DNA of 64,000 nucleotides, taken from assembly GCF_001641755.2 (NCBI RefSeq), contig NZ_LRFG02000007.1, positions 7,501 through 71,500 of the forward strand, read 5' to 3'. Of this stretch, positions 1 to 64,000 are shown piece by piece. Position 1 is the first letter of the stretch. Each line of letters opens with the position of its first letter. The notes below the pieces were generated by a model. That model did no database searches and was not told the origin of the DNA. It saw nothing but the letters and a program-made list of their open reading frames with translations. Position numbers and translations under genes: made by a program. Source of the stretch: Microbulbifer flavimaris (lineage in GTDB: Bacteria; Pseudomonadota; Gammaproteobacteria; Pseudomonadales; Cellvibrionaceae).

Positions 1-64
1 CTTCTCCGTTAGTGCTTTACGCAGCCGGCGAGTGTACAGCGAAGAGCACACCCGGGCACAGCCC

Positions 65-94
65 AAAAAAAAACGGCGGGGTCTCCCCCGCCGC
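65..94 (-). terminator. Rho-independent terminator of the ilv operon
   Basis: An 8-bp GC-rich stem (positions 74-81 pairing with 86-93) with a 4-base loop is followed, on the minus strand, by a run of T opposite the A tract at 66-73. It lies just after the ilvC stop codon, so it should end the ilvI-ilvN-ilvC transcript. Confidence 0.85.
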
Positions 95-115
95 TTTTCC
101 GATCGAGAACCAGCT

Positions 116-1162
<1,047 letters not shown>

Positions 1163-1166
1163 TTAA

Positions 1167-1658
1167 TCAAACACTCAAAACTTTTTCACCGCGGGCAATA
1201 CCCGAGACACCGGAGCGCACTACCTCCATGATGGTGTGCTCCCCGAGAGCCTGCAGGAAGGCATCCAGCTTCTCGCCGGTGCCGGCCACCTGCACGGTGT
1301 ACATATTGCTGGTGACATCCACGATCTGGCCGCGAAAGATGTCCACACTGCGTTTTACCTCATCGCGCTGGGCGCCAGTGGCGCGCACCTTGACCAGCAA
1401 CAACTCCCGCTCGATATGTGATCCCTCGGTGAGATCCACCAGCTTCACCACATCAATCAGCTTGTTCAGGTTCTTGGTTACCTGTTCGATCTTGTGGTCA
1501 TCACCGATGGTCACCAGCGTCAACCGCGACAGGGTGGGATCCTCCGTCGGGGCTACCGTCAGGCTCTCGATGTTGTAGCCGCGCTGGGAAAACAGCCCCA
1601 CAACCCGTGACAACGCCCCGGGTTCGTTTTCCATCAATACTGAAACAATTCTGCGCAT
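1167..1658 (-). CDS. ilvN: Acetolactate synthase, small regulatory subunit
   Basis: This is the regulatory subunit of acetohydroxyacid synthase (also named IlvH). It binds valine and confers feedback inhibition on the large subunit. The 163-residue protein opens with an ACT domain (VLMENEPGALSRVVGLFSQ, with RGYNIESL following), then the C-terminal ALS_ss_C domain with RELLLVKV. Length is typical of the family. The start has AGGGAA upstream, and the gene begins 12 bases after the ilvI stop, which fits translational coupling. Confidence 0.95.
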   Translation of the reverse strand: MRRIVSVLMENEPGALSRVVGLFSQRGYNIESLTVAPTEDPTLSRLTLVTIGDDHKIEQVTKNLNKLIDVVKLVDLTEGSHIERELLLVKVRATGAQRDEVKRSVDIFRGQIVDVTSNMYTVQVAGTGEKLDAFLQALGEHTIMEVVRSGVSGIARGEKVLSV

Positions 1659-1670
1659 CTCGATGATTCC

Positions 1671-3407
1671 CTACGTCCGCTCCGTCTTACTCAGCCACAT
1701 ATCCCGCATAGAGCCATTGGGCATCACCTGCATGGGATAAACATGCTCAGACGGATCCACATAAACATCGATAAAGACAGTGCGATCCTTGATGGCGAAG
1801 GCCTCGCGCAGCTTGCCGTGCAGTTCGTCGCGATGCTCAATCTTCATACCGAGATGACCATAGGCCTCCGCCAGCTTGACGAAGTCCGGCAATGACTCTT
1901 CGTAGACACTGTGAGACAGGCGGCCCTCGTACTGCATCTCCTGCCACTGCTTCACCATGCCCAGGGCCTGGTTGTTCAGGCACAGGATTTTCACCGGCAG
2001 ATGGTACTGGGTAGCGGTAGACAGCTCCTGGATACACATCTGGATACTGCCCTCACCGGTAACACAGACCACGTCAGTATCCGGGTGGGCGATCTTCACC
2101 CCCAGTGCCGCCGGCAGCCCAAAGCCCATGGTCCCGAGGCCACCGGAATTGATCCAGCGACGTGGCTTGTCGAACAGGTAATACTGGGCGGCAAACATCT
2201 GGTGCTGGCCCACATCCGAGGTGACGAAAGCATCGCCTTCCGTGATTTCATGGACCGCGCGGATTACCTCCTGCGGCATCAGCATGTCACCGTCGGTGCG
2301 ATAGCGGGGCGCGGCATAGATGCCGTGACGCTCGCGCCAATCATCGATCTGCCGCCACCAGTCAACAATGGCGGACTGATCCGGCTGCTCGTCGGTGCCT
2401 TTCAGCATTTCAACCATATCCCCAAGTACCGACTTCACCGTGCCCACGATCGGCACGTCGGCGACGATGGTCTTGGAAATAGAGGCCGGATCCACATCGA
2501 TATGGATGATCTTGGCCCCGGGGCAGAATTTTCCCGGCGTGTTTGTCACGCGATCATCGAAGCGCGCACCAACAGCCAGAATCACGTCGGCGTGATGCAT
2601 GGCGGTGTTGGCCTCGAAAGTACCGTGCATGCCCAGCATGCCGAGGAAACGGCGGTCGCTACCCGGATAAGCGCCGAGCCCCATCAGGGTATTGGTGACC
2701 GGGAAGTTGAGCCGCTGCGCCAACTCCGTCAGCAGCCCGGAACCATCTCCCTGGACCACGCCGCCGCCGGCGTAAATCACCGGACGCTTGGCAGATAACA
2801 GCAGCGCGATGGCCTTGCGAATTTGTCCGGTATGCCCCTTGCCCGCCGGCGTGTAGGAGCGCATCCGAAGCTTCTCCGGATAGCGGTAGGGAAAACGATC
2901 CGCTGGATTGGTGACATCCTTGGGAATATCGATCACCACCGGCCCGGGTCGACCCGTATTGGCGATATAGAAAGCCTTCTTGACCACCGTCGGAATTTCT
3001 TCGGCATTCTTGACCAGGAAACTGTGCTTCACGATCGGGCGCGAGCAGCCCACCATGTCGGTTTCCTGAAAGGCGTCCTCACCGATCTTGTCACTGGGCA
3101 CCTGACCCGAGATCACCACCATGGGAATAGAGTCCATATAGGCAGTGGCGATACCGGTTATCGCATTGGTGGCGCCAGGACCGGAGGTCACCAGCACCAC
3201 ACCCGCCTTGCCAGTGGACCGGGCATAGCCGTCCGCCGCGTGCGTGGCGCCCTGCTCATGGCGCACCAGAACATGCTTCATTTTCTTCTGCCGAAAGATG
3301 GCGTCGTAGATGTGCAACGCCGATCCACCGGGGTAGCCGAAGATAAGATCTACCCCTTCATCCTGCAGCGCGCGAACCAACATATCGCCGCCGGAGAGTA
3401 ATTCCAC
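1671..3407 (-). CDS. ilvI: Acetolactate synthase, large catalytic subunit
   Basis: This thiamine-diphosphate enzyme condenses two pyruvates, or pyruvate with 2-oxobutyrate, in the first common step of valine, leucine and isoleucine synthesis. The 578-residue protein has the N-terminal TPP-binding segment ([14 protein letters not shown], then [15 protein letters not shown]), the central FAD-like domain, and the C-terminal TPP domain with [17 protein letters not shown] and the downstream Asn-Asn-Gln metal loop. The start is GTG with AGGGGG 6 bases upstream. It is the first gene of ilvI-ilvN-ilvC. Naming ilvI rather than ilvB follows the ilvIHC order in Pseudomonas. Confidence 0.95.
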
Positions 3408-3908
3408 GGGAGCCCCCTAAACTTTGACGAAAATTAGGATATTCATCACCCGAAAGACCGTAAATCACTGCCTGACGAGGATGCCAGAGGCGATTGTAAA
3501 GGAAACTTGTGACAAATATCAGCCTGAAACGCACTTTTCCGGCAACTTTTAGGATAACTTTATCGCTCGGTGCGGTGCGCCGGTCCACGATGGGTTTACG
3601 ACCACTGTGGACTTCAGGCCTCCAGGGGGTGGGGAGAGCCATCTCGACGAGTAGTGGCGGGCGTTTGGCCCGGGAGCGGCAGTGACCCTGGCCGCCGGTA
3701 AGGCAGCCGAACCGCAGGGTGCGCGGTGGCCTCTGCTTGTCGAGGAGGGCCATGATTGTCCAAACTCAGCGGGCACTGTCAACCGCGCGGGGCCCTCATA
3801 ACCCGATTACCGTCCGAAAGTGTTAAAGGCGTTGTAGGCAAGCTCCCCGAGGCCTGTACAATGTGCACATACGTCCAACCTAATAAGATCCATAAGACCG
3901 AGGCTCTC
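3408..3908. other. Divergent intergenic region, ilvI / DUF4124 gene
   Basis: This 501-base non-coding stretch must hold the ilv operon promoter (minus) and the promoter of the DUF4124 gene (plus). Open frames cross it, but none has family features or a convincing ribosome site. I did not find a valine/leucine-rich leader peptide followed by alternative hairpins, so attenuation is not supported. A plus-strand promoter candidate is listed separately. Confidence 0.6.
3832..3862 (+). promoter_or_regulatory. Candidate sigma-70 promoter for the DUF4124 gene
   Basis: TTGTAG (3832-3837) and TACAAT (3857-3862) are separated by 19 bases. The -10 is good, the -35 is partial and the spacing is slightly long. 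The gene's ATG lies 47 bases downstream. Confidence 0.35.
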
Positions 3909-4397
3909 ATGCGCTCTGCACTCGCAATGCTCGCAACCCTTACGACCTTAACCCTGACTCTGGCTGCCCACGCCGATGGCATTTACAAGTGGGTGGACGA
4001 AAATGGCGTGGTGCATTTTGGATCCCAGCCACCCCAGAAAGAAAAGCAGGTAGAGGTGGTCCGCAAACCCAAGTCCGAGCGCTATCGCCAGTGGGAGTCC
4101 GAGCAGATGGCTACACAGGCGGCAGTGAAAAGCGAAGCGGGGAGTGAGGATAAAGCTGAACAACAGGCTGCAGAAGCTGCACCCAATCAACAGGAGTCCG
4201 AGGTCAAACAGCTCACCAAGGCGGAAATGGCGGTCAGGGCACAACGGTGTCGCCTGGCGCGCACTAACCTGGAGTCACTGACCACCCACAGCCGGGTGCG
4301 TGAAATCGGTACCGACGGCAAGCAGCGGGTACTGCCAGAGGAAGAGCGGCAGGCCCGTATCGCGCGCGCCAAGCAAATCATCCAGGAAAACTGCTAA
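3909..4397 (+). CDS. DUF4124 domain-containing secreted protein
   Basis: The 162-residue protein has a signal peptide (MRSALAMLATLTTLTLTLAA, cleavage after AHA). A DUF4124 domain follows directly, with the typical GIYKWVDENGVVHFGSQPP, ending in a charged Gln/Glu/Ala-rich stretch and an arginine-rich tail with two cysteines. DUF4124 proteins are common periplasmic proteins of gammaproteobacteria with no settled function. An upstream in-frame start exists at 3756, but it would bury the signal peptide, so 3909 is preferred. The gene is convergent with the DUF3604 gene. Confidence 0.8.
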   Translation: MRSALAMLATLTTLTLTLAAHADGIYKWVDENGVVHFGSQPPQKEKQVEVVRKPKSERYRQWESEQMATQAAVKSEAGSEDKAEQQAAEAAPNQQESEVKQLTKAEMAVRAQRCRLARTNLESLTTHSRVREIGTDGKQRVLPEEERQARIARAKQIIQENC

Positions 4398-4411
4398 GCA
4401 GCTTTCCCGGG

Positions 4412-4430
4412 CGGGCCCGGAAAGGGCCCG
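4412..4430 (+). terminator. Stem-loop after the DUF4124 gene
   Basis: A perfect 7-bp stem CGGGCCC / GGGCCCG with a GGAAA loop lies 15 bases after the stop codon. There is no T tract, so it may stop transcription only weakly or protect the 3' end. Confidence 0.4.
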
Positions 4431-4548
4431 TGCGATTCCCCCAGCCTCACGCTCTTTCCTGCGGTCCGCCGATGAGGCTGGACTTAGAGCCCAAATCGGC
4501 TATCTGCTCCCCTCCCACCAAGCACCTGGCCATCAAACACTCTGACCA

Positions 4549-6447
4549 TCACTCGGGTGTGTACCAGATCGGGGATGTATAGGCGCGCTCGGTCGTGGTC
4601 ATGGGCACATCTTTGTTCATTTTGAGCCCGAACCGCTTGGCTTCATAGGCCGTCCAGCGAGGTGTGGGAATTTCAATCACACGCGCGTAATAAAAAGCCC
4701 GTTGCGCCGGGTCGAAGTCCGGATCTCGCCAGACCGCGCTCAACTCTGAAGCGCCAATTGAATTACGCCAGGTGGCATTGGCCACATCCACGGTGTTACC
4801 GACTGGGGGCAGTTTGCCGTCTCGCGCCGGTTTCCTGTCACCGCTCCATGCAACATCGTAGACCTTTTCCTGCAGCTTCCCATCAGCCTCCATCCATCCC
4901 TTTACGATCTGGATGCGATCCAGGTTACCACTCAGCGGATCCTTCATCGCCGCAACCAGGAAGCTGGGGGACGACGTGCCGGGTGGCGCTTCCAGGTCTG
5001 CTCCCATGGGGACACCCTTGCCATAACCGACATCCGCTATCGAGCGCGAACTGGCATCATCATCGGCAAAATCCCAGCCGCCGAAAAACCGTACCACCAT
5101 ACGGGGACCGGTCGTTGCGTAGGTTTCCTTGCGCAGCATGGCATCAAACAGAGCCTCGCGGGTGTTTCCTTTCGCCCACACACCCGCGTAGCCAGAGGAC
5201 GCCATCTGCCAACCATAAACCGTCAACTCGGGATTCGGGGCCTCGATTACCGCGTGCTTCCAGCGATCCGGCTCAGGCTCTACGCCGGAATGCTTTCCGA
5301 AGAAATTTTCCTCCTCCACAGCAGCAAGGCTGGTGTGGGAATCGGTACTACCAATCATGCCAAACTTGTAGGGATTCACGCCCAGCTGGCCTTCCAGCAT
5401 CATGCCGGTCTTCAGCGCCTCACGGGCATATTCCCACCGCAGCATTTCCGGGGACTTCAGTTCGGTGCCGTTCAGGTTCGATTTATCCCATGTCTCGTAA
5501 TCGGCAAACTCATCATTAGGTGAGAGCGCGGGGTGCGCCTCCCCATCCCCCTTGATCTGCGTTACCTCCACCAGCGTTTCAAAGTGGGCTCGCAGTTCTG
5601 CCAACTCTTTCGTCAGCGGCTTCCCGGCGAAGGTCTCCACCGTAAACATGCGGCCATTGCTGAGGTTACCGTTGTGCGGAATCGCAATGACCCTGGTGTT
5701 TTGTTGCTGCTCGAACTGGCGGAGTGCTCGCCACAGGTCTTCCGGGTTCTTGCTATCGAATTGAGAAAAAGGCACTGTCTTGTCCGCGACCTTGGAGCCA
5801 TCCCGGAACAAAACGTTGCGGTGCAGGTTATTGCCTCCTATCGCCGTCCATTCGTAGCCGATGATCGCACTGAACTTGCCGGGCTCATTGTACTTGTCAG
5901 CCAGAGCCGTATAGGCCTGCCACGACTCGCGGACGATCTTGTCACTCTTGAAGGGAGGATCATCCTCGGACAAAGATGCGACAATCTCCATGGCCGCCTT
6001 GAAGATCTGGTCCCGGTCGCCGCCCTTGAGCATGTCATACCAGCGTTTGCCTTTCTCCGTAGCCAGGATGGCTTTATCGCCCGCCAGCAGCCTCGGCATC
6101 AAACCATACATTTCTGCATGGTCAGAGATCACCAGGAAATCCAGCGGGCGTGAGAGCCGGGCTTTGAGGCCATGGGTGGTTTTCACCTCCTCGCCTCTGG
6201 CGAAACGGAAAGCCTCTTCCTGCCCCAGCCGGTTCATGGTGCCGGCATCGACCGAGATATCCGTGTGAAGATGGGTATCCCCCCAGTAGACCCGGGTGGG
6301 ATAGTCACGCTCTACGTACGGGGAAAATTCCTCACCGTCCTCCGCGCTCGACAACGGACTGGCAAGCACCAGAACAGTTGCGAGCGCGACCGCTGCAACG
6401 GTGAAAAAGGGCATTCTGACCCATTGAAATTGAGTGGCACCTGACAT
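4549..6447 (-). CDS. DUF3604 domain-containing exported protein
   Basis: The 632-residue protein has an N-terminal hydrophobic export signal (about residues 11-35, ending LASPLSSAEDG), followed by a full-length DUF3604 domain. The metal-site-like motif WGDTHLHT (Asp57, His59, His61) and LVISDHAEMYG (Asp109, His110) resemble those of the PHP phosphoesterase superfamily, and further conserved His/Asp segments follow (IPHNGNLSNG; GSTDSHTS). Members are predicted periplasmic or outer-membrane metal-dependent hydrolases, but no substrate is established. No strong ribosome site precedes the chosen ATG; the internal Met12 would also give a complete signal peptide. It appears monocistronic. Confidence 0.85.
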   Translation of the reverse strand: MSGATQFQWVRMPFFTVAAVALATVLVLASPLSSAEDGEEFSPYVERDYPTRVYWGDTHLHTDISVDAGTMNRLGQEEAFRFARGEEVKTTHGLKARLSRPLDFLVISDHAEMYGLMPRLLAGDKAILATEKGKRWYDMLKGGDRDQIFKAAMEIVASLSEDDPPFKSDKIVRESWQAYTALADKYNEPGKFSAIIGYEWTAIGGNNLHRNVLFRDGSKVADKTVPFSQFDSKNPEDLWRALRQFEQQQNTRVIAIPHNGNLSNGRMFTVETFAGKPLTKELAELRAHFETLVEVTQIKGDGEAHPALSPNDEFADYETWDKSNLNGTELKSPEMLRWEYAREALKTGMMLEGQLGVNPYKFGMIGSTDSHTSLAAVEEENFFGKHSGVEPEPDRWKHAVIEAPNPELTVYGWQMASSGYAGVWAKGNTREALFDAMLRKETYATTGPRMVVRFFGGWDFADDDASSRSIADVGYGKGVPMGADLEAPPGTSSPSFLVAAMKDPLSGNLDRIQIVKGWMEADGKLQEKVYDVAWSGDRKPARDGKLPPVGNTVDVANATWRNSIGASELSAVWRDPDFDPAQRAFYYARVIEIPTPRWTAYEAKRFGLKMNKDVPMTTTERAYTSPIWYTPE

Positions 6448-6534
6448 AACCGGAAAACCGAAGAATCACTTTATTGCTGGAAATTCTAGCTGGCGATCTT
6501 GCATGTTCCGGCTGACAAAATGAATGTTATGCCT

Positions 6535-6568
6535 GAAATAAGAAAGGCGACCCGAAGGCCGCCTCTCT
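6535..6568 (-). terminator. Terminator after the fasciclin-domain gene
   Basis: On the minus strand, GGCGGCC-TTCG-GGTCGCC (a UUCG-type tetraloop, positions 6546-6563) is extended by weak pairing and followed by a T-rich run. It sits 15-45 bases after the fasciclin gene stop. Confidence 0.75.
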
Positions 6569-6582
6569 TATCATTTGCCCGA

Positions 6583-7125
6583 TCATTTTTTCGTGGGCAT
6601 CAGCACGCCATCGATGACATGCACGACACCATTTGAGCTCATGATATCAGCTTGCACCACAGTCGCAGTATTACCCTTGGTATCCGTCACCGTTACCTTA
6701 TCGCCATCCACCTTCAGGGTTAGCTCCTCACCCTGAACAGTAGCGACTTTCGCGTGGCCACCGCCTTTCTTGGTCAAATCCATCACCACTGCTGCAGTGG
6801 CTTTACCCGGCAACACATGATAGCCGAGAATTTTCTGCAGCTTGCCCTTGTTTTCCGGCTTGAGCAACGTCTCCACAGTGCCGGCCGGCAGAGCCGCGAA
6901 GGCATCGTTGGTCGGCGCAAACACGGTAAAAGGACCCTCGCTGTTGAGGGTATCGACCAGATCGGCTGCCTTTACGGCTGCAGCGAGCGTAGACAGCGCT
7001 TCCGCCCCCGCGGCATTGGCAGCAATAGTTTTGCTTTCGTCTGCCTGGAGCGATCCGCAATAAAGAGCCGCCAGCATCATTGGCGCCAGCAGAAACTTGG
7101 CAAAAAAGACTTGTACAGAACGCAT
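6583..7125 (-). CDS. Secreted fasciclin (FAS1) domain protein
   Basis: The 180-residue protein has a signal peptide (about residues 1-28, ending GSLQADES) and one FAS1 domain. The family signatures are TLNSEGPFTVFAPTNDAFA (H1 box) and the C-terminal SSNGVVHVIDGVLMP (H2 box). Bacterial single-FAS1 proteins are secreted, adhesion-associated proteins, and the specific partner cannot be read from sequence. A strong GGAGGTG ribosome site lies 5 bases before the ATG. The gene has its own terminator and looks monocistronic. Confidence 0.9.
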   Translation of the reverse strand: MRSVQVFFAKFLLAPMMLAALYCGSLQADESKTIAANAAGAEALSTLAAAVKAADLVDTLNSEGPFTVFAPTNDAFAALPAGTVETLLKPENKGKLQKILGYHVLPGKATAAVVMDLTKKGGGHAKVATVQGEELTLKVDGDKVTVTDTKGNTATVVQADIMSSNGVVHVIDGVLMPTKK

Positions 7126-7251
7126 GGTTCACCTCCAAAGTGAAGCTCGAAGAAAACCAGGCAGCGGATGCAAGCCCGGAGTGCATGGAGCTGCCCGGCA
7201 GTATAGGGTGCAGGCGAGGTTGCCCACAGCAACCCGCAGGCGAAGCTGGCT

Positions 7252-10200
7252 TTACTCTGTCGCTGCCTCACCATGGCCATAATCCCGGCCCAGATAGACG
7301 TACATGGCCGGCACCACAAATAAAGTGAACAGGGTACCGATCGTCATCCCCGAAGCGACCACCAGACCCATGGCAAACCGCGCCCCGCCACCAGGTCCGG
7401 CGGCAATCAGCAGCGGCACCATGGCGAGTACCAGGGACGCTGTGGTCATCAGGATTGGCCGCAACCGGATAGCCGCTGCGCGCTCGATGGCTTCGCGCTT
7501 GTCCAGGCCGTCCTGTTGCAGTTTATTGGCAAACTCCACAATCAGGATGCCGTGCTTGGAAATGACCCCGATGAGGGTGACCAGCCCCACCTGGGTGTAA
7601 ATATTCATGGTCGTGAACCCAAGGCTCACAAAAATCATCGCGCCACAGACACTCATGGGTACGGTCACCAGCATGATGAGCGGGTCGCGCCAGGATTCGA
7701 ATTGTGCTGCCAGGACCAGGTAGATGACGATCAGGGCAAAGAAGAAAGTCAGCACCAACTCCGACCCTTCTGCCTTGTACTGGCGGGACTGGCCTGAATA
7801 ATCGATGGAATAGCCCGGCGGCAATATCTGCCCCGCGGCGCTCTCCAGCACACCCAGAGCCTCACCCAGGGTGATACCCGGGCGGGGAACACCGGAGATA
7901 GTGACGGCATTTAACTGCTGAAAACGTTTGAGTTGCTGGGGTTCGACAGTTTCCTGCAAGCTAACCAGCGTCGACAGGGGCACCAGCTGGCCACTGCCCG
8001 TGCGAATATAATATTGCCTGAGCTGCTCGCCGGTCAGCCGCTCACGACGGACCACCTGGGGAATGACTTTGTAACTGCGATTGTCGAGGGAAAAGCGGTT
8101 GACATAGGCACCGGACATCATCGCACCCAGCTCTCGACTGATCTCCGCCATCGTCACCCCGGCCGAGGCGGCCTTGTCCCGGTTGATCGTCACGGCCAGT
8201 TTGGGCTTATCGATCTTGAGATCAGAATCGAGAAAGATGAACTTGCGGCTGGCCAGTGCGCGCCCCATGATTTCGTCGGCGAACCCCGCCAGGTTTTCCA
8301 TCGGTTCGGTCGAGCCGATCACGAACTCCACCGGCAGGTTACCCCCGGCGGTGGGCAGGCTGGGCGGCACGACCACTGCGACTTTCAACCCCGCGATCTG
8401 CGCCACTTCGCCACTGATAATCTCCTGCATCTGCTGGGTGTCTTTATCGCGCTTGTTCCAGGAATCCAGCACAAAGCCGGCAATGGCGCTATTGGTGGCG
8501 TTGGCGGCACCACCCACACCATTGAGCAGGAAGATGTTCTCCACTTCCGGGTTGCGCTCGGCAATACCATCCAGCTCGCGGGTGAACAGCTCCAGGTAAT
8601 CGAGGGTGGCGTAGGCATCTGCCGATGAGATCGTCAGCACAAAGCCACGGTCTTCATCGGGCTCCAGTTCTGCGGGGCTGGTTATAAACAGGAAGTAACA
8701 GCTGGTGATCACGATCAGGCCGAACACCAGGATGACAAAGCGGTCATCAAGGGCATTGTGCAGGCGATGCTCATAACCCTGCTGCAGCCGGTCAAATCGT
8801 TTCCCCAGCCACCGCTCGAGCCGCGAGCCACCATCTTCACTGTGGGGCCGGAGTATCTTCGACGCCATCATCGGCGACAGGGTCAGCGCCACTACCCCGG
8901 ACAACAGCACCGCGCCCGCCAGGGAGAAGGCAAACTCCAGAAACAGGGTGCCGGTAAGGCCACCGAGAAAGCCGATTGGCAGATACACCGCAATCAGGGT
9001 GGTGGTCATGGCCACCACCGGCCAAGCCAGTTCCCGGGCACCAATAATCGCGGCCTCTTTCGGGCTGAGCCCCTCCTCGATATGTCGGTGCACGTTTTCC
9101 AGCACAATAATCGCATCGTCGACCACGATGCCGATGGCCAGGACCATCGCCAGCAGCGTCAGCAGGTTGATGGAGAAACCCATCAACAGCATCAGAAACA
9201 GGGCACCGACCAGCGACAACGGTACCGCGACCGCGGGGATCACCACACTGCGCAGTGAACCGAGAAACAGGTAGATCACCACGATGACAATGAGGATCGC
9301 CTCGACAATCGTCTTGATGACCTCATTGATGGAATCCTGGATATACTCGGTGCTGTCGTAAGGGATCTCGCCGATCATGCCCTGTGGCAGTTGCGGGAAG
9401 ATTTCCCGATCCAGCTTCTCCCGCACGATGCGAATCACATCGAGGGCATTGGCATCTGGCGCCACCTCGACTGCGATAAATGTCGCGGAGCGGCCGTTGA
9501 AAGTGACCGAGCTGTCGTAGGACTCCGAGCCGAGCTCTACTTTGGCGATATCCTGCAATCGGATTATCTGATCGCCATCGGAGCGCACCACCAGCTGCCG
9601 AAACGCCTCTTCGGTGGCGATATCGGTATCTGCGGAAATTTCCACCGTGACCATGGTGCCCTTGGTGCTGCCGACCGCAGACAGCACGTTGTTCGTGCGC
9701 AGTGCGGCACTCACATCCCCCGGCGTAACTCCGAAGGCGGCCATATCCGCCGGGCGCAGCCAGATACGCATGGCAAAGGTGCGGTTGCCCAGCAGTCTCG
9801 CGCGCTGTACACCGGGGATGGTGGAGAGCTTCGGTTGCACCACACGGGTCAGGTAATCAGTAATCTGGTTGTTATCCAGCAGCTCAGAGGAAAAGGACAG
9901 GTACATGGCGGCAACGGTCTGGCCGATGGCCATGTCCACAGTCGAGTCCTCCGACTCTTCCGGCAACTCACTGCGCAGTTTGTTGACCTTGGCCACAACC
10001 TGGGTAAGCACCTCGTTGGCGTTATACCCCAACCGCACATAGGCCTGGATGGAGGAGAGGCCCTGCACACTGGTGGAGACCATGTAATCGATGCCGTCGG
10101 CGGTCGCCACTTCCTGCTCCAGCGGTGTGGTAATAAAACCCTGCACCAGGTCCGCATCTGCACCCACATACACGGTGTTGACCGTGATCACCGCGTTCTC

Positions 10201-10320
10201 CAGCTCCGGGTACTCGCGCACGTTGAGCTCTGTTGCTGCACGCAGGCCAAGCAGTAACAAAAAAAGGCTCACTACCGTGGCCAGAACCGGCTTGCGAATA
10301 AAAATCTCGGTAAAATTCAC
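7252..10320 (-). CDS. RND efflux pump, inner-membrane permease
   Basis: The 1022-residue protein is a hydrophobe/amphiphile efflux (HAE1) transporter of the AcrB/MexB superfamily. It exports amphiphilic compounds from the inner membrane or periplasm using the proton gradient. The architecture is complete: TM1 (about 12-30), a large periplasmic loop, TM2-6, a second loop and TM8-12. Proton-relay residues are present as Asp401-Asp402 in TM4 (GIVVDDAIIVLENV) and Lys922 in TM10 (VISKHGILIVEF). The start is GTG with AGGGAAG upstream. It follows the adaptor gene by 31 bases, forming a two-gene operon with no outer-membrane channel gene. It is closer to the MexI/MexW/VexF-like group than to MexB itself, by general impression only. 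Confidence 0.93.
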   Translation of the reverse strand: MNFTEIFIRKPVLATVVSLFLLLLGLRAATELNVREYPELENAVITVNTVYVGADADLVQGFITTPLEQEVATADGIDYMVSTSVQGLSSIQAYVRLGYNANEVLTQVVAKVNKLRSELPEESEDSTVDMAIGQTVAAMYLSFSSELLDNNQITDYLTRVVQPKLSTIPGVQRARLLGNRTFAMRIWLRPADMAAFGVTPGDVSAALRTNNVLSAVGSTKGTMVTVEISADTDIATEEAFRQLVVRSDGDQIIRLQDIAKVELGSESYDSSVTFNGRSATFIAVEVAPDANALDVIRIVREKLDREIFPQLPQGMIGEIPYDSTEYIQDSINEVIKTIVEAILIVIVVIYLFLGSLRSVVIPAVAVPLSLVGALFLMLLMGFSINLLTLLAMVLAIGIVVDDAIIVLENVHRHIEEGLSPKEAAIIGARELAWPVVAMTTTLIAVYLPIGFLGGLTGTLFLEFAFSLAGAVLLSGVVALTLSPMMASKILRPHSEDGGSRLERWLGKRFDRLQQGYEHRLHNALDDRFVILVFGLIVITSCYFLFITSPAELEPDEDRGFVLTISSADAYATLDYLELFTRELDGIAERNPEVENIFLLNGVGGAANATNSAIAGFVLDSWNKRDKDTQQMQEIISGEVAQIAGLKVAVVVPPSLPTAGGNLPVEFVIGSTEPMENLAGFADEIMGRALASRKFIFLDSDLKIDKPKLAVTINRDKAASAGVTMAEISRELGAMMSGAYVNRFSLDNRSYKVIPQVVRRERLTGEQLRQYYIRTGSGQLVPLSTLVSLQETVEPQQLKRFQQLNAVTISGVPRPGITLGEALGVLESAAGQILPPGYSIDYSGQSRQYKAEGSELVLTFFFALIVIYLVLAAQFESWRDPLIMLVTVPMSVCGAMIFVSLGFTTMNIYTQVGLVTLIGVISKHGILIVEFANKLQQDGLDKREAIERAAAIRLRPILMTTASLVLAMVPLLIAAGPGGGARFAMGLVVASGMTIGTLFTLFVVPAMYVYLGRDYGHGEAATE

Positions 10321-10351
10321 CGGTGCTTCCCTGGCGGCTCCTTGTTGCTGA

Positions 10352-11491
10352 TCAACGATTTTCCGGGTTGGGGTCGATCTCTGACGATGGCCGGTTTTCG
10401 TTGTTGATGATCACGGCTCCTTCATTACGCAGTTTCAACAGTCCACTGGTTGCCACTTGCTGACCGGCTTCCACGCCCTTGAGGATTTCCACCAGGTCGC
10501 CGCGCTCCTCCCCGGTCTGCACCACCCGACGGTTGGCAACGTAGCCCTCTCCTTCCGTGGCCTCCTGCAACACAAAAACCGAGTTGCCATAGGGTGCGAA
10601 CCGGATGGCCGTGCGGGGCACCACCAGCACGCTACGTTCTGCCGCCAGTTCCAGGGTTACATCGGCATACATGCCCGGTCGCAATTCCTGACCGTCATTT
10701 GGCAATGTGGCCTGCACCAGAAAATTGCGACTCTCATTGTCGATTCTCGGATCGATCGCAGTGACTTGGCCGGCAAATCTGCGCTCCGGGTAGGCGCCGG
10801 TGCGAAGCGAGATGGTTTGCCCCACTTGCAACTGCGCAAAATGCTGCTCCGGGAGCGAAAAGTCTGCATAGATGGGCGAGAGCTGCTGCAGGGAAACCAC
10901 CGGATCGCCGGGACTGATATTTTCGCCCAGGTCTACCTGGCGGATGCCCAGCTGACCGGAAAAAGGCGCTTTCACCCGACGCTCCGCCACAGTGGCACGC
11001 TGTACCTCAATGCTGGCCAGTACCTGCTCCAGGGTGCTCAGGGCGTCATCCAGTTCCGCATCGGTGGTCACGCCCCGCCCGTGCAGCTTTTTAATCCGAT
11101 CGTAGTCCCGCCGCGCCAGCTGCAGTTCCGCCTCCAGCACCTTGAGCTGGGCGCGCTCGGGTTCCGCAGTGAGCTCTACCAGTAATGCACCGGCCTCAAC
11201 CGTTTCGCCGGATTTAAAATAGATATTGCTGACCACTCCCTCGGCCTGCGTGGTGACCTCGACGCCATTCACCGCCCGCAGACTCCCCACCGCACTGAGC
11301 CGCGTGCTCCAGGTCTGCTGTTCTACCGAGGCCGACGTCACCGTGGCAGGTGGCAGGGCCATGGTGTCGAAGGCCCGGTTCATCATCATCTTGCCAAACA
11401 TCTTAAAGGCAAAAATGCCACCGAACAGCAGCAGGCAGCCGAGTAGCATCAGCAGCATGGGCTTATTGAAGACTCGATTTTTTGCCGCCAC
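10352..11491 (-). CDS. RND efflux periplasmic adaptor subunit
   Basis: This 379-residue membrane-fusion protein bridges the RND permease and an outer-membrane channel. An N-terminal membrane anchor (about residues 12-32) precedes the split lipoyl/barrel-sandwich domain (VTTQAEGVVSNIYFKSGETV and APFSGQLGIRQVDLGENI). A helical hairpin with LQLARRDYDRIKKL lies between them, followed by beta-barrel and membrane-proximal domains. The start is a GTG with only a weak ribosome site, and the true start could be the ATG at codon 12. It is first in the adaptor-permease operon. Confidence 0.93.
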   Translation of the reverse strand: MAAKNRVFNKPMLLMLLGCLLLFGGIFAFKMFGKMMMNRAFDTMALPPATVTSASVEQQTWSTRLSAVGSLRAVNGVEVTTQAEGVVSNIYFKSGETVEAGALLVELTAEPERAQLKVLEAELQLARRDYDRIKKLHGRGVTTDAELDDALSTLEQVLASIEVQRATVAERRVKAPFSGQLGIRQVDLGENISPGDPVVSLQQLSPIYADFSLPEQHFAQLQVGQTISLRTGAYPERRFAGQVTAIDPRIDNESRNFLVQATLPNDGQELRPGMYADVTLELAAERSVLVVPRTAIRFAPYGNSVFVLQEATEGEGYVANRRVVQTGEERGDLVEILKGVEAGQQVATSGLLKLRNEGAVIINNENRPSSEIDPNPENR

Positions 11492-11713
11492 TAACTAAAA
11501 GTCCCGTTTCTTATCTACGCGCTGTCCTCGGAGCCCTCTTTATTGACGGACACCATCGCTGACAGCATAGGCAATCGGCGGCCGATGCACTTTGCTGGAG
11601 ACTCGAGTGCGGAATGGAAAGCGAGAGAGAAAAGGATCGTTAACGGACGGTGAAAGGATTTGAAGTGCGCCTGAGCGGCCGGCATTGCCGGCTCCAGCAA
11701 CAGGGAGAGCAAA

Positions 11714-11737
11714 GGCGGCGGGAAAAGCCCCGCCGCC
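11714..11737 (-). terminator. Terminator after clpB
   Basis: A perfect 9-bp stem GGCGGCGGG / CCCGCCGCC with a 6-base loop lies 9 bases after the clpB stop. The minus-strand tail is short (TTTGCTCT). Confidence 0.7.
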
Positions 11738-11745
11738 GTCAGGGC

Positions 11746-14358
<2,613 letters not shown>

Positions 14359-14413
14359 GAAAAAATCCTCTTTCAGTTTGATGCGACAGCACAGCTTCTG
14401 AGTCTAGTTACAG

Positions 14414-14440
14414 ATGTGCGGCCGGTTGAGGCTTTTTCAA
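14414..14440 (-). promoter_or_regulatory. Candidate sigma-32 (heat shock) promoter for clpB
   Basis: On the minus strand TTGAAA (14440-14435) is followed after 15 bases by GCACAT (14419-14414). The -35 matches the sigma-32 consensus and the -10 matches partly (CCCCATNT expected). It lies between the pgeF stop and the clpB start, the expected place. Confidence 0.45.
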
Positions 14441-14466
14441 TACGCGAAGTGTGGACTTTCCGACGG

Positions 14467-15231
14467 TCAGGGTTGCAGCCAGATAAGGGAAGCCATGCGC
14501 CCGGTGACTTTGTCGCGGCGATAGGAAAAAAAGTTTTCTGCGTCAGTCACGGTGCAGCGGTCGCCGCCGGAGATCTCACTCACTCCGAGACTTTCCAGTT
14601 CGGCCCGCGCCAGCCCATAGATATCGGCGAGGAAATGCAGCGGCTTCTGCATATGTGGCCGGAAACACTGCGCCATCTTTTCCGCGTGCTCGGGATTCTG
14701 CGCACTTTCGAAAAAAGCCTCGAGCACATCGACGCCGGTTTCAAAGGCCTCGGGGCCGATGGCCGGTCCCAGCCAGGCCATGAGGTGCCCTGGCTTGCAG
14801 TTGAGGGCGGACACAGCGTTGCGCACCACGCCACCGGCCAGTCCCCGCCAACCGGCGTGCACCGCCGCCACTCGGGTACCTGCGCGGTCACAGAGCAGCA
14901 CGGGCAGACAATCCGCCGTCAGTACCGCGCAGACCACGCCCACGCTGGTGGTATGACTGGCGTCTGCGGTGCGGATGGTCCCATCGCTCCTGGCCTCTAC
15001 CACTTTATCGCTGTGGATCTGCTCCAGCCACTGGGGCGGCGCCGGCAGCTGTAACTCCTCCTGCAACTGTTGACGGTTGGCCAACACGGCGGCCTCGCTG
15101 TCCCCCACATGATTGCCGAGGTTAAAGGAAGCGTAGGGGCCCTCACTGTGACCACCGCCCCGCAGGGTAACGGCCGCGCGGACGTTGGCGGGTGCGGGCC
15201 AGTCCGGGAACAGGTAGTGATCGAGGGCCAT
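14467..15231 (-). CDS. pgeF: Peptidoglycan editing factor PgeF (YfiH/laccase-like)
   Basis: The 254-residue protein belongs to the YfiH family, once called polyphenol oxidase and shown in E. coli to keep cell-wall precursors free of misincorporated serine. The metal/catalytic triad is visible as His73 (EQIHSDKV), Cys108 (VLTADCLPVLL) and His125 (VHAGWRGLAGG). GGAGA precedes the ATG. It sits between rluD and clpB in the order conserved across gammaproteobacteria. Confidence 0.93.
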   Translation of the reverse strand: MALDHYLFPDWPAPANVRAAVTLRGGGHSEGPYASFNLGNHVGDSEAAVLANRQQLQEELQLPAPPQWLEQIHSDKVVEARSDGTIRTADASHTTSVGVVCAVLTADCLPVLLCDRAGTRVAAVHAGWRGLAGGVVRNAVSALNCKPGHLMAWLGPAIGPEAFETGVDVLEAFFESAQNPEHAEKMAQCFRPHMQKPLHFLADIYGLARAELESLGVSEISGGDRCTVTDAENFFSYRRDKVTGRMASLIWLQP

Positions 15232-15336
15232 GATGTCTCCTGTGGCAGGGATGCGGAAAAGCGGGCTACGGGAAATTTAGTCCCGCCCCCGCCCGGGTGT
15301 CGGATCTGCGGATATTGCGGAGTCCGCAGGCCGGCG

Positions 15337-16293
15337 TCAGCCGGCCCGCAAGCTGGCCAGCAGGTGCAGCATATCCTCAGGCATCGCGGCACTCCAGTGC
15401 AGTGTCTCGCCGTGTTCGGGGTGCTGCAGTGACAGCTCCGCAGCGTGCAACGCCTGGCGCGGGAACGACTGCAGCGTCTCCCTCAGTTCCGGAGAGGCGC
15501 CGGCGGACAGTCGACCGCGCCCACCGTAGAGCGGATCGCCCACCAGTGGATGGTGAATATGGGCCATGTGGACCCGGATCTGATGGGTACGCCCTGTCTC
15601 CAGTTGGCAGCGCAACAGGGTGTGGGCGGCAAAGCGCTCCACCACCCGGTAGTGGGTTACCGCCTCTCGGGCGCCGGCTGCGCCCGCTGGGAGCACCGCC
15701 ATTTTCAGGCGGTTCTGGCGATGCCGGCCGATCGGGGCATCGACCGTGCCACCGGCGGTCATGGCCCCCTGGGCCACTGCATCATATAGACGGCTGACCG
15801 TGCGCGCCTTTAGCTGGTTGACCAGGTTCGCTTGGGCAGTAAGCGTCTTCGCCACCACCATCAGGCCGCTGGTGTCCTTGTCGAGGCGGTGGACGATGCC
15901 GGCCCGGGGAATCTTTTCCAGTTCCCGGCAGTGAAACAGCAGGCCATTCAGGAGCGTGCCGTCCGGGTTGCCGGCGGCTGGATGCACCACCAGCCCGGCG
16001 GGCTTGTTGATCACCAGCAGGCTGTCGTCTTCATACACGACTTCCAGGGACAGGTCCTCTGCGACCCACTCCCCCTGGGGCTCCAGCTCGGCCCGCAGCG
16101 CCAGCTGCTCACCGCCAAACAGCTTGTCTTTCGGCTTACCACGGCGACCATCGACCGTCAGAGCGCCACTCTTGATCCAGCCCTGGAGACGGGCGCGGGA
16201 ATATTCGGGAATTAATTCCGCTGCCACCTGGTCCAACCTGTGACCGGACAGGCGGGGAGGCACTACGATGTCCACTTGTATCTCGTCGGTCAT
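15337..16293 (-). CDS. rluD: 23S rRNA pseudouridine(1911/1915/1917) synthase RluD
   Basis: This enzyme makes the three pseudouridines of helix 69 in 23S rRNA, which matter for subunit association. The 318-residue protein has an N-terminal S4 RNA-binding domain (about 14-75) and an RluA-type catalytic domain with HRLDKDTSG, in which Asp138 is the nucleophile. The divergent pairing with bamD is the arrangement known from E. coli and Pseudomonas. Confidence 0.95.
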   Translation of the reverse strand: MTDEIQVDIVVPPRLSGHRLDQVAAELIPEYSRARLQGWIKSGALTVDGRRGKPKDKLFGGEQLALRAELEPQGEWVAEDLSLEVVYEDDSLLVINKPAGLVVHPAAGNPDGTLLNGLLFHCRELEKIPRAGIVHRLDKDTSGLMVVAKTLTAQANLVNQLKARTVSRLYDAVAQGAMTAGGTVDAPIGRHRQNRLKMAVLPAGAAGAREAVTHYRVVERFAAHTLLRCQLETGRTHQIRVHMAHIHHPLVGDPLYGGRGRLSAGASPELRETLQSFPRQALHAAELSLQHPEHGETLHWSAAMPEDMLHLLASLRAG

Positions 16294-16422
16294 ACTCTGG
16301 GCCTACGGGCACGAAAACTTTGGGCAGGTGCGCGACTGTGGTTAAATGTCGGGCCGCCCCGAAATGAACGGATGGCGCGTAGTTTAATAAGGTAGAGAGT
16401 AATAATGATAGAGCGAGGCACT

Positions 16423-17355
16423 ATGCAGGCCTGGAAAACCCTGTTGTTGGTGGTGATGTCCGCAATTGTGGTCGCCTGTGCCAGTACCGACGAGTCAGAA
16501 GAGGGGCTGCCCTCCGGCAGCCGCACCGAGCAGGCCTTTTACGAAGCGGCCCAGCGCCAGCTGCGGTCGAGCCAGTGGGACCTGGCGATCAAGAACCTGC
16601 GCGCCCTGGAAGACAACTTCCCCTTCGGCAGCTATGCCGAGCAGGCCCAGCTGGAACTGATCTACGCCTACTACCGCAACTACGAGAACGACGCTGCCAT
16701 CGCCGCCGCAGACCGGTTTATCCGCCTGCACCCGCAGCATCGCAACGTGGATTACGCCTATTACATGAAGGGCCTGGCCTCATTCACCGAGGGCAGCGGC
16801 CTGTTTGAGCGCTTCCTGCCCACCGATATGACCCGCCGTGACCCGGGCTCCGCCCGCGAGTCCTTCGCCTATTTCGCCCAGCTGATGGCGCGTTTCCCGG
16901 ACAGCCGCTACGCGCCCGATGCCCAGAAACGCATGATCCACCTGCGTAACCTGCTGGCCCGTTACGAGATTCACGTTGCAAACTACTACTTCAAGCGCGG
17001 CGCCTACCTGGCCGCTACCAACCGCGGCCGCTACGTGGTGGAAAACTTCCAGCAGACCCCGGCCGTGCCGGACGCGCTGGCAGTGATGGTGCAGGGCTAC
17101 CACCTGATGGAAAAGCCGGAACTGGAAGCCAACTCTCTCCAAGTGCTGCAGGCCAACTATCCGGATCACCCGGCCTTCCGCAGTGACGGCAGCTTCAACT
17201 ACAACTACTACAAGGGCGCCAGCGGCCGCAGCATCGTGCACCGCCTGACTCTCGGCCTGTTCGAGAAGTCCGACCCCCGCGGCTTCGACAGCCGCGAGCA
17301 GTACAACGTCGAGTATCGTCGCGAAGAGGCGCCGCTACCGCCGGAGCTGATGTAA
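16423..17355 (+). CDS. bamD: Outer membrane assembly lipoprotein BamD
   Basis: BamD is the essential lipoprotein of the BAM complex, which folds beta-barrel proteins into the outer membrane. The protein (310 residues from this start) has a lipoprotein signal with lipobox VVAC (Cys19) and five TPR-like repeats, including [22 protein letters not shown] and [13 protein letters not shown]. An upstream ATG at 16405 is in frame, but GAGCGAGG sits correctly for 16423. The C-terminal extension is longer than in E. coli, as in other marine relatives. It is transcribed away from rluD. Confidence 0.94.
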
Positions 17356-17382
17356 CGGCATCCGCGATCAACTGTACGAAAA

Positions 17383-17402
17383 ACGGCGCCAGAAGGCGCC
17401 GT
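17383..17402. terminator. Bidirectional terminator between bamD and nadE
   Basis: An 8-bp stem ACGGCGCC / GGCGCCGT with an AGAA loop is flanked by A-rich and T-rich sequence. It can therefore end both the convergent bamD (plus) and nadE (minus) transcripts. Confidence 0.8.
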
Positions 17403-17440
17403 TTTCTGTTGGGGGCTGCTTTTACTGGATCAATAGGGGA

Positions 17441-19069
17441 TTACTCCCCCGCCTTCCATCCATTGGTGATCGGATAGCGGCGATCACGACCAAAGCCCCG
17501 GCGGGAAATCCGTACGCCCACCGCCGACTGACGCCGCTTGTACTCATTGCGATCCACCAGCCGCACCACCCGCTCTACTACCTCTCGCTCGAATCCCTCG
17601 GCGACGATATCTGCCGCGCTCAGGTCCTGATCCACGTACAGGTGCAGGATCTGGTCCAGTTCGTCGTAATCCGGCAGGCTATCGGAATCCACCTGGTCCG
17701 GGGCCAGCTCCGCACTGGGCGGGCGTGTGATCACCGTCTCCGGTATCACGTCAGAGAGGGTATTGCGATAGCGGGACAGGGCATACACGAGCGTTTTGGG
17801 CACGTCTTTCAGTGCGCTGTAGCCACCAACCATGTCGCCATAGAGGGTCGCATAGCCTACCGCCATCTCACTCTTGTTGCCGGTCGTCAGGACCATGGAA
17901 CCTTTCTTGTTGGAGATCGCCATCAGCAGCACACCCCGGGAGCGGGCCTGCAGGTTCTCCTCGGTGGTATCCCGCTCCAGGCCGTCAAATTCGCTGGCCA
18001 GGGCCGCCATAAAGGCATCGAAAATGGGCTCGATGCTGATGACCCGGTAATTGACGCCCAGGCGCTCGGCCTGATCGGCGGCGTCATTGCGACTCAGCTC
18101 GGAGGTGTAGCGAAACGGCATCATCACCGCCTCGACCCGGTCTTTACCCAGGGCATCGACGGCAATAGCCAGCGTCAGGGCCGAATCGATCCCGCCAGAG
18201 AGCCCCAGCACCACGCCATTGAAACCGTTCTTGTTGACGTAATCTCGCACCCCCAGCACCAGAGCCTGGTACACGGATGCCAGGTCTTCCAGAGCCGGGG
18301 TGACCTCTCCGGACTGCAGTTTCACAGCACCGTTTTCGTACCCCACCGCCAGCGGCAGCAGCTTCTCGGTAAACTCCGGCGCGCGGACGGCAAGCTTGCC
18401 GTGGCTGTCCACAGCAAAGGAGCCGCCATCGAACACCAGCTCATCCTGACCACCCACCCAGTTCACATAGACGATCGGCATATTGCCGGCCCGGGCCTGC
18501 CCCCCAAGCAGCTCCAGCCGCTCCTGCGCCTTGCCGCGATGGAAGGGCGAGGCATTGATGTTGAGCATCAACTTCGCGCCCGCCGCCGCGGCCTGGGCCA
18601 CTGGCTGCGGGTGCCAGATGTCTTCACAGATGGTAATCGCCGTGGGAATGCCACGAATGTCCACTACACAGGGCTGATCGCCGGCCACGAAATAGCGCAG
18701 CTCGTCGAACACCTGGTAATTCGGCAGTTTCTGCTTGGCGTACTCGGCTACCAGCTCTCCGTCCACCAGCAGGCCGGCCATGTTGAATACCGCCCCGGCC
18801 ACTACCCGCGGATAGCCAATCAGCACGGCGCAGGGAAGCTCAGCCGCCTTCAGCTGGGCCAGTGCTGCATCGATGCGCCGCTGCATACTCGGCCGCAGCA
18901 ACAGGTCTTCCGGCGGGTAACCGCACAGGGTCAGTTCAGGAAAAACCACCAGATCAGCACCGTGTTCCCGGTGGGCCTCGCGAGCGGTGTCGATCACCCG
19001 CTCGGTATTGCCGGGAATGTCTCCCACCAGGGAATTGATTTGTGCCAGCACTAGCTGCAAAGTAGACAT
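17441..19069 (-). CDS. nadE: NAD+ synthase, glutamine-dependent
   Basis: This enzyme makes NAD+ from nicotinic acid adenine dinucleotide, with glutamine as nitrogen donor. The 542-residue two-domain form has an N-terminal nitrilase-type amidase with the Glu45-Lys114-Cys148 triad (FPELTLCGYPPE, KQKLPNY, ITICEDIW). The C-terminal synthetase has the P-loop LGLSGGIDSALT. A longer frame reaches 19087, but GAGGTGAG precedes the ATG at 19069, and MSTLQLVLAQ is the usual family N-terminus. Confidence 0.94.
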   Translation of the reverse strand: MSTLQLVLAQINSLVGDIPGNTERVIDTAREAHREHGADLVVFPELTLCGYPPEDLLLRPSMQRRIDAALAQLKAAELPCAVLIGYPRVVAGAVFNMAGLLVDGELVAEYAKQKLPNYQVFDELRYFVAGDQPCVVDIRGIPTAITICEDIWHPQPVAQAAAAGAKLMLNINASPFHRGKAQERLELLGGQARAGNMPIVYVNWVGGQDELVFDGGSFAVDSHGKLAVRAPEFTEKLLPLAVGYENGAVKLQSGEVTPALEDLASVYQALVLGVRDYVNKNGFNGVVLGLSGGIDSALTLAIAVDALGKDRVEAVMMPFRYTSELSRNDAADQAERLGVNYRVISIEPIFDAFMAALASEFDGLERDTTEENLQARSRGVLLMAISNKKGSMVLTTGNKSEMAVGYATLYGDMVGGYSALKDVPKTLVYALSRYRNTLSDVIPETVITRPPSAELAPDQVDSDSLPDYDELDQILHLYVDQDLSAADIVAEGFEREVVERVVRLVDRNEYKRRQSAVGVRISRRGFGRDRRYPITNGWKAGE

Positions 19070-19117
19070 CTTCTCACCTCGGTCCATACAGACCGCAATT
19101 GTACCGCGAGCCGGACA

Positions 19118-20767
19118 ATGTCAGCACCGGCCGCCAGAATAACGACAAAAAATTCCGGGATTCCCACTGTGAGCAGCACAGCCTCCACCGCCAGCGGCCT
19201 CACCCTGCAACATCATGAGCTGCTGCGCATCTATGCCTACTACCGGGTCGCCATCGCGCTGATACTGCTGGGGATTTTCAATTCTGAATTCGGTCGCGGC
19301 GCCGTGGGCAACAGCGCACCGGCTCTCTACCTGAAAACGGTAGTCGCCTACTGCGCGCTCAACCTGGGCTGGCTGGTCTACCTGCGTCACAACCACTATC
19401 GCACCAACGCCGGGCAGGTGGGCGTCATCCTCGGCTGCGACATCCTCGCATTTCTCGTATTGATCCAGTCCAGCGGCGGCCTGAATTCCGGGCTCGGCTA
19501 CCTGTTGCTGATCAATTGTTCCGTGGGTTCGATGCTGCTGGACCGGCGCATGGGGGCCTTCTTCGCCGCCGTTGCCAGCATGGCGGTGATCGGGCAACAA
19601 CTCTACGGATTACTGGCAGGCATTGCCGATACCCAGGATATCGTTGCCGCCGGCAGCCTCGGCATCCTGCTTTTCGCCACCGTCAGTGCCCTTCAATACC
19701 TCTCCGGCCGTATCCGCAGCGCCACGCTCCGTGCGGACCAGCAGAGCCGCCAGGCCGCCCACCTACAGCGCCTGGCACAACAAATCGTGGAGCGGATGCG
19801 CACCGGTGTGCTGGTGCTGGATTCAGCCAACAAGCCAGAGCTGGTCAACCGTGCGGCACAACAGTTGCTGGGGGAGCGGCTGCGCAATGGCGAAAGCGGC
19901 CAGAGTGAACTGGGCAAGCTGGTGCGCGACTGGAGAATGGATCCGGGGCGGGGCAATCCGCTGCTGCCGACGGAAAATGGCGGCGATTTACGTCTGAACC
20001 TCACCAGCCTGCCGCGGGAACACGGCGACAGCACCCTGATGTTCGTGGAGGACAACCGCAAGCTGGCGGAGGCGGCACAGAAACTCAAGCTCGCCTCGCT
20101 GGGCCACCTGACGGGCTCTATCGCCCACGAGGTACGCAACCCCCTCGGCGCCATCAGCCACGCGGCGCAGCTGCTGTCCGAATCCCCGGGCCTCAATCAG
20201 GAAGACCGCCACCTGGTGGATATCATCTGTCGCCACAGCCTGCGGGTAAACCAGATCGTGGAAAATGTCATGCAGCTCTCCCGGCGCCAGCCGGCGGAGC
20301 CCCGCCTGCAGGATCTCGCCCTCTGGACCGAGCAGTTTGTGGCAGACTTCCGCGCCGGCGCCCCCGCCGACACCGTCATCGAGCTGGAATTGCCCGCCGA
20401 CGAGATCCCGGCCCGCTTTGATGCCCACCAGCTGGGCCAGATCGCCACCAACCTGTGCAACAACGCCCTGCACCATTCCAAACTCAACAGCGGGCGCCGC
20501 TGGCTGGGGGTCGAGGTCTATCGCCACCCGCAGAGCGATTGTCCGGTGCTCGACATCAGTGACCTGGGAGCGGGTGTCCCGGCAGAAAACCTTGAGCTGA
20601 TCTTCGAGCCCTTCTTCACCACCGGCCAGGGCGGCAGCGGGCTCGGCCTGTATATTGCCCGGGAGCTTGGCGAAGCTAACCAGATCAACCTCCATCACTG
20701 CCGCGACCACCACGGGCGCAGCTGCTTCCGGGCCGAGTTTGCCCCGGCGGACTCCCCGGTTCACTGA
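19118..20767 (+). CDS. pilS: Sensor histidine kinase PilS
   Basis: PilS is the membrane sensor that, with PilR, controls type IV pilin transcription; in Pseudomonas it senses PilA in the inner membrane. The 549-residue protein has six hydrophobic segments (about 35-195), a PAS-like linker (about 220-310), HisKA with phospho-accepting His337 (GSIAHEVRNPLGAISH) and a HATPase_c domain (NALHHS, GSGLGLYIARELGE). It forms an operon with pilR, which begins 80 bases later. The major pilin gene is not adjacent. Confidence 0.93.
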   Translation: MSAPAARITTKNSGIPTVSSTASTASGLTLQHHELLRIYAYYRVAIALILLGIFNSEFGRGAVGNSAPALYLKTVVAYCALNLGWLVYLRHNHYRTNAGQVGVILGCDILAFLVLIQSSGGLNSGLGYLLLINCSVGSMLLDRRMGAFFAAVASMAVIGQQLYGLLAGIADTQDIVAAGSLGILLFATVSALQYLSGRIRSATLRADQQSRQAAHLQRLAQQIVERMRTGVLVLDSANKPELVNRAAQQLLGERLRNGESGQSELGKLVRDWRMDPGRGNPLLPTENGGDLRLNLTSLPREHGDSTLMFVEDNRKLAEAAQKLKLASLGHLTGSIAHEVRNPLGAISHAAQLLSESPGLNQEDRHLVDIICRHSLRVNQIVENVMQLSRRQPAEPRLQDLALWTEQFVADFRAGAPADTVIELELPADEIPARFDAHQLGQIATNLCNNALHHSKLNSGRRWLGVEVYRHPQSDCPVLDISDLGAGVPAENLELIFEPFFTTGQGGSGLGLYIARELGEANQINLHHCRDHHGRSCFRAEFAPADSPVH

Positions 20768-20847
20768 CCAGACGCAGCCCCAAATCCGCCCGGATCTCTG
20801 TCATAATCCAGCACTTTACGGAAGCAACAATAAAAGTAAGCGGATCC

Positions 20848-22254
20848 ATGCAACCACTGGCCCTGGTCGTCGATGACGAGCCGGATATTTGTGAACTCCT
20901 GACGCTGACCCTGCAGCGCATGGATGTGCGCTGTCACACGGCTGCCGACCTGGGGGAAGCCCGCCGCCTGCTGGCAGAGCACCACTACCACTTCTGCCTC
21001 ACCGACATGCGCCTGCCGGATGGAGATGGCCTGGCACTGGTGGAGCTGATTCAGCGGGAGCTGGATGGCCAGCTGCCAGTGGCCGTCATCACCGCCCATG
21101 GCAACACGGATACCGCCATCAGCGCCCTGAAGCTCGGCGCCTTTGATTTCGTCAGCAAACCGGTGGATCTGGAGCGGCTCCGCAGCCTGGTGCAACTGGC
21201 GCTGCGACTGAACCGCGAGCGGGATGATCGCGCCAGCTCCTCTGCCCCCCACCTTCTGCTGGGTGAGGCACCGGCGATGCAAAAATTGCGCGCGCAGATT
21301 GCCAAGGTGGCCCGCAGTGATGCCCCCATTTATATCAGTGGCGAATCCGGCTCCGGCAAGGAACTCGCAGCCCGCTCCATCCACTTGCAGGGCCCCAGGG
21401 CCGAGCAGCCGTTTGTAGCGGTCAACTGTGGCGCTATTCCCGCGGAATTGATGGAGAGCGAGTTTTTCGGGCACAAAAAAGGCAGTTTTACCGGCGCCCA
21501 CCGGGACAAGCCGGGCCTTTTCCAGAGCGCCGCCGGCGGCACATTATTTCTCGATGAGGTGGCAGATTTACCGCTGCCCATGCAGGTCAAGTTACTGCGT
21601 ACGATCCAGGAAAAAGCGGTGCGCCCGATCGGCGCCAGCCAGGAAGTGCCGGTGGATGTGCGCATTCTGTGCGCGACCCACAAGGACCTGGCCCAGGAGG
21701 TCGGGGCGGCACGTTTTCGCAACGACCTCTATTACCGCATTAACGTGATTGAAATTGCGGTGCCGCCGCTGCGCGAGCGCGCCAGTGATATACCGCTGCT
21801 GGCCGATACCATCCTGCGGCGTATTGCCCGCGCCGCGGGCATACCGGCACCGGAGCTGGCACCAGCCGCGCTCGGCGCCCTGCAACGCTACAGATTCCCG
21901 GGCAATGTCCGCCAGCTGGAAAATATCCTCGAACGCGCTTTTACGCTGTGTGAGGAAGGTGTCATCCGCGGGGAGGATCTGAACCTGGAGCAGGATGCCG
22001 CCCCGACACCGCCCAGGCCCATCAGCCCTGCAACCCCACCGACAAAGCCCGATCCTTCCCTCGAGCGGTATCAGGGCCAGTTCGAGACCGGCCATTACAG
22101 CTCGCTGGATGAATTCCTGGAGAGTATTGAACGGCAGGCCATCGAGAACACCCTGCAGGAAACCCGCTGGAACCGCACAGCCGCTGCACAGAAGCTGGGC
22201 ATCAGCTTCCGTTCACTGCGCTACCGCCTGAAAAAGCTCGGCCTCGAGGACTAG
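20848..22254 (+). CDS. pilR: Sigma-54-dependent response regulator PilR
   Basis: PilR activates sigma-54 promoters of pilin genes. The 468-residue protein has an N-terminal receiver domain with acceptor Asp53 (CLTDMRLPDGDG). The AAA+ domain has Walker A SGESGSGKEL and the sigma-54 contact loop as GSFTGA, the variant also found in Pseudomonas PilR. The C-terminal Fis-type helix-turn-helix is TRWNRTAAAQKLGISFRSLRYR. It is co-transcribed with pilS. I could not place a convincing -24/-12 site in this window. Confidence 0.94.
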   Translation: MQPLALVVDDEPDICELLTLTLQRMDVRCHTAADLGEARRLLAEHHYHFCLTDMRLPDGDGLALVELIQRELDGQLPVAVITAHGNTDTAISALKLGAFDFVSKPVDLERLRSLVQLALRLNRERDDRASSSAPHLLLGEAPAMQKLRAQIAKVARSDAPIYISGESGSGKELAARSIHLQGPRAEQPFVAVNCGAIPAELMESEFFGHKKGSFTGAHRDKPGLFQSAAGGTLFLDEVADLPLPMQVKLLRTIQEKAVRPIGASQEVPVDVRILCATHKDLAQEVGAARFRNDLYYRINVIEIAVPPLRERASDIPLLADTILRRIARAAGIPAPELAPAALGALQRYRFPGNVRQLENILERAFTLCEEGVIRGEDLNLEQDAAPTPPRPISPATPPTKPDPSLERYQGQFETGHYSSLDEFLESIERQAIENTLQETRWNRTAAAQKLGISFRSLRYRLKKLGLED

Positions 22255-22359
22255 CGACGCTCAGTTTATATCTGATACGCACGTGCTGTAAGCGCGTGTG
22301 ATTGGCTTTTGCATCCGATGGATTATGCTGGAGATCCCTCACGGACAGAGGACTCCATA

Positions 22360-22941
22360 ATGAAAAAAATAATAAAAAATAATCGGGGATTCACCCTCAT
22401 TGAACTGATGCTGGTGATTACGATCCTCGGTGTAACAATCTCTCTCGCTGCACCACCGATGAGTGATTTCCTCAAGCGCTACCAGGCCGAAGCTCAGAGG
22501 CAGAAGCTTTTTGACCTCATCGCCCTGAGCCGAAGCAAAGCCTATGGCCACGGTCAAATCTACACTCTGTGCGGCAGCGCAGACCGGCAGACCTGTAGCG
22601 GAACCTGGGCCGACGGCGCACTATTTTTCGCAGATACCGATGGAAACGGCTCCCGAACCAGTGACGAGGAGATTGAGAGAGTGATGGAGCCACTACCTGA
22701 TGGTGCATCCCTTACCTGGAGCAGCTTCGGCAACAAGCCCTATTTGCAGTTTCGCCCGAATGGATTAACTCCCAACCAGAGTGGTAATTTCAGTTACTGC
22801 CCACCGGACGGCAATGAGCAATATGGCTGGATTATCGTGCTGAATGCGATGGGACGCCCCTATTACGGCAGGGACAACGATGGCGATGGGAGAGCGGAGA
22901 ACGGCAGCGGGGAAAACCTGAATTGCCCCACCACCGTTTGA
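22360..22941 (+). CDS. FimT/GspH-type pseudopilin
   Basis: The 193-residue prepilin-like protein has the leader MKKIIKNNRG, a cleavage site before FTLIELMLVI with Glu5, and a GspH/FimT-type globular domain. Two calcium-loop-like segments are visible: ADTDGNGSRTSDEE (residues 91-104) and RDNDGDGRAE (171-180). ACAGAGGA lies before the ATG, and a longer frame from 22309 would precede the leader. It follows pilR by 105 bases, in the place of fimT in Pseudomonas, and is convergent with pilE. It is likely a minor pilin of the tip complex; FimT-type DNA binding is possible but not shown. Confidence 0.82.
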   Translation: MKKIIKNNRGFTLIELMLVITILGVTISLAAPPMSDFLKRYQAEAQRQKLFDLIALSRSKAYGHGQIYTLCGSADRQTCSGTWADGALFFADTDGNGSRTSDEEIERVMEPLPDGASLTWSSFGNKPYLQFRPNGLTPNQSGNFSYCPPDGNEQYGWIIVLNAMGRPYYGRDNDGDGRAENGSGENLNCPTTV

Positions 22942-22952
22942 GCTGGTCGATG

Positions 22953-23411
22953 TCAGTTGCAGGTCTTGTTCCAGCAGAGGTCACTGGCCTCTGTCAGGTC
23001 GCCATCATTATCCCGGTCCCAGACTTTTTCGCCACTTGAGGAAAGCTGGACGATTCCATCTGCAGCCTGGCTACCTTTCGGTTGAGCCTGAAGCACATAG
23101 GAGGAACCATCGGCGGCCGTGATGCGCAAGTCATAGGTTTTGTTGGCACCGTCTAAAGGTGACTCAGTCGGAAAGATCTGAGGCGCTCCCGTATCGGCAT
23201 CTGACACTGCAGCCGCCTCATAGGTACCATTCTGGGTAAAGTGCCGCTCCATCGCCTGTGCCAGCCCCAACAGCGCTCCCTGGGCATCAGCGCGGTTGGT
23301 GGACCGCACCTGGTTCTGGTAAGACGGCCAGGCTACGGCCGCCAGGATCGCCACGATGGCCACCACGATCATCAATTCAATCAGGGTAAAACCACGCTGT
23401 TGCTTGATCAT
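22953..23411 (-). CDS. pilE: Type IV pilin PilE
   Basis: The 152-residue pilin has the short type IVa leader MIKQQRG and mature start FTLIELMIVVAIVAILAAVAWPSYQNQVR. The C-terminal domain carries an EF-hand-like loop (WDRDNDGDLTEASD, residues 131-144) directly before a cysteine pair (Cys146, Cys151) that probably closes the D-region. A GTG at 23420 is in frame, but AGGGTG is best placed for the ATG at 23411. It follows the first pilY1 gene, as pilE does in Pseudomonas, and is likely a minor pilin. Confidence 0.88.
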   Translation of the reverse strand: MIKQQRGFTLIELMIVVAIVAILAAVAWPSYQNQVRSTNRADAQGALLGLAQAMERHFTQNGTYEAAAVSDADTGAPQIFPTESPLDGANKTYDLRITAADGSSYVLQAQPKGSQAADGIVQLSSSGEKVWDRDNDGDLTEASDLCWNKTCN

Positions 23412-23446
23412 TTTTATCACACCCTAGGTATTACTGTTCTGGGAAC

Positions 23447-23465
23447 GGGCCCCTTTTTGGGGCCC
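23447..23465 (-). other. Perfect hairpin between pilY1 and pilE
   Basis: GGGCCCC and GGGGCCC form a 7-bp perfect stem with a 5-base loop, 20 bases after the pilY1 stop and 36 bases before the pilE ATG on the minus strand. There is no T tract after it on the minus strand, so it is more likely an mRNA processing or partial termination site that sets pilE level than a full terminator. Confidence 0.5.
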
Positions 23466-23484
23466 TCTGCATCTCTCCATCGAC

Positions 23485-26400
23485 TTATCTTGGTGAGAAC
23501 TCTTCCCAAGACAGGCGCCCTTCCCGCTCCTCGTCGCCCACGTCGATATCATCACAGATTACATCACCACTGCTGCCCGGGGTACAGCGTACATCGCCGA
23601 TAAAGCCCGACTGGCCCGGCATACCCGGATCGCTGCCGCCGTTACCGCCATCTTCATCACAGCCCCCACCCACACAGGCATCGAAGGCCATACCCACATA
23701 ACCGTCATCGCCGGCATCAATAGAGCCATCGTTGTTGAAGTCCGCAACAGCGTCATCGTTGGCTTCACCGGTGCGGAAGTCGAGGCTCATCAGATAGCCA
23801 CGGCCACTGGAAGCACAGGGTTGCGGGTTCGGGCTGACGGTACTGAAAAACAGGGTGTTACGGCGCAGTGTCGCGGACGAAATGACCCGCTCACCGGCGA
23901 AGCCTGTACCATTCACATCGCCAGTATCCAGCAGGATCTTCCAGCCCTGCTGGCTGGTCCAGTCCAACGCCTCTGTCAGTGGGTTGTCATAATCCACCTG
24001 CCGCGCGGTGCCATCGTCTGCCAGCACGCGCGTCGCCAGGTCATCGGCGACAACTGAGTTGCTGCCGAGTGTGTAGTCATTGTCCCAAACCGCGTAGAAA
24101 GCACTGGCGGTATCATCAACCAGGTCGCCGCTGTTCAGGTACTGCCCGGTGCCGAACATCACCAGCACATTTGCACCAGCGCCGGTGACTGCAGTGTTAC
24201 GCGCCACCAGGGGGGCAGACATGATCGCCGCAGACGGTTCACCAGCTTGCGCACCGGCGCTGAACAGCGGCTTGCCACCATACACGCCCCAGCCGCTGTC
24301 CGCAGTGGCGGAGAGGTCGAAAGACCACATGTTACCCATCAGGTCGCCTGCGTAAACGCGGTCGACAATGCGATCGCCATTGAGGTCGATCAGCCGCGGG
24401 GAAGACAGGCCGTTTTTACGACCGGTAGCGCTAGCACCCATTCCAGTAGAGATGTATTTCCACTCACCGGCGGTCCAGCTGCCATCCAAGCCATCCTCGA
24501 TGTAGACAACAAACAGACCGGCCTCGCCGTTATCGCTGTTGTAGCCGTTACCAAAGATCACCGCCCACTTGCCGTTATTGAGCTTGGCGATCTGCGCCTC
24601 GGAGTAGGAATGACCGAGATTGGCCGCGTCATCTGCGCCGTCAAATTCCCACATTACGATCTCATCGGCGAAGGTCTCATTGAGCCGGGCCGGATCAGTC
24701 ACATTGAGGGCAAAGTATCCTTTGCCACCACCACGCAGCCCGCCCACGAGCACTGACAGCCACTCCTCCTTGTTGCCACCATCAGGATCGATGTAAATAT
24801 CCGAGACCGTTGGGGTCAGGTCGACATAATAGTTGTGGCTGTACTCGCTGTGGGTGAAGGAGTGCAGGCCTTCGTATCTGGCAGCATCCAGCACCAGCGA
24901 AGGGACATAGCCGAAAACTTCCTCACCGGTTTCCGCGTTGAAGCCGTGCAACATGCCGTCATTGGCACCAACGTACACCATCGGTGTGCGCGAGGTGTTA
25001 TCGATCTTGAATTGCTCGTACTTTTCATTGTTATTGTTACCACCGAAACTGGCGGGCCAGTTCAGCTCCGGCTTTCCGACATAAATCGGGGTCGAGTGGA
25101 CGATGTCACCCAGCAGCTTCGGACCGGTAAAACCGTCCAGCAGGGTCGAGAAGGTACCCCGCTGACGGTAACCGTTGACGCCATCGTTGGTCGTATCGCC
25201 ACGCAGGTAAGTCAGGCGATCAGCCCAGGCAGCGTCGGCATTGCCAGTGCCGTCATCAATGTTCAGGTCATCCTCATGCGGCGAGTCCGGATCTCCATCG
25301 ACACCCGTAGTTCCCGCTGTCAGCGGCACCCCCTGGCCATTGAAGTAGGTGATGATCTCCCGCGTCGAGGAGGTTTCGTCCGAGAGCTCTTCCGAGGCCT
25401 CCCACAGGGTGGAAGCAATCCGACCAGTATCCGGATTTAACGAGCGTGCATACAGGCGCCCGCTGAAATCCGAGGTATCGAACTTTGCCGAGTAGATAAC
25501 CGAGCCGATATCCAGTGAGGTGGAGTTGAAGGCAACCGACGCCTGCGTACCAACGGAGTTGGAGATGGCATTCACTGCATCGTTCAGCGAGGCCGCCAGC
25601 GCATCGGCGCTGTCCGCAAACTGGTAACTGCCCCCGCCCTGTGAGCCCGCACTTTGCAGCAGCGCGTTGTCAGCCAGATCGGTATCGGCAAAGCCGATGT
25701 AGTAACTGGTGATGTTGTTCTTGTGAGTCGGATCCGTTGGATCGGTCAGGTCCGGGCGCCAGTCAATATCGTAGAGCGCCTTGGCCACATCATCGAGCGC
25801 ATCGGCGTCGTCAACATTGCCATCCCCATCGTAGTCCTGGAGGTGGGTAGTGTAGGCAGAGTCATTGTTGGGAAGGCCGTCGGTCAGCGCCAGAATAAAG
25901 TTCGCCTGGCAGTAATTGGTAATCGCCGGGTTGCTCGCTGTCGGGGCTGTCGCGCCAGAGTAGTTCGGGCCCGGGTTACCGGGGTCACCCAGCACCTGCC
26001 CGGCGGTAAACGTGCTTTTTTCCTTAACTGCATCGCCCGGGTGGATTGTTACGGTATTGCCGGTAAAGCCCTCAACGAAATAATAGCCAAGATCGGTTAC
26101 TGCCTCGGCCAGGGGAGTAACACCGCCAGCCTCAATCGCATTGATCTTGGTGATGATGCTATCACGCGCACCCGTATCAGAGATGCTTGTGAGCCCCTGC
26201 AGCACCGTCGCGCCATCCCCGGCATTGAACCGGGCCAGACCAACCCGCAGCTCCCCCAGCCCCCCGACCAGTTTGGTCGCCGCCTGCTGGGCCACTTCCA
26301 GGCGGGTTTCCCCGCTCGCAAGGGTGTTATTCATTGAACCCGAGGAGTCCATCAGGATCATCAGGTTAGGCTCAACCTTACCAGTGGCCTGCAGAGGAAC

Positions 26401-26514
26401 ATCAGAAAGTGTCAGGGGCTCGGCACTGATACAGGTAGAAAAAGTAAAAGAAAAACCGCACAGACCGTAAAAGAGCGGCTTCAGAGCAAATTTTTTCAGC
26501 ATTGTTTTGTTCAT
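23485..26514 (-). CDS. pilY1: PilY1 homologue, copy A (tip adhesin)
   Basis: PilY1 is a calcium-binding pilus-tip/adhesion factor. The 1009-residue protein has a signal peptide (about 1-31) and a von Willebrand A domain with a complete MIDAS Asp56-x-Ser58-x-Ser60. A C-terminal PilY1 beta-propeller begins near VYVGANDGMLHGFNAETGEE. Three calcium-loop candidates are seen: DYDGDGNVDDAD (227-238, in the VWA domain), DLNGDRIVD (710-718, the known PilY1 site) and an EF-hand-like loop DFNNDGSIDAGD (925-936). The C-terminus carries a Gly/Asp-rich linker and GRLSWEEFSPR. AGGAAGG precedes the ATG. It is the last gene of copy A before pilE. Confidence 0.92.
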   Translation of the reverse strand: MNKTMLKKFALKPLFYGLCGFSFTFSTCISAEPLTLSDVPLQATGKVEPNLMILMDSSGSMNNTLASGETRLEVAQQAATKLVGGLGELRVGLARFNAGDGATVLQGLTSISDTGARDSIITKINAIEAGGVTPLAEAVTDLGYYFVEGFTGNTVTIHPGDAVKEKSTFTAGQVLGDPGNPGPNYSGATAPTASNPAITNYCQANFILALTDGLPNNDSAYTTHLQDYDGDGNVDDADALDDVAKALYDIDWRPDLTDPTDPTHKNNITSYYIGFADTDLADNALLQSAGSQGGGSYQFADSADALAASLNDAVNAISNSVGTQASVAFNSTSLDIGSVIYSAKFDTSDFSGRLYARSLNPDTGRIASTLWEASEELSDETSSTREIITYFNGQGVPLTAGTTGVDGDPDSPHEDDLNIDDGTGNADAAWADRLTYLRGDTTNDGVNGYRQRGTFSTLLDGFTGPKLLGDIVHSTPIYVGKPELNWPASFGGNNNNEKYEQFKIDNTSRTPMVYVGANDGMLHGFNAETGEEVFGYVPSLVLDAARYEGLHSFTHSEYSHNYYVDLTPTVSDIYIDPDGGNKEEWLSVLVGGLRGGGKGYFALNVTDPARLNETFADEIVMWEFDGADDAANLGHSYSEAQIAKLNNGKWAVIFGNGYNSDNGEAGLFVVYIEDGLDGSWTAGEWKYISTGMGASATGRKNGLSSPRLIDLNGDRIVDRVYAGDLMGNMWSFDLSATADSGWGVYGGKPLFSAGAQAGEPSAAIMSAPLVARNTAVTGAGANVLVMFGTGQYLNSGDLVDDTASAFYAVWDNDYTLGSNSVVADDLATRVLADDGTARQVDYDNPLTEALDWTSQQGWKILLDTGDVNGTGFAGERVISSATLRRNTLFFSTVSPNPQPCASSGRGYLMSLDFRTGEANDDAVADFNNDGSIDAGDDGYVGMAFDACVGGGCDEDGGNGGSDPGMPGQSGFIGDVRCTPGSSGDVICDDIDVGDEEREGRLSWEEFSPR

Positions 26515-26523
26515 GAATCCTTC

Positions 26524-27060
26524 CTAGAAGCGCTTGCCGTAGTGGCTGACGATCACTCGAGTCGTACTGTCGGTAAGGCCCTGCCCTCTGGCAATGATGC
26601 GGAACACTTTTACCTCCCCGCCGCCGGTGGTCTGGCCGTAGCCGCCAATGGTAATACTGTCAGCGGGATCCTCTTTGTCGGCATTGCCGGCGATTTCGAT
26701 ATACATGCGCCCCGATAACTGATTGCCCTTGGCATCTTTCATCGGCACCTCAAACAGGTTTGACGATGCGTCGCTCCAGGTGGCAGCTGCCAGCAGATCA
26801 TCTGGGGCCTCCCCTTCCGCATGCAACCAGTTCAGGCTGCCGAATTCTCCCGTGGTGGAGATGCCATCGATATACTGCTCGCCCTGCCTGACCAGTGCCT
26901 CGGCTACCTCCAATGCCACTTTGGCGTCGCGGGAGGCGAAGGTCATTTTCTCCTCCAGCAAGACTGTCCGGGCCGCCGAAACTCCAATCAGGGTCAAAAC
27001 CAGCAATACGATCAGGCTGACAACCAGTACTGCGCCTCTCTGTTGCGAGATTACTCTCAT
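26524..27060 (-). CDS. pilX: PilX-type minor pilin, copy A
   Basis: The 178-residue protein has a short leader (MRVISQQRG), the hydrophobic helix AVLVVSLIVLLVLTLIGVSA without Glu5 as usual for PilX/GspK-like pilins, and the PilX signature ARTVLLEEKMTFASRDAKVALEVAE. In Pseudomonas, PilX belongs to the PilVWX-FimU-PilE priming and tip complex. The ATG overlaps the pilW stop (TAATG), which indicates translational coupling. The C-terminal third (GGYGQTTGGGEVKVFRI to SHYGKRF) is almost the same as in copy B. Confidence 0.9.
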   Translation of the reverse strand: MRVISQQRGAVLVVSLIVLLVLTLIGVSAARTVLLEEKMTFASRDAKVALEVAEALVRQGEQYIDGISTTGEFGSLNWLHAEGEAPDDLLAAATWSDASSNLFEVPMKDAKGNQLSGRMYIEIAGNADKEDPADSITIGGYGQTTGGGEVKVFRIIARGQGLTDSTTRVIVSHYGKRF

Positions 27061-28130
27061 TACATTCTCCCCCGATTACGGATCTTGGCCGTGCTCAGGT
27101 AAACCTTGCGCAGCTTGCCGTCACTGTAAGTGGTATCAACACCATCGAGGTCAGTCACCGTCAGGTCGTCGGCACGAACGGCACTGTCACTGGCAACCAC
27201 CAGCTGAATTTTTACCGCAATAGCCTCTTCCATTTGCGCCGCTGTAAGGCCCGCGGCCGAGGTCCAGCCGTCGACCACTTCATCACCGTCATTATCACGG
27301 CCATACAGAATCTGCATATCGTCGATGCCCGGCACCAGCTCCTGCACACCAGTGCCGGTGGCGGAGATATACAGTGAGGGACCGCCGGTTCCCTCGGCAA
27401 TGAAGTAGGTGCGTTCGTAGGGCTTCAGGATCCGCGCATCGGCACCGTACTGGCGTTGCAGGGTTTTGGTGGCGTTGTCGACGGCACCGGTCAGGTTGCA
27501 GCTGCCGGTATTGTGCGTGATTGTCTTCTTATTAGCGTTGGTGTTGTTTACCGCCCCGGAATTATTACAGCCACCCTCCCCCTGCACAGAAGTGATGGTC
27601 ATCAATTCGCCGCTCTGGCAGTTGGTCAGCAACACGATGTCGCCGGCGTCCACTTCACACGAGGCACTGACATGGAGCGCCGCGGCCTGGATACTCGGAA
27701 CCATGCGGCCAGCACCGCCGCAGGCATCGTCCGAACCACGCAGCGTCAGGGTGTCGGTTCCATCGACAACGTTGACCGTGCCAATAGTCAACCCACTGAC
27801 ATTGTCCTCACCCAGCACACCGTCAGCCCCAATCTGGTCGTACAGGTCCTGGGCACTGGCATAATCAGCATCCGTGGTGTCGAGATGGTTCTGAATCGCG
27901 CTTTCATCCGGTACACAACCCCAGTAATCCGCCATGCGGATTTCCTTGGTCATCAGGTCCATGGCGAAGCGGCCACTCTCCTGCACCCGGGCGAATGCGG
28001 TCTGCATTTGCATGGTGTTGCGGTTACTGTCAAAGATCTGCAATACGCCCCAGAGCAGCATGGCGCTCAGCAGGATTGCGATCATCAGTTCAATCAGCGA
28101 CAGGCCTCGCTGTCTGGCAAGTAACTTCAT
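27060..28130 (-). CDS. pilW: PilW-type minor pilin, copy A
   Basis: The 356-residue PilW family protein has the leader MKLLARQRG and mature start LSLIELMIAILLSAMLLWGVL, then the family segment FARVQESGRFAMDLMTKEIRMADYWGC. Many cysteines lie in the globular domain. A calcium-loop-like segment RDNDGDEVVD (278-287) follows ILYG. It is part of the minor pilin tip complex. It starts 2 bases after the pilV stop and overlaps pilX by one base. Confidence 0.9.
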   Translation of the reverse strand: MKLLARQRGLSLIELMIAILLSAMLLWGVLQIFDSNRNTMQMQTAFARVQESGRFAMDLMTKEIRMADYWGCVPDESAIQNHLDTTDADYASAQDLYDQIGADGVLGEDNVSGLTIGTVNVVDGTDTLTLRGSDDACGGAGRMVPSIQAAALHVSASCEVDAGDIVLLTNCQSGELMTITSVQGEGGCNNSGAVNNTNANKKTITHNTGSCNLTGAVDNATKTLQRQYGADARILKPYERTYFIAEGTGGPSLYISATGTGVQELVPGIDDMQILYGRDNDGDEVVDGWTSAAGLTAAQMEEAIAVKIQLVVASDSAVRADDLTVTDLDGVDTTYSDGKLRKVYLSTAKIRNRGRM

Positions 28131-28132
28131 GT

Positions 28133-28606
28133 CTACAGCTCCACGACCATCACAAAGGAGGAGTTTTCTGTGCCGCCAGCAGCGGTGCCCCGGTCTGCGC
28201 CGGTATGTTGCTCGTTCCAGCCCACGGTCAAAGTCACCGTGCGGCCGACCCGGGTGATTTCACCAGAGCCCGCCGGCAGGTTGCTATCGATAACCTGCCC
28301 CCAGTCATACAGATCCAGATTGGCGAGGTCTCCGGCAGAGCAAGAAAGCGTCGCACCACAGGTTGGTGCCGTCTCGCTGCCGTCTACGGTCTTGCCGTCA
28401 TAGCTGCCGAGTTCGAGGCCATCCGGGTTTGCCCGCATGCGCTCGGCCATTTCGTGGGCTGCCAGTGCGGCCATATAGCGGTGGTGCGCATTATTACCAT
28501 TCTTCAGGCTCATGACCTGGGTCGCCGATAGCCCGAGAAGGCCCACCGCCAGTACCAGGATGGTCACCAGCACCTCAATCATGGTCGCGCCAGTTTGCTG
28601 CTTCAT
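28133..28606 (-). CDS. pilV: PilV-type minor pilin, copy A
   Basis: The 157-residue prepilin has the leader MKQQTG and mature start ATMIEVLVTILVLAVGLLGLSATQVMSLK. The helix MAALAAHEMAERMRANPDG follows, typical of PilV/GspI-like pilins. A cysteine pair lies in APTCGATLSC. A strong TAAGGAGG ribosome site precedes the ATG. It lies between fimU and pilW. Confidence 0.9.
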   Translation of the reverse strand: MKQQTGATMIEVLVTILVLAVGLLGLSATQVMSLKNGNNAHHRYMAALAAHEMAERMRANPDGLELGSYDGKTVDGSETAPTCGATLSCSAGDLANLDLYDWGQVIDSNLPAGSGEITRVGRTVTLTVGWNEQHTGADRGTAAGGTENSSFVMVVEL

Positions 28607-28615
28607 CGTGCCTCC

Positions 28616-29140
28616 TTAACTACATGCTTCGCCGGCAGAGGCGCGCAGCACCCCGGAGGCCAGCAGCCTGAGCTTCTTGCCGTGATTGCCGGTGCGGTCA
28701 TCGCAGACAGTGACTTCCATCACATTGCCCCCACCGTTCACCGCGCCACGGGGGCTGTAGCTCATGTCGATGTCCGCTTGCGCCGTGCCATCAACCTCGC
28801 CGGAAATCACCAGGCCGGAGGCCGCCGGGAGGCGAACCACGCGGAGCTCCTCACCGGCATCGAAGCCGCCATCGCCGTTCTCGTCGAACCAGACACGCAG
28901 GCCATTGGCGATGTCGTTGTCGAGCGCCTCTACCTGCACGTCGCGGCCGCGGCGCACGGCCTCAGAACGGGCAAAGTGCAATGCACCGGCCACGTCATTC
29001 GAGGCCGCCGTCAGGCGGTTGTTCTTGATCATGGTGTTGAAGGAAGGAACCCCGATACTCATGACGATGGCGAGGATCGCCACTACCATCATCAGCTCAA
29101 CCAGGGTAAAGCCAGCTTGACTGGCACGAGAAGTTAACAT
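28616..29140 (-). CDS. fimU: FimU/GspH-type minor pilin, copy A
   Basis: The 174-residue prepilin has the leader MLTSRASQAG and mature start FTLVELMMVVAILAIVMSIGVPSFN, then the GspH/FimU segment ASNDVAGALHFARSEAVRRG. Residues 86-97 (DENGDGGFDAGE) make a complete 12-residue EF-hand-like loop with acidic or Asn ligands at positions 1, 3, 5, 9 and 12. A GTG at 29170 is in frame upstream; neither start has a strong ribosome site, and 29140 gives a normal leader length. It is first in copy A. Confidence 0.87.
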   Translation of the reverse strand: MLTSRASQAGFTLVELMMVVAILAIVMSIGVPSFNTMIKNNRLTAASNDVAGALHFARSEAVRRGRDVQVEALDNDIANGLRVWFDENGDGGFDAGEELRVVRLPAASGLVISGEVDGTAQADIDMSYSPRGAVNGGGNVMEVTVCDDRTGNHGKKLRLLASGVLRASAGEACS

Positions 29141-29633
29141 CGCGGTTGACCCATTTCCGAAACATGACACAGCTGACCAAGCCCTTGTCCTTAAGAGATT
29201 GGCGGAAAGGATTCTAACCGAGGAGAATTGGAATGAATTTGACTAAGAAGCCAGATCGACGAGCGGCGAATTCCTCCCGACAAGCGGCATATCACCATTC
29301 GCCAGGTGAGAAGCTGGTCTCACAGAGACTGCGATGCTGGCCAAAAAGCAGAAAGCCCTCTGGCGCAATCCAGAAGCCTTGCCCGGACCCCTGCGCCAGT
29401 CCGGCCAGCGATCTGAGAGGATGCAGTATTGGTACGGGGCTGCCCCCTGCCAAGCTGGCGCCCGCTCCAGGCTGCCTACAGGCCATCTGCAATCACTACA
29501 GGCTGCGGTCCCGCTGACATGAATATCGCGTTTGCCTCTACCGTCATTGACTTATCCCACTGCCGGAGCGATCGGGACAACGACGCCGCTCCGGCCGCTT
29601 TCGACTGTGATATCACCGATATCGCAGGAAGCT
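29141..29633. other. Spacer between the two pilin cassettes
   Basis: This roughly 490-base region separates pilY1 copy B from fimU copy A. A 9-bp inverted repeat (29562-29570 / 29587-29595) lies about 40 bases after the pilY1 B stop and may reduce read-through, although it has no T tract. A TAGAAT box at 29216-29211 (minus) could be a -10 for copy A, but no good -35 is present. A plus-strand frame at 29233-29517 (94 codons) has GAGGAG 9 bases before its ATG but no recognisable family. Confidence 0.5.
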
Positions 29634-32600
29634 TTACCTGGGCGAGAACTCTTCCCAGGACAGGCGCCCCTCACGCGCCTCATTGCCCACATCGATATCA
29701 TCGCAGATCACATCACCGCTACTACCCGGGGTACAACGCACGTCACCGATAAAACCTGACTGGCCGGGCATGCCCGGATCACCACCCGAGCCGCCACCTT
29801 CGCCACAGTCCTCAGTACAGGCCTGGAACTGCTTGCCCACGAAGCCCTCGTCCTGCGCATTGATTTCACCATCATTGTTAAAGTCAGCAACGGCATCATT
29901 GCCAGCACGACCGGTTCGGAAGTCCAGGCTCATCAGATAACCGGAGCCGCTCGATGCACAGGGCTGGGGGTTGGGGCTGACAGTACTGAAGAAGAGGGTA
30001 TTGCGGCGTACGGTTGGTGATGTAATCACACGCTCCGCCGCGTAAGCAGAGCCAAACCCACTGCCATCATCCAGGACCATTTTCCAGCCCTGATGGGTTG
30101 CCCAGTCCACTGCGACACTTAAATTTTCATCAATGGTCCGATTAGTGCCAACGGGCTTCAACACCTGCGCGGCCAGGTCATCGCCAGTTATTGCACCGTT
30201 CGCAAGTGTGTAATCGTTATCCCATACAGCGTAAAAAGCTCCCGGGGTGCTGCCGGTAAGATCTCCGGTATTGAGGTATTGGCCTGTGCCGAACATCACC
30301 AGCACATTGGCTCCATTGCCGGCTGGCGCCACACTCGTATTGCGGGCTACCAGTGGAGCGGAGAGAATCGCGTTGTTTGGCTCACCTGTATTGCCTGTGG
30401 TAAACAGGGGAACGCCGACATAGGGCCCCCACGTCTCGCTGTCATTACCTCCGCTGACATTGCCATCCTGATCAGAAAGGTCGAAGGACCATAGATTACC
30501 CATCAGGTCCCCGGCATAGACGCGGTCTACAATCCGATCACCGTTCAGATCGATCAGACGAGGAGACGATAAGCCGTTCTTGCGCTCACCCACAGCGCCA
30601 GCACCGGTGGAGATAAACTCCCAATCGCCCGCGTCCCAGCTGCCGTCGGCGCCTTCTTCGATGTAAACGATAAACAGACCGGCGACACCGCTCTCACTGT
30701 TGTAACCGTTGCCGAAGATTACCGCCCACTTGCCATTATTAAGTTTGGCAATTTGCGCTTCGGAGTAGGAATAGCCGAGGTACTGGGCATCAGTCCCACC
30801 GTCAAATTCCCACAGGGCAACAGCTTCTGCATTCGCCTCATCAAACTGGTGCCCCTGGGTAACTGTGCCGCTTGCATCACTCTTGCCAGCACCGGAAACA
30901 TTCAGAGCAAAATAACCCCTGCCACCCCCTCGTAAACCACCCACCAGCACTGTCGCCCATTCGTCAATTCCATTGCCGTCCGAATCGATATAAACATCAG
31001 AAACTGTAGGTGTCAGATCCACGAAATAGCTATGTTGATAGGTGCTATCGGTAAAGCTGTGCAGCCCTTCGTGACGACCACTATTCAGCAGTAGAGCGGG
31101 AATATATGCAAAGATTTCCTCGCCCGTGTTGGCATTGAAACCATGCAGCATACCGTCATTGGCACCCACATAGACCATCGGGGTCCGATCCGCATTGTCG
31201 ATGCGGTACTGCTCGTAGGATTCACTTGCATTGTTGCCACCAAAAGTACTCGGCCAGTTCAACTCAGGCTTGCCAACATAAATTGGTGTACTGTGAACAA
31301 TATCGCCGAGCAGCTTGGGGCCAGTCATGTTATCAACCAGCGCGGAGAAACTGCCCCTCTGACGGTAATTGCCAACACCATCATTGGTGGTATCGCCGCG
31401 GATATAACTGAGGCGGTCTACCCAGGCGCCATCATCCAGACCTGTACTTTTGTTTATATTCAGGTCGTCTTCGTGAGGAGAATCCGGCAAATCGGTATCG
31501 ACACCCGCGCTGTCGGCTGTGAACGACACGCCCCTGCCATTCAAATAGGTAATGATTTCCCTCGTGGACGAGGATTCATCAGCCAGCTCCTCGGAGGCCT
31601 CCCACAGGGTATTGGCGATTCGACCGGTATCGGGATTCAGCGAACGCGCATAGAGGCGACCACTGAAATCCGAGGTGTCAAATTTTGCAGAATAGATGAC
31701 AGAGCCGATATCCAGCGAGGTGGAGTTAAATGCAACCGAGGCCTGGGTACCGACAGAATTCGAGATTGAGTTAACGGCATCATTGAGGGAGCTGGCCAGG
31801 GAGTCCGCACTATCGGCGAACTGATAGCTGCCACCCCCCTGGGCACCTGCTGATTCCAGCAAGTTATTCGTTGCCAGGGCAGGATCTGCAAAGCCAATGA
31901 AATAGCTGGTTATATTATTTTTATGGGAAGTATCATTGGGATCATCAAGATCCGGTCGCCAGTTGATGTCATATAAAGCTTTGGCAACATCATCTAGTGC
32001 GTCCCCGTTGGTGGAGTCATCGTCCAGGTCATAGTTCGCGAGATAGCTGGTGTATGCCGAATCATTATTCGGCAGACCGTCGGTCAGTGCCATGACAAAG
32101 TTTGCCTGGCAGTACTCCTGAATCGCAGGATTATCCCGTGTCGGCTTGGCGGCTCCTGATGCATACACGGGGCCAGGGTTACTACTCGCGCCCAGAACTG
32201 CACCGGCAGAAACATCTTCACTGTTGTCCGCATCCCCGGGGTGAATCGTTACTTTGTCATCAGTCCCGGTATAACCTTCCACAAAGTAATAGCCCACATC
32301 CGTCAGCGCCTCGGCCAACGGAGTCACACCATCGGCATTGATCAGATCGATCTCGGTCAAGAGAGCATCTCGGGCACCATCTTCGGAAATACTGCGCAGA
32401 CCCAACAAAATTTCAGCACCATCCCCACCATTGAACTGGGCAAGACCGACCCTCAGATCCCCAAGGCCTCGCACCACCGTCTTGGCCGCCTCTTTGGCGA
32501 TATAAAGCCGGCTGTCTGTCGGGTCTGTCGCTGTCGTCTGGCTATCCAGATACCAGGCCATTGAGCCTGATGAGTCCATCAGAATCATCAGGTTTGGTTC

Positions 32601-32741
32601 TACCTTACCCGTGGCCTGCAGGGGAACATTCGACAGCGTAAGGGGCTCGGCACTTATACAGGTTGAGAAAGTAAATCCAAAGCCAAAAAGCATGTACAGA
32701 AGTGGCCTCGGCGCGAATTTCTTCAGCTGCTTGTTGTTCAT
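29634..32741 (-). CDS. pilY1: PilY1 homologue, copy B (tip adhesin)
   Basis: The 1035-residue paralogue of copy A has the same architecture: signal peptide, VWA domain with MIDAS Asp56/Ser58/Ser60, PilY1 propeller with DLNGDRIVD (731-739), an EF-hand-like loop DFNNDGEINAQD (953-964) and the same GRLSWEEFSPR end. It differs in the segment after the MIDAS (an insertion DSQTTATDPTDS), and the VWA calcium-loop region reads YDLDDDSTNGDALD, so the copy A loop is not kept. A further insertion lies in the propeller (SGTVTQGHQFDEANAEA). AGGGAAG precedes the ATG. Confidence 0.92.
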   Translation of the reverse strand: MNNKQLKKFAPRPLLYMLFGFGFTFSTCISAEPLTLSNVPLQATGKVEPNLMILMDSSGSMAWYLDSQTTATDPTDSRLYIAKEAAKTVVRGLGDLRVGLAQFNGGDGAEILLGLRSISEDGARDALLTEIDLINADGVTPLAEALTDVGYYFVEGYTGTDDKVTIHPGDADNSEDVSAGAVLGASSNPGPVYASGAAKPTRDNPAIQEYCQANFVMALTDGLPNNDSAYTSYLANYDLDDDSTNGDALDDVAKALYDINWRPDLDDPNDTSHKNNITSYFIGFADPALATNNLLESAGAQGGGSYQFADSADSLASSLNDAVNSISNSVGTQASVAFNSTSLDIGSVIYSAKFDTSDFSGRLYARSLNPDTGRIANTLWEASEELADESSSTREIITYLNGRGVSFTADSAGVDTDLPDSPHEDDLNINKSTGLDDGAWVDRLSYIRGDTTNDGVGNYRQRGSFSALVDNMTGPKLLGDIVHSTPIYVGKPELNWPSTFGGNNASESYEQYRIDNADRTPMVYVGANDGMLHGFNANTGEEIFAYIPALLLNSGRHEGLHSFTDSTYQHSYFVDLTPTVSDVYIDSDGNGIDEWATVLVGGLRGGGRGYFALNVSGAGKSDASGTVTQGHQFDEANAEAVALWEFDGGTDAQYLGYSYSEAQIAKLNNGKWAVIFGNGYNSESGVAGLFIVYIEEGADGSWDAGDWEFISTGAGAVGERKNGLSSPRLIDLNGDRIVDRVYAGDLMGNLWSFDLSDQDGNVSGGNDSETWGPYVGVPLFTTGNTGEPNNAILSAPLVARNTSVAPAGNGANVLVMFGTGQYLNTGDLTGSTPGAFYAVWDNDYTLANGAITGDDLAAQVLKPVGTNRTIDENLSVAVDWATHQGWKMVLDDGSGFGSAYAAERVITSPTVRRNTLFFSTVSPNPQPCASSGSGYLMSLDFRTGRAGNDAVADFNNDGEINAQDEGFVGKQFQACTEDCGEGGGSGGDPGMPGQSGFIGDVRCTPGSSGDVICDDIDVGNEAREGRLSWEEFSPR

Positions 32742-32750
32742 TTTTCTTCC

Positions 32751-33311
32751 CTAGAAGCGCTTTCCGTAATGGCTGATAATGATCCGAGTGGTACTATCGG
32801 TCAGGCCCCGACCCTGGGCGACGATGCGGAATACTTTGATTTCCCCACCCCCGGTCGTTTGCCCATAGCCGCCGACCGTAATACTGTCGGCGGGGTCTTC
32901 TTTATCGGCATTGCCGGCAAGCTCAATGTAATAACGGCCGTTCAGGGCGGTGCCATCCGGCGCCTGCATACTCACAGTTTTTGATGCGGAATTGCCGCTA
33001 CCCCAGGTCGCGCTATCAAAAAGGCTGTCCGGTCCCTCGCCTTCAGGGTGAAGATGAGCCATCACTCCAAAACCTCCCGTGGTCGACATCCCCTCGATCT
33101 CCGTCTCTGCGGCCCTGACCAATGACTCTGCAACTTCCAGGGCCACTTTTGCGTCCCGTGAAGCAAAAGTCATTTTCTCTTCCAGCAGCACGGTGCGCGC
33201 TGCAGAAACGCCAATCAACGTGAGAACGAGTAGGACAATCAGGCTGACGACGAGCACGGCACCACGCTGTCGCGAAAGGCCTGCAATATGCGAACGTCCA
33301 GGCATGGTCAT
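32751..33311 (-). CDS. pilX: PilX-type minor pilin, copy B
   Basis: This 186-residue paralogue of copy A PilX has a longer leader (MTMPGRSHIAGLSRQRG) before AVLVVSLIVLLVLTLIGVSA and the same LEEKMTFASRDAKVALEVAE signature. The middle differs from copy A (FGVMAHLHPEGEGPDSLFD) while the last 55 or so residues are nearly identical. The start overlaps the pilW B stop as TAATG, as in copy A. Confidence 0.9.
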   Translation of the reverse strand: MTMPGRSHIAGLSRQRGAVLVVSLIVLLVLTLIGVSAARTVLLEEKMTFASRDAKVALEVAESLVRAAETEIEGMSTTGGFGVMAHLHPEGEGPDSLFDSATWGSGNSASKTVSMQAPDGTALNGRYYIELAGNADKEDPADSITVGGYGQTTGGGEIKVFRIVAQGRGLTDSTTRIIISHYGKRF

Positions 33312-34393
33312 TAGAGCCTCCCCCGGTTGCGCACTTTTGAAGTGGTCAGGTAGACCTTGCGCAGCTTGCCATCTGTATAAGTGGTAATTTGGCCATCCAG
33401 ATCCGCGACATCCATATCATCTGCCCGGACACTGGTATCGCTGGTTGCGACGAGCTGAACTTTAATGGCCACCGCCTGCTCCATCTGCGCAGCGGACAAC
33501 CCGGCGGAGGAAGTCCATGTGTCCACGACCTCGTCATTGTCAGCATCACGCCCGTAAAGGATCTGCATGTCTTCCACACCGGGCACCAGTTCCATGGCAG
33601 TGTTGCCGGTGTCGGCGACATACAGGGAGGGCTCGCCGGTTACCCCACTATTGGCAATAAAGTAGGTGCGCTCAAAGGGTTTGAGAATTCTTGCATCGGC
33701 GCCATATTGGCGCTGCAGTGCTTTCGTGGCGTTATCGATGGCCCCAACCTGGTTACAGGCGCCGGTATTGTGCGTGATGGTTTTTTTTCTGTTATCGGTG
33801 TTGTTTACGCTAGTCGTCGTGTTGCAACCGCCTTGCCCCTGCACAGAGGTGACGGTCATCAGTTCGCCACTCTGGCAATTCGTCAGGAGAATGACATCAC
33901 CCGGCTCTACCTCGCACTGTGCACTGACATGCAATGCAGCAGCCTGGACACTGGGGACCATGCGGCCCGTGCCGCCACAGGCATCGTCTGCGCCACGAAT
34001 AGTCAATGTATCCGTCCCGTCCAACACTGGGACGGCACCGATCGTAAGACTGCTCGCATTGTCCACACCACCAACGCCGTCGGCTCCGATCTGATCGTAC
34101 AGATCCTTTGCCGACGAACCGCTGTAGTCCGGGTCGCTGGTATCGAGATGGTTTTGAATGCTGGCCTTGTCCGGCGCGCAGCCCCAATAATCCGCCATGC
34201 GGATCTCCTTGGTCAGCAGGTCAGTAGCAAAGCGGCCACTCTCCTGCACCCGCGCAAAAGCCGTCTGCATCTGCATGGTGTTGCGATTACCGTCAAAAAT
34301 TTGCAGCACCCCCCAGAGCAACATCGCACTGAGCAGTAAAGCGATCATCAGCTCGATCAGCGACAGGCCGCGTTGATTTCCAAGTAAATTCAT
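33311..34393 (-). CDS. pilW: PilW-type minor pilin, copy B
   Basis: The 360-residue paralogue of copy A PilW has the leader MNLLGNQRG and mature start LSLIELMIALLLSAMLLWGVL, with the same FARVQESGRFATDLLTKEIRMADYWGC block. The calcium-loop position reads RDADNDEVVD, with Gly replaced by Asn relative to copy A. A TTG at 34399 is in frame, but the ATG at 34393 with GGTGGAG upstream gives the better leader. Confidence 0.9.
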   Translation of the reverse strand: MNLLGNQRGLSLIELMIALLLSAMLLWGVLQIFDGNRNTMQMQTAFARVQESGRFATDLLTKEIRMADYWGCAPDKASIQNHLDTSDPDYSGSSAKDLYDQIGADGVGGVDNASSLTIGAVPVLDGTDTLTIRGADDACGGTGRMVPSVQAAALHVSAQCEVEPGDVILLTNCQSGELMTVTSVQGQGGCNTTTSVNNTDNRKKTITHNTGACNQVGAIDNATKALQRQYGADARILKPFERTYFIANSGVTGEPSLYVADTGNTAMELVPGVEDMQILYGRDADNDEVVDTWTSSAGLSAAQMEQAVAIKVQLVATSDTSVRADDMDVADLDGQITTYTDGKLRKVYLTTSKVRNRGRL

Positions 34394-34395
34394 TT

Positions 34396-34875
34396 TCAAA
34401 GCTCCACCACCATCCGAAAAGTGGATTCCTCGGTACCGCCGGCCGCGGTACCACGATTCTCTCCGGTGTGCTGTTCATTCCAGGTCACTATGAGTGTGAC
34501 CGTTCGCCCTACCCGGTTAATTTCTCCTTCACCCGCTGGCAGGTTAGTGGAGATCACTTGCCCCCATTCGTAGAGATCCATACTGGCGAGATTGGAGGCG
34601 CTGCACGCGCTGCTGCAGGCGACGCTGGTCTCGCTTCCGTCCACGGTCTTGCCGTCATAACTGGCGAGTTCCAGCCCATCCGGGTTAGCCCGCATCCGCT
34701 CGGCCATTTCATGTGCTGCCAGCGCAGCCATATAGCGATGGTGAGCATTGTTGCCATTTTTCAGGCTCATGACCTGGGTGGCGGAAAGCCCGAGGAGACC
34801 GACGGCAAGCACCAGGATGGTCACCAGCACCTCGATCATGGTTGCGCCTTCCTGTCTGCGCATGATTCCCTTCAT
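34396..34875 (-). CDS. pilV: PilV-type minor pilin, copy B
   Basis: The 159-residue paralogue of copy A PilV has the leader MKGIMRRQEG and mature start ATMIEVLVTILVLAVGLLGLSATQVMSLK; the helix MAALAAHEMAERMRANPDGLEL is identical to copy A. AGGGAG sits 7 bases before the ATG at 34875. Its TGA stop lies immediately before the pilW B ATG. Confidence 0.9.
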   Translation of the reverse strand: MKGIMRRQEGATMIEVLVTILVLAVGLLGLSATQVMSLKNGNNAHHRYMAALAAHEMAERMRANPDGLELASYDGKTVDGSETSVACSSACSASNLASMDLYEWGQVISTNLPAGEGEINRVGRTVTLIVTWNEQHTGENRGTAAGGTEESTFRMVVEL

Positions 34876-34885
34876 CACTTTCTCC

Positions 34886-35383
34886 CTAGCTACAGGTAAG
34901 CGGCGCGCTTTGGAGTACGCCGGTGGAAAGGACGCTCAGCTTGCGCCCCGCCTCTCCACTGGTAGAGTCCTCACAGATCTCGATCTCAAGGAGACCCGGC
35001 ATAGTGGTCTGGCCGTCAGGCAGGTAAGAAAAATCGATACTGCCGCTGGCGATAGAGACGGCGGGTCCATTGCAGCTGCTGGTCCGCCGCAGCACCTCAT
35101 CGGGATCAACATCACTGCCACCATCGAGATCGCGGTATACGGTCACGCCCGCTGCGATGCCGGAAGGCGCGGTAACGGTGACGGGAGCAACCACGCGAAC
35201 GGCTTCGCTGCGGGCAAACTGCAACACTCCCACGAGGGCATTCGCACAAGCAGTTCGCTTGTTGCGCTGAATCAAGTCATTAAAAGAGGGGGCGGCCAGG
35301 GCAGTTACGATAGCCAGAATCGCCACAGTGATAAGTAGCTCCACCAGGGTAAACCCGGCGCGCCTCGAGAATCCGTTCATCAT
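34886..35383 (-). CDS. fimU: FimU/GspH-type minor pilin, copy B
   Basis: The 165-residue prepilin has the leader MMNGFSRRAG and mature start FTLVELLITVAILAIVTALAAPSFN. The globular domain is clearly different from copy A, and the EF-hand-like loop is altered (RDLDGGSDVDPDE, residues 84-96, still with Asp85, Asp87 and Glu96). AGGAAA precedes the ATG. As first gene of copy B it should follow the promoter of the whole pilin block. Confidence 0.87.
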   Translation of the reverse strand: MMNGFSRRAGFTLVELLITVAILAIVTALAAPSFNDLIQRNKRTACANALVGVLQFARSEAVRVVAPVTVTAPSGIAAGVTVYRDLDGGSDVDPDEVLRRTSSCNGPAVSIASGSIDFSYLPDGQTTMPGLLEIEICEDSTSGEAGRKLSVLSTGVLQSAPLTCS

Positions 35384-35642
35384 TATTGTCGTTTCCTGTC
35401 CAGTCGTTGGACTACGACCCTTTGTATCGCTGGCGTCGACGTCGGCGCAATAGCGGTTGGCGCAGGAAGCTACAGAAAGGGATCAAAGGTCGTGCTCAAC
35501 AGACGAGCGGGCGAGAAAATGGCGGGAGGTTTGGCATTTGACGCCAGAAGTTCAGCGGATTTACCAACCACGTGGTGGAAATACGCGGCATGGCTCGGTA
35601 GGGGTTTCGCCTTCCCTGGCGAAAACTTGGTGCAAATCCTCG

Positions 35643-36575
35643 CTAGCGCAGCTCTTTGGGCAGCGAGAAACGAATGTTTTCCTCGCGGCCAGACATCTCG
35701 GCCGGCGGCTCGGCGCCCAGCTGCTGCAGGCGATCGATCACCTCCTGCACCAGCACTTCCGGTGCCGAGGCCCCGGCCGTGATCCCGATGGCACTCTTCC
35801 CGGTCAGCCAGGCAGGGTCGATATCCGCCGCGCCGTCGATCAGCTTTGCCGAAGCACCACAGCGCTGCGCCAGTTCGCGCAGGCGGTTGGAATTGGAACT
35901 GTTGGGGCTGCCCACCACCAGCACCAGGTCGCTCTCCAGCGCAAGCTGGCGCACCGCATCCTGGCGGTTCTGGGTGGCGTAGCAGATGTCGTCTTTGCGC
36001 GGGCCGCGGATATTGGGGAAGCGCGCGCGCAGGGCGTCGATGACCTTGGCTGTGTCATCCATGGACAGGGTGGTCTGGGTCACAAAGGAGAGGTTGCTCT
36101 CGTCCTTAACGGCCAGCTTCGCCACATCCTCTTCATCCTCCACCAGGTAGATGGCACCACCACCACTGGTGTCGTACTGGCCCATGGTACCTTCTACCTC
36201 CGGGTGGCCGGCATGACCGATCAGGATGCACTCGCTGCCGTCGCCGCTGAACTTGCTCACTTCCATATGGACTTTGGTCACCAGCGGACAGGTGGCATCG
36301 AACACTCTCAGGCCGCGGTCAGCGGCTTCCTGCTGCACCGCTTTGGAAACACCGTGGGCACTGAAGATCACGATTACGTCGTCGGGCACTTCGGAGAGCT
36401 CGTCCACGAAGATCGCGCCGCGGTCACGCAGGCTTTCCACCACGAACTTGTTGTGCACCACCTCATGGCGCACATAAATGGGCGCACCAAACACGTCCAG
36501 GGCGCGATTGACGATATCGATCGCCCGATCGACGCCGGCACAGAAGCCGCGGGGATTTGCCAGTCGGATTTGCAT
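35643..36575 (-). CDS. ispH: 4-hydroxy-3-methylbut-2-enyl diphosphate reductase
   Basis: IspH (LytB) is the iron-sulfur enzyme of the last step of the MEP isoprenoid pathway. The 310-residue protein starts [19 protein letters not shown] as in E. coli and has the three cluster cysteines Cys12, Cys96 (DATCPLVTK) and Cys198 ([10 protein letters not shown]). GAGGTAAG precedes the ATG, which excludes the upstream GTG at 36581. It ends the murJ-ribF-ileS-lspA-fkpB-ispH gene string. Confidence 0.96.
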
Positions 36576-36623
36576 AGTCACTTACCTCGCTCGGGCACCC
36601 TGCAAGAGGCACCCGTCAGCCCC

Positions 36624-37064
36624 TTAATTGACGGAGGCCACCTCGATAATCTTTACGTGAAAATTCAGCGTCTGGCCAGCCAGCGGATGATTGAAATCCA
36701 CCGTGACCTCGTCATCACCCACTTCGCGGATAACGCCGGGCAGCTCGCCACTGCCGTTGTCGAAAGAGACCACCAGCCCCGGCTCCAGCTCCAGGTCCGG
36801 GCTGAAATGGTCGCGCCGCACCTTCTGGATGTTTGACGGATTGCGTTGACCGAAGCCCACCTCCGGCGGAATCTCAATCTCCGCCTCGTCACCGGCCTGC
36901 AGGCCGAACAGTGCCTTCTCAAAGCCGGGCAGCAGGCTGCCGTCTCCCACCGTGAAACTGGCGGGGTCGCCCTTGAAGGTGGTATCCACTTCGCTGCCGT
37001 CGTCCAGCTTGAGACTGAAATGCAGGGTGACTCGGCTGTGCTCGCCGATTACGTTGTTACTCAT
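36624..37064 (-). CDS. fkpB: FKBP-type peptidyl-prolyl isomerase FkpB (SlpA)
   Basis: The 146-residue SlyD-like FKBP has the N-terminal half-domain (VTLHFSLKLDDGSEVDTTF), PASFTVGDGSLLPGFEKALFGL, the inserted flap domain, and the closing DFNHPLAGQTLNFHVKI. The C-terminal His-rich metal tail of SlyD is absent, which fits FkpB. It lies 5 bases after lspA, as in E. coli and Pseudomonas. Confidence 0.93.
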   Translation of the reverse strand: MSNNVIGEHSRVTLHFSLKLDDGSEVDTTFKGDPASFTVGDGSLLPGFEKALFGLQAGDEAEIEIPPEVGFGQRNPSNIQKVRRDHFSPDLELEPGLVVSFDNGSGELPGVIREVGDDEVTVDFNHPLAGQTLNFHVKIIEVASVN

Positions 37065-37069
37065 ACTCT

Positions 37070-37591
37070 TTAAACTTCTGCGCTCTTTTCAGCGTCTTTG
37101 GATTCGGCAAAAAACAGCAGCTCGATTACCAGCATTGTGGCACCCACACTGATCGCCATGTCAGCCACGTTGAATACCGGAAAGTGCCAGCTGCCGTAGT
37201 AAACCGAAATGAAATCCCGTACATAGCCCAGCACGATACGGTCCCACAGGTTGCCGATCGCCCCGCCCAGAATCAGGGCCAGGGCCAGTGGCTCCCAGCG
37301 CTTGATCGCCGGCAGGCGCCAGAGCCAAACGATAACCATTGCGCTGAAACCCAGGGCAACCGCGCCAAAGAACCAGCGCTGCCAGCCACCGGCATCGGCC
37401 AGGAAACTGAAGGCAGCGCCATAATTCTCCGCGTAGGTGAACTGCAACAGGCCGGGAATGATCTGCAGTTCCGGTCCGTACATGAAGCGCTCTACCGCCC
37501 ACACCTTGGTGACGATATCCAGCACAATCACCGCCAGCGCCAGCCAGTACCAGCGCCACGGATGTCCGAAAAGCGAAAGGGCTTTAGGCAT
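37070..37591 (-). CDS. lspA: Lipoprotein signal peptidase
   Basis: LspA cleaves the signal peptide of diacylated prolipoproteins in the inner membrane. The 173-residue protein has four membrane helices and the catalytic aspartates Asp126 ([12 protein letters not shown]) and Asp144 (FNVADMAIS). The frame is open far upstream, but the ATG at 37591, inside the end of ileS and preceded by GGAG, starts the normal N-terminus. The 8-base overlap with ileS implies translational coupling. Confidence 0.95.
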
Positions 37592-40388
37592 AATGCCGCT
37601 CCTCGCCGGCGCCGGCCACGTTCTCCACACAGCGGCTGCAGATCTCCGGGTGCTCCGGCACAGACCCCACGTCAGCGCGGTAGTGCCAGCAGCGGGCACA
37701 CTTGGGATGATCCACCTTGCGCACATCCACCTTGAGGCCTTCCAGTTCGGTCTCGTGGGCACCGGCGGCATCGCTCAGGCGCTGCACGGAAGTGGAAGAG
37801 CAGATCAGCACAAAGCGCAGCTCGTCCTCCAGCGCGCAGAGTTTCTCCCGCAGGGCATCGTCCGCATAGAGGGTGACCGCAGCCTGTAGCGAGCCACCGA
37901 TCTGGCCGGCGTTGCGCTGCTCCTCGAGCACCTTGTTCACTGCGGTTTTCACGCTGGCGACCTGAGCCCAGAATTCCGCGCCCTTGTCCGCATCGGCCGG
38001 CAGTTTCTCCAGCGGATACCACTCTTCCAGGAACACGCTCTCACCCTTGCCACCGGGGATAAACTGCCAGAGCTCTTCAGCGGTAAAGCTCAGGATCGGC
38101 GCCACCCAGCGGGTGAACGCCTGCACGATGTGGTAGAGCGCGGTCTGTGCCGAGCGCCGGGCAACACTGTCGTCGCGGGTGGTGTACTGGCGGTCCTTGA
38201 TGATATCCAGATAGAAACCACCCATTTCCACCACACAGAAATTGTGCAGTTTCTGGTAGATCTGGTGGAACTGGTAGTTGTCGTAGGCCGCGATAATCTC
38301 GTCCTGCAGGCGCGCCGCCTTGTCGATGGCCCAGCGATCCAGTGCCAGCAGCTCTCCCGCCGGCAGCAGGTCTTTTTCCGGATCAAAACCGGCCAGGTTC
38401 GACAGGAAGAAACGGGCAGTGTTGCGCAGGCGGCGGTAGGAATCCGCCGTGCGCTTGAGGATCTCGTCGGAGACCGCCATCTCACCACTGAAGTCGGTGG
38501 CTGCCACCCACAGGCGCAGCACGTCTGCACCCAGCTTGTTGATCACATCCTGGGGCGCCACAGTATTCCCGATGGACTTGGACATCTTGCGTCCCTCGGC
38601 ATCGACGGTGAAGCCGTGGGTCAGCACCTGCTTGTAGGGTGCGCAGTCGTTGATGGCGATGGACGTTTTCAGGGAGGACTGGAACCAGCCGCGGTGCTGG
38701 TCGGAGCCCTCCAGGTACAGATCCGCCGGGAAGCGCAGACCATCGCGGCGCTCGAGCACGGCATAGTGGGTTACGCCGGAATCGAACCAGACATCCAGGG
38801 TATCGGTGACCTTCAGGTATTGATCCGCTTCGTCGCCGAGCAGCTCCGCCGCATCCAGGTCGAACCAGACATCCATGCCCTCTTCCTCGACACGCTGGGC
38901 CACCTGGTCCATCAGTGCCGGGGTATCCGGGTGGATTTCGTGGGTCTCCTTGTGCACGAACAGCGCGATGGGCACACCCCAGGTGCGCTGGCGGGAGATA
39001 CACCAGTCAGGGCTGGCATCCAGCATGGCGTCGATGCGGGCCTTGCCCCAGCCGGGAATCCAGGTCACCTCGTCCGCCGCCTTCTGCGCGTGGTCCAGCA
39101 GGTCGTTCTGCTGCATGCTGATAAACCACTGCGGCGTCGCGCGATAGATCAGCGGCGTCTTGGTGCGCCAGCAGTGCGGGTAGCTGTGGACCAGCTTGCC
39201 CTCGTGCAGCAGCGTGCCTTTCTCGTTCAGATACTCGACGATTTTCTCGTCCACTTTGTACACATGCTCGCCGGCAAATACGGGGACGTTGTCCCGGAAT
39301 ACACCGTTCTCGTCCAGGTAATTGAGCGTATCGATACCGTATTTCTTGCCCACCTGGAAATCGTCCGGGCCGTGGTCCGGGGCGGTGTGTACACAGCCGG
39401 TACCGGCGTCAGTGGTGACGTGGTCCCCCAGCACCATCGGCAGGGTCTTGTCGTAAAACGGATGGTTGACCTTGAGGTGCTCCAGGGCCGCGCCGCGGAT
39501 GTTGCCCACGACTTCACCCTCGAGGCCGGCGCGCTCCAGCACCGCGTCCTTCAGGTCTTCGGCCATCAGCAGGCGGCGCTCGCCCACCTGCACCACCACG
39601 TATTCCAGCTCGCCATTGACCGAGATCGCCTGGCTGGACGGCAGGGTCCATGGGGTGGTGGTCCAGATCACGACTGACAGCTCGCCGTCACCGGCATGGC
39701 CACCGGCAGCATCGGCGATCGCCAGCGCCGTCTCCTCGGTAACCGGGTAGCAGACATCGATGGAGAAGGAGGTTTTGTCCTGGTACTCCACTTCCGCTTC
39801 CGCCAGGGCAGAGCCACCGACCACGCTCCAGTAAACCGGCTTGAAGCCACGGGCCAGGTGGCCGTTATTCACGATGCGGCCGAGGGCGCGGATGATGTCC
39901 GCCTCGAACTGGAAATCCATGGTGCGGTAGGGGTTACCCCACTCGCCAAACACGCCCAGGCGGATGAAGTCTTTCTTTTGCCCCTCCACCTGCTTGGCGG
40001 CATATTCGCGGCACTTCTGGCGGAACGTGCGGTGATCGACCTTGGCGCCCGCCTTGCCGATTTTCTTTTCCACCCGGTGTTCGATGGGCAGGCCGTGGCA
40101 GTCCCAGCCCGGCACATAGGGGGCATCGAAACCGCTCATGGTCTTGGACTTGACGATAATGTCCTTGAGGATCTTGTTGACCGAATGGCCGATGTGGATA
40201 TCGCCGTTCGCATAGGGCGGGCCATCGTGCAGGATGAACTGGTCGCGTCCGGCGCGGGCCTGGCGAATCTTTTCGTAGAGCTTGCCCTCCTGCCACTGCT
40301 TGAGGGTGGCCGGCTCCCGCTGCGGCAGGTTGCCACGCATGGGAAAGTCGGTATGGGGCAGATTCAGTGTCGCTTTGTAATCGGTCAT
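37584..40388 (-). CDS. ileS: Isoleucyl-tRNA synthetase
   Basis: This class I aminoacyl-tRNA synthetase has the bacterial-type length (934 residues). HIGH appears in [21 protein letters not shown] in [11 protein letters not shown], the CP1 editing domain lies between them, and the C-terminal zinc site has Cys pairs in CARCW and CSRC. Its gene neighbours ribF upstream and lspA downstream are the E. coli order. Confidence 0.97.
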
Positions 40389-40436
40389 TGGGTGCTACTT
40401 CAGCTCTAGACTGGAAATTTGCTTGAGGCAGTGGAT

Positions 40437-41426
40437 TCAGTGGCTATCCGACGGCCGGGGATTGTTTTCAAACCAGGCCCGCGCATCGCGGATGTCCCGG
40501 GCGATTTGCGCCCGAAGGATTTCGAGGGAATCGAATTTCTCTTCGTCGCGCAGCTTGTGACAGAACTCCACCGCCAGTTCACGGCCGTAGAGATCGCTGG
40601 CAAAGTCGAACAGGTTCACCTCCAGCAGTGGCTGGGCGCCCTCGCCCTCTACTGTTGGGCGAAAACCGACATTGGCCACGCCGTCGATCTCCCGGCGGCC
40701 GGGAGCCAGCTCGCGGTCATCGGTGGCCCGCACCCGCACCGTGTAGACGCCGACTAGGGGCGATCGATAGCGGTGCAAGCGCACATTGGCGGTCGGCGCC
40801 CCCAGCTCGCGCCCCAGGGCGCGCCCGGGAGCCACCCGACCGGTAATCTGGTAAGGCTTGCCGAGCAGGGTTTCCGCCAGCTCGAAATCCCCATCCTGCA
40901 GGGCCTGGCGGATGCGCGTACTGCTGACCCGTGCCCCGCGGATCTCCACGGTGGCGGTGTCTTCCACGGAGTAGCCTGCCTCGGCACCGATCTTTTGCAG
41001 CAGCTGGTAGTCGCCACTGCGGTCACAACCGAAGCGGAAGTCATCCCCCACAACCAGGTGGCGGACATCGAGGCCATCCACGAGGATCTGGCGGATAAAC
41101 GCCTCACCGCTCAGGCTGCGCAGGCGCTCATTGAACTGCAGGCACAGCACGCGATCGACACCGGCATCGAACAGTGCCAGCACCTTCTCTTTAAAGCGCA
41201 TCAGGCGCGCCGGCGCCCGCTCACCAGAGAAATACTCGTGGGGTTGGGGCTCGAAGATCATGGCTACCGAGGGCACACCGTGCTCCCGCGCGCGCTCGCG
41301 AACCTGCGCAATGATCGCCTGATGGCCGCGGTGCACTCCATCGAACGAGCCGATAGTGGCCACGCAACCGCGGTGGCGAGGGTGCAGGTTGTGCAACCCG
41401 CGAATCAGTTCGCGCTCCTGGAACAA
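40437..41426 (-). CDS. ribF: Bifunctional riboflavin kinase/FAD synthetase
   Basis: RibF makes FMN and then FAD. The 329-residue protein has the N-terminal nucleotidyltransferase domain (TIGSFDGVHRGHQAI) and the C-terminal riboflavin kinase domain (GRVAPGRALGRELGAPTANV). The start appears to be TTG, with GGGAAGG upstream and no better ATG before the conserved region. It is encoded between murJ and ileS. Confidence 0.95.
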   Translation of the reverse strand: MFQERELIRGLHNLHPRHRGCVATIGSFDGVHRGHQAIIAQVRERAREHGVPSVAMIFEPQPHEYFSGERAPARLMRFKEKVLALFDAGVDRVLCLQFNERLRSLSGEAFIRQILVDGLDVRHLVVGDDFRFGCDRSGDYQLLQKIGAEAGYSVEDTATVEIRGARVSSTRIRQALQDGDFELAETLLGKPYQITGRVAPGRALGRELGAPTANVRLHRYRSPLVGVYTVRVRATDDRELAPGRREIDGVANVGFRPTVEGEGAQPLLEVNLFDFASDLYGRELAVEFCHKLRDEEKFDSLEILRAQIARDIRDARAWFENNPRPSDSH

Positions 41427-41501
41427 GGGGCCTTCCCATCCTCACAAAATCAAGCGCCGCAGTATAGCGGATTCAGGGTGGCCGGTCAGTGGCCACAGCC
41501 G

Positions 41502-43133
41502 CTAGGCCTGAGCACGAAAATGGCGTGGTCGCAGGCCGCTGGCGAGCAACACCAGCAGGTAGGTGCCGCCACCGCCGGCCACCAGCACTCCCATGCGCCA
41601 GGCGCGTTGCCACCAGGACCAGTCGCTCCACGACGGCCAGACCGCAAGGGCCGCCAGCAATAGACCGACCATCGCCAGGTTCGCCGCCAGAAGGCGCAAC
41701 AGGAAGACTGGCCACCCCCGTTCCGGCCGATAAACCGTGTCCCGGCGCAAGCCCTTGAACAGCAACCAGGCGTTTAGGGCCGCCTGGGCCGCGGTGGCCA
41801 GGGCCAGGCCCATGTGGCCGAGGCGGAAATAGTGGTGCAGCGGGATCACGAAGGCGAGGCTGAGCAGCATTTTGGCAGCGATGGCAATCAGGCCAAAGCG
41901 CACCGGGGTGTAGGTGTCCTGGCGGGCGAAATAGCCCGGTGCCAGTACCTTGATCAGCATGAAGCCCAGCAGGCCGAGCGCATAGGCGCGCAGCGACCAG
42001 GCAGCCATTGCCATATCCCGCGGCTCCATACGCCCGTACTGGAACAATGTGGTCAGCAGCGGTTCCGCCAGCACGATCAGCGCCAGCGCCGCGGGCAGGG
42101 AGATCAGGGTCACAGAGCGCAGGGCCCAGTCCAGGGTCTGGCTGAAGCGTTGCGGGTCACCGCCCACATGCTGCCTCGACAGGTTGGGCAGGATGACCGT
42201 GGCCACAGCGACACCAAAGACACCGAGCGGCAGCTCGACGAGACGGTCAGAGAAATACAGCCAGGACACACTGCCGGTGGGCAGGAAGGACGCCAACACT
42301 GTGTCCAGCACCAGGCTGATCTGGGTTACCGAAACCCCGAAGATCGCCGGCGCCATCAGCCGCAGGATCTTGCGCACCCCGGGGTAACGCCAGTCCCATT
42401 TCGGCCTGGGCAACAGACCCATGCGGGCCAGGAAGGGCACCTGGAACAGCAACTGCACTATCCCCGCCGCGAGCACCCCCCAGGCGAGGGCCATGATCGG
42501 CGGCTCAAACCAGCCGGTGCCGAGTACCGCCGCGCCGATTAGCACCAGGTTGAGCAGTACCGGAGTGAGTGCCGGGATGGCAAAGCGATCAAAGCTGTTG
42601 AGAACCGCGCCGGCAAAGCCAGTCAGGGATATCAACATCAGATAGGGGAAGGTAATTCGCAGCATGTCCGTGGCCAGCGCGAACTTTTCCCGCTCAGCGC
42701 CGTCCCACCACCATCCGAATGCAAAAATTCCCGCCACCAGCGGTGCGCACAGGATCCCGAACAGGGTCACCAGCAGGAGGGTGCCACCGAGTGCGCCGGC
42801 CACACGGTCGTTGAGCTCCCGCGCGGCCGCAATGCCGCCCTTTTGCCTATACTCCGCCAGTACGGGCACAAAGGCCTGCGCGAAGGCCCCCTCGGCAAAC
42901 AGGCGCCGGAAGAAGTTGGGGATTTTGAAGGCGACGAAGAAAGCATCAGCTGCCGCGCCGGCGCCGGCAAAGCGGGCGAATACCATATCCCGCACCAGGC
43001 CGAGAACCCGCGACAGCAGTGTTGCCCCGCCAACCACGGAACTGCCGCGCAGCAGCCCGGGCGCCTTGCGGGCGGTGGATTTTTCGTCACTGGCGGACTC
43101 TGATGACAAGGTGCTGGCTCCCGGAGTCGGCAT
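41502..43133 (-). CDS. murJ: Lipid II flippase MurJ
   Basis: MurJ (MviN) moves lipid II across the inner membrane for cell-wall synthesis. The protein has the conserved start of the family core (LLRGSSVVGGATLLSRVLGLVRD), about fourteen membrane segments, and the arginine-containing loop NFFRRLFAEGAFAQAFVPVL. The N-terminus is uncertain: ATG at 43133 gives a polar tail of about 25 residues (543 in total), while a GTG at 43193 would add 20 more. Confidence 0.93.
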   Translation of the reverse strand: MPTPGASTLSSESASDEKSTARKAPGLLRGSSVVGGATLLSRVLGLVRDMVFARFAGAGAAADAFFVAFKIPNFFRRLFAEGAFAQAFVPVLAEYRQKGGIAAARELNDRVAGALGGTLLLVTLFGILCAPLVAGIFAFGWWWDGAEREKFALATDMLRITFPYLMLISLTGFAGAVLNSFDRFAIPALTPVLLNLVLIGAAVLGTGWFEPPIMALAWGVLAAGIVQLLFQVPFLARMGLLPRPKWDWRYPGVRKILRLMAPAIFGVSVTQISLVLDTVLASFLPTGSVSWLYFSDRLVELPLGVFGVAVATVILPNLSRQHVGGDPQRFSQTLDWALRSVTLISLPAALALIVLAEPLLTTLFQYGRMEPRDMAMAAWSLRAYALGLLGFMLIKVLAPGYFARQDTYTPVRFGLIAIAAKMLLSLAFVIPLHHYFRLGHMGLALATAAQAALNAWLLFKGLRRDTVYRPERGWPVFLLRLLAANLAMVGLLLAALAVWPSWSDWSWWQRAWRMGVLVAGGGGTYLLVLLASGLRPRHFRAQA

Positions 43134-43281
43134 TGGTGGAATGGCCGGCAAGTCTATCGCAAAACGTGTGAGACAAGCGCCACCGGCGACCACATTTGCC
43201 TACCGGCAGGTCACAGGCAAACTATACTCAGGAAGAGCGAAACACGCGCCGCACGGGACTGGTGGCGTAAGGAGATGACGG

Positions 43282-43419
43282 ATGACCATCAACGCAATAC
43301 TGATCGCCGTGGCGCTGGCAGTCCTGCTATACGTTGCTGTGGCCCTGGGTCCCCGCCCCAAACGGGTGAGAGTTCGCATAGACACCCCCAGGGACCAGCG
43401 CTTCCGGCGCAAACATTAG
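43282..43419 (+). CDS. Small single-pass membrane protein, 45 residues
   Basis: This short gene has an excellent ribosome site (AAGGAG, 7 bases before the ATG). The predicted peptide begins MTINAILIAVALAVLLYVA, so residues 3-23 form one membrane helix, followed by a very basic tail (GPRPKRVRVRIDTPRDQRF, ending RRKH). It lies between divergent murJ and pdsO, in the same direction as pdsO. I do not recognise a family. Helix-then-basic-tail topology suggests an inner-membrane peptide with a cytoplasmic C-terminus. Confidence 0.6.
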   Translation: MTINAILIAVALAVLLYVAVALGPRPKRVRVRIDTPRDQRFRRKH

Positions 43420-43575
43420 CCCGCGGAGTGCGCGGGATGGTGAATGCCAGCATTCGCCATAATTGCACCTGAATTTGCCACATCGGCGCCATGCCGATGC
43501 CTCTTTGCGGTTTTTAAATAACTCTCGACCGGGCCGGACATGGTGCCCGCCGAAGAAACCGCAAGGAGAACGACA

Positions 43576-44265
43576 GTGAAAAAAGTAATAATCGCAGTGA
43601 CCCTGGGAACAGCAATCGCTTCCAGCGCCCAGGCGGACACCGCAGAGTATCAAGGATCGAAACTCACCCCGGCCAAGCAGGCCACCGTCTTCACCGGCGC
43701 AGCAGTTGCGGGCGCGGCAGTAGGCGGACCCGTTGGATTTATCGCCGGTGCCCTCGGTGGCGCCTGGCTGGGCGAGCAGATCAAACATGCAGAAGAGGCA
43801 ACCATGCTGGCATCACAACTGACAGAGAGCCGCAGCGAACTGGACAACCTGGCCCACCAACTGGACGCAGCGCGCCTCTCGGCCAACGATGCCACCCAGC
43901 TCGCCGCCGACAGCCTGCAATTCCAGTTATTCTTCACCACCGGTGACGACCAGATTGCCGAGACGCAGCTGCACCAGGTTTCCGCGCTGGCGGAATTCCT
44001 GGAACGCCATCCCCAGTTACAGGTGCACCTCAAGGGGCATGCGGATCCCCGCGGTAGTGACGGCTATAACAATGTACTTTCTGACCAGCGCGCGCTCAGC
44101 GTGCAAAGAGCGCTGGTTGCCAAGGGCGTCGACAGCGCCAGGATTCTCCGCAAGGCGCTCGGCGCGACCTACTCCCAGGCCCCCCGTGGCGATATCGACG
44201 CCTACGCCATGGAGCGCCGGGTGGACATCTACTTTGCCGTACCGGAAGCCACTGCCGGCCTCTGA
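43576..44265 (+). CDS. pdsO: Sortase-system-associated OmpA-like protein PdsO
   Basis: The 229-residue protein has a signal peptide (VKKVIIAVTLGTAIASSAQA), a glycine-zipper membrane segment (AAVAGAAVGGPVGFIAGALG, about 40-60), a coiled-coil linker and an OmpA C-terminal peptidoglycan-binding domain (LKGHADPRGSDGYNNVLSDQR). This architecture next to the RR/HK pair that follows matches the OmpA-family protein of the proteobacterial dedicated sortase system. The start is GTG with AAGGAG 9 bases upstream. Confidence 0.8.
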   Translation: MKKVIIAVTLGTAIASSAQADTAEYQGSKLTPAKQATVFTGAAVAGAAVGGPVGFIAGALGGAWLGEQIKHAEEATMLASQLTESRSELDNLAHQLDAARLSANDATQLAADSLQFQLFFTTGDDQIAETQLHQVSALAEFLERHPQLQVHLKGHADPRGSDGYNNVLSDQRALSVQRALVAKGVDSARILRKALGATYSQAPRGDIDAYAMERRVDIYFAVPEATAGL

Positions 44266-44400
44266 GCCGCTGAATTTTTTGTCGGGATCATAAATCCGGG
44301 GGCCCTCAGGGCACCCGGAGACCCAAGCCTCCGCTCTCTCGCCTCCACTGCTGAAATGCGGCATCATGCCCGCGCACGTATAAAAACCGCCGAAGCGCCC

Positions 44401-45090
44401 ATGACCCCCAACATTGCCATTGTCGAGGACGAGCGAGCGATCGCCGAAAACTATCGCGATGCCCTGCGCCGCAGCGGTTATCACGTCAACCTGTACGAAA
44501 GCCGCACCTCCGCGCTCGAGGCATTCCGCCAGCGCTTGCCAGACCTGGCGGTGATCGATGTGGGCCTGGGCGCAGAAATCGAGGGGGGCTTCGAGCTCTG
44601 CCGCGAACTGCGGGCCATGGCGCCGACCCTGCCGATCCTGTTCCTCACTGCCCGCGACTCGGAACTGGACATCATTTCCGGCCTGCGCCTGGGTGCCGAT
44701 GACTACCTCACCAAGGACATCTCCCTGCCCCATATGCAGGCCCGTATTCACGCGCTGCTGCGACGGGTAAACGTCCTCAAGAATCGCGACGATGAGGGCG
44801 AGCGCCTGCAACAGGGCGAACTGGAACTGGATGTAGAGCGCCTGCACTGCCGCTGGGGCGGTGAGGCCGTCGATCTCACCGTGACCGAATTCTGGATCGT
44901 GCATGCACTCGCCCGGCGCCCGGGCCACGTCAAATCCCGCAGCCAGCTGATGGAGGCCGCCCAGGTAGTCCTCGACGACAGCACCATCACCTCCCACGTC
45001 AAACGCATTCGCCGCAAGTTCCAGGCGGTGGACAGCGCCTTCGATGCCATCGCCACCGCCTATGGCCTCGGCTACCGCTGGCAGGCCTGA
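44401..45090 (+). CDS. pdsR: Response regulator PdsR of a dedicated sortase system
   Basis: This 229-residue OmpR-type regulator has a receiver domain with Glu9/Asp10 and acceptor Asp53 (LAVIDVGLG), then a winged-helix DNA-binding domain (LTVTEFWIVHALARRPGHVKSR, YGLGYRW). The FLTARDSELDIISGLRLGADDYLTKDISLPH block fits the PdsR group. A longer frame begins at 44356, but MTPNIAIVEDE is the normal receiver start. It is 135 bases after pdsO and 38 before pdsS. Confidence 0.82.
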   Translation: MTPNIAIVEDERAIAENYRDALRRSGYHVNLYESRTSALEAFRQRLPDLAVIDVGLGAEIEGGFELCRELRAMAPTLPILFLTARDSELDIISGLRLGADDYLTKDISLPHMQARIHALLRRVNVLKNRDDEGERLQQGELELDVERLHCRWGGEAVDLTVTEFWIVHALARRPGHVKSRSQLMEAAQVVLDDSTITSHVKRIRRKFQAVDSAFDAIATAYGLGYRWQA

Positions 45091-45128
45091 GCGACGATGA
45101 CGTCAGTTAAGCTGCAGGTGGCCAGGGC

Positions 45129-47201
45129 GTGAAACTGCGTCGACAACTGTTGCTGCTGAGCCTGGTCACGCTGGCAATGCCCTGGGCCGGCTGCCAGTAC
45201 CTGCGCCAGGTGGACGAGACCCTCGCCGCCGGACAACTGCAGGCACTCGAAGCCACCGCCAGCGCTGTGGCCGCGCGCCTGGCCAGCGCCCCCAGCCTCA
45301 TCCTCGCCGACCCGGAGCGCCAGCACCGCCCGCACGGCGCCCAGCTCTACCTCAACCCGCTGCCACAACCGCCGCTCGTCGACGGATACGGTGACGAATG
45401 GCGCCAGTGGTCGCTGAGCCCACAATTGCTTACCGACCAGAAGAACACGCCCCTGGCAAGAGCGACACTGGGTCTGCGCGGCGGGCAGATCTACCTGCTG
45501 CTCACGGTCAACGACGATACCCCCAGTTATCACGATCCCCGCACGGGGCTCCGTGCCAGCGGTGACGCCGTGGAAATCCACGCCGGCGACCGCCACTACA
45601 CCCTGCCAGTAGCCAGCCAGGGCCCGGCTGCGGCGCTGTGGCACAACCGCACCCGGGGCAATGTTGAGCGCGAACTGCGCCTGCGGGGCCGCTGGGCCAC
45701 CTCCCCGGGGGGCTACCAGCTGGAACTGAGCCTGCCCCGCGAACTGGCCAATGGCGAAATGGCCATCACCGTCATCGACCGCCACAACAGCAGCGGCGGC
45801 TCACCGGCGCGCCTGGCCTCGACACTGCCGGCAGACGGTATACCGGGCCGGCTGGTGCAGCCCCTGAACGCACTTCAGGCCGAACTGGAGCATTTCCGGC
45901 GCCCGGGGCTGCGACTCGCCGTCGTGGATAGCGAGGGCTTTCTGCTCGCCTCTACCGGTACGCTGCATCAGCAGCGCCCCCGGGACCAGGACACGCCCTG
46001 GCTACAGAGCTGGGCCTATCGCCGGCTCATGAGGCAGAGCAACCTGCCGGCACTGCCCGAGAGCGGCCTGCCCACCTTCGAGCCCGGCGGCCGTTCCCTG
46101 GCCAGCCACTGGTTTCGAGCCCCGCTGGACGGGCGTATCGGCGCGGTCAGCGCAGCCGTCGTTACCCGCGCAGACGACATTGTCGAGCGCCCCGTACTGG
46201 GCAGGGTAATCGCGCTCCAGTCCGGCGACAGCGTGCTGGCCCTGACGGAATCTGCCGCCCACCGCCTGTGGCTGCTGTCCGCTACTGCAGCCGGTGCCGC
46301 CGCACTGTTGCTGCTGGGCTACGCCAGCTGGCTTTCCTGGCGGGTGCGGCGCCTGCACCGCGCCGCCACCAACGCCATCGACAGCAGCGGGCGCCTGCGC
46401 GGCAATTTCCCCCGCGCCCGTCTGGGCGATGAGCTGGGCGATCTCAATCGCGCCTTTGCCGATCTGCTCGGCGAGCTGGACCGGTACCACCACTACCTGC
46501 GAACGCTGGCGAGCAAGCTCTCCCACGAACTCCGCACTCCACTGGCGGTGGTGCGCTCCTCCCTGGACAACCTCGCCATGGCTGAGCTGCCAGCGGACAG
46601 CCGGCGCTACGCGGAACGGGCGCAGGAGGGCGGTGCGCGCCTGAGCGGCATCCTCAACAGCCTTTCAGCAGCCAGTGACCTGGAAGCGAGCATTCGCCAC
46701 GCAGAGCGCGAATCCTTTGACCTGGCAGACCTGCTGCAGGCACTGGTGCAGTGCTACCAGGACGCACACCCCCAGCACCGTTTTCGCCTCGAGCGCCCGG
46801 AGGGCGAGCTTCGCTGCCATGGCGCTCCGGAGCTGCTGGCACAGCTGATGGATAAGCTGGTGGACAATGCGGTGAGCTTTGCCCCGCAAGACAGCGAGAT
46901 ACTGGTGCGCGCCCGGCACCATGGCGATGGATACTGCCTGCAGGTGGAGAATGAGGGCCCGGCCCTGCCCGACGGCTTCGACCGCAAGCTGTTCGACTCA
47001 CTGGTCTCGGTGCGCCCGGGCGGCGACCGCGGCGGCCATCTGGGGCTCGGCCTCTACATCGCCCGCCTGATCGCGGAATTCCATGGCGGGCGGCTGGCAG
47101 CCGCTAACCGCGCGGACCGCAGTGGCGCGGTCTTCACGCTGTTGCTGCCACGGGGAGTGACTGGCGACAGGGCCATTGCAGAAGCCCCCGGAAGCGGTTG
47201 A
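45129..47201 (+). CDS. pdsS: Sensor histidine kinase PdsS of a dedicated sortase system
   Basis: The 690-residue membrane kinase has an N-terminal helix (about 4-22) and a long periplasmic region. Residues about 75-220 resemble a family-9 carbohydrate-binding/DOMON fold (PPLVDGYGDEWRQW, GGQIYLLLTVNDD, GDAVEIHAGDRHYTLP). A second helix (about 382-402), HAMP, HisKA with His466 (KLSHELRTPLAVVRSSLDNL) and HATPase_c (DNAVSFAP, LGLGLYIARLIAEFHGG) follow. The layout matches the dedicated-sortase histidine kinase. The start is GTG with an imperfect ribosome site. Confidence 0.82.
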   Translation: MKLRRQLLLLSLVTLAMPWAGCQYLRQVDETLAAGQLQALEATASAVAARLASAPSLILADPERQHRPHGAQLYLNPLPQPPLVDGYGDEWRQWSLSPQLLTDQKNTPLARATLGLRGGQIYLLLTVNDDTPSYHDPRTGLRASGDAVEIHAGDRHYTLPVASQGPAAALWHNRTRGNVERELRLRGRWATSPGGYQLELSLPRELANGEMAITVIDRHNSSGGSPARLASTLPADGIPGRLVQPLNALQAELEHFRRPGLRLAVVDSEGFLLASTGTLHQQRPRDQDTPWLQSWAYRRLMRQSNLPALPESGLPTFEPGGRSLASHWFRAPLDGRIGAVSAAVVTRADDIVERPVLGRVIALQSGDSVLALTESAAHRLWLLSATAAGAAALLLLGYASWLSWRVRRLHRAATNAIDSSGRLRGNFPRARLGDELGDLNRAFADLLGELDRYHHYLRTLASKLSHELRTPLAVVRSSLDNLAMAELPADSRRYAERAQEGGARLSGILNSLSAASDLEASIRHAERESFDLADLLQALVQCYQDAHPQHRFRLERPEGELRCHGAPELLAQLMDKLVDNAVSFAPQDSEILVRARHHGDGYCLQVENEGPALPDGFDRKLFDSLVSVRPGGDRGGHLGLGLYIARLIAEFHGGRLAAANRADRSGAVFTLLLPRGVTGDRAIAEAPGSG

Positions 47202-47225
47202 CAAACAACCAACTGTGGGGATAAT
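47198..47225 (+). promoter_or_regulatory. Sigma-70 promoter of rpsT
   Basis: A perfect -35 TTGACA (47198-47203) and near-consensus -10 GATAAT (47220-47225) are 16 bases apart. The -35 overlaps the pdsS stop codon. The ribosomal protein gene begins 67 bases after the -10. Confidence 0.75.
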
Positions 47226-47291
47226 GTCGCGTCCCAATCGGGCCCCGGCCCGTTAGTTACAGAGTTTTTGAGATTCCAACAGGAGCAACCG

Positions 47292-47558
47292 GTGGCCAAC
47301 TCACCTCAAGCGAAGAAACGCGCGCGCCAGAACGACAAGCGCCGTAAACACAACGCCAGCCTGCGCTCCATGGTGCGCACCTACATCAAGAAGGTAGTTG
47401 CGGCCATCGATGCAGGTGATGCGGAAAAAGCCAAGACAGCCTACGCAGAAGCGGTACCGGTCATCGACCGTATGGCGGACAAGGGCATTATTCACAAGAA
47501 TAAGGCCGCCCGTCACAAGAGCCGCCTGAACGCCAAGATCAAAGCCCTGGCTGCCTGA
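47292..47558 (+). CDS. rpsT: 30S ribosomal protein S20
   Basis: The 88-residue basic protein ([20 protein letters not shown], ending KIKALAA) binds 16S rRNA during 30S assembly. The start is GTG with AGGAG upstream. A non-ATG start is also known for E. coli rpsT (UUG), where it is linked to translational autoregulation. It has its own promoter and terminator. Confidence 0.97.
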
Positions 47559-47579
47559 TCCGCGCTCAGAACGCAAAAA

Positions 47580-47596
47580 CCCCGCCATCGGCGGGG
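47580..47596. terminator. Bidirectional terminator, rpsT / proB
   Basis: A 7-bp stem CCCCGCC / GGCGGGG with an ATC loop is flanked by AAAAA on one side and TTTTTT on the other. It serves convergent rpsT and proB. Confidence 0.9.
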
Positions 47597-47627
47597 TTTT
47601 TTGTTTCTGTTGCCGCAATCGGCAGCA

Positions 47628-48761
47628 CTACAGCAGGATCAGGTTATCGCGATGGATCAACTCCTCGTCATCCCGGTAGCCAAGCAACTCGATGAAGCGC
47701 TCTGAAGGCTGCCCCACGATACGGCCCGTTTCACTGCTGTCATAGTTCACCAGTCCACGGGCAATCTCTACCCCCGCCCCGTTGCAGCAGGACACCAATT
47801 CACCGCGACGGAAATGCCCCTCCGCGGCATTGACACCCACCGCCAGCAGGCTGCGGCCACTCTCCAGCAGCGCGCGCTCAGCGCCCTCATCCAGTATCAA
47901 CTTGCCGCGGACCTGCAGCTGACCGGCCAGCCAGCGCTTGCGCGCCGTCATCGGGTCCGCCTCCGGTAATAGCAGTGTGCCCAGACGCTCCCCGGCACTG
48001 ACCCGCTCGATCACACTCTCCACCACACCACCGGCGATAACGGTACAGGCCCCGGAGCGGGCCGCCAGCTGCGCGGCGCGCACCTTGGTGGTCATCCCGC
48101 CGCGACCGAGACCACTGCGGGAATCGCCGGCCATAGCCATCAGCGCCGCATCCCCAGCGGCGCCCTCGCGAATCAGCTCGGCAGCGGGATTGTCCCGGGG
48201 ATCCTCGGTAAACAGGCCATCGGCATCGGTAAGGATCAGCAGTGCCTCGGCCTCCACCAGGTTGGCCACCAGCGCCGCCAGGGTGTCATTGTCGCCGAAG
48301 CGGATCTCGTCGGTGACCACGGTGTCATTTTCGTTGATCACCGGCACCACACCGTGAGAAAGGAGCGTCCGCAGGGTGCTGCGGGCGTTGAGGTAGCGGG
48401 TGCGATTGGAGAGGTCGTCGTGGTCGAGGAGGATTTGCGCGGTGCGGCAGTCGAACTGGCCGAACGCCTGCTCATACACCTGCACCAGGTGGCTCTGCCC
48501 CACCGCGGCAGCCGCCTGCAGCTGGTGAATGGAGTCCGGGCGCTTGCGCCAGCCAAGACGATCCATTCCCGCCGCTACCGCCCCGGAGGACACCAGCAGC
48601 ACCTCGATTCCGCGGGCGCGGAGTGCGGCCATCTGGCTGGCCCATTGAAAAATGGCGTCGCGGTTCACACCGCGGCCATTGTCGGTGATCAGTGCGCTGC
48701 CGATTTTGATCACCCAGCGCCGGGTTTTTGCCAGTCGCTGGCGAGCCGCTACGAAATCCAT
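47628..48761 (-). CDS. proB: Glutamate 5-kinase
   Basis: ProB phosphorylates glutamate in the first step of proline synthesis. The 377-residue protein has an amino-acid kinase domain ([49 protein letters not shown]) and a C-terminal PUA domain. It follows obgE by 53 bases, as in Pseudomonas. The proA gene is not in the window. Confidence 0.96.
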
Positions 48762-48814
48762 GTTCCCCCCGAAACTGCCCCCAAAGCGGGGCGCAGAGGC
48801 CGGCCCTCCCGACC

Positions 48815-50032
<1,218 letters not shown>

Positions 50033-50103
50033 CTAGCGGCTGCTTCTCTCTCTGGCAGTGTAACCTGCGCAATCTTTTCCTACCCGCTCCCGCAGGAGCC
50101 AAA

Positions 50104-50131
50104 ACAAAAAAGCCCCGCAATGTGCGGGGCT
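50104..50131 (-). terminator. Terminator between rpmA and obgE
   Basis: A 9-bp perfect stem AGCCCCGCA / TGCGGGGCT (50111-50119 with 50123-50131) and a minus-strand T run follow rpmA by 27 bases. Partial read-through into obgE is likely. Confidence 0.85.
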
Positions 50132-50157
50132 TTCGTGAAGCTAAGGCTGGTAACCGC

Positions 50158-50415
50158 TTAGGCAGTTTCGATAGAAACGAACTTGCGGTTGTTGGGGCCT
50201 TTCACTTCGAACTTCACAACGCCGTCCGCAGTGGCGAACAGGGTGTGGTCCTTGCCCATACCAACGTTAACGCCGGCGTGGAACTTGGTGCCGCGCTGAC
50301 GCACGATGATGTTGCCTGCCGCTACGGCCTGGCCGCCAAAGCGCTTCACGCCCAGGCGTTTACTTTCGGAATCGCGCCCATTGCGCGTACTACCGCCAGC
50401 TTTCTTGTGTGCCAT
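50158..50415 (-). CDS. rpmA: 50S ribosomal protein L27
   Basis: The 85-residue protein starts [20 protein letters not shown], the family N-terminus that reaches the peptidyl-transferase centre. The Firmicute-type N-terminal extension is absent. GAGGAG lies upstream. It is co-transcribed with rplU. Confidence 0.98.
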
Positions 50416-50433
50416 GAGTCGTTACTCCTCTGC

Positions 50434-50745
50434 TTATGCCTTGATGCCAGTGATTTTAACTTCGGTGTACCACTGACGGTGGCCCTGGCGCTTCATGGAG
50501 TGCTTGCGACGGCGGAACTTGATGATTTTCACCTTCTCGCCGCGGCCGTGGCTGACCACTTCGGCAGTCACTTTAGCGCCGTCTACAACGGGGGCACCGA
50601 TGTTGATCTTGTCGCCGTCGACGACCATCAGTACCTTGTCAAAATCGATGGAATCGCCGGTTGCAACTTCCAGCTTCTCCAGGCGAAGTACTTCGCCCTC
50701 TTCTACGCGGTGCTGCTTGCCACCGCTCTCAATTACAGCGTACAT
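50434..50745 (-). CDS. rplU: 50S ribosomal protein L21
   Basis: This 103-residue protein has the family start [18 protein letters not shown] and the C-terminal [14 protein letters not shown] basic block. It is first in the rplU-rpmA operon, 18 bases before rpmA, and carries a leader of roughly 140 bases from the candidate promoter. Confidence 0.98.
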
Positions 50746-50890
50746 ATCTCTATGCTCCGGATGGACGACACGAAGCAGCGGGCAGACACCAGAACCTGGT
50801 AGTCACTGCTCCGCATTTCGGGAGCTTGCGCCGTGTGTTTTAAACAGCTTGTCCCCGACGGGCCGCGAGGGCCGGTCAAACGGGGCGCAG

Positions 50891-50919
50891 ATTCTAATCA
50901 ATTCCCGTCGTTGATACAA
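50891..50919 (-). promoter_or_regulatory. Candidate sigma-70 promoter of rplU-rpmA
   Basis: On the minus strand TTGTAT (50919-50914) and TAGAAT (50896-50891) are separated by exactly 17 bases. It is divergent from ispB. Confidence 0.55.
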
Positions 50920-50983
50920 TAGCGCCCGCGCCGCAGCGCCGGCGACTCTGACAGCCCTATAAAGCAGTATAAGGAACCCACCC

Positions 50984-51946
50984 ATGTTGCCTTTCCACCG
51001 GGTCGCCGCGGACGACTTCGCCGCGGTCAATCAGCGCATTCTCGACCAATTGCACTCGGATGTTCCCCTGGTGGAAAACATCGGCCACTACCTGGTCGAA
51101 GCCGGCGGCAAGCGCCTGCGCCCACTACTGGTGCTGCTCTGCGCCCGGGCGGCGGGCTACCGGGGCCAGAACCATATCGACCTGGCCACCATTATCGAGT
51201 TTATCCACACCGCCACCCTGCTTCACGATGATGTGGTGGACACCTCCGAGCGGCGCCGCGGCCGCCTGACCGCCAATGCCAAGTGGGGCAACGCACCGGC
51301 CGTCCTGGTCGGCGATTTCCTCTACTCCCGCGCCTTCCAGATGATGGTAGCGCTGAAGGACATGGACATCATGGCGGTGCTGTCCGACACCACCAACACC
51401 ATTGCAGAGGGCGAGGTGCAGCAACTCGTGAACGCGGGGGACCCGCAGGTCAGCGAGGAAAACTATCTCACCGTCATTCACAAGAAAACCGGCGCCCTGT
51501 TCGAGGCCGCCTGTGAGACCGCGGCAGTGCTGGCGGGCTGCAGCCCGGACGAGCGCACGGCACTGAAACTGTATGGCCGCCACCTGGGGCTGGCCTTCCA
51601 GCTGGTGGACGACGCCCTGGACTACCGTGGCAACCCGGAAGAACTGGGCAAGAATGTCGGCGACGACCTGGCCGAGGGCAAACCCACCCTGCCCCTGATC
51701 TACACCATGGCCAACGGCACCACCGAGCAGGCGGCGCTGGTGCGGGAGGCCATCGAACAGCGCAGTGACCAGCGCCTGACCGAAATCGTCACCGCCATCG
51801 AGGACTGTGGCGCGTTGGATTACACCATGGAACGGGCGCGCGCGGCGGTAGGTGAAGCGAAGGATCAGCTGACGTTCCTGCCAGAAGGAGAGCAGAAGAC
51901 TGCGCTGCAGCAGCTGGCGAGTTTTGCAGTTGAGCGAACTGTGTAA
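50984..51946 (+). CDS. ispB: Octaprenyl diphosphate synthase
   Basis: IspB makes the ubiquinone side-chain precursor. The 320-residue protein has the first aspartate-rich motif LLHDDVVD (Asp82, Asp83, Asp86) and the second QLVDDALDY, plus GGKRLRPLLVLL. AAGGAACC precedes the ATG. It is divergent from rplU, the arrangement of E. coli and Pseudomonas. Confidence 0.95.
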   Translation: MLPFHRVAADDFAAVNQRILDQLHSDVPLVENIGHYLVEAGGKRLRPLLVLLCARAAGYRGQNHIDLATIIEFIHTATLLHDDVVDTSERRRGRLTANAKWGNAPAVLVGDFLYSRAFQMMVALKDMDIMAVLSDTTNTIAEGEVQQLVNAGDPQVSEENYLTVIHKKTGALFEAACETAAVLAGCSPDERTALKLYGRHLGLAFQLVDDALDYRGNPEELGKNVGDDLAEGKPTLPLIYTMANGTTEQAALVREAIEQRSDQRLTEIVTAIEDCGALDYTMERARAAVGEAKDQLTFLPEGEQKTALQQLASFAVERTV

Positions 51947-51994
51947 CGTCCCGAACACGCCACCACCTCCGTGGCGGCACTGCCGCAGGCGAAC

Positions 51995-52069
51995 ACCTGC
52001 CGGACACGCCGTGAATACATCCCTGTAGGCTCTACGCGGCCGTCCTTGGCCGCGTAAGGTCCGGCAGGT
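51995..52069 (-). repeat. Palindromic extragenic repeat, copy 1
   Basis: Outer arms ACCTGCCGGAC (51995-52005) and GTCCGGCAGGT (52059-52069) pair perfectly over 11 bp. An inner hairpin ACGCGGCC / GGCCGCGT (52034-52041 with 52048-52055) sits inside. The 26-base core at 52007-52032, read on the minus strand, matches 23 of 26 positions of the core in copy 2. Confidence 0.75.
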
Positions 52070-52222
52070 ATTCACCAGCAACAGCGCCTTCATCCGGCAA
52101 GAATGCGCTCGCCGTCAGGGGAGCGCGACCGACACCAGCACACTCACCTCACCACAAATAAAAACACACTCACCAGCACTACGGGTGCAGCGAAGCTATC
52201 AGCCCAAGGCTAAGGCAAGGTG

Positions 52223-52316
52223 CCGGGTGCACCATTTCGAAACCGTCGGCGACAGGGACGTCGCCGACGGAGCATACAGGGACGTATTCACAGCGTTTTC
52301 GAAATGGTGCACCCGG
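52223..52316 (+). repeat. Palindromic extragenic repeat, copy 2
   Basis: Outer arms at 52223-52242 and 52297-52316 are perfect 20-bp inverted repeats. An inner hairpin pairs 52243-52253 with 52260-52270 (11 bp, 6-base loop). The core at 52270-52295 includes ACAGGGACGTATTCAC, shared with copy 1 in opposite orientation. Confidence 0.8.
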
Positions 52317-52384
52317 GGCCCCAGCCGCCACAAAGCCGGACCAGAGCGCGGCTAGCCCGCCCCACACCAACAAAGCAGCCAATA

Positions 52385-52410
52385 AAAAAGGGCGAACACA
52401 ATGTCCGCCC
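52385..52410 (-). terminator. Terminator after the phosphomannomutase gene
   Basis: On the minus strand GGGCGGACA / TGTTCGCCC (9 bp with one G-T pair, 3-base loop) is followed by TTTTTT. It ends the galU-phosphomannomutase transcript. Confidence 0.85.
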
Positions 52411-52435
52411 TTCATGAGACCACTACAGGAGCCGA

Positions 52436-53785
52436 TCAGCCGCGAATCAATTTCAGCAGCTCTTCTGTTTTCTCCTGCATCAGCGCTGTATCACCACGGG
52501 ACTCCACATTCAGGCGAACCACCGGCTCGGTGTTGGACATGCGCAGATTGAAGCGCCAATCGGCAAACGCGACGCTGAGGCCGTCTACGTGCTCGACGCT
52601 TTCGGCATCCGCGGCATACTTCTCTTCCGCCGCTTTCAGCAGTGCTGCAGGATCTTCCACCTTGGAGTTGATCTCGCCGGAACACGGGAAAGCGGCCATA
52701 CGCTCACCCACCAGCTGTGACAGGGTCTTGCCGCTGCGGCTGACCAGCTCTGCCACCAGCAACCAGGGGATCATGCCGCTATCGCAGTAGGCAAAATCAC
52801 GGAAGTAATGATGCGCGCTCATCTCGCCACCGTAGATGGCATCTTCCTTGCGCATCCGCTCCTTGATAAAGGCGTGGCCGGTCTTGCTCTGCACCGGCTC
52901 GCCGCCAGCCGCGCGCACGATATCCACCGTGTTCCAGGTCAGGCGCGGGTCGTGCACGATCTTGGCGCCCCGCTGCTTGAGCAGGAAGGCTTCCGCCAGC
53001 AGGCCCACCACGTAGTAACCCTCGATGAAGTCGCCGTTCTCATCAAAGAAGAAGCAGCGGTCGAAGTCGCCATCCCAGGCGATTCCGAAATCAGCGCCAC
53101 TGTCTTTGACAGCCTGGGCGGTGGAGGTGCGGTTCTCCGGCAGCAGCGGGTTGGGGATGCCGTTGGGGAAGTTGCCGTTGGGCTCATGGTGCACACGGAT
53201 GAACTCGAACGGCAGGTTCGGGGCAAGGGCATCAACCACTGAGCCGGCACCACCGTTACCGGCGTTGACCACCAGTTTCAGCGGCTTGAGCTGGTCGCGA
53301 TCCACATAGCCCAGCAGGTGCTGTACGAAATCGGCACGGTGCTCGAAGCGCTTCAGCTCGCCGCGCTTCTCCGCCGGGGCAAAGTCGTTTTCCTCTGCCA
53401 GACGCTGAATGTCCTTGAGCCCGGTATCACCACTGATTGGGCGGCTGCCGGTGCGCACAAACTTCATGCCGTTGTAGTCCATGGGATTGTGACTGGCGGT
53501 CACGCAGATGCCGCCGTCAAAGTCACCGTGGAAAGTGGCGAAGTAGACTTCTTCCGTGCCGCATTCGCCGATGTGGAATACATCGGCACCGGCGTCCCGC
53601 AGACCGTCGGCCAGCGAGTCGGTCAGCTCCGGGCTGGTCAGCCGGATATCGTGGCCAATAACCACCCGGCGAGCACCCAGAAACTGGGCAAAGGCGCGGC
53701 CTACGCGGTAGGCCACATCGGTATTCAGCTCATCGGGAACCCGACCCCGCAGGTCGTAGGCCTTGAAACAGGTCAGTGCACTCAT
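52436..53785 (-). CDS. Phosphomannomutase/phosphoglucomutase
   Basis: This alpha-D-phosphohexomutase interconverts hexose-6- and hexose-1-phosphates for LPS, capsule or exopolysaccharide precursors. The 449-residue protein has the phosphoserine loop [11 protein letters not shown] (Ser98), the metal loop DGDFDR and the sugar loop [10 protein letters not shown]. The ATG at 53785, with AAGGAAG upstream, is preferred over a TTG at 53788. It follows galU by 11 bases. Similar enzymes are named AlgC, ManB or CpsG; the sequence alone does not choose between them. Confidence 0.93.
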
Positions 53786-53796
53786 CAATTTCTTCC

Positions 53797-54648
53797 TTAT
53801 TGCTTCTTCTCGAGCTCCGCCTGTTCAGGCAGGTAGACATTTTCGTAGACGAAATTGGTGGCCTCGACAAAACCATCCACGGAACCGCAATCGAAGCGAC
53901 GACCCCTGAAGTTGTAGGCGAGCACGCATCCGCGCTGGGCCTGGGCCAGCAGCGCGTCGGTAATCTGTACTTCACCGTTCTTGCCGGGCGGGGTCTCGCG
54001 GATCAGGTCAAAGATATCCGGGGTGAGGATATAGCGGCCAATGATGGCCATGTTGCTGGGCGCCTCTTCCGCCGGCGGCTTCTCCACCATGTCGGTCACC
54101 TGCCACAGGCCGGGCTTGATCTCGTTACCGGCGATGACGCCGAACTTGTGGATCTGATCCCGCGGCACCTCTTCCACCGCCACGATGCTGCAGCGGAACT
54201 GCTTGTAGAGTTCCACCATCTGGCCCAGCACGCCCAGGTCGTCATTGAGGCACAGGTCGTCCGCCAGTACGACTGCGAAAGGCTCGTCGCCCACCAGGCG
54301 CTGCCCCTGCAGGATGGCATCACCGAGACCGCGCATTTCCCCCTGGCGGGTGTAGGAAAAGCTGGCCTGGTCGATCACCCGGCGGACACTGTCCAGGTAA
54401 CGCTCCTTTCCGGTGCCGGAGATCTGGTGCTCCAGCTCGAAATTGGTATCGAAATGATCCTCGATGGCGCGCTTGCCACGACCGGTCACGAAGCCGATCT
54501 CACTGAGACCAGCCTCGATGGCCTCTTCCACCCCATACTGGACCAGGGGCTTGTTCACCAGCGGCAGCATTTCCTTCGGCATGGCCTTGGTGGCGGGCAG
54601 GAACCGGGTGCCGTAACCGGCCACCGGGAAAAGACATTTTCTCAACAT
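53797..54648 (-). CDS. galU: UTP-glucose-1-phosphate uridylyltransferase
   Basis: GalU makes UDP-glucose. The 283-residue protein has the nucleotidyltransferase signature [22 protein letters not shown] at its start, then VLADDLCL and QITDALLAQ. The open frame extends upstream to 54702, but [13 protein letters not shown] is the family N-terminus and fixes 54648. The pairing with a phosphohexomutase gives a glucose-6-phosphate to UDP-glucose route. Confidence 0.94.
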
Positions 54649-54850
54649 TCTTATGACATCCCCATATTCGATAAGCGGCGCTCCCCCGCGCCGGACAGGC
54701 AAGTTACCATATTTTCATGACCGGATTCAGCCGCAGGCCCCGTGTCACGCCGGGCCAAAAGCGCTACCGGAGGGCGGGCATTTGCGGCAGCAACCCCCTG
54801 TGAATTAGTCAGCAAACCCCGTGCCAGTCACAAATAGCCCGGTGACCGAC

Positions 54851-54878
54851 TGGACAATAAATCCCCAACCCTTAGAAT
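54851..54878 (+). promoter_or_regulatory. Candidate sigma-70 promoter of fabA-fabB
   Basis: TGGACA (54851-54856, 5 of 6 matches) and TAGAAT (54873-54878, 5 of 6) lie 16 bases apart, 38 bases before the fabA ATG. Confidence 0.6.
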
Positions 54879-54915
54879 GCCCGCTCTTGCAAAAACGCCC
54901 AAAATCGGGAACAAA

Positions 54916-55440
54916 ATGAGTAATTTCGTTCAGAAAAGTAGCTATACCCGCGAAGAACTGCTGGCCTGTTCTCGGGGTGAAATGTTCGGTCCGGGCAATG
55001 CCCAGCTGCCGGCCCCCAATATGCTGATGCTGGATCGCATCACCCACGTATCCAAAGATGGCGGTGCCTATGGCAAGGGCGAGCTGATTGCAGAACTGGA
55101 TATCCATCCGGACCTGTGGTTCTTTGACTGCCACTTCCCGGGTGACCCGGTAATGCCCGGTTGCCTCGGCCTCGACGCCATGTGGCAACTGCTCGGCTAC
55201 TTCCTGGCCTGGAAGGGCAACCCCGGCCGTGGCCGTGCCCTGGGCTGCGGTGAAGTCAAATTTACCGGCCAGATTCTGCCCACAGCGAAGAAAGTCACAT
55301 ACCATATCCAGATGAGCCGGCTGGTCGAGCGCAAGCTGGTCATGGGTATCGGTGACGGGTCCGTCTCTGTAGACGGCCGCGAGATTTACACCGCCAAGGA
55401 CCTGCGCGTCGGCCTGTTCACCCGCACGGACAACTTCTGA
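54916..55440 (+). CDS. fabA: 3-hydroxydecanoyl-ACP dehydratase/isomerase
   Basis: FabA introduces the cis double bond in anaerobic unsaturated fatty acid synthesis. The 174-residue protein has catalytic His73 ([11 protein letters not shown]) and Asp87 ([10 protein letters not shown]). The frame is open from 54877, but GGGAAC precedes the ATG at 54916 and SYTREELL is the family start. It forms an operon with fabB, as in Pseudomonas. Confidence 0.95.
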
Positions 55441-55511
55441 GTAGTCCGGCGAGTAACGCGCCGAGTAAAAAATAACAACGTCCTCAGTCGACAAGCTTTA
55501 CGGAGACCACT

Positions 55512-56735
55512 ATGCGTCGGGTTGCGATCACCGGAATGGGCATCACGTCCTGCATTGGCACCAATCTGGATGCGGTTACCGCATCCCTGAAAGAGGGCCG
55601 CAGCGGCATTCGCTTCCAGGAGGAGTACCGCGAGCTGGGCCTCCGCAGTCAGGTCGGCGGACCGGTCGATATCGACTTTAAAGATCATATCGACCGCAAG
55701 CACCTGCGCTTTATGGGCGATTCGGCGGCTTATGCCTATATCGCCATGCAGGAAGCCATCCGCACTTCCGGCCTGGAAGAAGGGGATATTTCCAATCCAC
55801 GCACCGGCCTGGTCATGGGCTCCGGCGGTACTTCTACCGCTGCGATCATCGACGCCGCCCAGACCCTGAAGGAAAAAGGCGTGCGCCGGGTGGGCGCCTT
55901 CCGGGTGCCGCAAGTGATGGGCAGCACCGTATCGGCCTGCCTGGCCACCCCCTTCAAGATCAAGGGCGTGAACTACAGCATCTCATCCGCCTGTGCCACC
56001 AGCGCACACTGCATCGGCAACGGTGCCGAGCTGATCCAGATGGGCAAGCAGGATATCGTTTTCGCCGGCGGCGGCGAGGAGCTGGCCTGGAGCCTGACTC
56101 ACCTGTTTGACGCCATGGGCGCCCTTTCCAGCAAGTACAACGACACTCCCGAGCGCGCATCGCGACCCTACGACGCCGATCGCGACGGGTTTGTGATCGC
56201 CGGCGGTGGCGGCTGCCTGGTGCTGGAAGAGATGGAACACGCCAAGGCCCGCGGCGCGACCATTTACGCCGAGCTGACCGGCTACGGCGCCACCTCTGAT
56301 GGCTACGATATGGTGGCCCCGAGCGGCGAGGGCGCGGTGCGCTGCATGCAGCAGGCGCTGGCAGGCATGGACGGCAAGGGGCTGGAAGGCGGCGTGGATT
56401 ACGTCAACACCCACGGCACCTCCACACCGGTGGGCGATGTGGCAGAACTGCGCGCCCTGCGCGAAGTCTTCGGCGATAAGGTACCGCCATTTGCCTCCAC
56501 CAAATCCCTCACCGGCCACTCTCTCGGCGCGGCCGGCGTGCAGGAGGCGATCTACAGCCTGCTGATGATGCAGAACGACTTCATTGCCGCATCGGCCAAC
56601 GTCGAGAACCGGGACACCGAGGCCGAGGGCATGGATCTGGTGACTGAGAAGCGTGAAGCGAAAATCCAGCGCGCCCTGTCCAACAGCTTCGGCTTCGGCG
56701 GCACTAACGCCTGCCTGGTCTTTGACAAGGTCTGA
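55512..56735 (+). CDS. fabB: Beta-ketoacyl-ACP synthase I
   Basis: This condensing enzyme extends the cis-3-decenoyl product of FabA. The 407-residue thiolase-fold protein has the active-site Cys near residue 161 ([13 protein letters not shown]), the first His in [11 protein letters not shown] and the second in [24 protein letters not shown] precedes the ATG. It follows fabA by 71 bases and ends at a strong terminator. Confidence 0.96.
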
Positions 56736-56775
56736 TCGGGGCAAGCTTGAAAGAGATTCGCTGACTCAGCGAGAG

Positions 56776-56805
56776 GGCGGAACCGGAAGCGGTTCCGCCT
56801 TTTTT
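56776..56805 (+). terminator. Rho-independent terminator after fabB
   Basis: A 9-bp perfect stem GGCGGAACC / GGTTCCGCC (56776-56784 with 56791-56799) is followed by six T. Confidence 0.93.
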
Positions 56806-56831
56806 GTGGGCGCCAGTTTATTTGGCGCTGC

Positions 56832-57668
56832 TTATTTGGTGCTGCCCAGGCGCTCCAGCCAGAGCTCCACCTGACGGGTCAGCCCCTGACGCCAGCTGCG
56901 CTGCTGAATACCGAACACATCGCGCAGCTTTTCGGAGGCCAGTACCGCGCTGTGATTCTCGGCCTCAGGAAGCGGGCTCAACGCCACACCAAAGTCCTCA
57001 TCGTAAAAGGACTGCGCCCGTTCCAGCACCTCGCGGCCGAATTCGTAGGCAGTACAGGCATCCGCCGCACCGTAATGGTAAGTGCCAGACTGCAGCGCGC
57101 CACTGGCCAGCTGCTGCACCACTGCCACGACCACGCGGCAGAGGTCCGTCAGAGTCACCGGGCTGCCGCGGCTCTGGTCGTCGAGTTCCAGTGACTTGCC
57201 CGAGAGAATCCCGGCCAGAATACGACCGAGCAGGGCCTGCTCGTTGCGGTCCACCAGCCAGCCAAAGCGCAGGGTGGTCACGCCCGCCCTGCCCCGCAGG
57301 GCCTCTTCGCAGGCGAGCCACATTTCGCCCTGCTCCGAATTCGGTGCGGGCTCGTCGTCCTCGTCGTAGCGTTTGCGGGTACCTCCGGGGAAAACCCGGT
57401 AGGAGGAGATATGCACCAGCGGCCCGGTCTCGCTGGCTGCCAGTGTGCGGCAGGCCTGCAGGGCCCCGTCCATTGTCTCACTGCCGCCGAGACAGATCGC
57501 GTTCACCACAATGGCCCCGGACCGCAGCTGATCGAGTTCGTCCGCATTCAGCAACTGAACGCGAAAACCGGCACGCTGCAGACGCTTCTGCAACATGCCG
57601 TCAACTTTACTGCCGGAGCCGATAACCGCGACGGAATCCGGAGCGTAGCCGGTGTGATGAATTTGCAC
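56832..57668 (-). CDS. NAD(P)-dependent sugar-nucleotide reductase-like protein
   Basis: The 278-residue protein resembles the RmlD/extended SDR group. An N-terminal Rossmann region (VAVIGSGSKVDGMLQKRLQ), the segment VHISSYRVFPGGTRKRYDEDD in the place of the usual YVFDG, and TLRFGWLVDR in the middle recall dTDP-4-dehydrorhamnose reductase-like oxidoreductases. The strict YxxxK is not clear. It is not beside rhamnose genes, so the substrate is unknown. The start is GTG with AAGGA upstream. It follows ssb by 15 bases. Confidence 0.7.
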   Translation of the reverse strand: MQIHHTGYAPDSVAVIGSGSKVDGMLQKRLQRAGFRVQLLNADELDQLRSGAIVVNAICLGGSETMDGALQACRTLAASETGPLVHISSYRVFPGGTRKRYDEDDEPAPNSEQGEMWLACEEALRGRAGVTTLRFGWLVDRNEQALLGRILAGILSGKSLELDDQSRGSPVTLTDLCRVVVAVVQQLASGALQSGTYHYGAADACTAYEFGREVLERAQSFYDEDFGVALSPLPEAENHSAVLASEKLRDVFGIQQRSWRQGLTRQVELWLERLGSTK

Positions 57669-57683
57669 GGGACCGGCAGATCC

Positions 57684-58268
57684 TTAGAAGGGGATGTCGT
57701 CGTCGAAGCTGTTGTCGAAGCCCCCGGCAGGCGCCTTGTTACCGCCCTGGTTGCCGCCGGCCTGACCACCGCCCTGGGAGGGAGCCATGGGAGAGGGAGC
57801 TGCGTTACCCTGGCCGTAGCCCGGCTGGCCGCCCTGCTGGAATCCGCCACCCTGTTGCTGGTAGCCACCCTGCCCCTGCTGGTCATAGCCGCCCATTCCC
57901 TGGCCCTGGCCATAGCCGCCCTGCTCACCGCGGCCATCCAGCATCTGCATCTCGCTGGCGACGATTTCGGTGGTGTAACGGTCCTGGCCGCTGTTCTTGT
58001 CCTGCCACTTGCGGGTGCGCAGGCTGCCCTCGATATAAACCTTGCTGCCCTTGCGCAGGTATTCGCCGGCAATCTCCGCCAGGCGATTGAAGAACACCAC
58101 CCGGTGCCATTCGGTGCGCTCCTGCTGCTGGCCGGTCTGCTTGTCCTTCCAGGTCTCGGAGGTCGCCAGATTCACATTGGTGACTGCGCCACCGCTGGGC
58201 ATATAGCGGGTTTCCGGATCCGCGCCCAGATTGCCGATCAGGATGACTTTGTTGATTCCCCGGGCCAT
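57684..58268 (-). CDS. ssb: Single-stranded DNA-binding protein
   Basis: The 194-residue protein has an N-terminal OB fold ([21 protein letters not shown] to about 110) and a Gly/Gln-rich linker with repeats such as [14 protein letters not shown]. The C-terminal partner-binding tip DDDIPF is intact. GAGGAG precedes the ATG. It lies opposite uvrA with an MFS gene between, an order common in gammaproteobacteria. Confidence 0.97.
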
Positions 58269-58367
58269 TGGCCTCTCCTCTCTCGTGCGTGCGGATCAGT
58301 GATCCGCGAATTTCAATTCAGGTTTACAGCACCGCCTGCCCGGCGGGGGCGGCGATCATTTGGATAT

Positions 58368-59534
58368 TTATCCAGCAGCATACAACAGGCGCGCCCTCAG
58401 CCGCCACCAGAGCAGGCCCCACAGGATGACGACTGCCAGCCCCAGGAATGCTACCGCTCCGGGACCGCCCAGACCATACAGGTAGCCACCCAGCGCACCG
58501 CCGACAAAGGCGCCCAGGAACTGCAAGGTGGCGTAAAGCCCCGATGCGCCCCCACGGGCCTCGGCAGGAGCCGAGCGGGTCAACTGAGCCGGCAGCAATG
58601 CTTCCAGCAGGTTGAAGGCGATAAAAAACACCGCCAGCAGCGCGATGACAAGCCAGCCGCTGCCCGCCCAGAGGGCCATACTGCCCGCCGCGAGACCAGC
58701 AGCTGCGAGTCCCAGGGCCTGCGGCACCCGGCCGCTACGCTCTGCGAGGCGCATCAACGGTAGCATCAGCACAAACGAACCGAGCATCAGCGGGCCATAG
58801 AGCTTCCAGTGTTCCGCCCCCGGCAGACCCAGCTCCGCCACCAGCAACGGCGGCAGGGGCACGAACATTGCGGTGAGCAAAAGGTGGGAAAAGAAAACCC
58901 CACTGACCAGCTTCCAGATCTCCCCATTGCCCATCAGCGCACGGAAGCCGCCCCGGTAGACGCCCGGTCCCCGGGCCTCCTGCGGATCGGGGACCAGTCG
59001 CCAGGCAATCAGCAGCCCCAGTACCGCCAGGGCGGCGGTCACCCAGAAGATGGCTGCCAGGCCCCCTGCCCCGGCCAGAACCGGACCGAGAATCACCGCC
59101 AGCATGAATGCCAAGCCGATGGCTGCACCGATGGCCGCCATCGCCTTGCCGCGATTCTCGTAGCGGGTCAGGTCCGCCATCAGCGCCATCGTGGCTGCGG
59201 CAATGGCGCCACAACCCTGCAGAATACGCCCCGCAATCAGCCCGTAAACGGAATCCGTCTGCGCCGCCACCATGCTGCCGAGGGCAAAAATCGCCAGACC
59301 GGTATAGATCACCGGCTTGCGACCCCAGCGATCCGACAGCATACCCAGCGGGATCTGCAGCAGTGCCTGGCTCAGGCCGTAAGCCCCCAGGGCAATGCCC
59401 AGCAGGGCCGGGGTGCTCCCCTCATAATCCGCGCCGTACACGGACAGTACCGGCAGCACCATGAACAGACCGAGCATGCGGAAAACGTACAGGGAAGCGA
59501 GACCCGCGAGGGCGCGGCGCTCAGTGACATTCAT
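58368..59534 (-). CDS. MFS transporter
   Basis: The 388-residue protein has twelve hydrophobic segments and the MFS loop 2-3 motif GMLSDRWGRKPVI, with an N-terminus (TERRALAGLASLYVFRMLGLF) like the YajR/drug-efflux group. The frame is open to 59609, but MNVTERRALAG is the usual start. The long C-terminal cytoplasmic domain of YajR is absent. The substrate is unknown. It is divergent from uvrA and upstream of ssb. Confidence 0.88.
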   Translation of the reverse strand: MNVTERRALAGLASLYVFRMLGLFMVLPVLSVYGADYEGSTPALLGIALGAYGLSQALLQIPLGMLSDRWGRKPVIYTGLAIFALGSMVAAQTDSVYGLIAGRILQGCGAIAAATMALMADLTRYENRGKAMAAIGAAIGLAFMLAVILGPVLAGAGGLAAIFWVTAALAVLGLLIAWRLVPDPQEARGPGVYRGGFRALMGNGEIWKLVSGVFFSHLLLTAMFVPLPPLLVAELGLPGAEHWKLYGPLMLGSFVLMLPLMRLAERSGRVPQALGLAAAGLAAGSMALWAGSGWLVIALLAVFFIAFNLLEALLPAQLTRSAPAEARGGASGLYATLQFLGAFVGGALGGYLYGLGGPGAVAFLGLAVVILWGLLWWRLRARLLYAAG

Positions 59535-59787
59535 GGAGTAATCCGGGACGACAACAATGGCTTGAGGGCGCGCATTGTACCAGCGGCGGGCGGGTTGGTC
59601 AGTGGCCACTCCGGCAATGACCCGACCGGTGCGTCATCGAAGCATGAAGACAGCGGCCAATGTTGGGATCCGGCCCCCGGGCCTCTACCGTAAAGGCGGG
59701 AAGTAGAGAAACCCGGGTTGCGGTTTTGGCCCACTTGACAGCGGGCTTATACTTGACCGTTTTCTCCCAGCCGGTATAGGACGAAGC

Positions 59788-62613
59788 GTGGACACGATTT
59801 ATGTACGGGGTGCGCGCACCCACAACCTGAAGAATATCGATCTGGATATTCCCCGCGACAAACTTATCGTGATCACCGGGCTGTCCGGCTCTGGTAAGTC
59901 CTCACTCGCTTTCGACACCCTCTATGCCGAGGGCCAGCGCCGCTATGTGGAATCCCTCTCCACCTATGCCCGCCAGTTCCTGTCAATGATGGAGAAACCG
60001 GATGTCGACACCGTCGAGGGACTGTCACCGGCCATCTCTATCGAGCAGAAGTCCACCTCCCACAACCCCCGCTCCACCGTGGGCACCATCACCGAGATTT
60101 ACGATTACCTGCGCCTGCTGTTCGCCCGTGTCGGCGAACCCCGCTGCCCGGATCACGGCGAGCCGCTGCAGGCGCAGACCATCAGCCAGATGGTGGACCA
60201 GGTACTGGCCATGCCGGAGGGCACCAAGATCATGCTGCTGGCGCCGGTGGTGCGCGACCGTAAGGGCGAGCACCTGCACGTGTTCGAGCGCCTGCGCCGT
60301 GACGGCTTCGTGCGCGCACGCATCGACGGTACCGTATGTGACCTGGACGACACCCCCAACCTGGACAAGCGCAGAAAACACACCATCGAGGTGGTGGTGG
60401 ACCGGTTCAAGGTACGCGAGGACCTGCAGCTCCGCCTGGCAGAATCCTTCGAAACCGCCCTGACGCTCACCGACGGCATTGCCTCCATCGCCTTTATGGA
60501 GGGCGATCAGGAAGAACGGCTATTCTCTGCCCGCCACGCCTGCCCGGTGTGTGATTACTCACTGAATGAACTGGAGCCGCGTCTCTTTTCTTTCAACAAC
60601 CCGGCGGGCGCCTGCCCCAGCTGCGACGGCCTGGGGGTCAAGCAGTTCTTCGACGAGGACAAGGTCATCATGGACCCGGAGAGCAGCATCTCCGAAGGCG
60701 CCATTCGAGGCTGGGACCGGCGCAATATCTACTACTACCACATGCTGGACTCGCTGGCGGAGCACTACGGCTTTGATCTGGACACCCCCTGGAACAAGCT
60801 GCGCAAGAAGGACCGCCAGGTAATCCTCCACGGCAGTGGCGACACCGTGATCGACTTCAGCTATGTCAACGACCGCGGCGACGTCACTGTTCGGCGCCAC
60901 ACGTTCGAGGGCATCATCCCCAACTTCCAGCGCCGCTATCGGGATACCGAGTCCCAGTCTGTGCGCGATGAACTGGCCAAGTACCTGAGTACCCAGAACT
61001 GCCCGGAGTGCAGCGGCACCCGCCTGCGCCGCGAAGCCCGCAACGTGTTTGTGGACAATCGCACCCTTTCCCAGATCACCGAGCTGCCAGTGGGCGAGGC
61101 TTTCGACTATTTCGATCACCAGCTCCAGTTCAGCGGCGCGCAGAAAGAGATCGCGGACAAGATTCTCAAGGAACTCCGGGACCGCTTCCGCTTTCTTGTG
61201 GACGTGGGTCTCAATTATCTGACGTTGAATCGCAGCGCCGAGACTCTGTCCGGCGGCGAGGCGCAGCGCATCCGCCTGGCCAGCCAGATCGGTGCCGGCC
61301 TCGTCGGCGTCATGTACATTCTCGACGAGCCCTCTATCGGCCTGCACCAGCGGGATAACGAGCGGCTGCTGAACACCCTCACCCATCTGCGGGACATCGG
61401 CAATACCGTGATCGTGGTGGAGCACGATGAGGATGCGATTCGCAGTGCCGACTTTATCGTGGATATTGGCCCGGGAGCCGGTGTGCACGGCGGTGAGGTG
61501 GTCGCGGCGGGTTCGGCGGAGAAAATCGCAGAGTGCGAGCGCTCACTTACCGGCCAGTACCTCTCTGGCAAAAAGGAGATCGCTGTACCGGAGGAGCGCT
61601 ATGTGCCCGACCCCGAGTATATGCTGCGAATCGAGGGCGCCACCGGCAACAACCTGAAGGAGGTGACCCTGGAAATTCCGGTGGGGCTGTTCACCTGTGT
61701 CACTGGTGTCTCCGGCTCCGGCAAGTCGACCCTGATCAACGCCACCTTGTACCCACTGGCCGCCACAGAGCTGAACAAAGCCACCACCCTGAAGGCATCC
61801 CCCCACAAAGCCGTCGAGGGACTGGAGCACTTCGACAAGTGCGTCGATATCGACCAGAGCCCCATCGGTCGTACCCCCCGCTCCAACCCGGCCACCTACA
61901 CGGGGATTTTTACTCCGATCCGCGACCTGTTTGCCGGCACCCAGGAAGCGCGTTCCCGTGGTTATAAACCCGGCCGGTTCAGCTTCAACGTCAAGGGCGG
62001 CCGCTGCGAAGCCTGCCAGGGCGATGGCGTCATCAAGGTGGAGATGCACTTCCTGCCGGATATCTACGTCCCCTGTGACACCTGTAAGGGTAAGCGTTAC
62101 AACCGTGAGACCCTGGAGGTCCACTACAAGGGCAAGAATATTCACGAGGTGCTGGAGATGACCGTGGAAGAGGCACGGGAATTCTTCGATGCGGTGCCGG
62201 CCATTGCCAAGAAACTGCAGACCCTGATGGACGTGGGCCTCTCCTACATCAAACTGGGCCAGGCGGCCACCACCCTCTCCGGCGGCGAGGCACAGCGGGT
62301 AAAGCTGTCACGGGAACTGTCCAAGCGGGATACGGGCCAGACCCTGTATATTCTCGACGAGCCCACCACCGGCCTGCATTTTGCGGACATCCAGTTATTG
62401 CTGGACGTGTTGCACCGCCTGCGCGATCACGGCAACACCATCGTGGTGATCGAGCACAACCTGGACGTGATCAAGACCGCGGACTGGATCGTGGACCTGG
62501 GCCCGGAAGGCGGCTCCGGCGGGGGTGAAATCATCGCCACCGGTACACCGGAAGATGTGGCGGAGACCGAGCGCTCGCACACCGGCCGCTTCCTGAAGCC
62601 GATCCTGTTCTGA
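59788..62613 (+). CDS. uvrA: Excinuclease ABC subunit A
   Basis: UvrA recognises DNA damage in nucleotide excision repair. The 941-residue protein has two ABC ATPase modules with Walker [10 protein letters not shown] (31-39) and GVSGSGKST, signatures [12 protein letters not shown] and [12 protein letters not shown], and zinc sites (CPVC and CPSC; CEAC and CDTC). The start is GTG with AGGACG upstream. I saw no clear LexA box in the divergent region to the MFS gene. Confidence 0.97.
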
Positions 62614-62693
62614 CCGGATCCCGGGGGGCGGGCCAGCGGCTCATCCCCCGGGCGATTACTGCAACGACAACAGCCGCCAAGAGCATAAAAACA

Positions 62694-63917
62694 ATGAACA
62701 TCGGCAAGCTGAACATCGGCCCGGCCACCATGGTCACGGCGGCCTTTATTGGCCCCGGCACCGTGATTACCGCCTCCCTGGCCGGCGCCAACTATGGTTA
62801 CGCCCTGCTCTGGGCCCTGCTGTTCTCCGTGTGCGCCAGCATCATCCTGCAGGAAATGGCCGCGCGACTGGGCGTCGTCACCCAGCGGGGACTGGGGGAA
62901 AACATTCGCGAGACGTTCCAGCGCCCGCTGCCGCGCTGGTGCGCAATGGCCCTTGTAGTCAGCGCCATTTTTATCGGCAATGCGGCTTATCAGGGCGGCA
63001 ACATTGCCGGTGCCGCCGTCGGCGTTACGGCCCTGTTCCGGGATTGGCCTGGCGCAGCGGCGGCGTTCAACCTGCCCGCAATTCTGATCACGATCATCGC
63101 CTTCGCCCTGCTGTGGAGTGGCAGCTATCGACTGATCGAGCGAGCCCTGGTTTTTCTTGTGGCGTTAATGAGTCTCGCCTTCCTCGCGACTTTCATTGTC
63201 ACCCGTCCCGACCTTGGCGATCTGCTTCGGGGCCTGCTGGTGCCCGGCATCCCTGATGGTGCGGCGCTGACGGTGATCGCCCTGATCGGCACTACCGTGG
63301 TGCCCTACAACCTGTTTCTGCACAGTGCCAGCGCCAGTCAAAAGTGGAAGCACCGCGACCAGCTTCCCGAGGCCCGCCGGGATCTGCTGGTATCCATTCC
63401 GCTCGGGGGGCTGATTTCCATCGCGATTGCTTCCACTGCAGCCTCGGCCTTTTTTCAGCGCCAGATCGACATACAGGGCGCTTCAGGCCTGGCGGCGTCG
63501 CTGGAACCGCTGTTCGGGAGCGGCGCCGCCGCATTTCTCGGTATTGGCCTGTTTGCTGCGGGCATCTCCTCGGCGCTCACCGCGCCGCTGGCGGCCGCCT
63601 ACGCACTGCGCGGTGTGCTGGGGCTTGCAGGGGGGATGCGCAGCCCAGGCTTTCGCCTGACCTGGCTGGCCGTGCTGCTATCCGGGGGGACCATCGCCAC
63701 CCTGGGAGTGCGTCCGGTGGAGGTCATCTGGTTTGCCCAGGTCGCCAACGGCCTGTTGCTACCCATCGTGACCGCGTTCCTGCTGTGGGAGATGAATACC
63801 GACCGGCTGGGGGAGCACCGCAACAACCGACTGCAAAACCTGCTCGGCTGCCTCGTTCTCCTGATTACAGTGTTGCTGGGTGGGCGCAGCCTGCTATCGG
63901 CTTTCGGGGCTCTCTGA
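62694..63917 (+). CDS. Nramp-family metal transporter with altered binding motifs
   Basis: The 407-residue protein has about eleven hydrophobic segments of the SLC11/Nramp fold. Transport of a divalent metal is inferred from the fold. The helix-1 motif that reads DPGN in Mn/Fe transporters is GPGT here (residues 20-23), and the helix-6 MPH motif is VPY (203-205), although NLFLHS follows as usual. This fits Nramp-related transporters of other cations, including the described magnesium-transporting clade, better than MntH. It lies 80 bases after uvrA with only a weak ribosome site. Confidence 0.85.
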   Translation: MNIGKLNIGPATMVTAAFIGPGTVITASLAGANYGYALLWALLFSVCASIILQEMAARLGVVTQRGLGENIRETFQRPLPRWCAMALVVSAIFIGNAAYQGGNIAGAAVGVTALFRDWPGAAAAFNLPAILITIIAFALLWSGSYRLIERALVFLVALMSLAFLATFIVTRPDLGDLLRGLLVPGIPDGAALTVIALIGTTVVPYNLFLHSASASQKWKHRDQLPEARRDLLVSIPLGGLISIAIASTAASAFFQRQIDIQGASGLAASLEPLFGSGAAAFLGIGLFAAGISSALTAPLAAAYALRGVLGLAGGMRSPGFRLTWLAVLLSGGTIATLGVRPVEVIWFAQVANGLLLPIVTAFLLWEMNTDRLGEHRNNRLQNLLGCLVLLITVLLGGRSLLSAFGAL

Positions 63918-64000
63918 GGCAGCCCCTGTACGCGGGAGTGACGGTGCGGAAAGCCGCCACACGGTAAACCACCTACTGCAATCCCGGCCGATAGCGCCGC

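Follow-up and report, generated by a model that had tools for sequence, protein, structure and literature searches.

Two intact fimU-pilV-pilW-pilX-pilY1 cassettes in tandem, one of mosaic ancestry, between ispH and pilE of Microbulbifer flavimaris

In the genome of Microbulbifer flavimaris, the DNA between ispH and pilE contains two complete fimU-pilV-pilW-pilX-pilY1 cassettes arranged head to tail; both lie within the 64 000 nucleotide stretch analyzed here (the window). Cassette A (29634-35383) and cassette B (23485-29170) have the same orientation, on the minus strand. The conserved upstream flank is ispH (35643-36581, minus). Downstream, pilE (22953-23420, minus) lies 64 bp after pilY1-B, and beyond it fimT (22309-22941) lies on the opposite, plus strand, a flank for which relatives were compared.

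All ten cassette genes are open frames on the minus strand. In cassette A they are fimU (34886..35383, 165 aa), pilV (34396..34878; TIGR02523, 9e-25), pilW (33311..34399; PF16074, 9.9e-19), pilX (32751..33311; PF14341, 1e-11) and pilY1 (29634..32741, 1035 aa; PF05567, 6.2e-50). In cassette B the same models identify pilV (28133..28606; 1.5e-24), pilW (27060..28130; 1.2e-17), pilX (26524..27060; 1.5e-11) and pilY1 (23485..26514, 1009 aa; 2.6e-53), preceded by fimU (28616..29170, 184 aa from a GTG, the likelier start being the internal ATG at 29140). The five-gene order on one strand is that of the Pseudomonas-type T4aP operon, and the intergenic gaps are nearly equal: 7 and 9 bp between fimU and pilV, 9 bp between pilX and pilY1 in both, and a one-base pilW/pilX overlap of the TAATG type in both. 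Each copy contains the Pfam domains GspH and N_methyl (FimU), PilW, PilX_N and T4P_PilY1, and the NCBIfam PilV model. All eight minor pilins have a prepilin-type G core at the cleavage site, with GFTLVE, GATMIE, GLSLIE and GAVLVV found in both copies. The last of these belongs to PilX, which usually has no Glu5 and has none here. Thus coordinates and family matches agree with an earlier note on this DNA, which had described two complete, equally ordered and TAATG-coupled cassettes; the single pilE that it placed in the array is seen as well. Between 22000 and 37000 no RNA family reached its gathering score. Promoter and terminator scans gave no excess over chance (7 against 6.4, and 8 against 11.3), and we claim no promoter.

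PilY1-A is composed of a signal peptide, a VWA head, a beta-propeller and a conserved tail. The C-terminal propeller is above the PF05567 cut-off in both proteins, and corresponds to PilY1 3HX6 by sequence in B (phmmer, 1.9e-63) and by fold in A. VWA_2 is above its cut-off in PilY1-B (9.1e-9) and just below in PilY1-A (26.2 against 27); the three parts of the MIDAS, i.e. DSSGS, the threonine of TPLAEA and TDG, are present in both. The structural model of PilY1-A (mean pLDDT 56.8) matches 3HX6 and VWA folds; that of PilY1-B has a mean pLDDT of 49.7, and the fold search was run with the A model only. Both models derive from 7-row alignments and are of low confidence, the VWA part being better (mostly 60-90), and they were used for fold only and not for mapping ligand surfaces. 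The match of the window's PilY1 to NF040838 is far below the cut-off of that family.

The VWA head of pilY1-B (25615..26364, minus; aa 51-300) has diverged from its own orthologues. Compared with the protein of the related genome G004, identity is 32-60% over aa 51-205, whereas aa 1-50 are 98% identical and the stretch that starts at aa 206 is 74-100% identical. A tree test of this head is borderline (p 0.045), and we name no donor, the best matches (slot 3 of G013, and A) reaching only 62-63%. Between A and B the head is 71% identical, the propeller 73%, the part after the propeller 66% and the tail 88%. Divergence of the two cassettes is thus no greater in the VWA head than in the propeller, and does not single out the head. 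The loop following the MIDAS DSSGSM differs between A and B in length and sequence; as a candidate for the greatest A/B difference it fails, since it is 50% identical and three propeller windows are lower (43-47%).

Overall the cassettes share 69% DNA identity over 5.3 kb. Protein identities are 83% for PilV, 77% for PilW, about 73-74% for PilX and 73% for PilY1, while fimU has diverged far more (46%) and is of a different type in the two. Synonymous sites are saturated or nearly so. Residues 1-60 of mature PilV and 1-30 of PilX are identical. Against G004, which carries the same pair of cassettes, dN/dS ranges over 0.04-0.10 among the genes of A and over 0.03-0.09 among those of B, so all ten are under purifying selection. 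The open frames and these ratios exclude a pseudogene copy and, with the G cores and MIDAS parts, bear out the claim that both copies are intact. An assembly artefact is likewise excluded, because the copies differ at 31% of DNA positions and the same pair is found on the one 3.86 Mb contig of G004. A plasmid origin was considered and rejected; a tblastn search of a plasmid collection with PilY1-B returned three records (Legionella and Neisseria), all below 60% identity.

How are the two cassettes related? In approximately unbiased (AU) tests, for some of which the groups were picked after the trees had been seen, sisterhood of A and B is rejected for PilV+W+X (p 2.9e-8), FimU (p 1.8e-7) and the PilY1 body (p 0.026). 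Only with whole-length PilY1 is neither A+B (p 0.21) nor A with G021 (p 0.27) rejected. The pilV-pilW-pilX genes of A are nearest to the single cassette of another species, G021, with PilV, PilW and PilX identities of 84, 80 and 81%. The PilY1 body of A also groups with G021 (96/94); for PilVWX together this grouping is weak (68/100). The history of fimU-A is different. It falls with G004, slot 1 of G012, slot 2 of G013 and G017, joining slot 1 of G012 with support of 95/98, and its grouping with G021 is rejected (AU p 5.7e-70), whereas for PilVWX-A it is descent with slot 1 of G012 that is rejected (AU p 1.2e-8). The border can be seen in the DNA: the G012 sequence aligns through ispH and fimU-A as far as 34691, inside pilV-A, and resumes at 29293, before fimU-B. 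Relative to G012, one replacement begins inside pilV and ends ahead of the following fimU. Cassette A is thus a mosaic.

How general are such arrays? The earlier note held that known Pseudomonas-type loci carry one cassette, as the fimU-pilVWXY1Y2E locus of Pseudomonas aeruginosa does. That does not hold more widely: tandem arrays occur in 11 of 47 PilY1-bearing Microbulbifer genomes, one with three cassettes, and elsewhere in Gammaproteobacteria, and Myxococcus xanthus and Xylella fastidiosa have several tip clusters, each at its own locus. Comparison of 69 distinct PilY1 sequences from the 47 genomes and three relatives, with cassette classes assigned by hand from the PilY1 tree and the single gene rpoB as species tree, requires 19 changes of class (18-20 over 200 bootstrap trees). 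Shuffled labels require 25.5, and there is therefore vertical signal too. Microbulbifer relatives gain, lose and swap tip gene sets at the same spot, and the ispH-pilE locus behaves as a cassette-exchange site.

The strongest alternative origin is that paralogous cassettes were already present in a common ancestor, and were sorted by differential loss with some gene conversion rather than by lateral import. The slot-1 PilY1 of G008, G019, G013 and G006 form one clade; the PilY1 in slot 2 or slot 3 of G008, G019 and G013 lie in another, and the vertical signal in the cassette classes points the same way. Loss among ancient paralogues could also yield the grouping of A with G021, where the 80% identity of PilW is close to the 85% of ispH, as vertical descent predicts. 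Against this stand the differing histories of fimU-A and pilV-A, the bounded pilV-pilY1 replacement separating G012 from the window, and the three different PilY1 classes within the one rpoB clade of G021, G015 and G022. We regard ancient paralogy as unlikely, though a real contender, and recombination is needed in any case, even under it.

The upstream regions have a motif in common. A single AlgR-type box, CCGCTCGTC (35502..35510, minus), lies upstream of fimU-A, and the same box (29258..29266, minus) lies upstream of fimU-B together with a second, CCGCTTGTC (29279..29287, minus), 21 bp away; all three are motif matches only. Allowing one mismatch or fewer, CCGYTYGTC is present in 58 of 64 fimU upstream regions, with 87 sites against 8 expected. 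Paired boxes in these regions are 21 bp apart 19 times, and at any other offset of 15-30 bp once. Nine pairs with the 21-bp spacing lie on one strand in all 626 kb of loci, fimU upstream regions included, so that by count alone the pair is not unique to fimU upstream regions. The genome has an AlgZ- and AlgR-like pair, and with the motif matches this makes the cassettes candidate members of an AlgR regulon. AlgR would probably switch on both through their own boxes, B carrying a two-box direct repeat and A one good box.

Across the whole genome, PilY1 matches are limited to those of A and B. Five proteins match the PilB family, one of them above the curated cut-off, and there are two PF00114 pilins. 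Since there is one pilus-type PilB, A and B would share one machine, probably fitted with different tips. Given two intact, selected copies, one pilE and one PilB, alternative tip complexes, as first proposed, are the natural reading of the gene content. That each complex keeps its own PilY1 is not supported: the pilin N-termini and the PilY1 tail are conserved between A and B, so mixed complexes are possible. Taken further, the second cassette might serve to add combinations of A and B subunits within one complex rather than alternative complexes. The conserved assembly parts would permit this, and FimU of P. aeruginosa is stated to be incorporated independently of PilVWX/PilY1 (PMC13190605); but mixing alone would not require a five-gene set under selection in each cassette, and we think it improbable. 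Less probable again is that the cassettes are redundant copies for dosage, with interchangeable tips and the same target. The identical PilV and PilX N-termini, the conserved PilY1 tail, the boxes at both cassettes and a head that has not outpaced the propeller in divergence would suit it, but long divergence under selection, the altered MIDAS loop and the replacement by very different cassettes in a close relative fit it poorly. In-place tandem duplication in the window's lineage followed by divergence, the origin that the earlier note proposed, is very improbable despite the equal order, near-equal spacing, 73-83% identity from PilV to PilY1 and the whole-length PilY1 test: the other trees contradict it over most of the cassette, and G021 has a single cassette that matches or beats B in closeness to A across PilV, PilW and PilX. 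These alternatives overlap in part with our preferred explanation, in origin, redundancy or mixing, and their odds do not sum to one.

In our preferred explanation, pilus-tip cassettes occupy the slots of an array between ispH and pilE, and in this genome two functional, non-sister cassettes feed one pilus machine. Each would encode a type IVa tip and priming complex of four minor pilins and PilY1, with the VWA head outermost. Cassettes would be renewed by homologous recombination in modules: the whole cassette, pilV to pilY1 with fimU kept, or perhaps the VWA head alone. If AlgR activates both at the same time, the pili of a cell would end in the A complex, the B complex or a mixture of both, and the two heads might meet different surfaces or partners through different ligands. 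Slot array, modular renewal, AlgR control and two tips on one machine make up an explanation that, as a whole, we consider fairly probable. More tentatively, and with the odds somewhat against it, the DNA between ispH and pilR, in Microbulbifer as well as in related Gammaproteobacteria, could be a dedicated slot array where cassettes with AlgR-type control of their own are imported, stacked and overwritten module-wise, the borders (fimU/pilV and VWA head/propeller) coinciding with physical joints in the tip complex, with one slot held steady while the other tries new tips. If true, type IV pilus tips are a renewable set at one locus rather than one adhesin per species, resembling other surface-antigen cassettes. 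Such arrays would be a natural collection of related tips with exchange borders marked by evolution, and would allow a simple test of whether the choice of what a pilus holds on to lies with the VWA head of PilY1.

Among the closest known systems is the fimU-pilVWXY1Y2E operon of P. aeruginosa, which has the gene content and order of A and B and the PilY1 whose propeller is matched here, but includes pilY2, for which the 64 bp between pilY1-B and pilE leave no room. AlgR sites lie upstream of its fimU (PMC4064291); the 21-bp repeat of good boxes found here is not described in the available part of that paper. In our search of the published literature we did not find tandem stacking, module-wise replacement or the 21-bp repeat. 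PilC1 and PilC2 of Neisseria are adhesin genes, not whole cassettes. As tip adhesins the two differ in function and in their N-terminal regions (cited in PMC13190605). M. xanthus has several full tip clusters (1-3) for one T4aP machine, differentially expressed, of which PilY1.1 or PilY1.3 alone suffices (PMC13190605, PMC9109919). These are separate, below 36% identity, with DUF4114 in two of three heads, and the available parts of these reports do not describe them as a tandem array. X. fastidiosa has paralogous pilEVWX/pilY1 sets in one cell, with different and often opposite mutant phenotypes (PMC9956873), but in two genome regions, compared with the one tandem array of Microbulbifer. At comC/pilY1 of Acinetobacter baumannii a recombination block covers seven T4aP genes and spares the flanks, and the VWA head occurs in variants (PMC10374093). 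Myxococcus and Xylella thus already provide examples of cells with more than one tip cluster, and Acinetobacter an example of exchange of the locus as a block. In A. baumannii a single cassette is exchanged, with no stacking described in what was available of that report, whereas in Microbulbifer the cassettes are stacked.

Cassettes A (35383-29634) and B (29170-23485, downstream of A) are both read on the minus strand in the order fimU-pilV-pilW-pilX-pilY1, with families assigned by profile search, and the array is flanked on the same strand by ispH and pilE. Each PilY1 has a VWA head and a T4P_PilY1 propeller; PilY1-A scores 26.2 for VWA_2, where the cut-off is 27. With 31% of aligned DNA positions differing between A and B, synonymous sites at or near saturation, and the same pair present in the relative G004, which is a single contig, the repeat is both genuine and old. 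This disposes of the assembly artefact considered in the earlier note, and its view that both copies are intact also holds. Compared with their orthologues in G004, the five A genes have dN/dS values of 0.04-0.10 and the five B genes 0.03-0.09; neither cassette is decaying.

A search of the whole genome (3.64 Mb, 30 contigs) found no PilY1 beyond the A and B copies, and one of five PilB-family matches is over the cut-off. Therefore a single pilus machine appears to be shared by both tip sets. Close to pilB there are two adjacent PF00114 major-pilin genes (C1:9074-9424 and 11292-11642); two shafts combined with two tips would multiply the combinations.

The ancestry of cassette A was examined using trees of 69 distinct cassettes from 47 PilY1-bearing Microbulbifer genomes and three relatives, one overlapping record being left out. 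These contained 64 FimU, 68 PilV, 68 PilW, 60 PilX and 69 PilY1 rows, as minor pilins were undetected in some cassettes; some of the tested groups were picked after the trees were seen. In the separate gene trees the nearest neighbors of PilV, PilW and PilX of A belong to the single cassette of G021 (SH-aLRT 88, 99 and 99), a genome placed by rpoB beside G015 and G022, outside the trio of the window genome (G000), G004 and G012. The PilY1 body (aa 331 to end) also groups with G021 (96/94); in the joined PilV+PilW+PilX tree this grouping has only 68/100 and is not starred. FimU-A groups with FimU of the first cassette of G012 (95/98) and its grouping with G021 is rejected (p 5.7e-70), while common descent of PilVWX-A with that G012 cassette is rejected in turn (p 1.2e-8). 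These conflicting placements make cassette A a mosaic, with its joint between fimU and pilV.

Cassette A may have been acquired laterally, or it may be an ancient paralogue retained in the window genome and G021. The 80% PilW identity between A and G021 does not exceed what ispH (85%) would allow for vertical descent. In-place copying, implied by the tandem duplication of the earlier note, is contradicted for most of the cassette, as a trio clade of A and B is rejected for PilV+PilW+PilX (AU p 2.9e-8), FimU (p 1.8e-7) and the PilY1 body (p 0.026), with whole PilY1 rejecting neither A+B (p 0.21) nor A+G021 (p 0.27).

The borders of the mosaic can be followed in the DNA of G012, which aligns with the window from ispH (86%) across the spacer before fimU (64%) and over fimU-A (82%), as far as 34691 in pilV-A. 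Beyond this point G012 has another cassette type (40-57% protein identity from PilV to PilY1), and alignment resumes at 29293, before fimU-B. Either the window's lineage or that of G012 would have been overwritten between pilV-A and 29293. The VWA head may be a third exchange module. PilY1-B is 98% identical to its G004 orthologue over aa 1-50, 32-60% over aa 51-205 and 74-100% in windows from aa 206; it departs from its orthologues in the head tree at a borderline p of 0.045, and stays among them in the body tree (100/100). The head of PilY1-A is 80-90% identical to that of G004. Between A and B the head is 71% identical and the propeller 73%, so the head is no more diverged. Within it the loop following DSSGSM stands out (50% identical, 7 residues longer in A), and three propeller windows are lower still at 43-47%.

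Two neighboring genes are also divergent. The fimT gene (22309-22941) has 52% identity to G008 and 58% to G021 with saturated synonymous sites, far below the ispH flank (92 and 85%), and may have been exchanged together with the cassettes. For pilE (22953-23420) dS to the G004 gene is ~2 at 93% protein identity, compared with 0.46-0.84 for rpoB, ispH and fkpB, as if it had been exchanged or were unusually diverged.

How general are tandem arrays? An array here means that two or three distinct PilY1 frames share a strand of the same contig within 10 kb. PilY1 is present in 47 of 48 Microbulbifer genomes, and arrays in 11 (G000, G004, G005, G006, G008, G012, G013 with three, G016, G019, G024 and G027); thus the earlier statement that known loci carry one does not describe the genus, nor, as seen below, its relatives. 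A single terminal pilE is found in five arrays (G000, G004, G008, G012, G019) and pilE follows every cassette in three (G005, G006, G016); in G013, G024 and G027 the pattern is different or pilE undetected. Extra PilY1 genes in G023, G035 and G041 lie on other contigs or >1 Mb off. Those of G023 and G035 (loci L048, L049, L051) are tip cassettes in regions lacking ispH and pilR; these genomes are very close on rpoB, and G023 has three PilY1. In 46 genomes the final cassette, or the sole one, was assigned by hand to one of five PilY1-tree classes. Mapped on the rpoB tree, class changes 19 times (range 18-20 in 200 bootstrap trees) against a mean of 25.5 for shuffled labels, with 1/300 shuffles as low. 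As changes are fewer than for shuffled labels, cassette class carries vertical signal, together with frequent change. Tandem state requires seven changes (6-7 over bootstrap trees; shuffles 10.0).

Beyond the genus, arrays occur in at least G054, G124, G125 and G119 of the family list, in at least 6 of 88 PilY1-positive genomes of the order sample (G149, G158, G162, G197, G200, G233), and in 3 of 74 of the class sample besides the window genome (G299, G320, G327). Ten such loci were read, nine from the order and class samples plus G119. Two pilV-pilW-pilX-pilY1 sets are present in seven of the nine, the second PilY1 of G162 being known from the order-sample search. The second set of G233 is partial, and G158 (L142) has three consecutive pilY1-like genes (1059-1091 aa) with no minor pilins detected between them. 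In G119 a second pilY1 without minor pilins lies at the contig end. A PilY1 match in G337 (C19:41588-42634) reads through one TGA codon.

The sequence CCGCTCGTC is found upstream of fimU-A (259 bp region) and fimU-B (463 bp region), its only two occurrences on that strand of the window. Among 64 regions upstream of fimU, taken from the window and L034-L087, 58 have a site for the AlgR-type motif CCGYTYGTC when one mismatch is allowed, with 87 sites against 8 expected using the loci as background. Box pairs with an offset of exactly 21 bp number 19, and all other offsets of 15-30 bp together give one. By motif match, fimU-B is preceded by such a pair, a direct repeat of CCGCTTGTC and CCGCTCGTC at 21 bp (29258-29287), and fimU-A by a single good box (35502-35510). 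In Pseudomonas aeruginosa the AlgR consensus is CCGTTCGTC and fimU-ABS1 is CCGTTTGGC (PMC4064291), and fimU is activated by AlgR and Vfr (PMC8787478). The window genome also encodes a pair resembling AlgZ and AlgR, named from domains and reading. A consensus promoter scan gave promoters no more than chance. We infer separate AlgR-driven promoters for the two cassettes, of which that of B would be the stronger.

In modelled complexes of Myxococcus xanthus and Neisseria FimU lies at the base and the PilY1 head at the tip (PMC13190605). By analogy each cassette should prime pili, leaving its VWA head at the pilus end. Mixed A/B tips are possible, since A and B do not differ at all in mature PilV 1-60 or PilX 1-30, and their PilY1 tails are 88% identical.

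Multiple tip clusters and block exchange are known, and tandem arrays were not found in print: among the matches listed from the open-access literature without preprints there was none on tandem minor pilin/PilY1 arrays or Microbulbifer pili, and the sole match with both PilY1 and Microbulbifer (PMC6505155) concerns, to judge by its title, a Pseudomonas genome. Whole-block recombination has been published for Acinetobacter baumannii, and several tip clusters per cell for M. xanthus and Xylella fastidiosa, a property that the window genome shares. In P. aeruginosa PilV, PilW, PilX and PilY1 are reported to be mutually dependent and FimU to be incorporated independently (PMC13190605), and the fimU/pilV joint of the window coincides with this independence of FimU.
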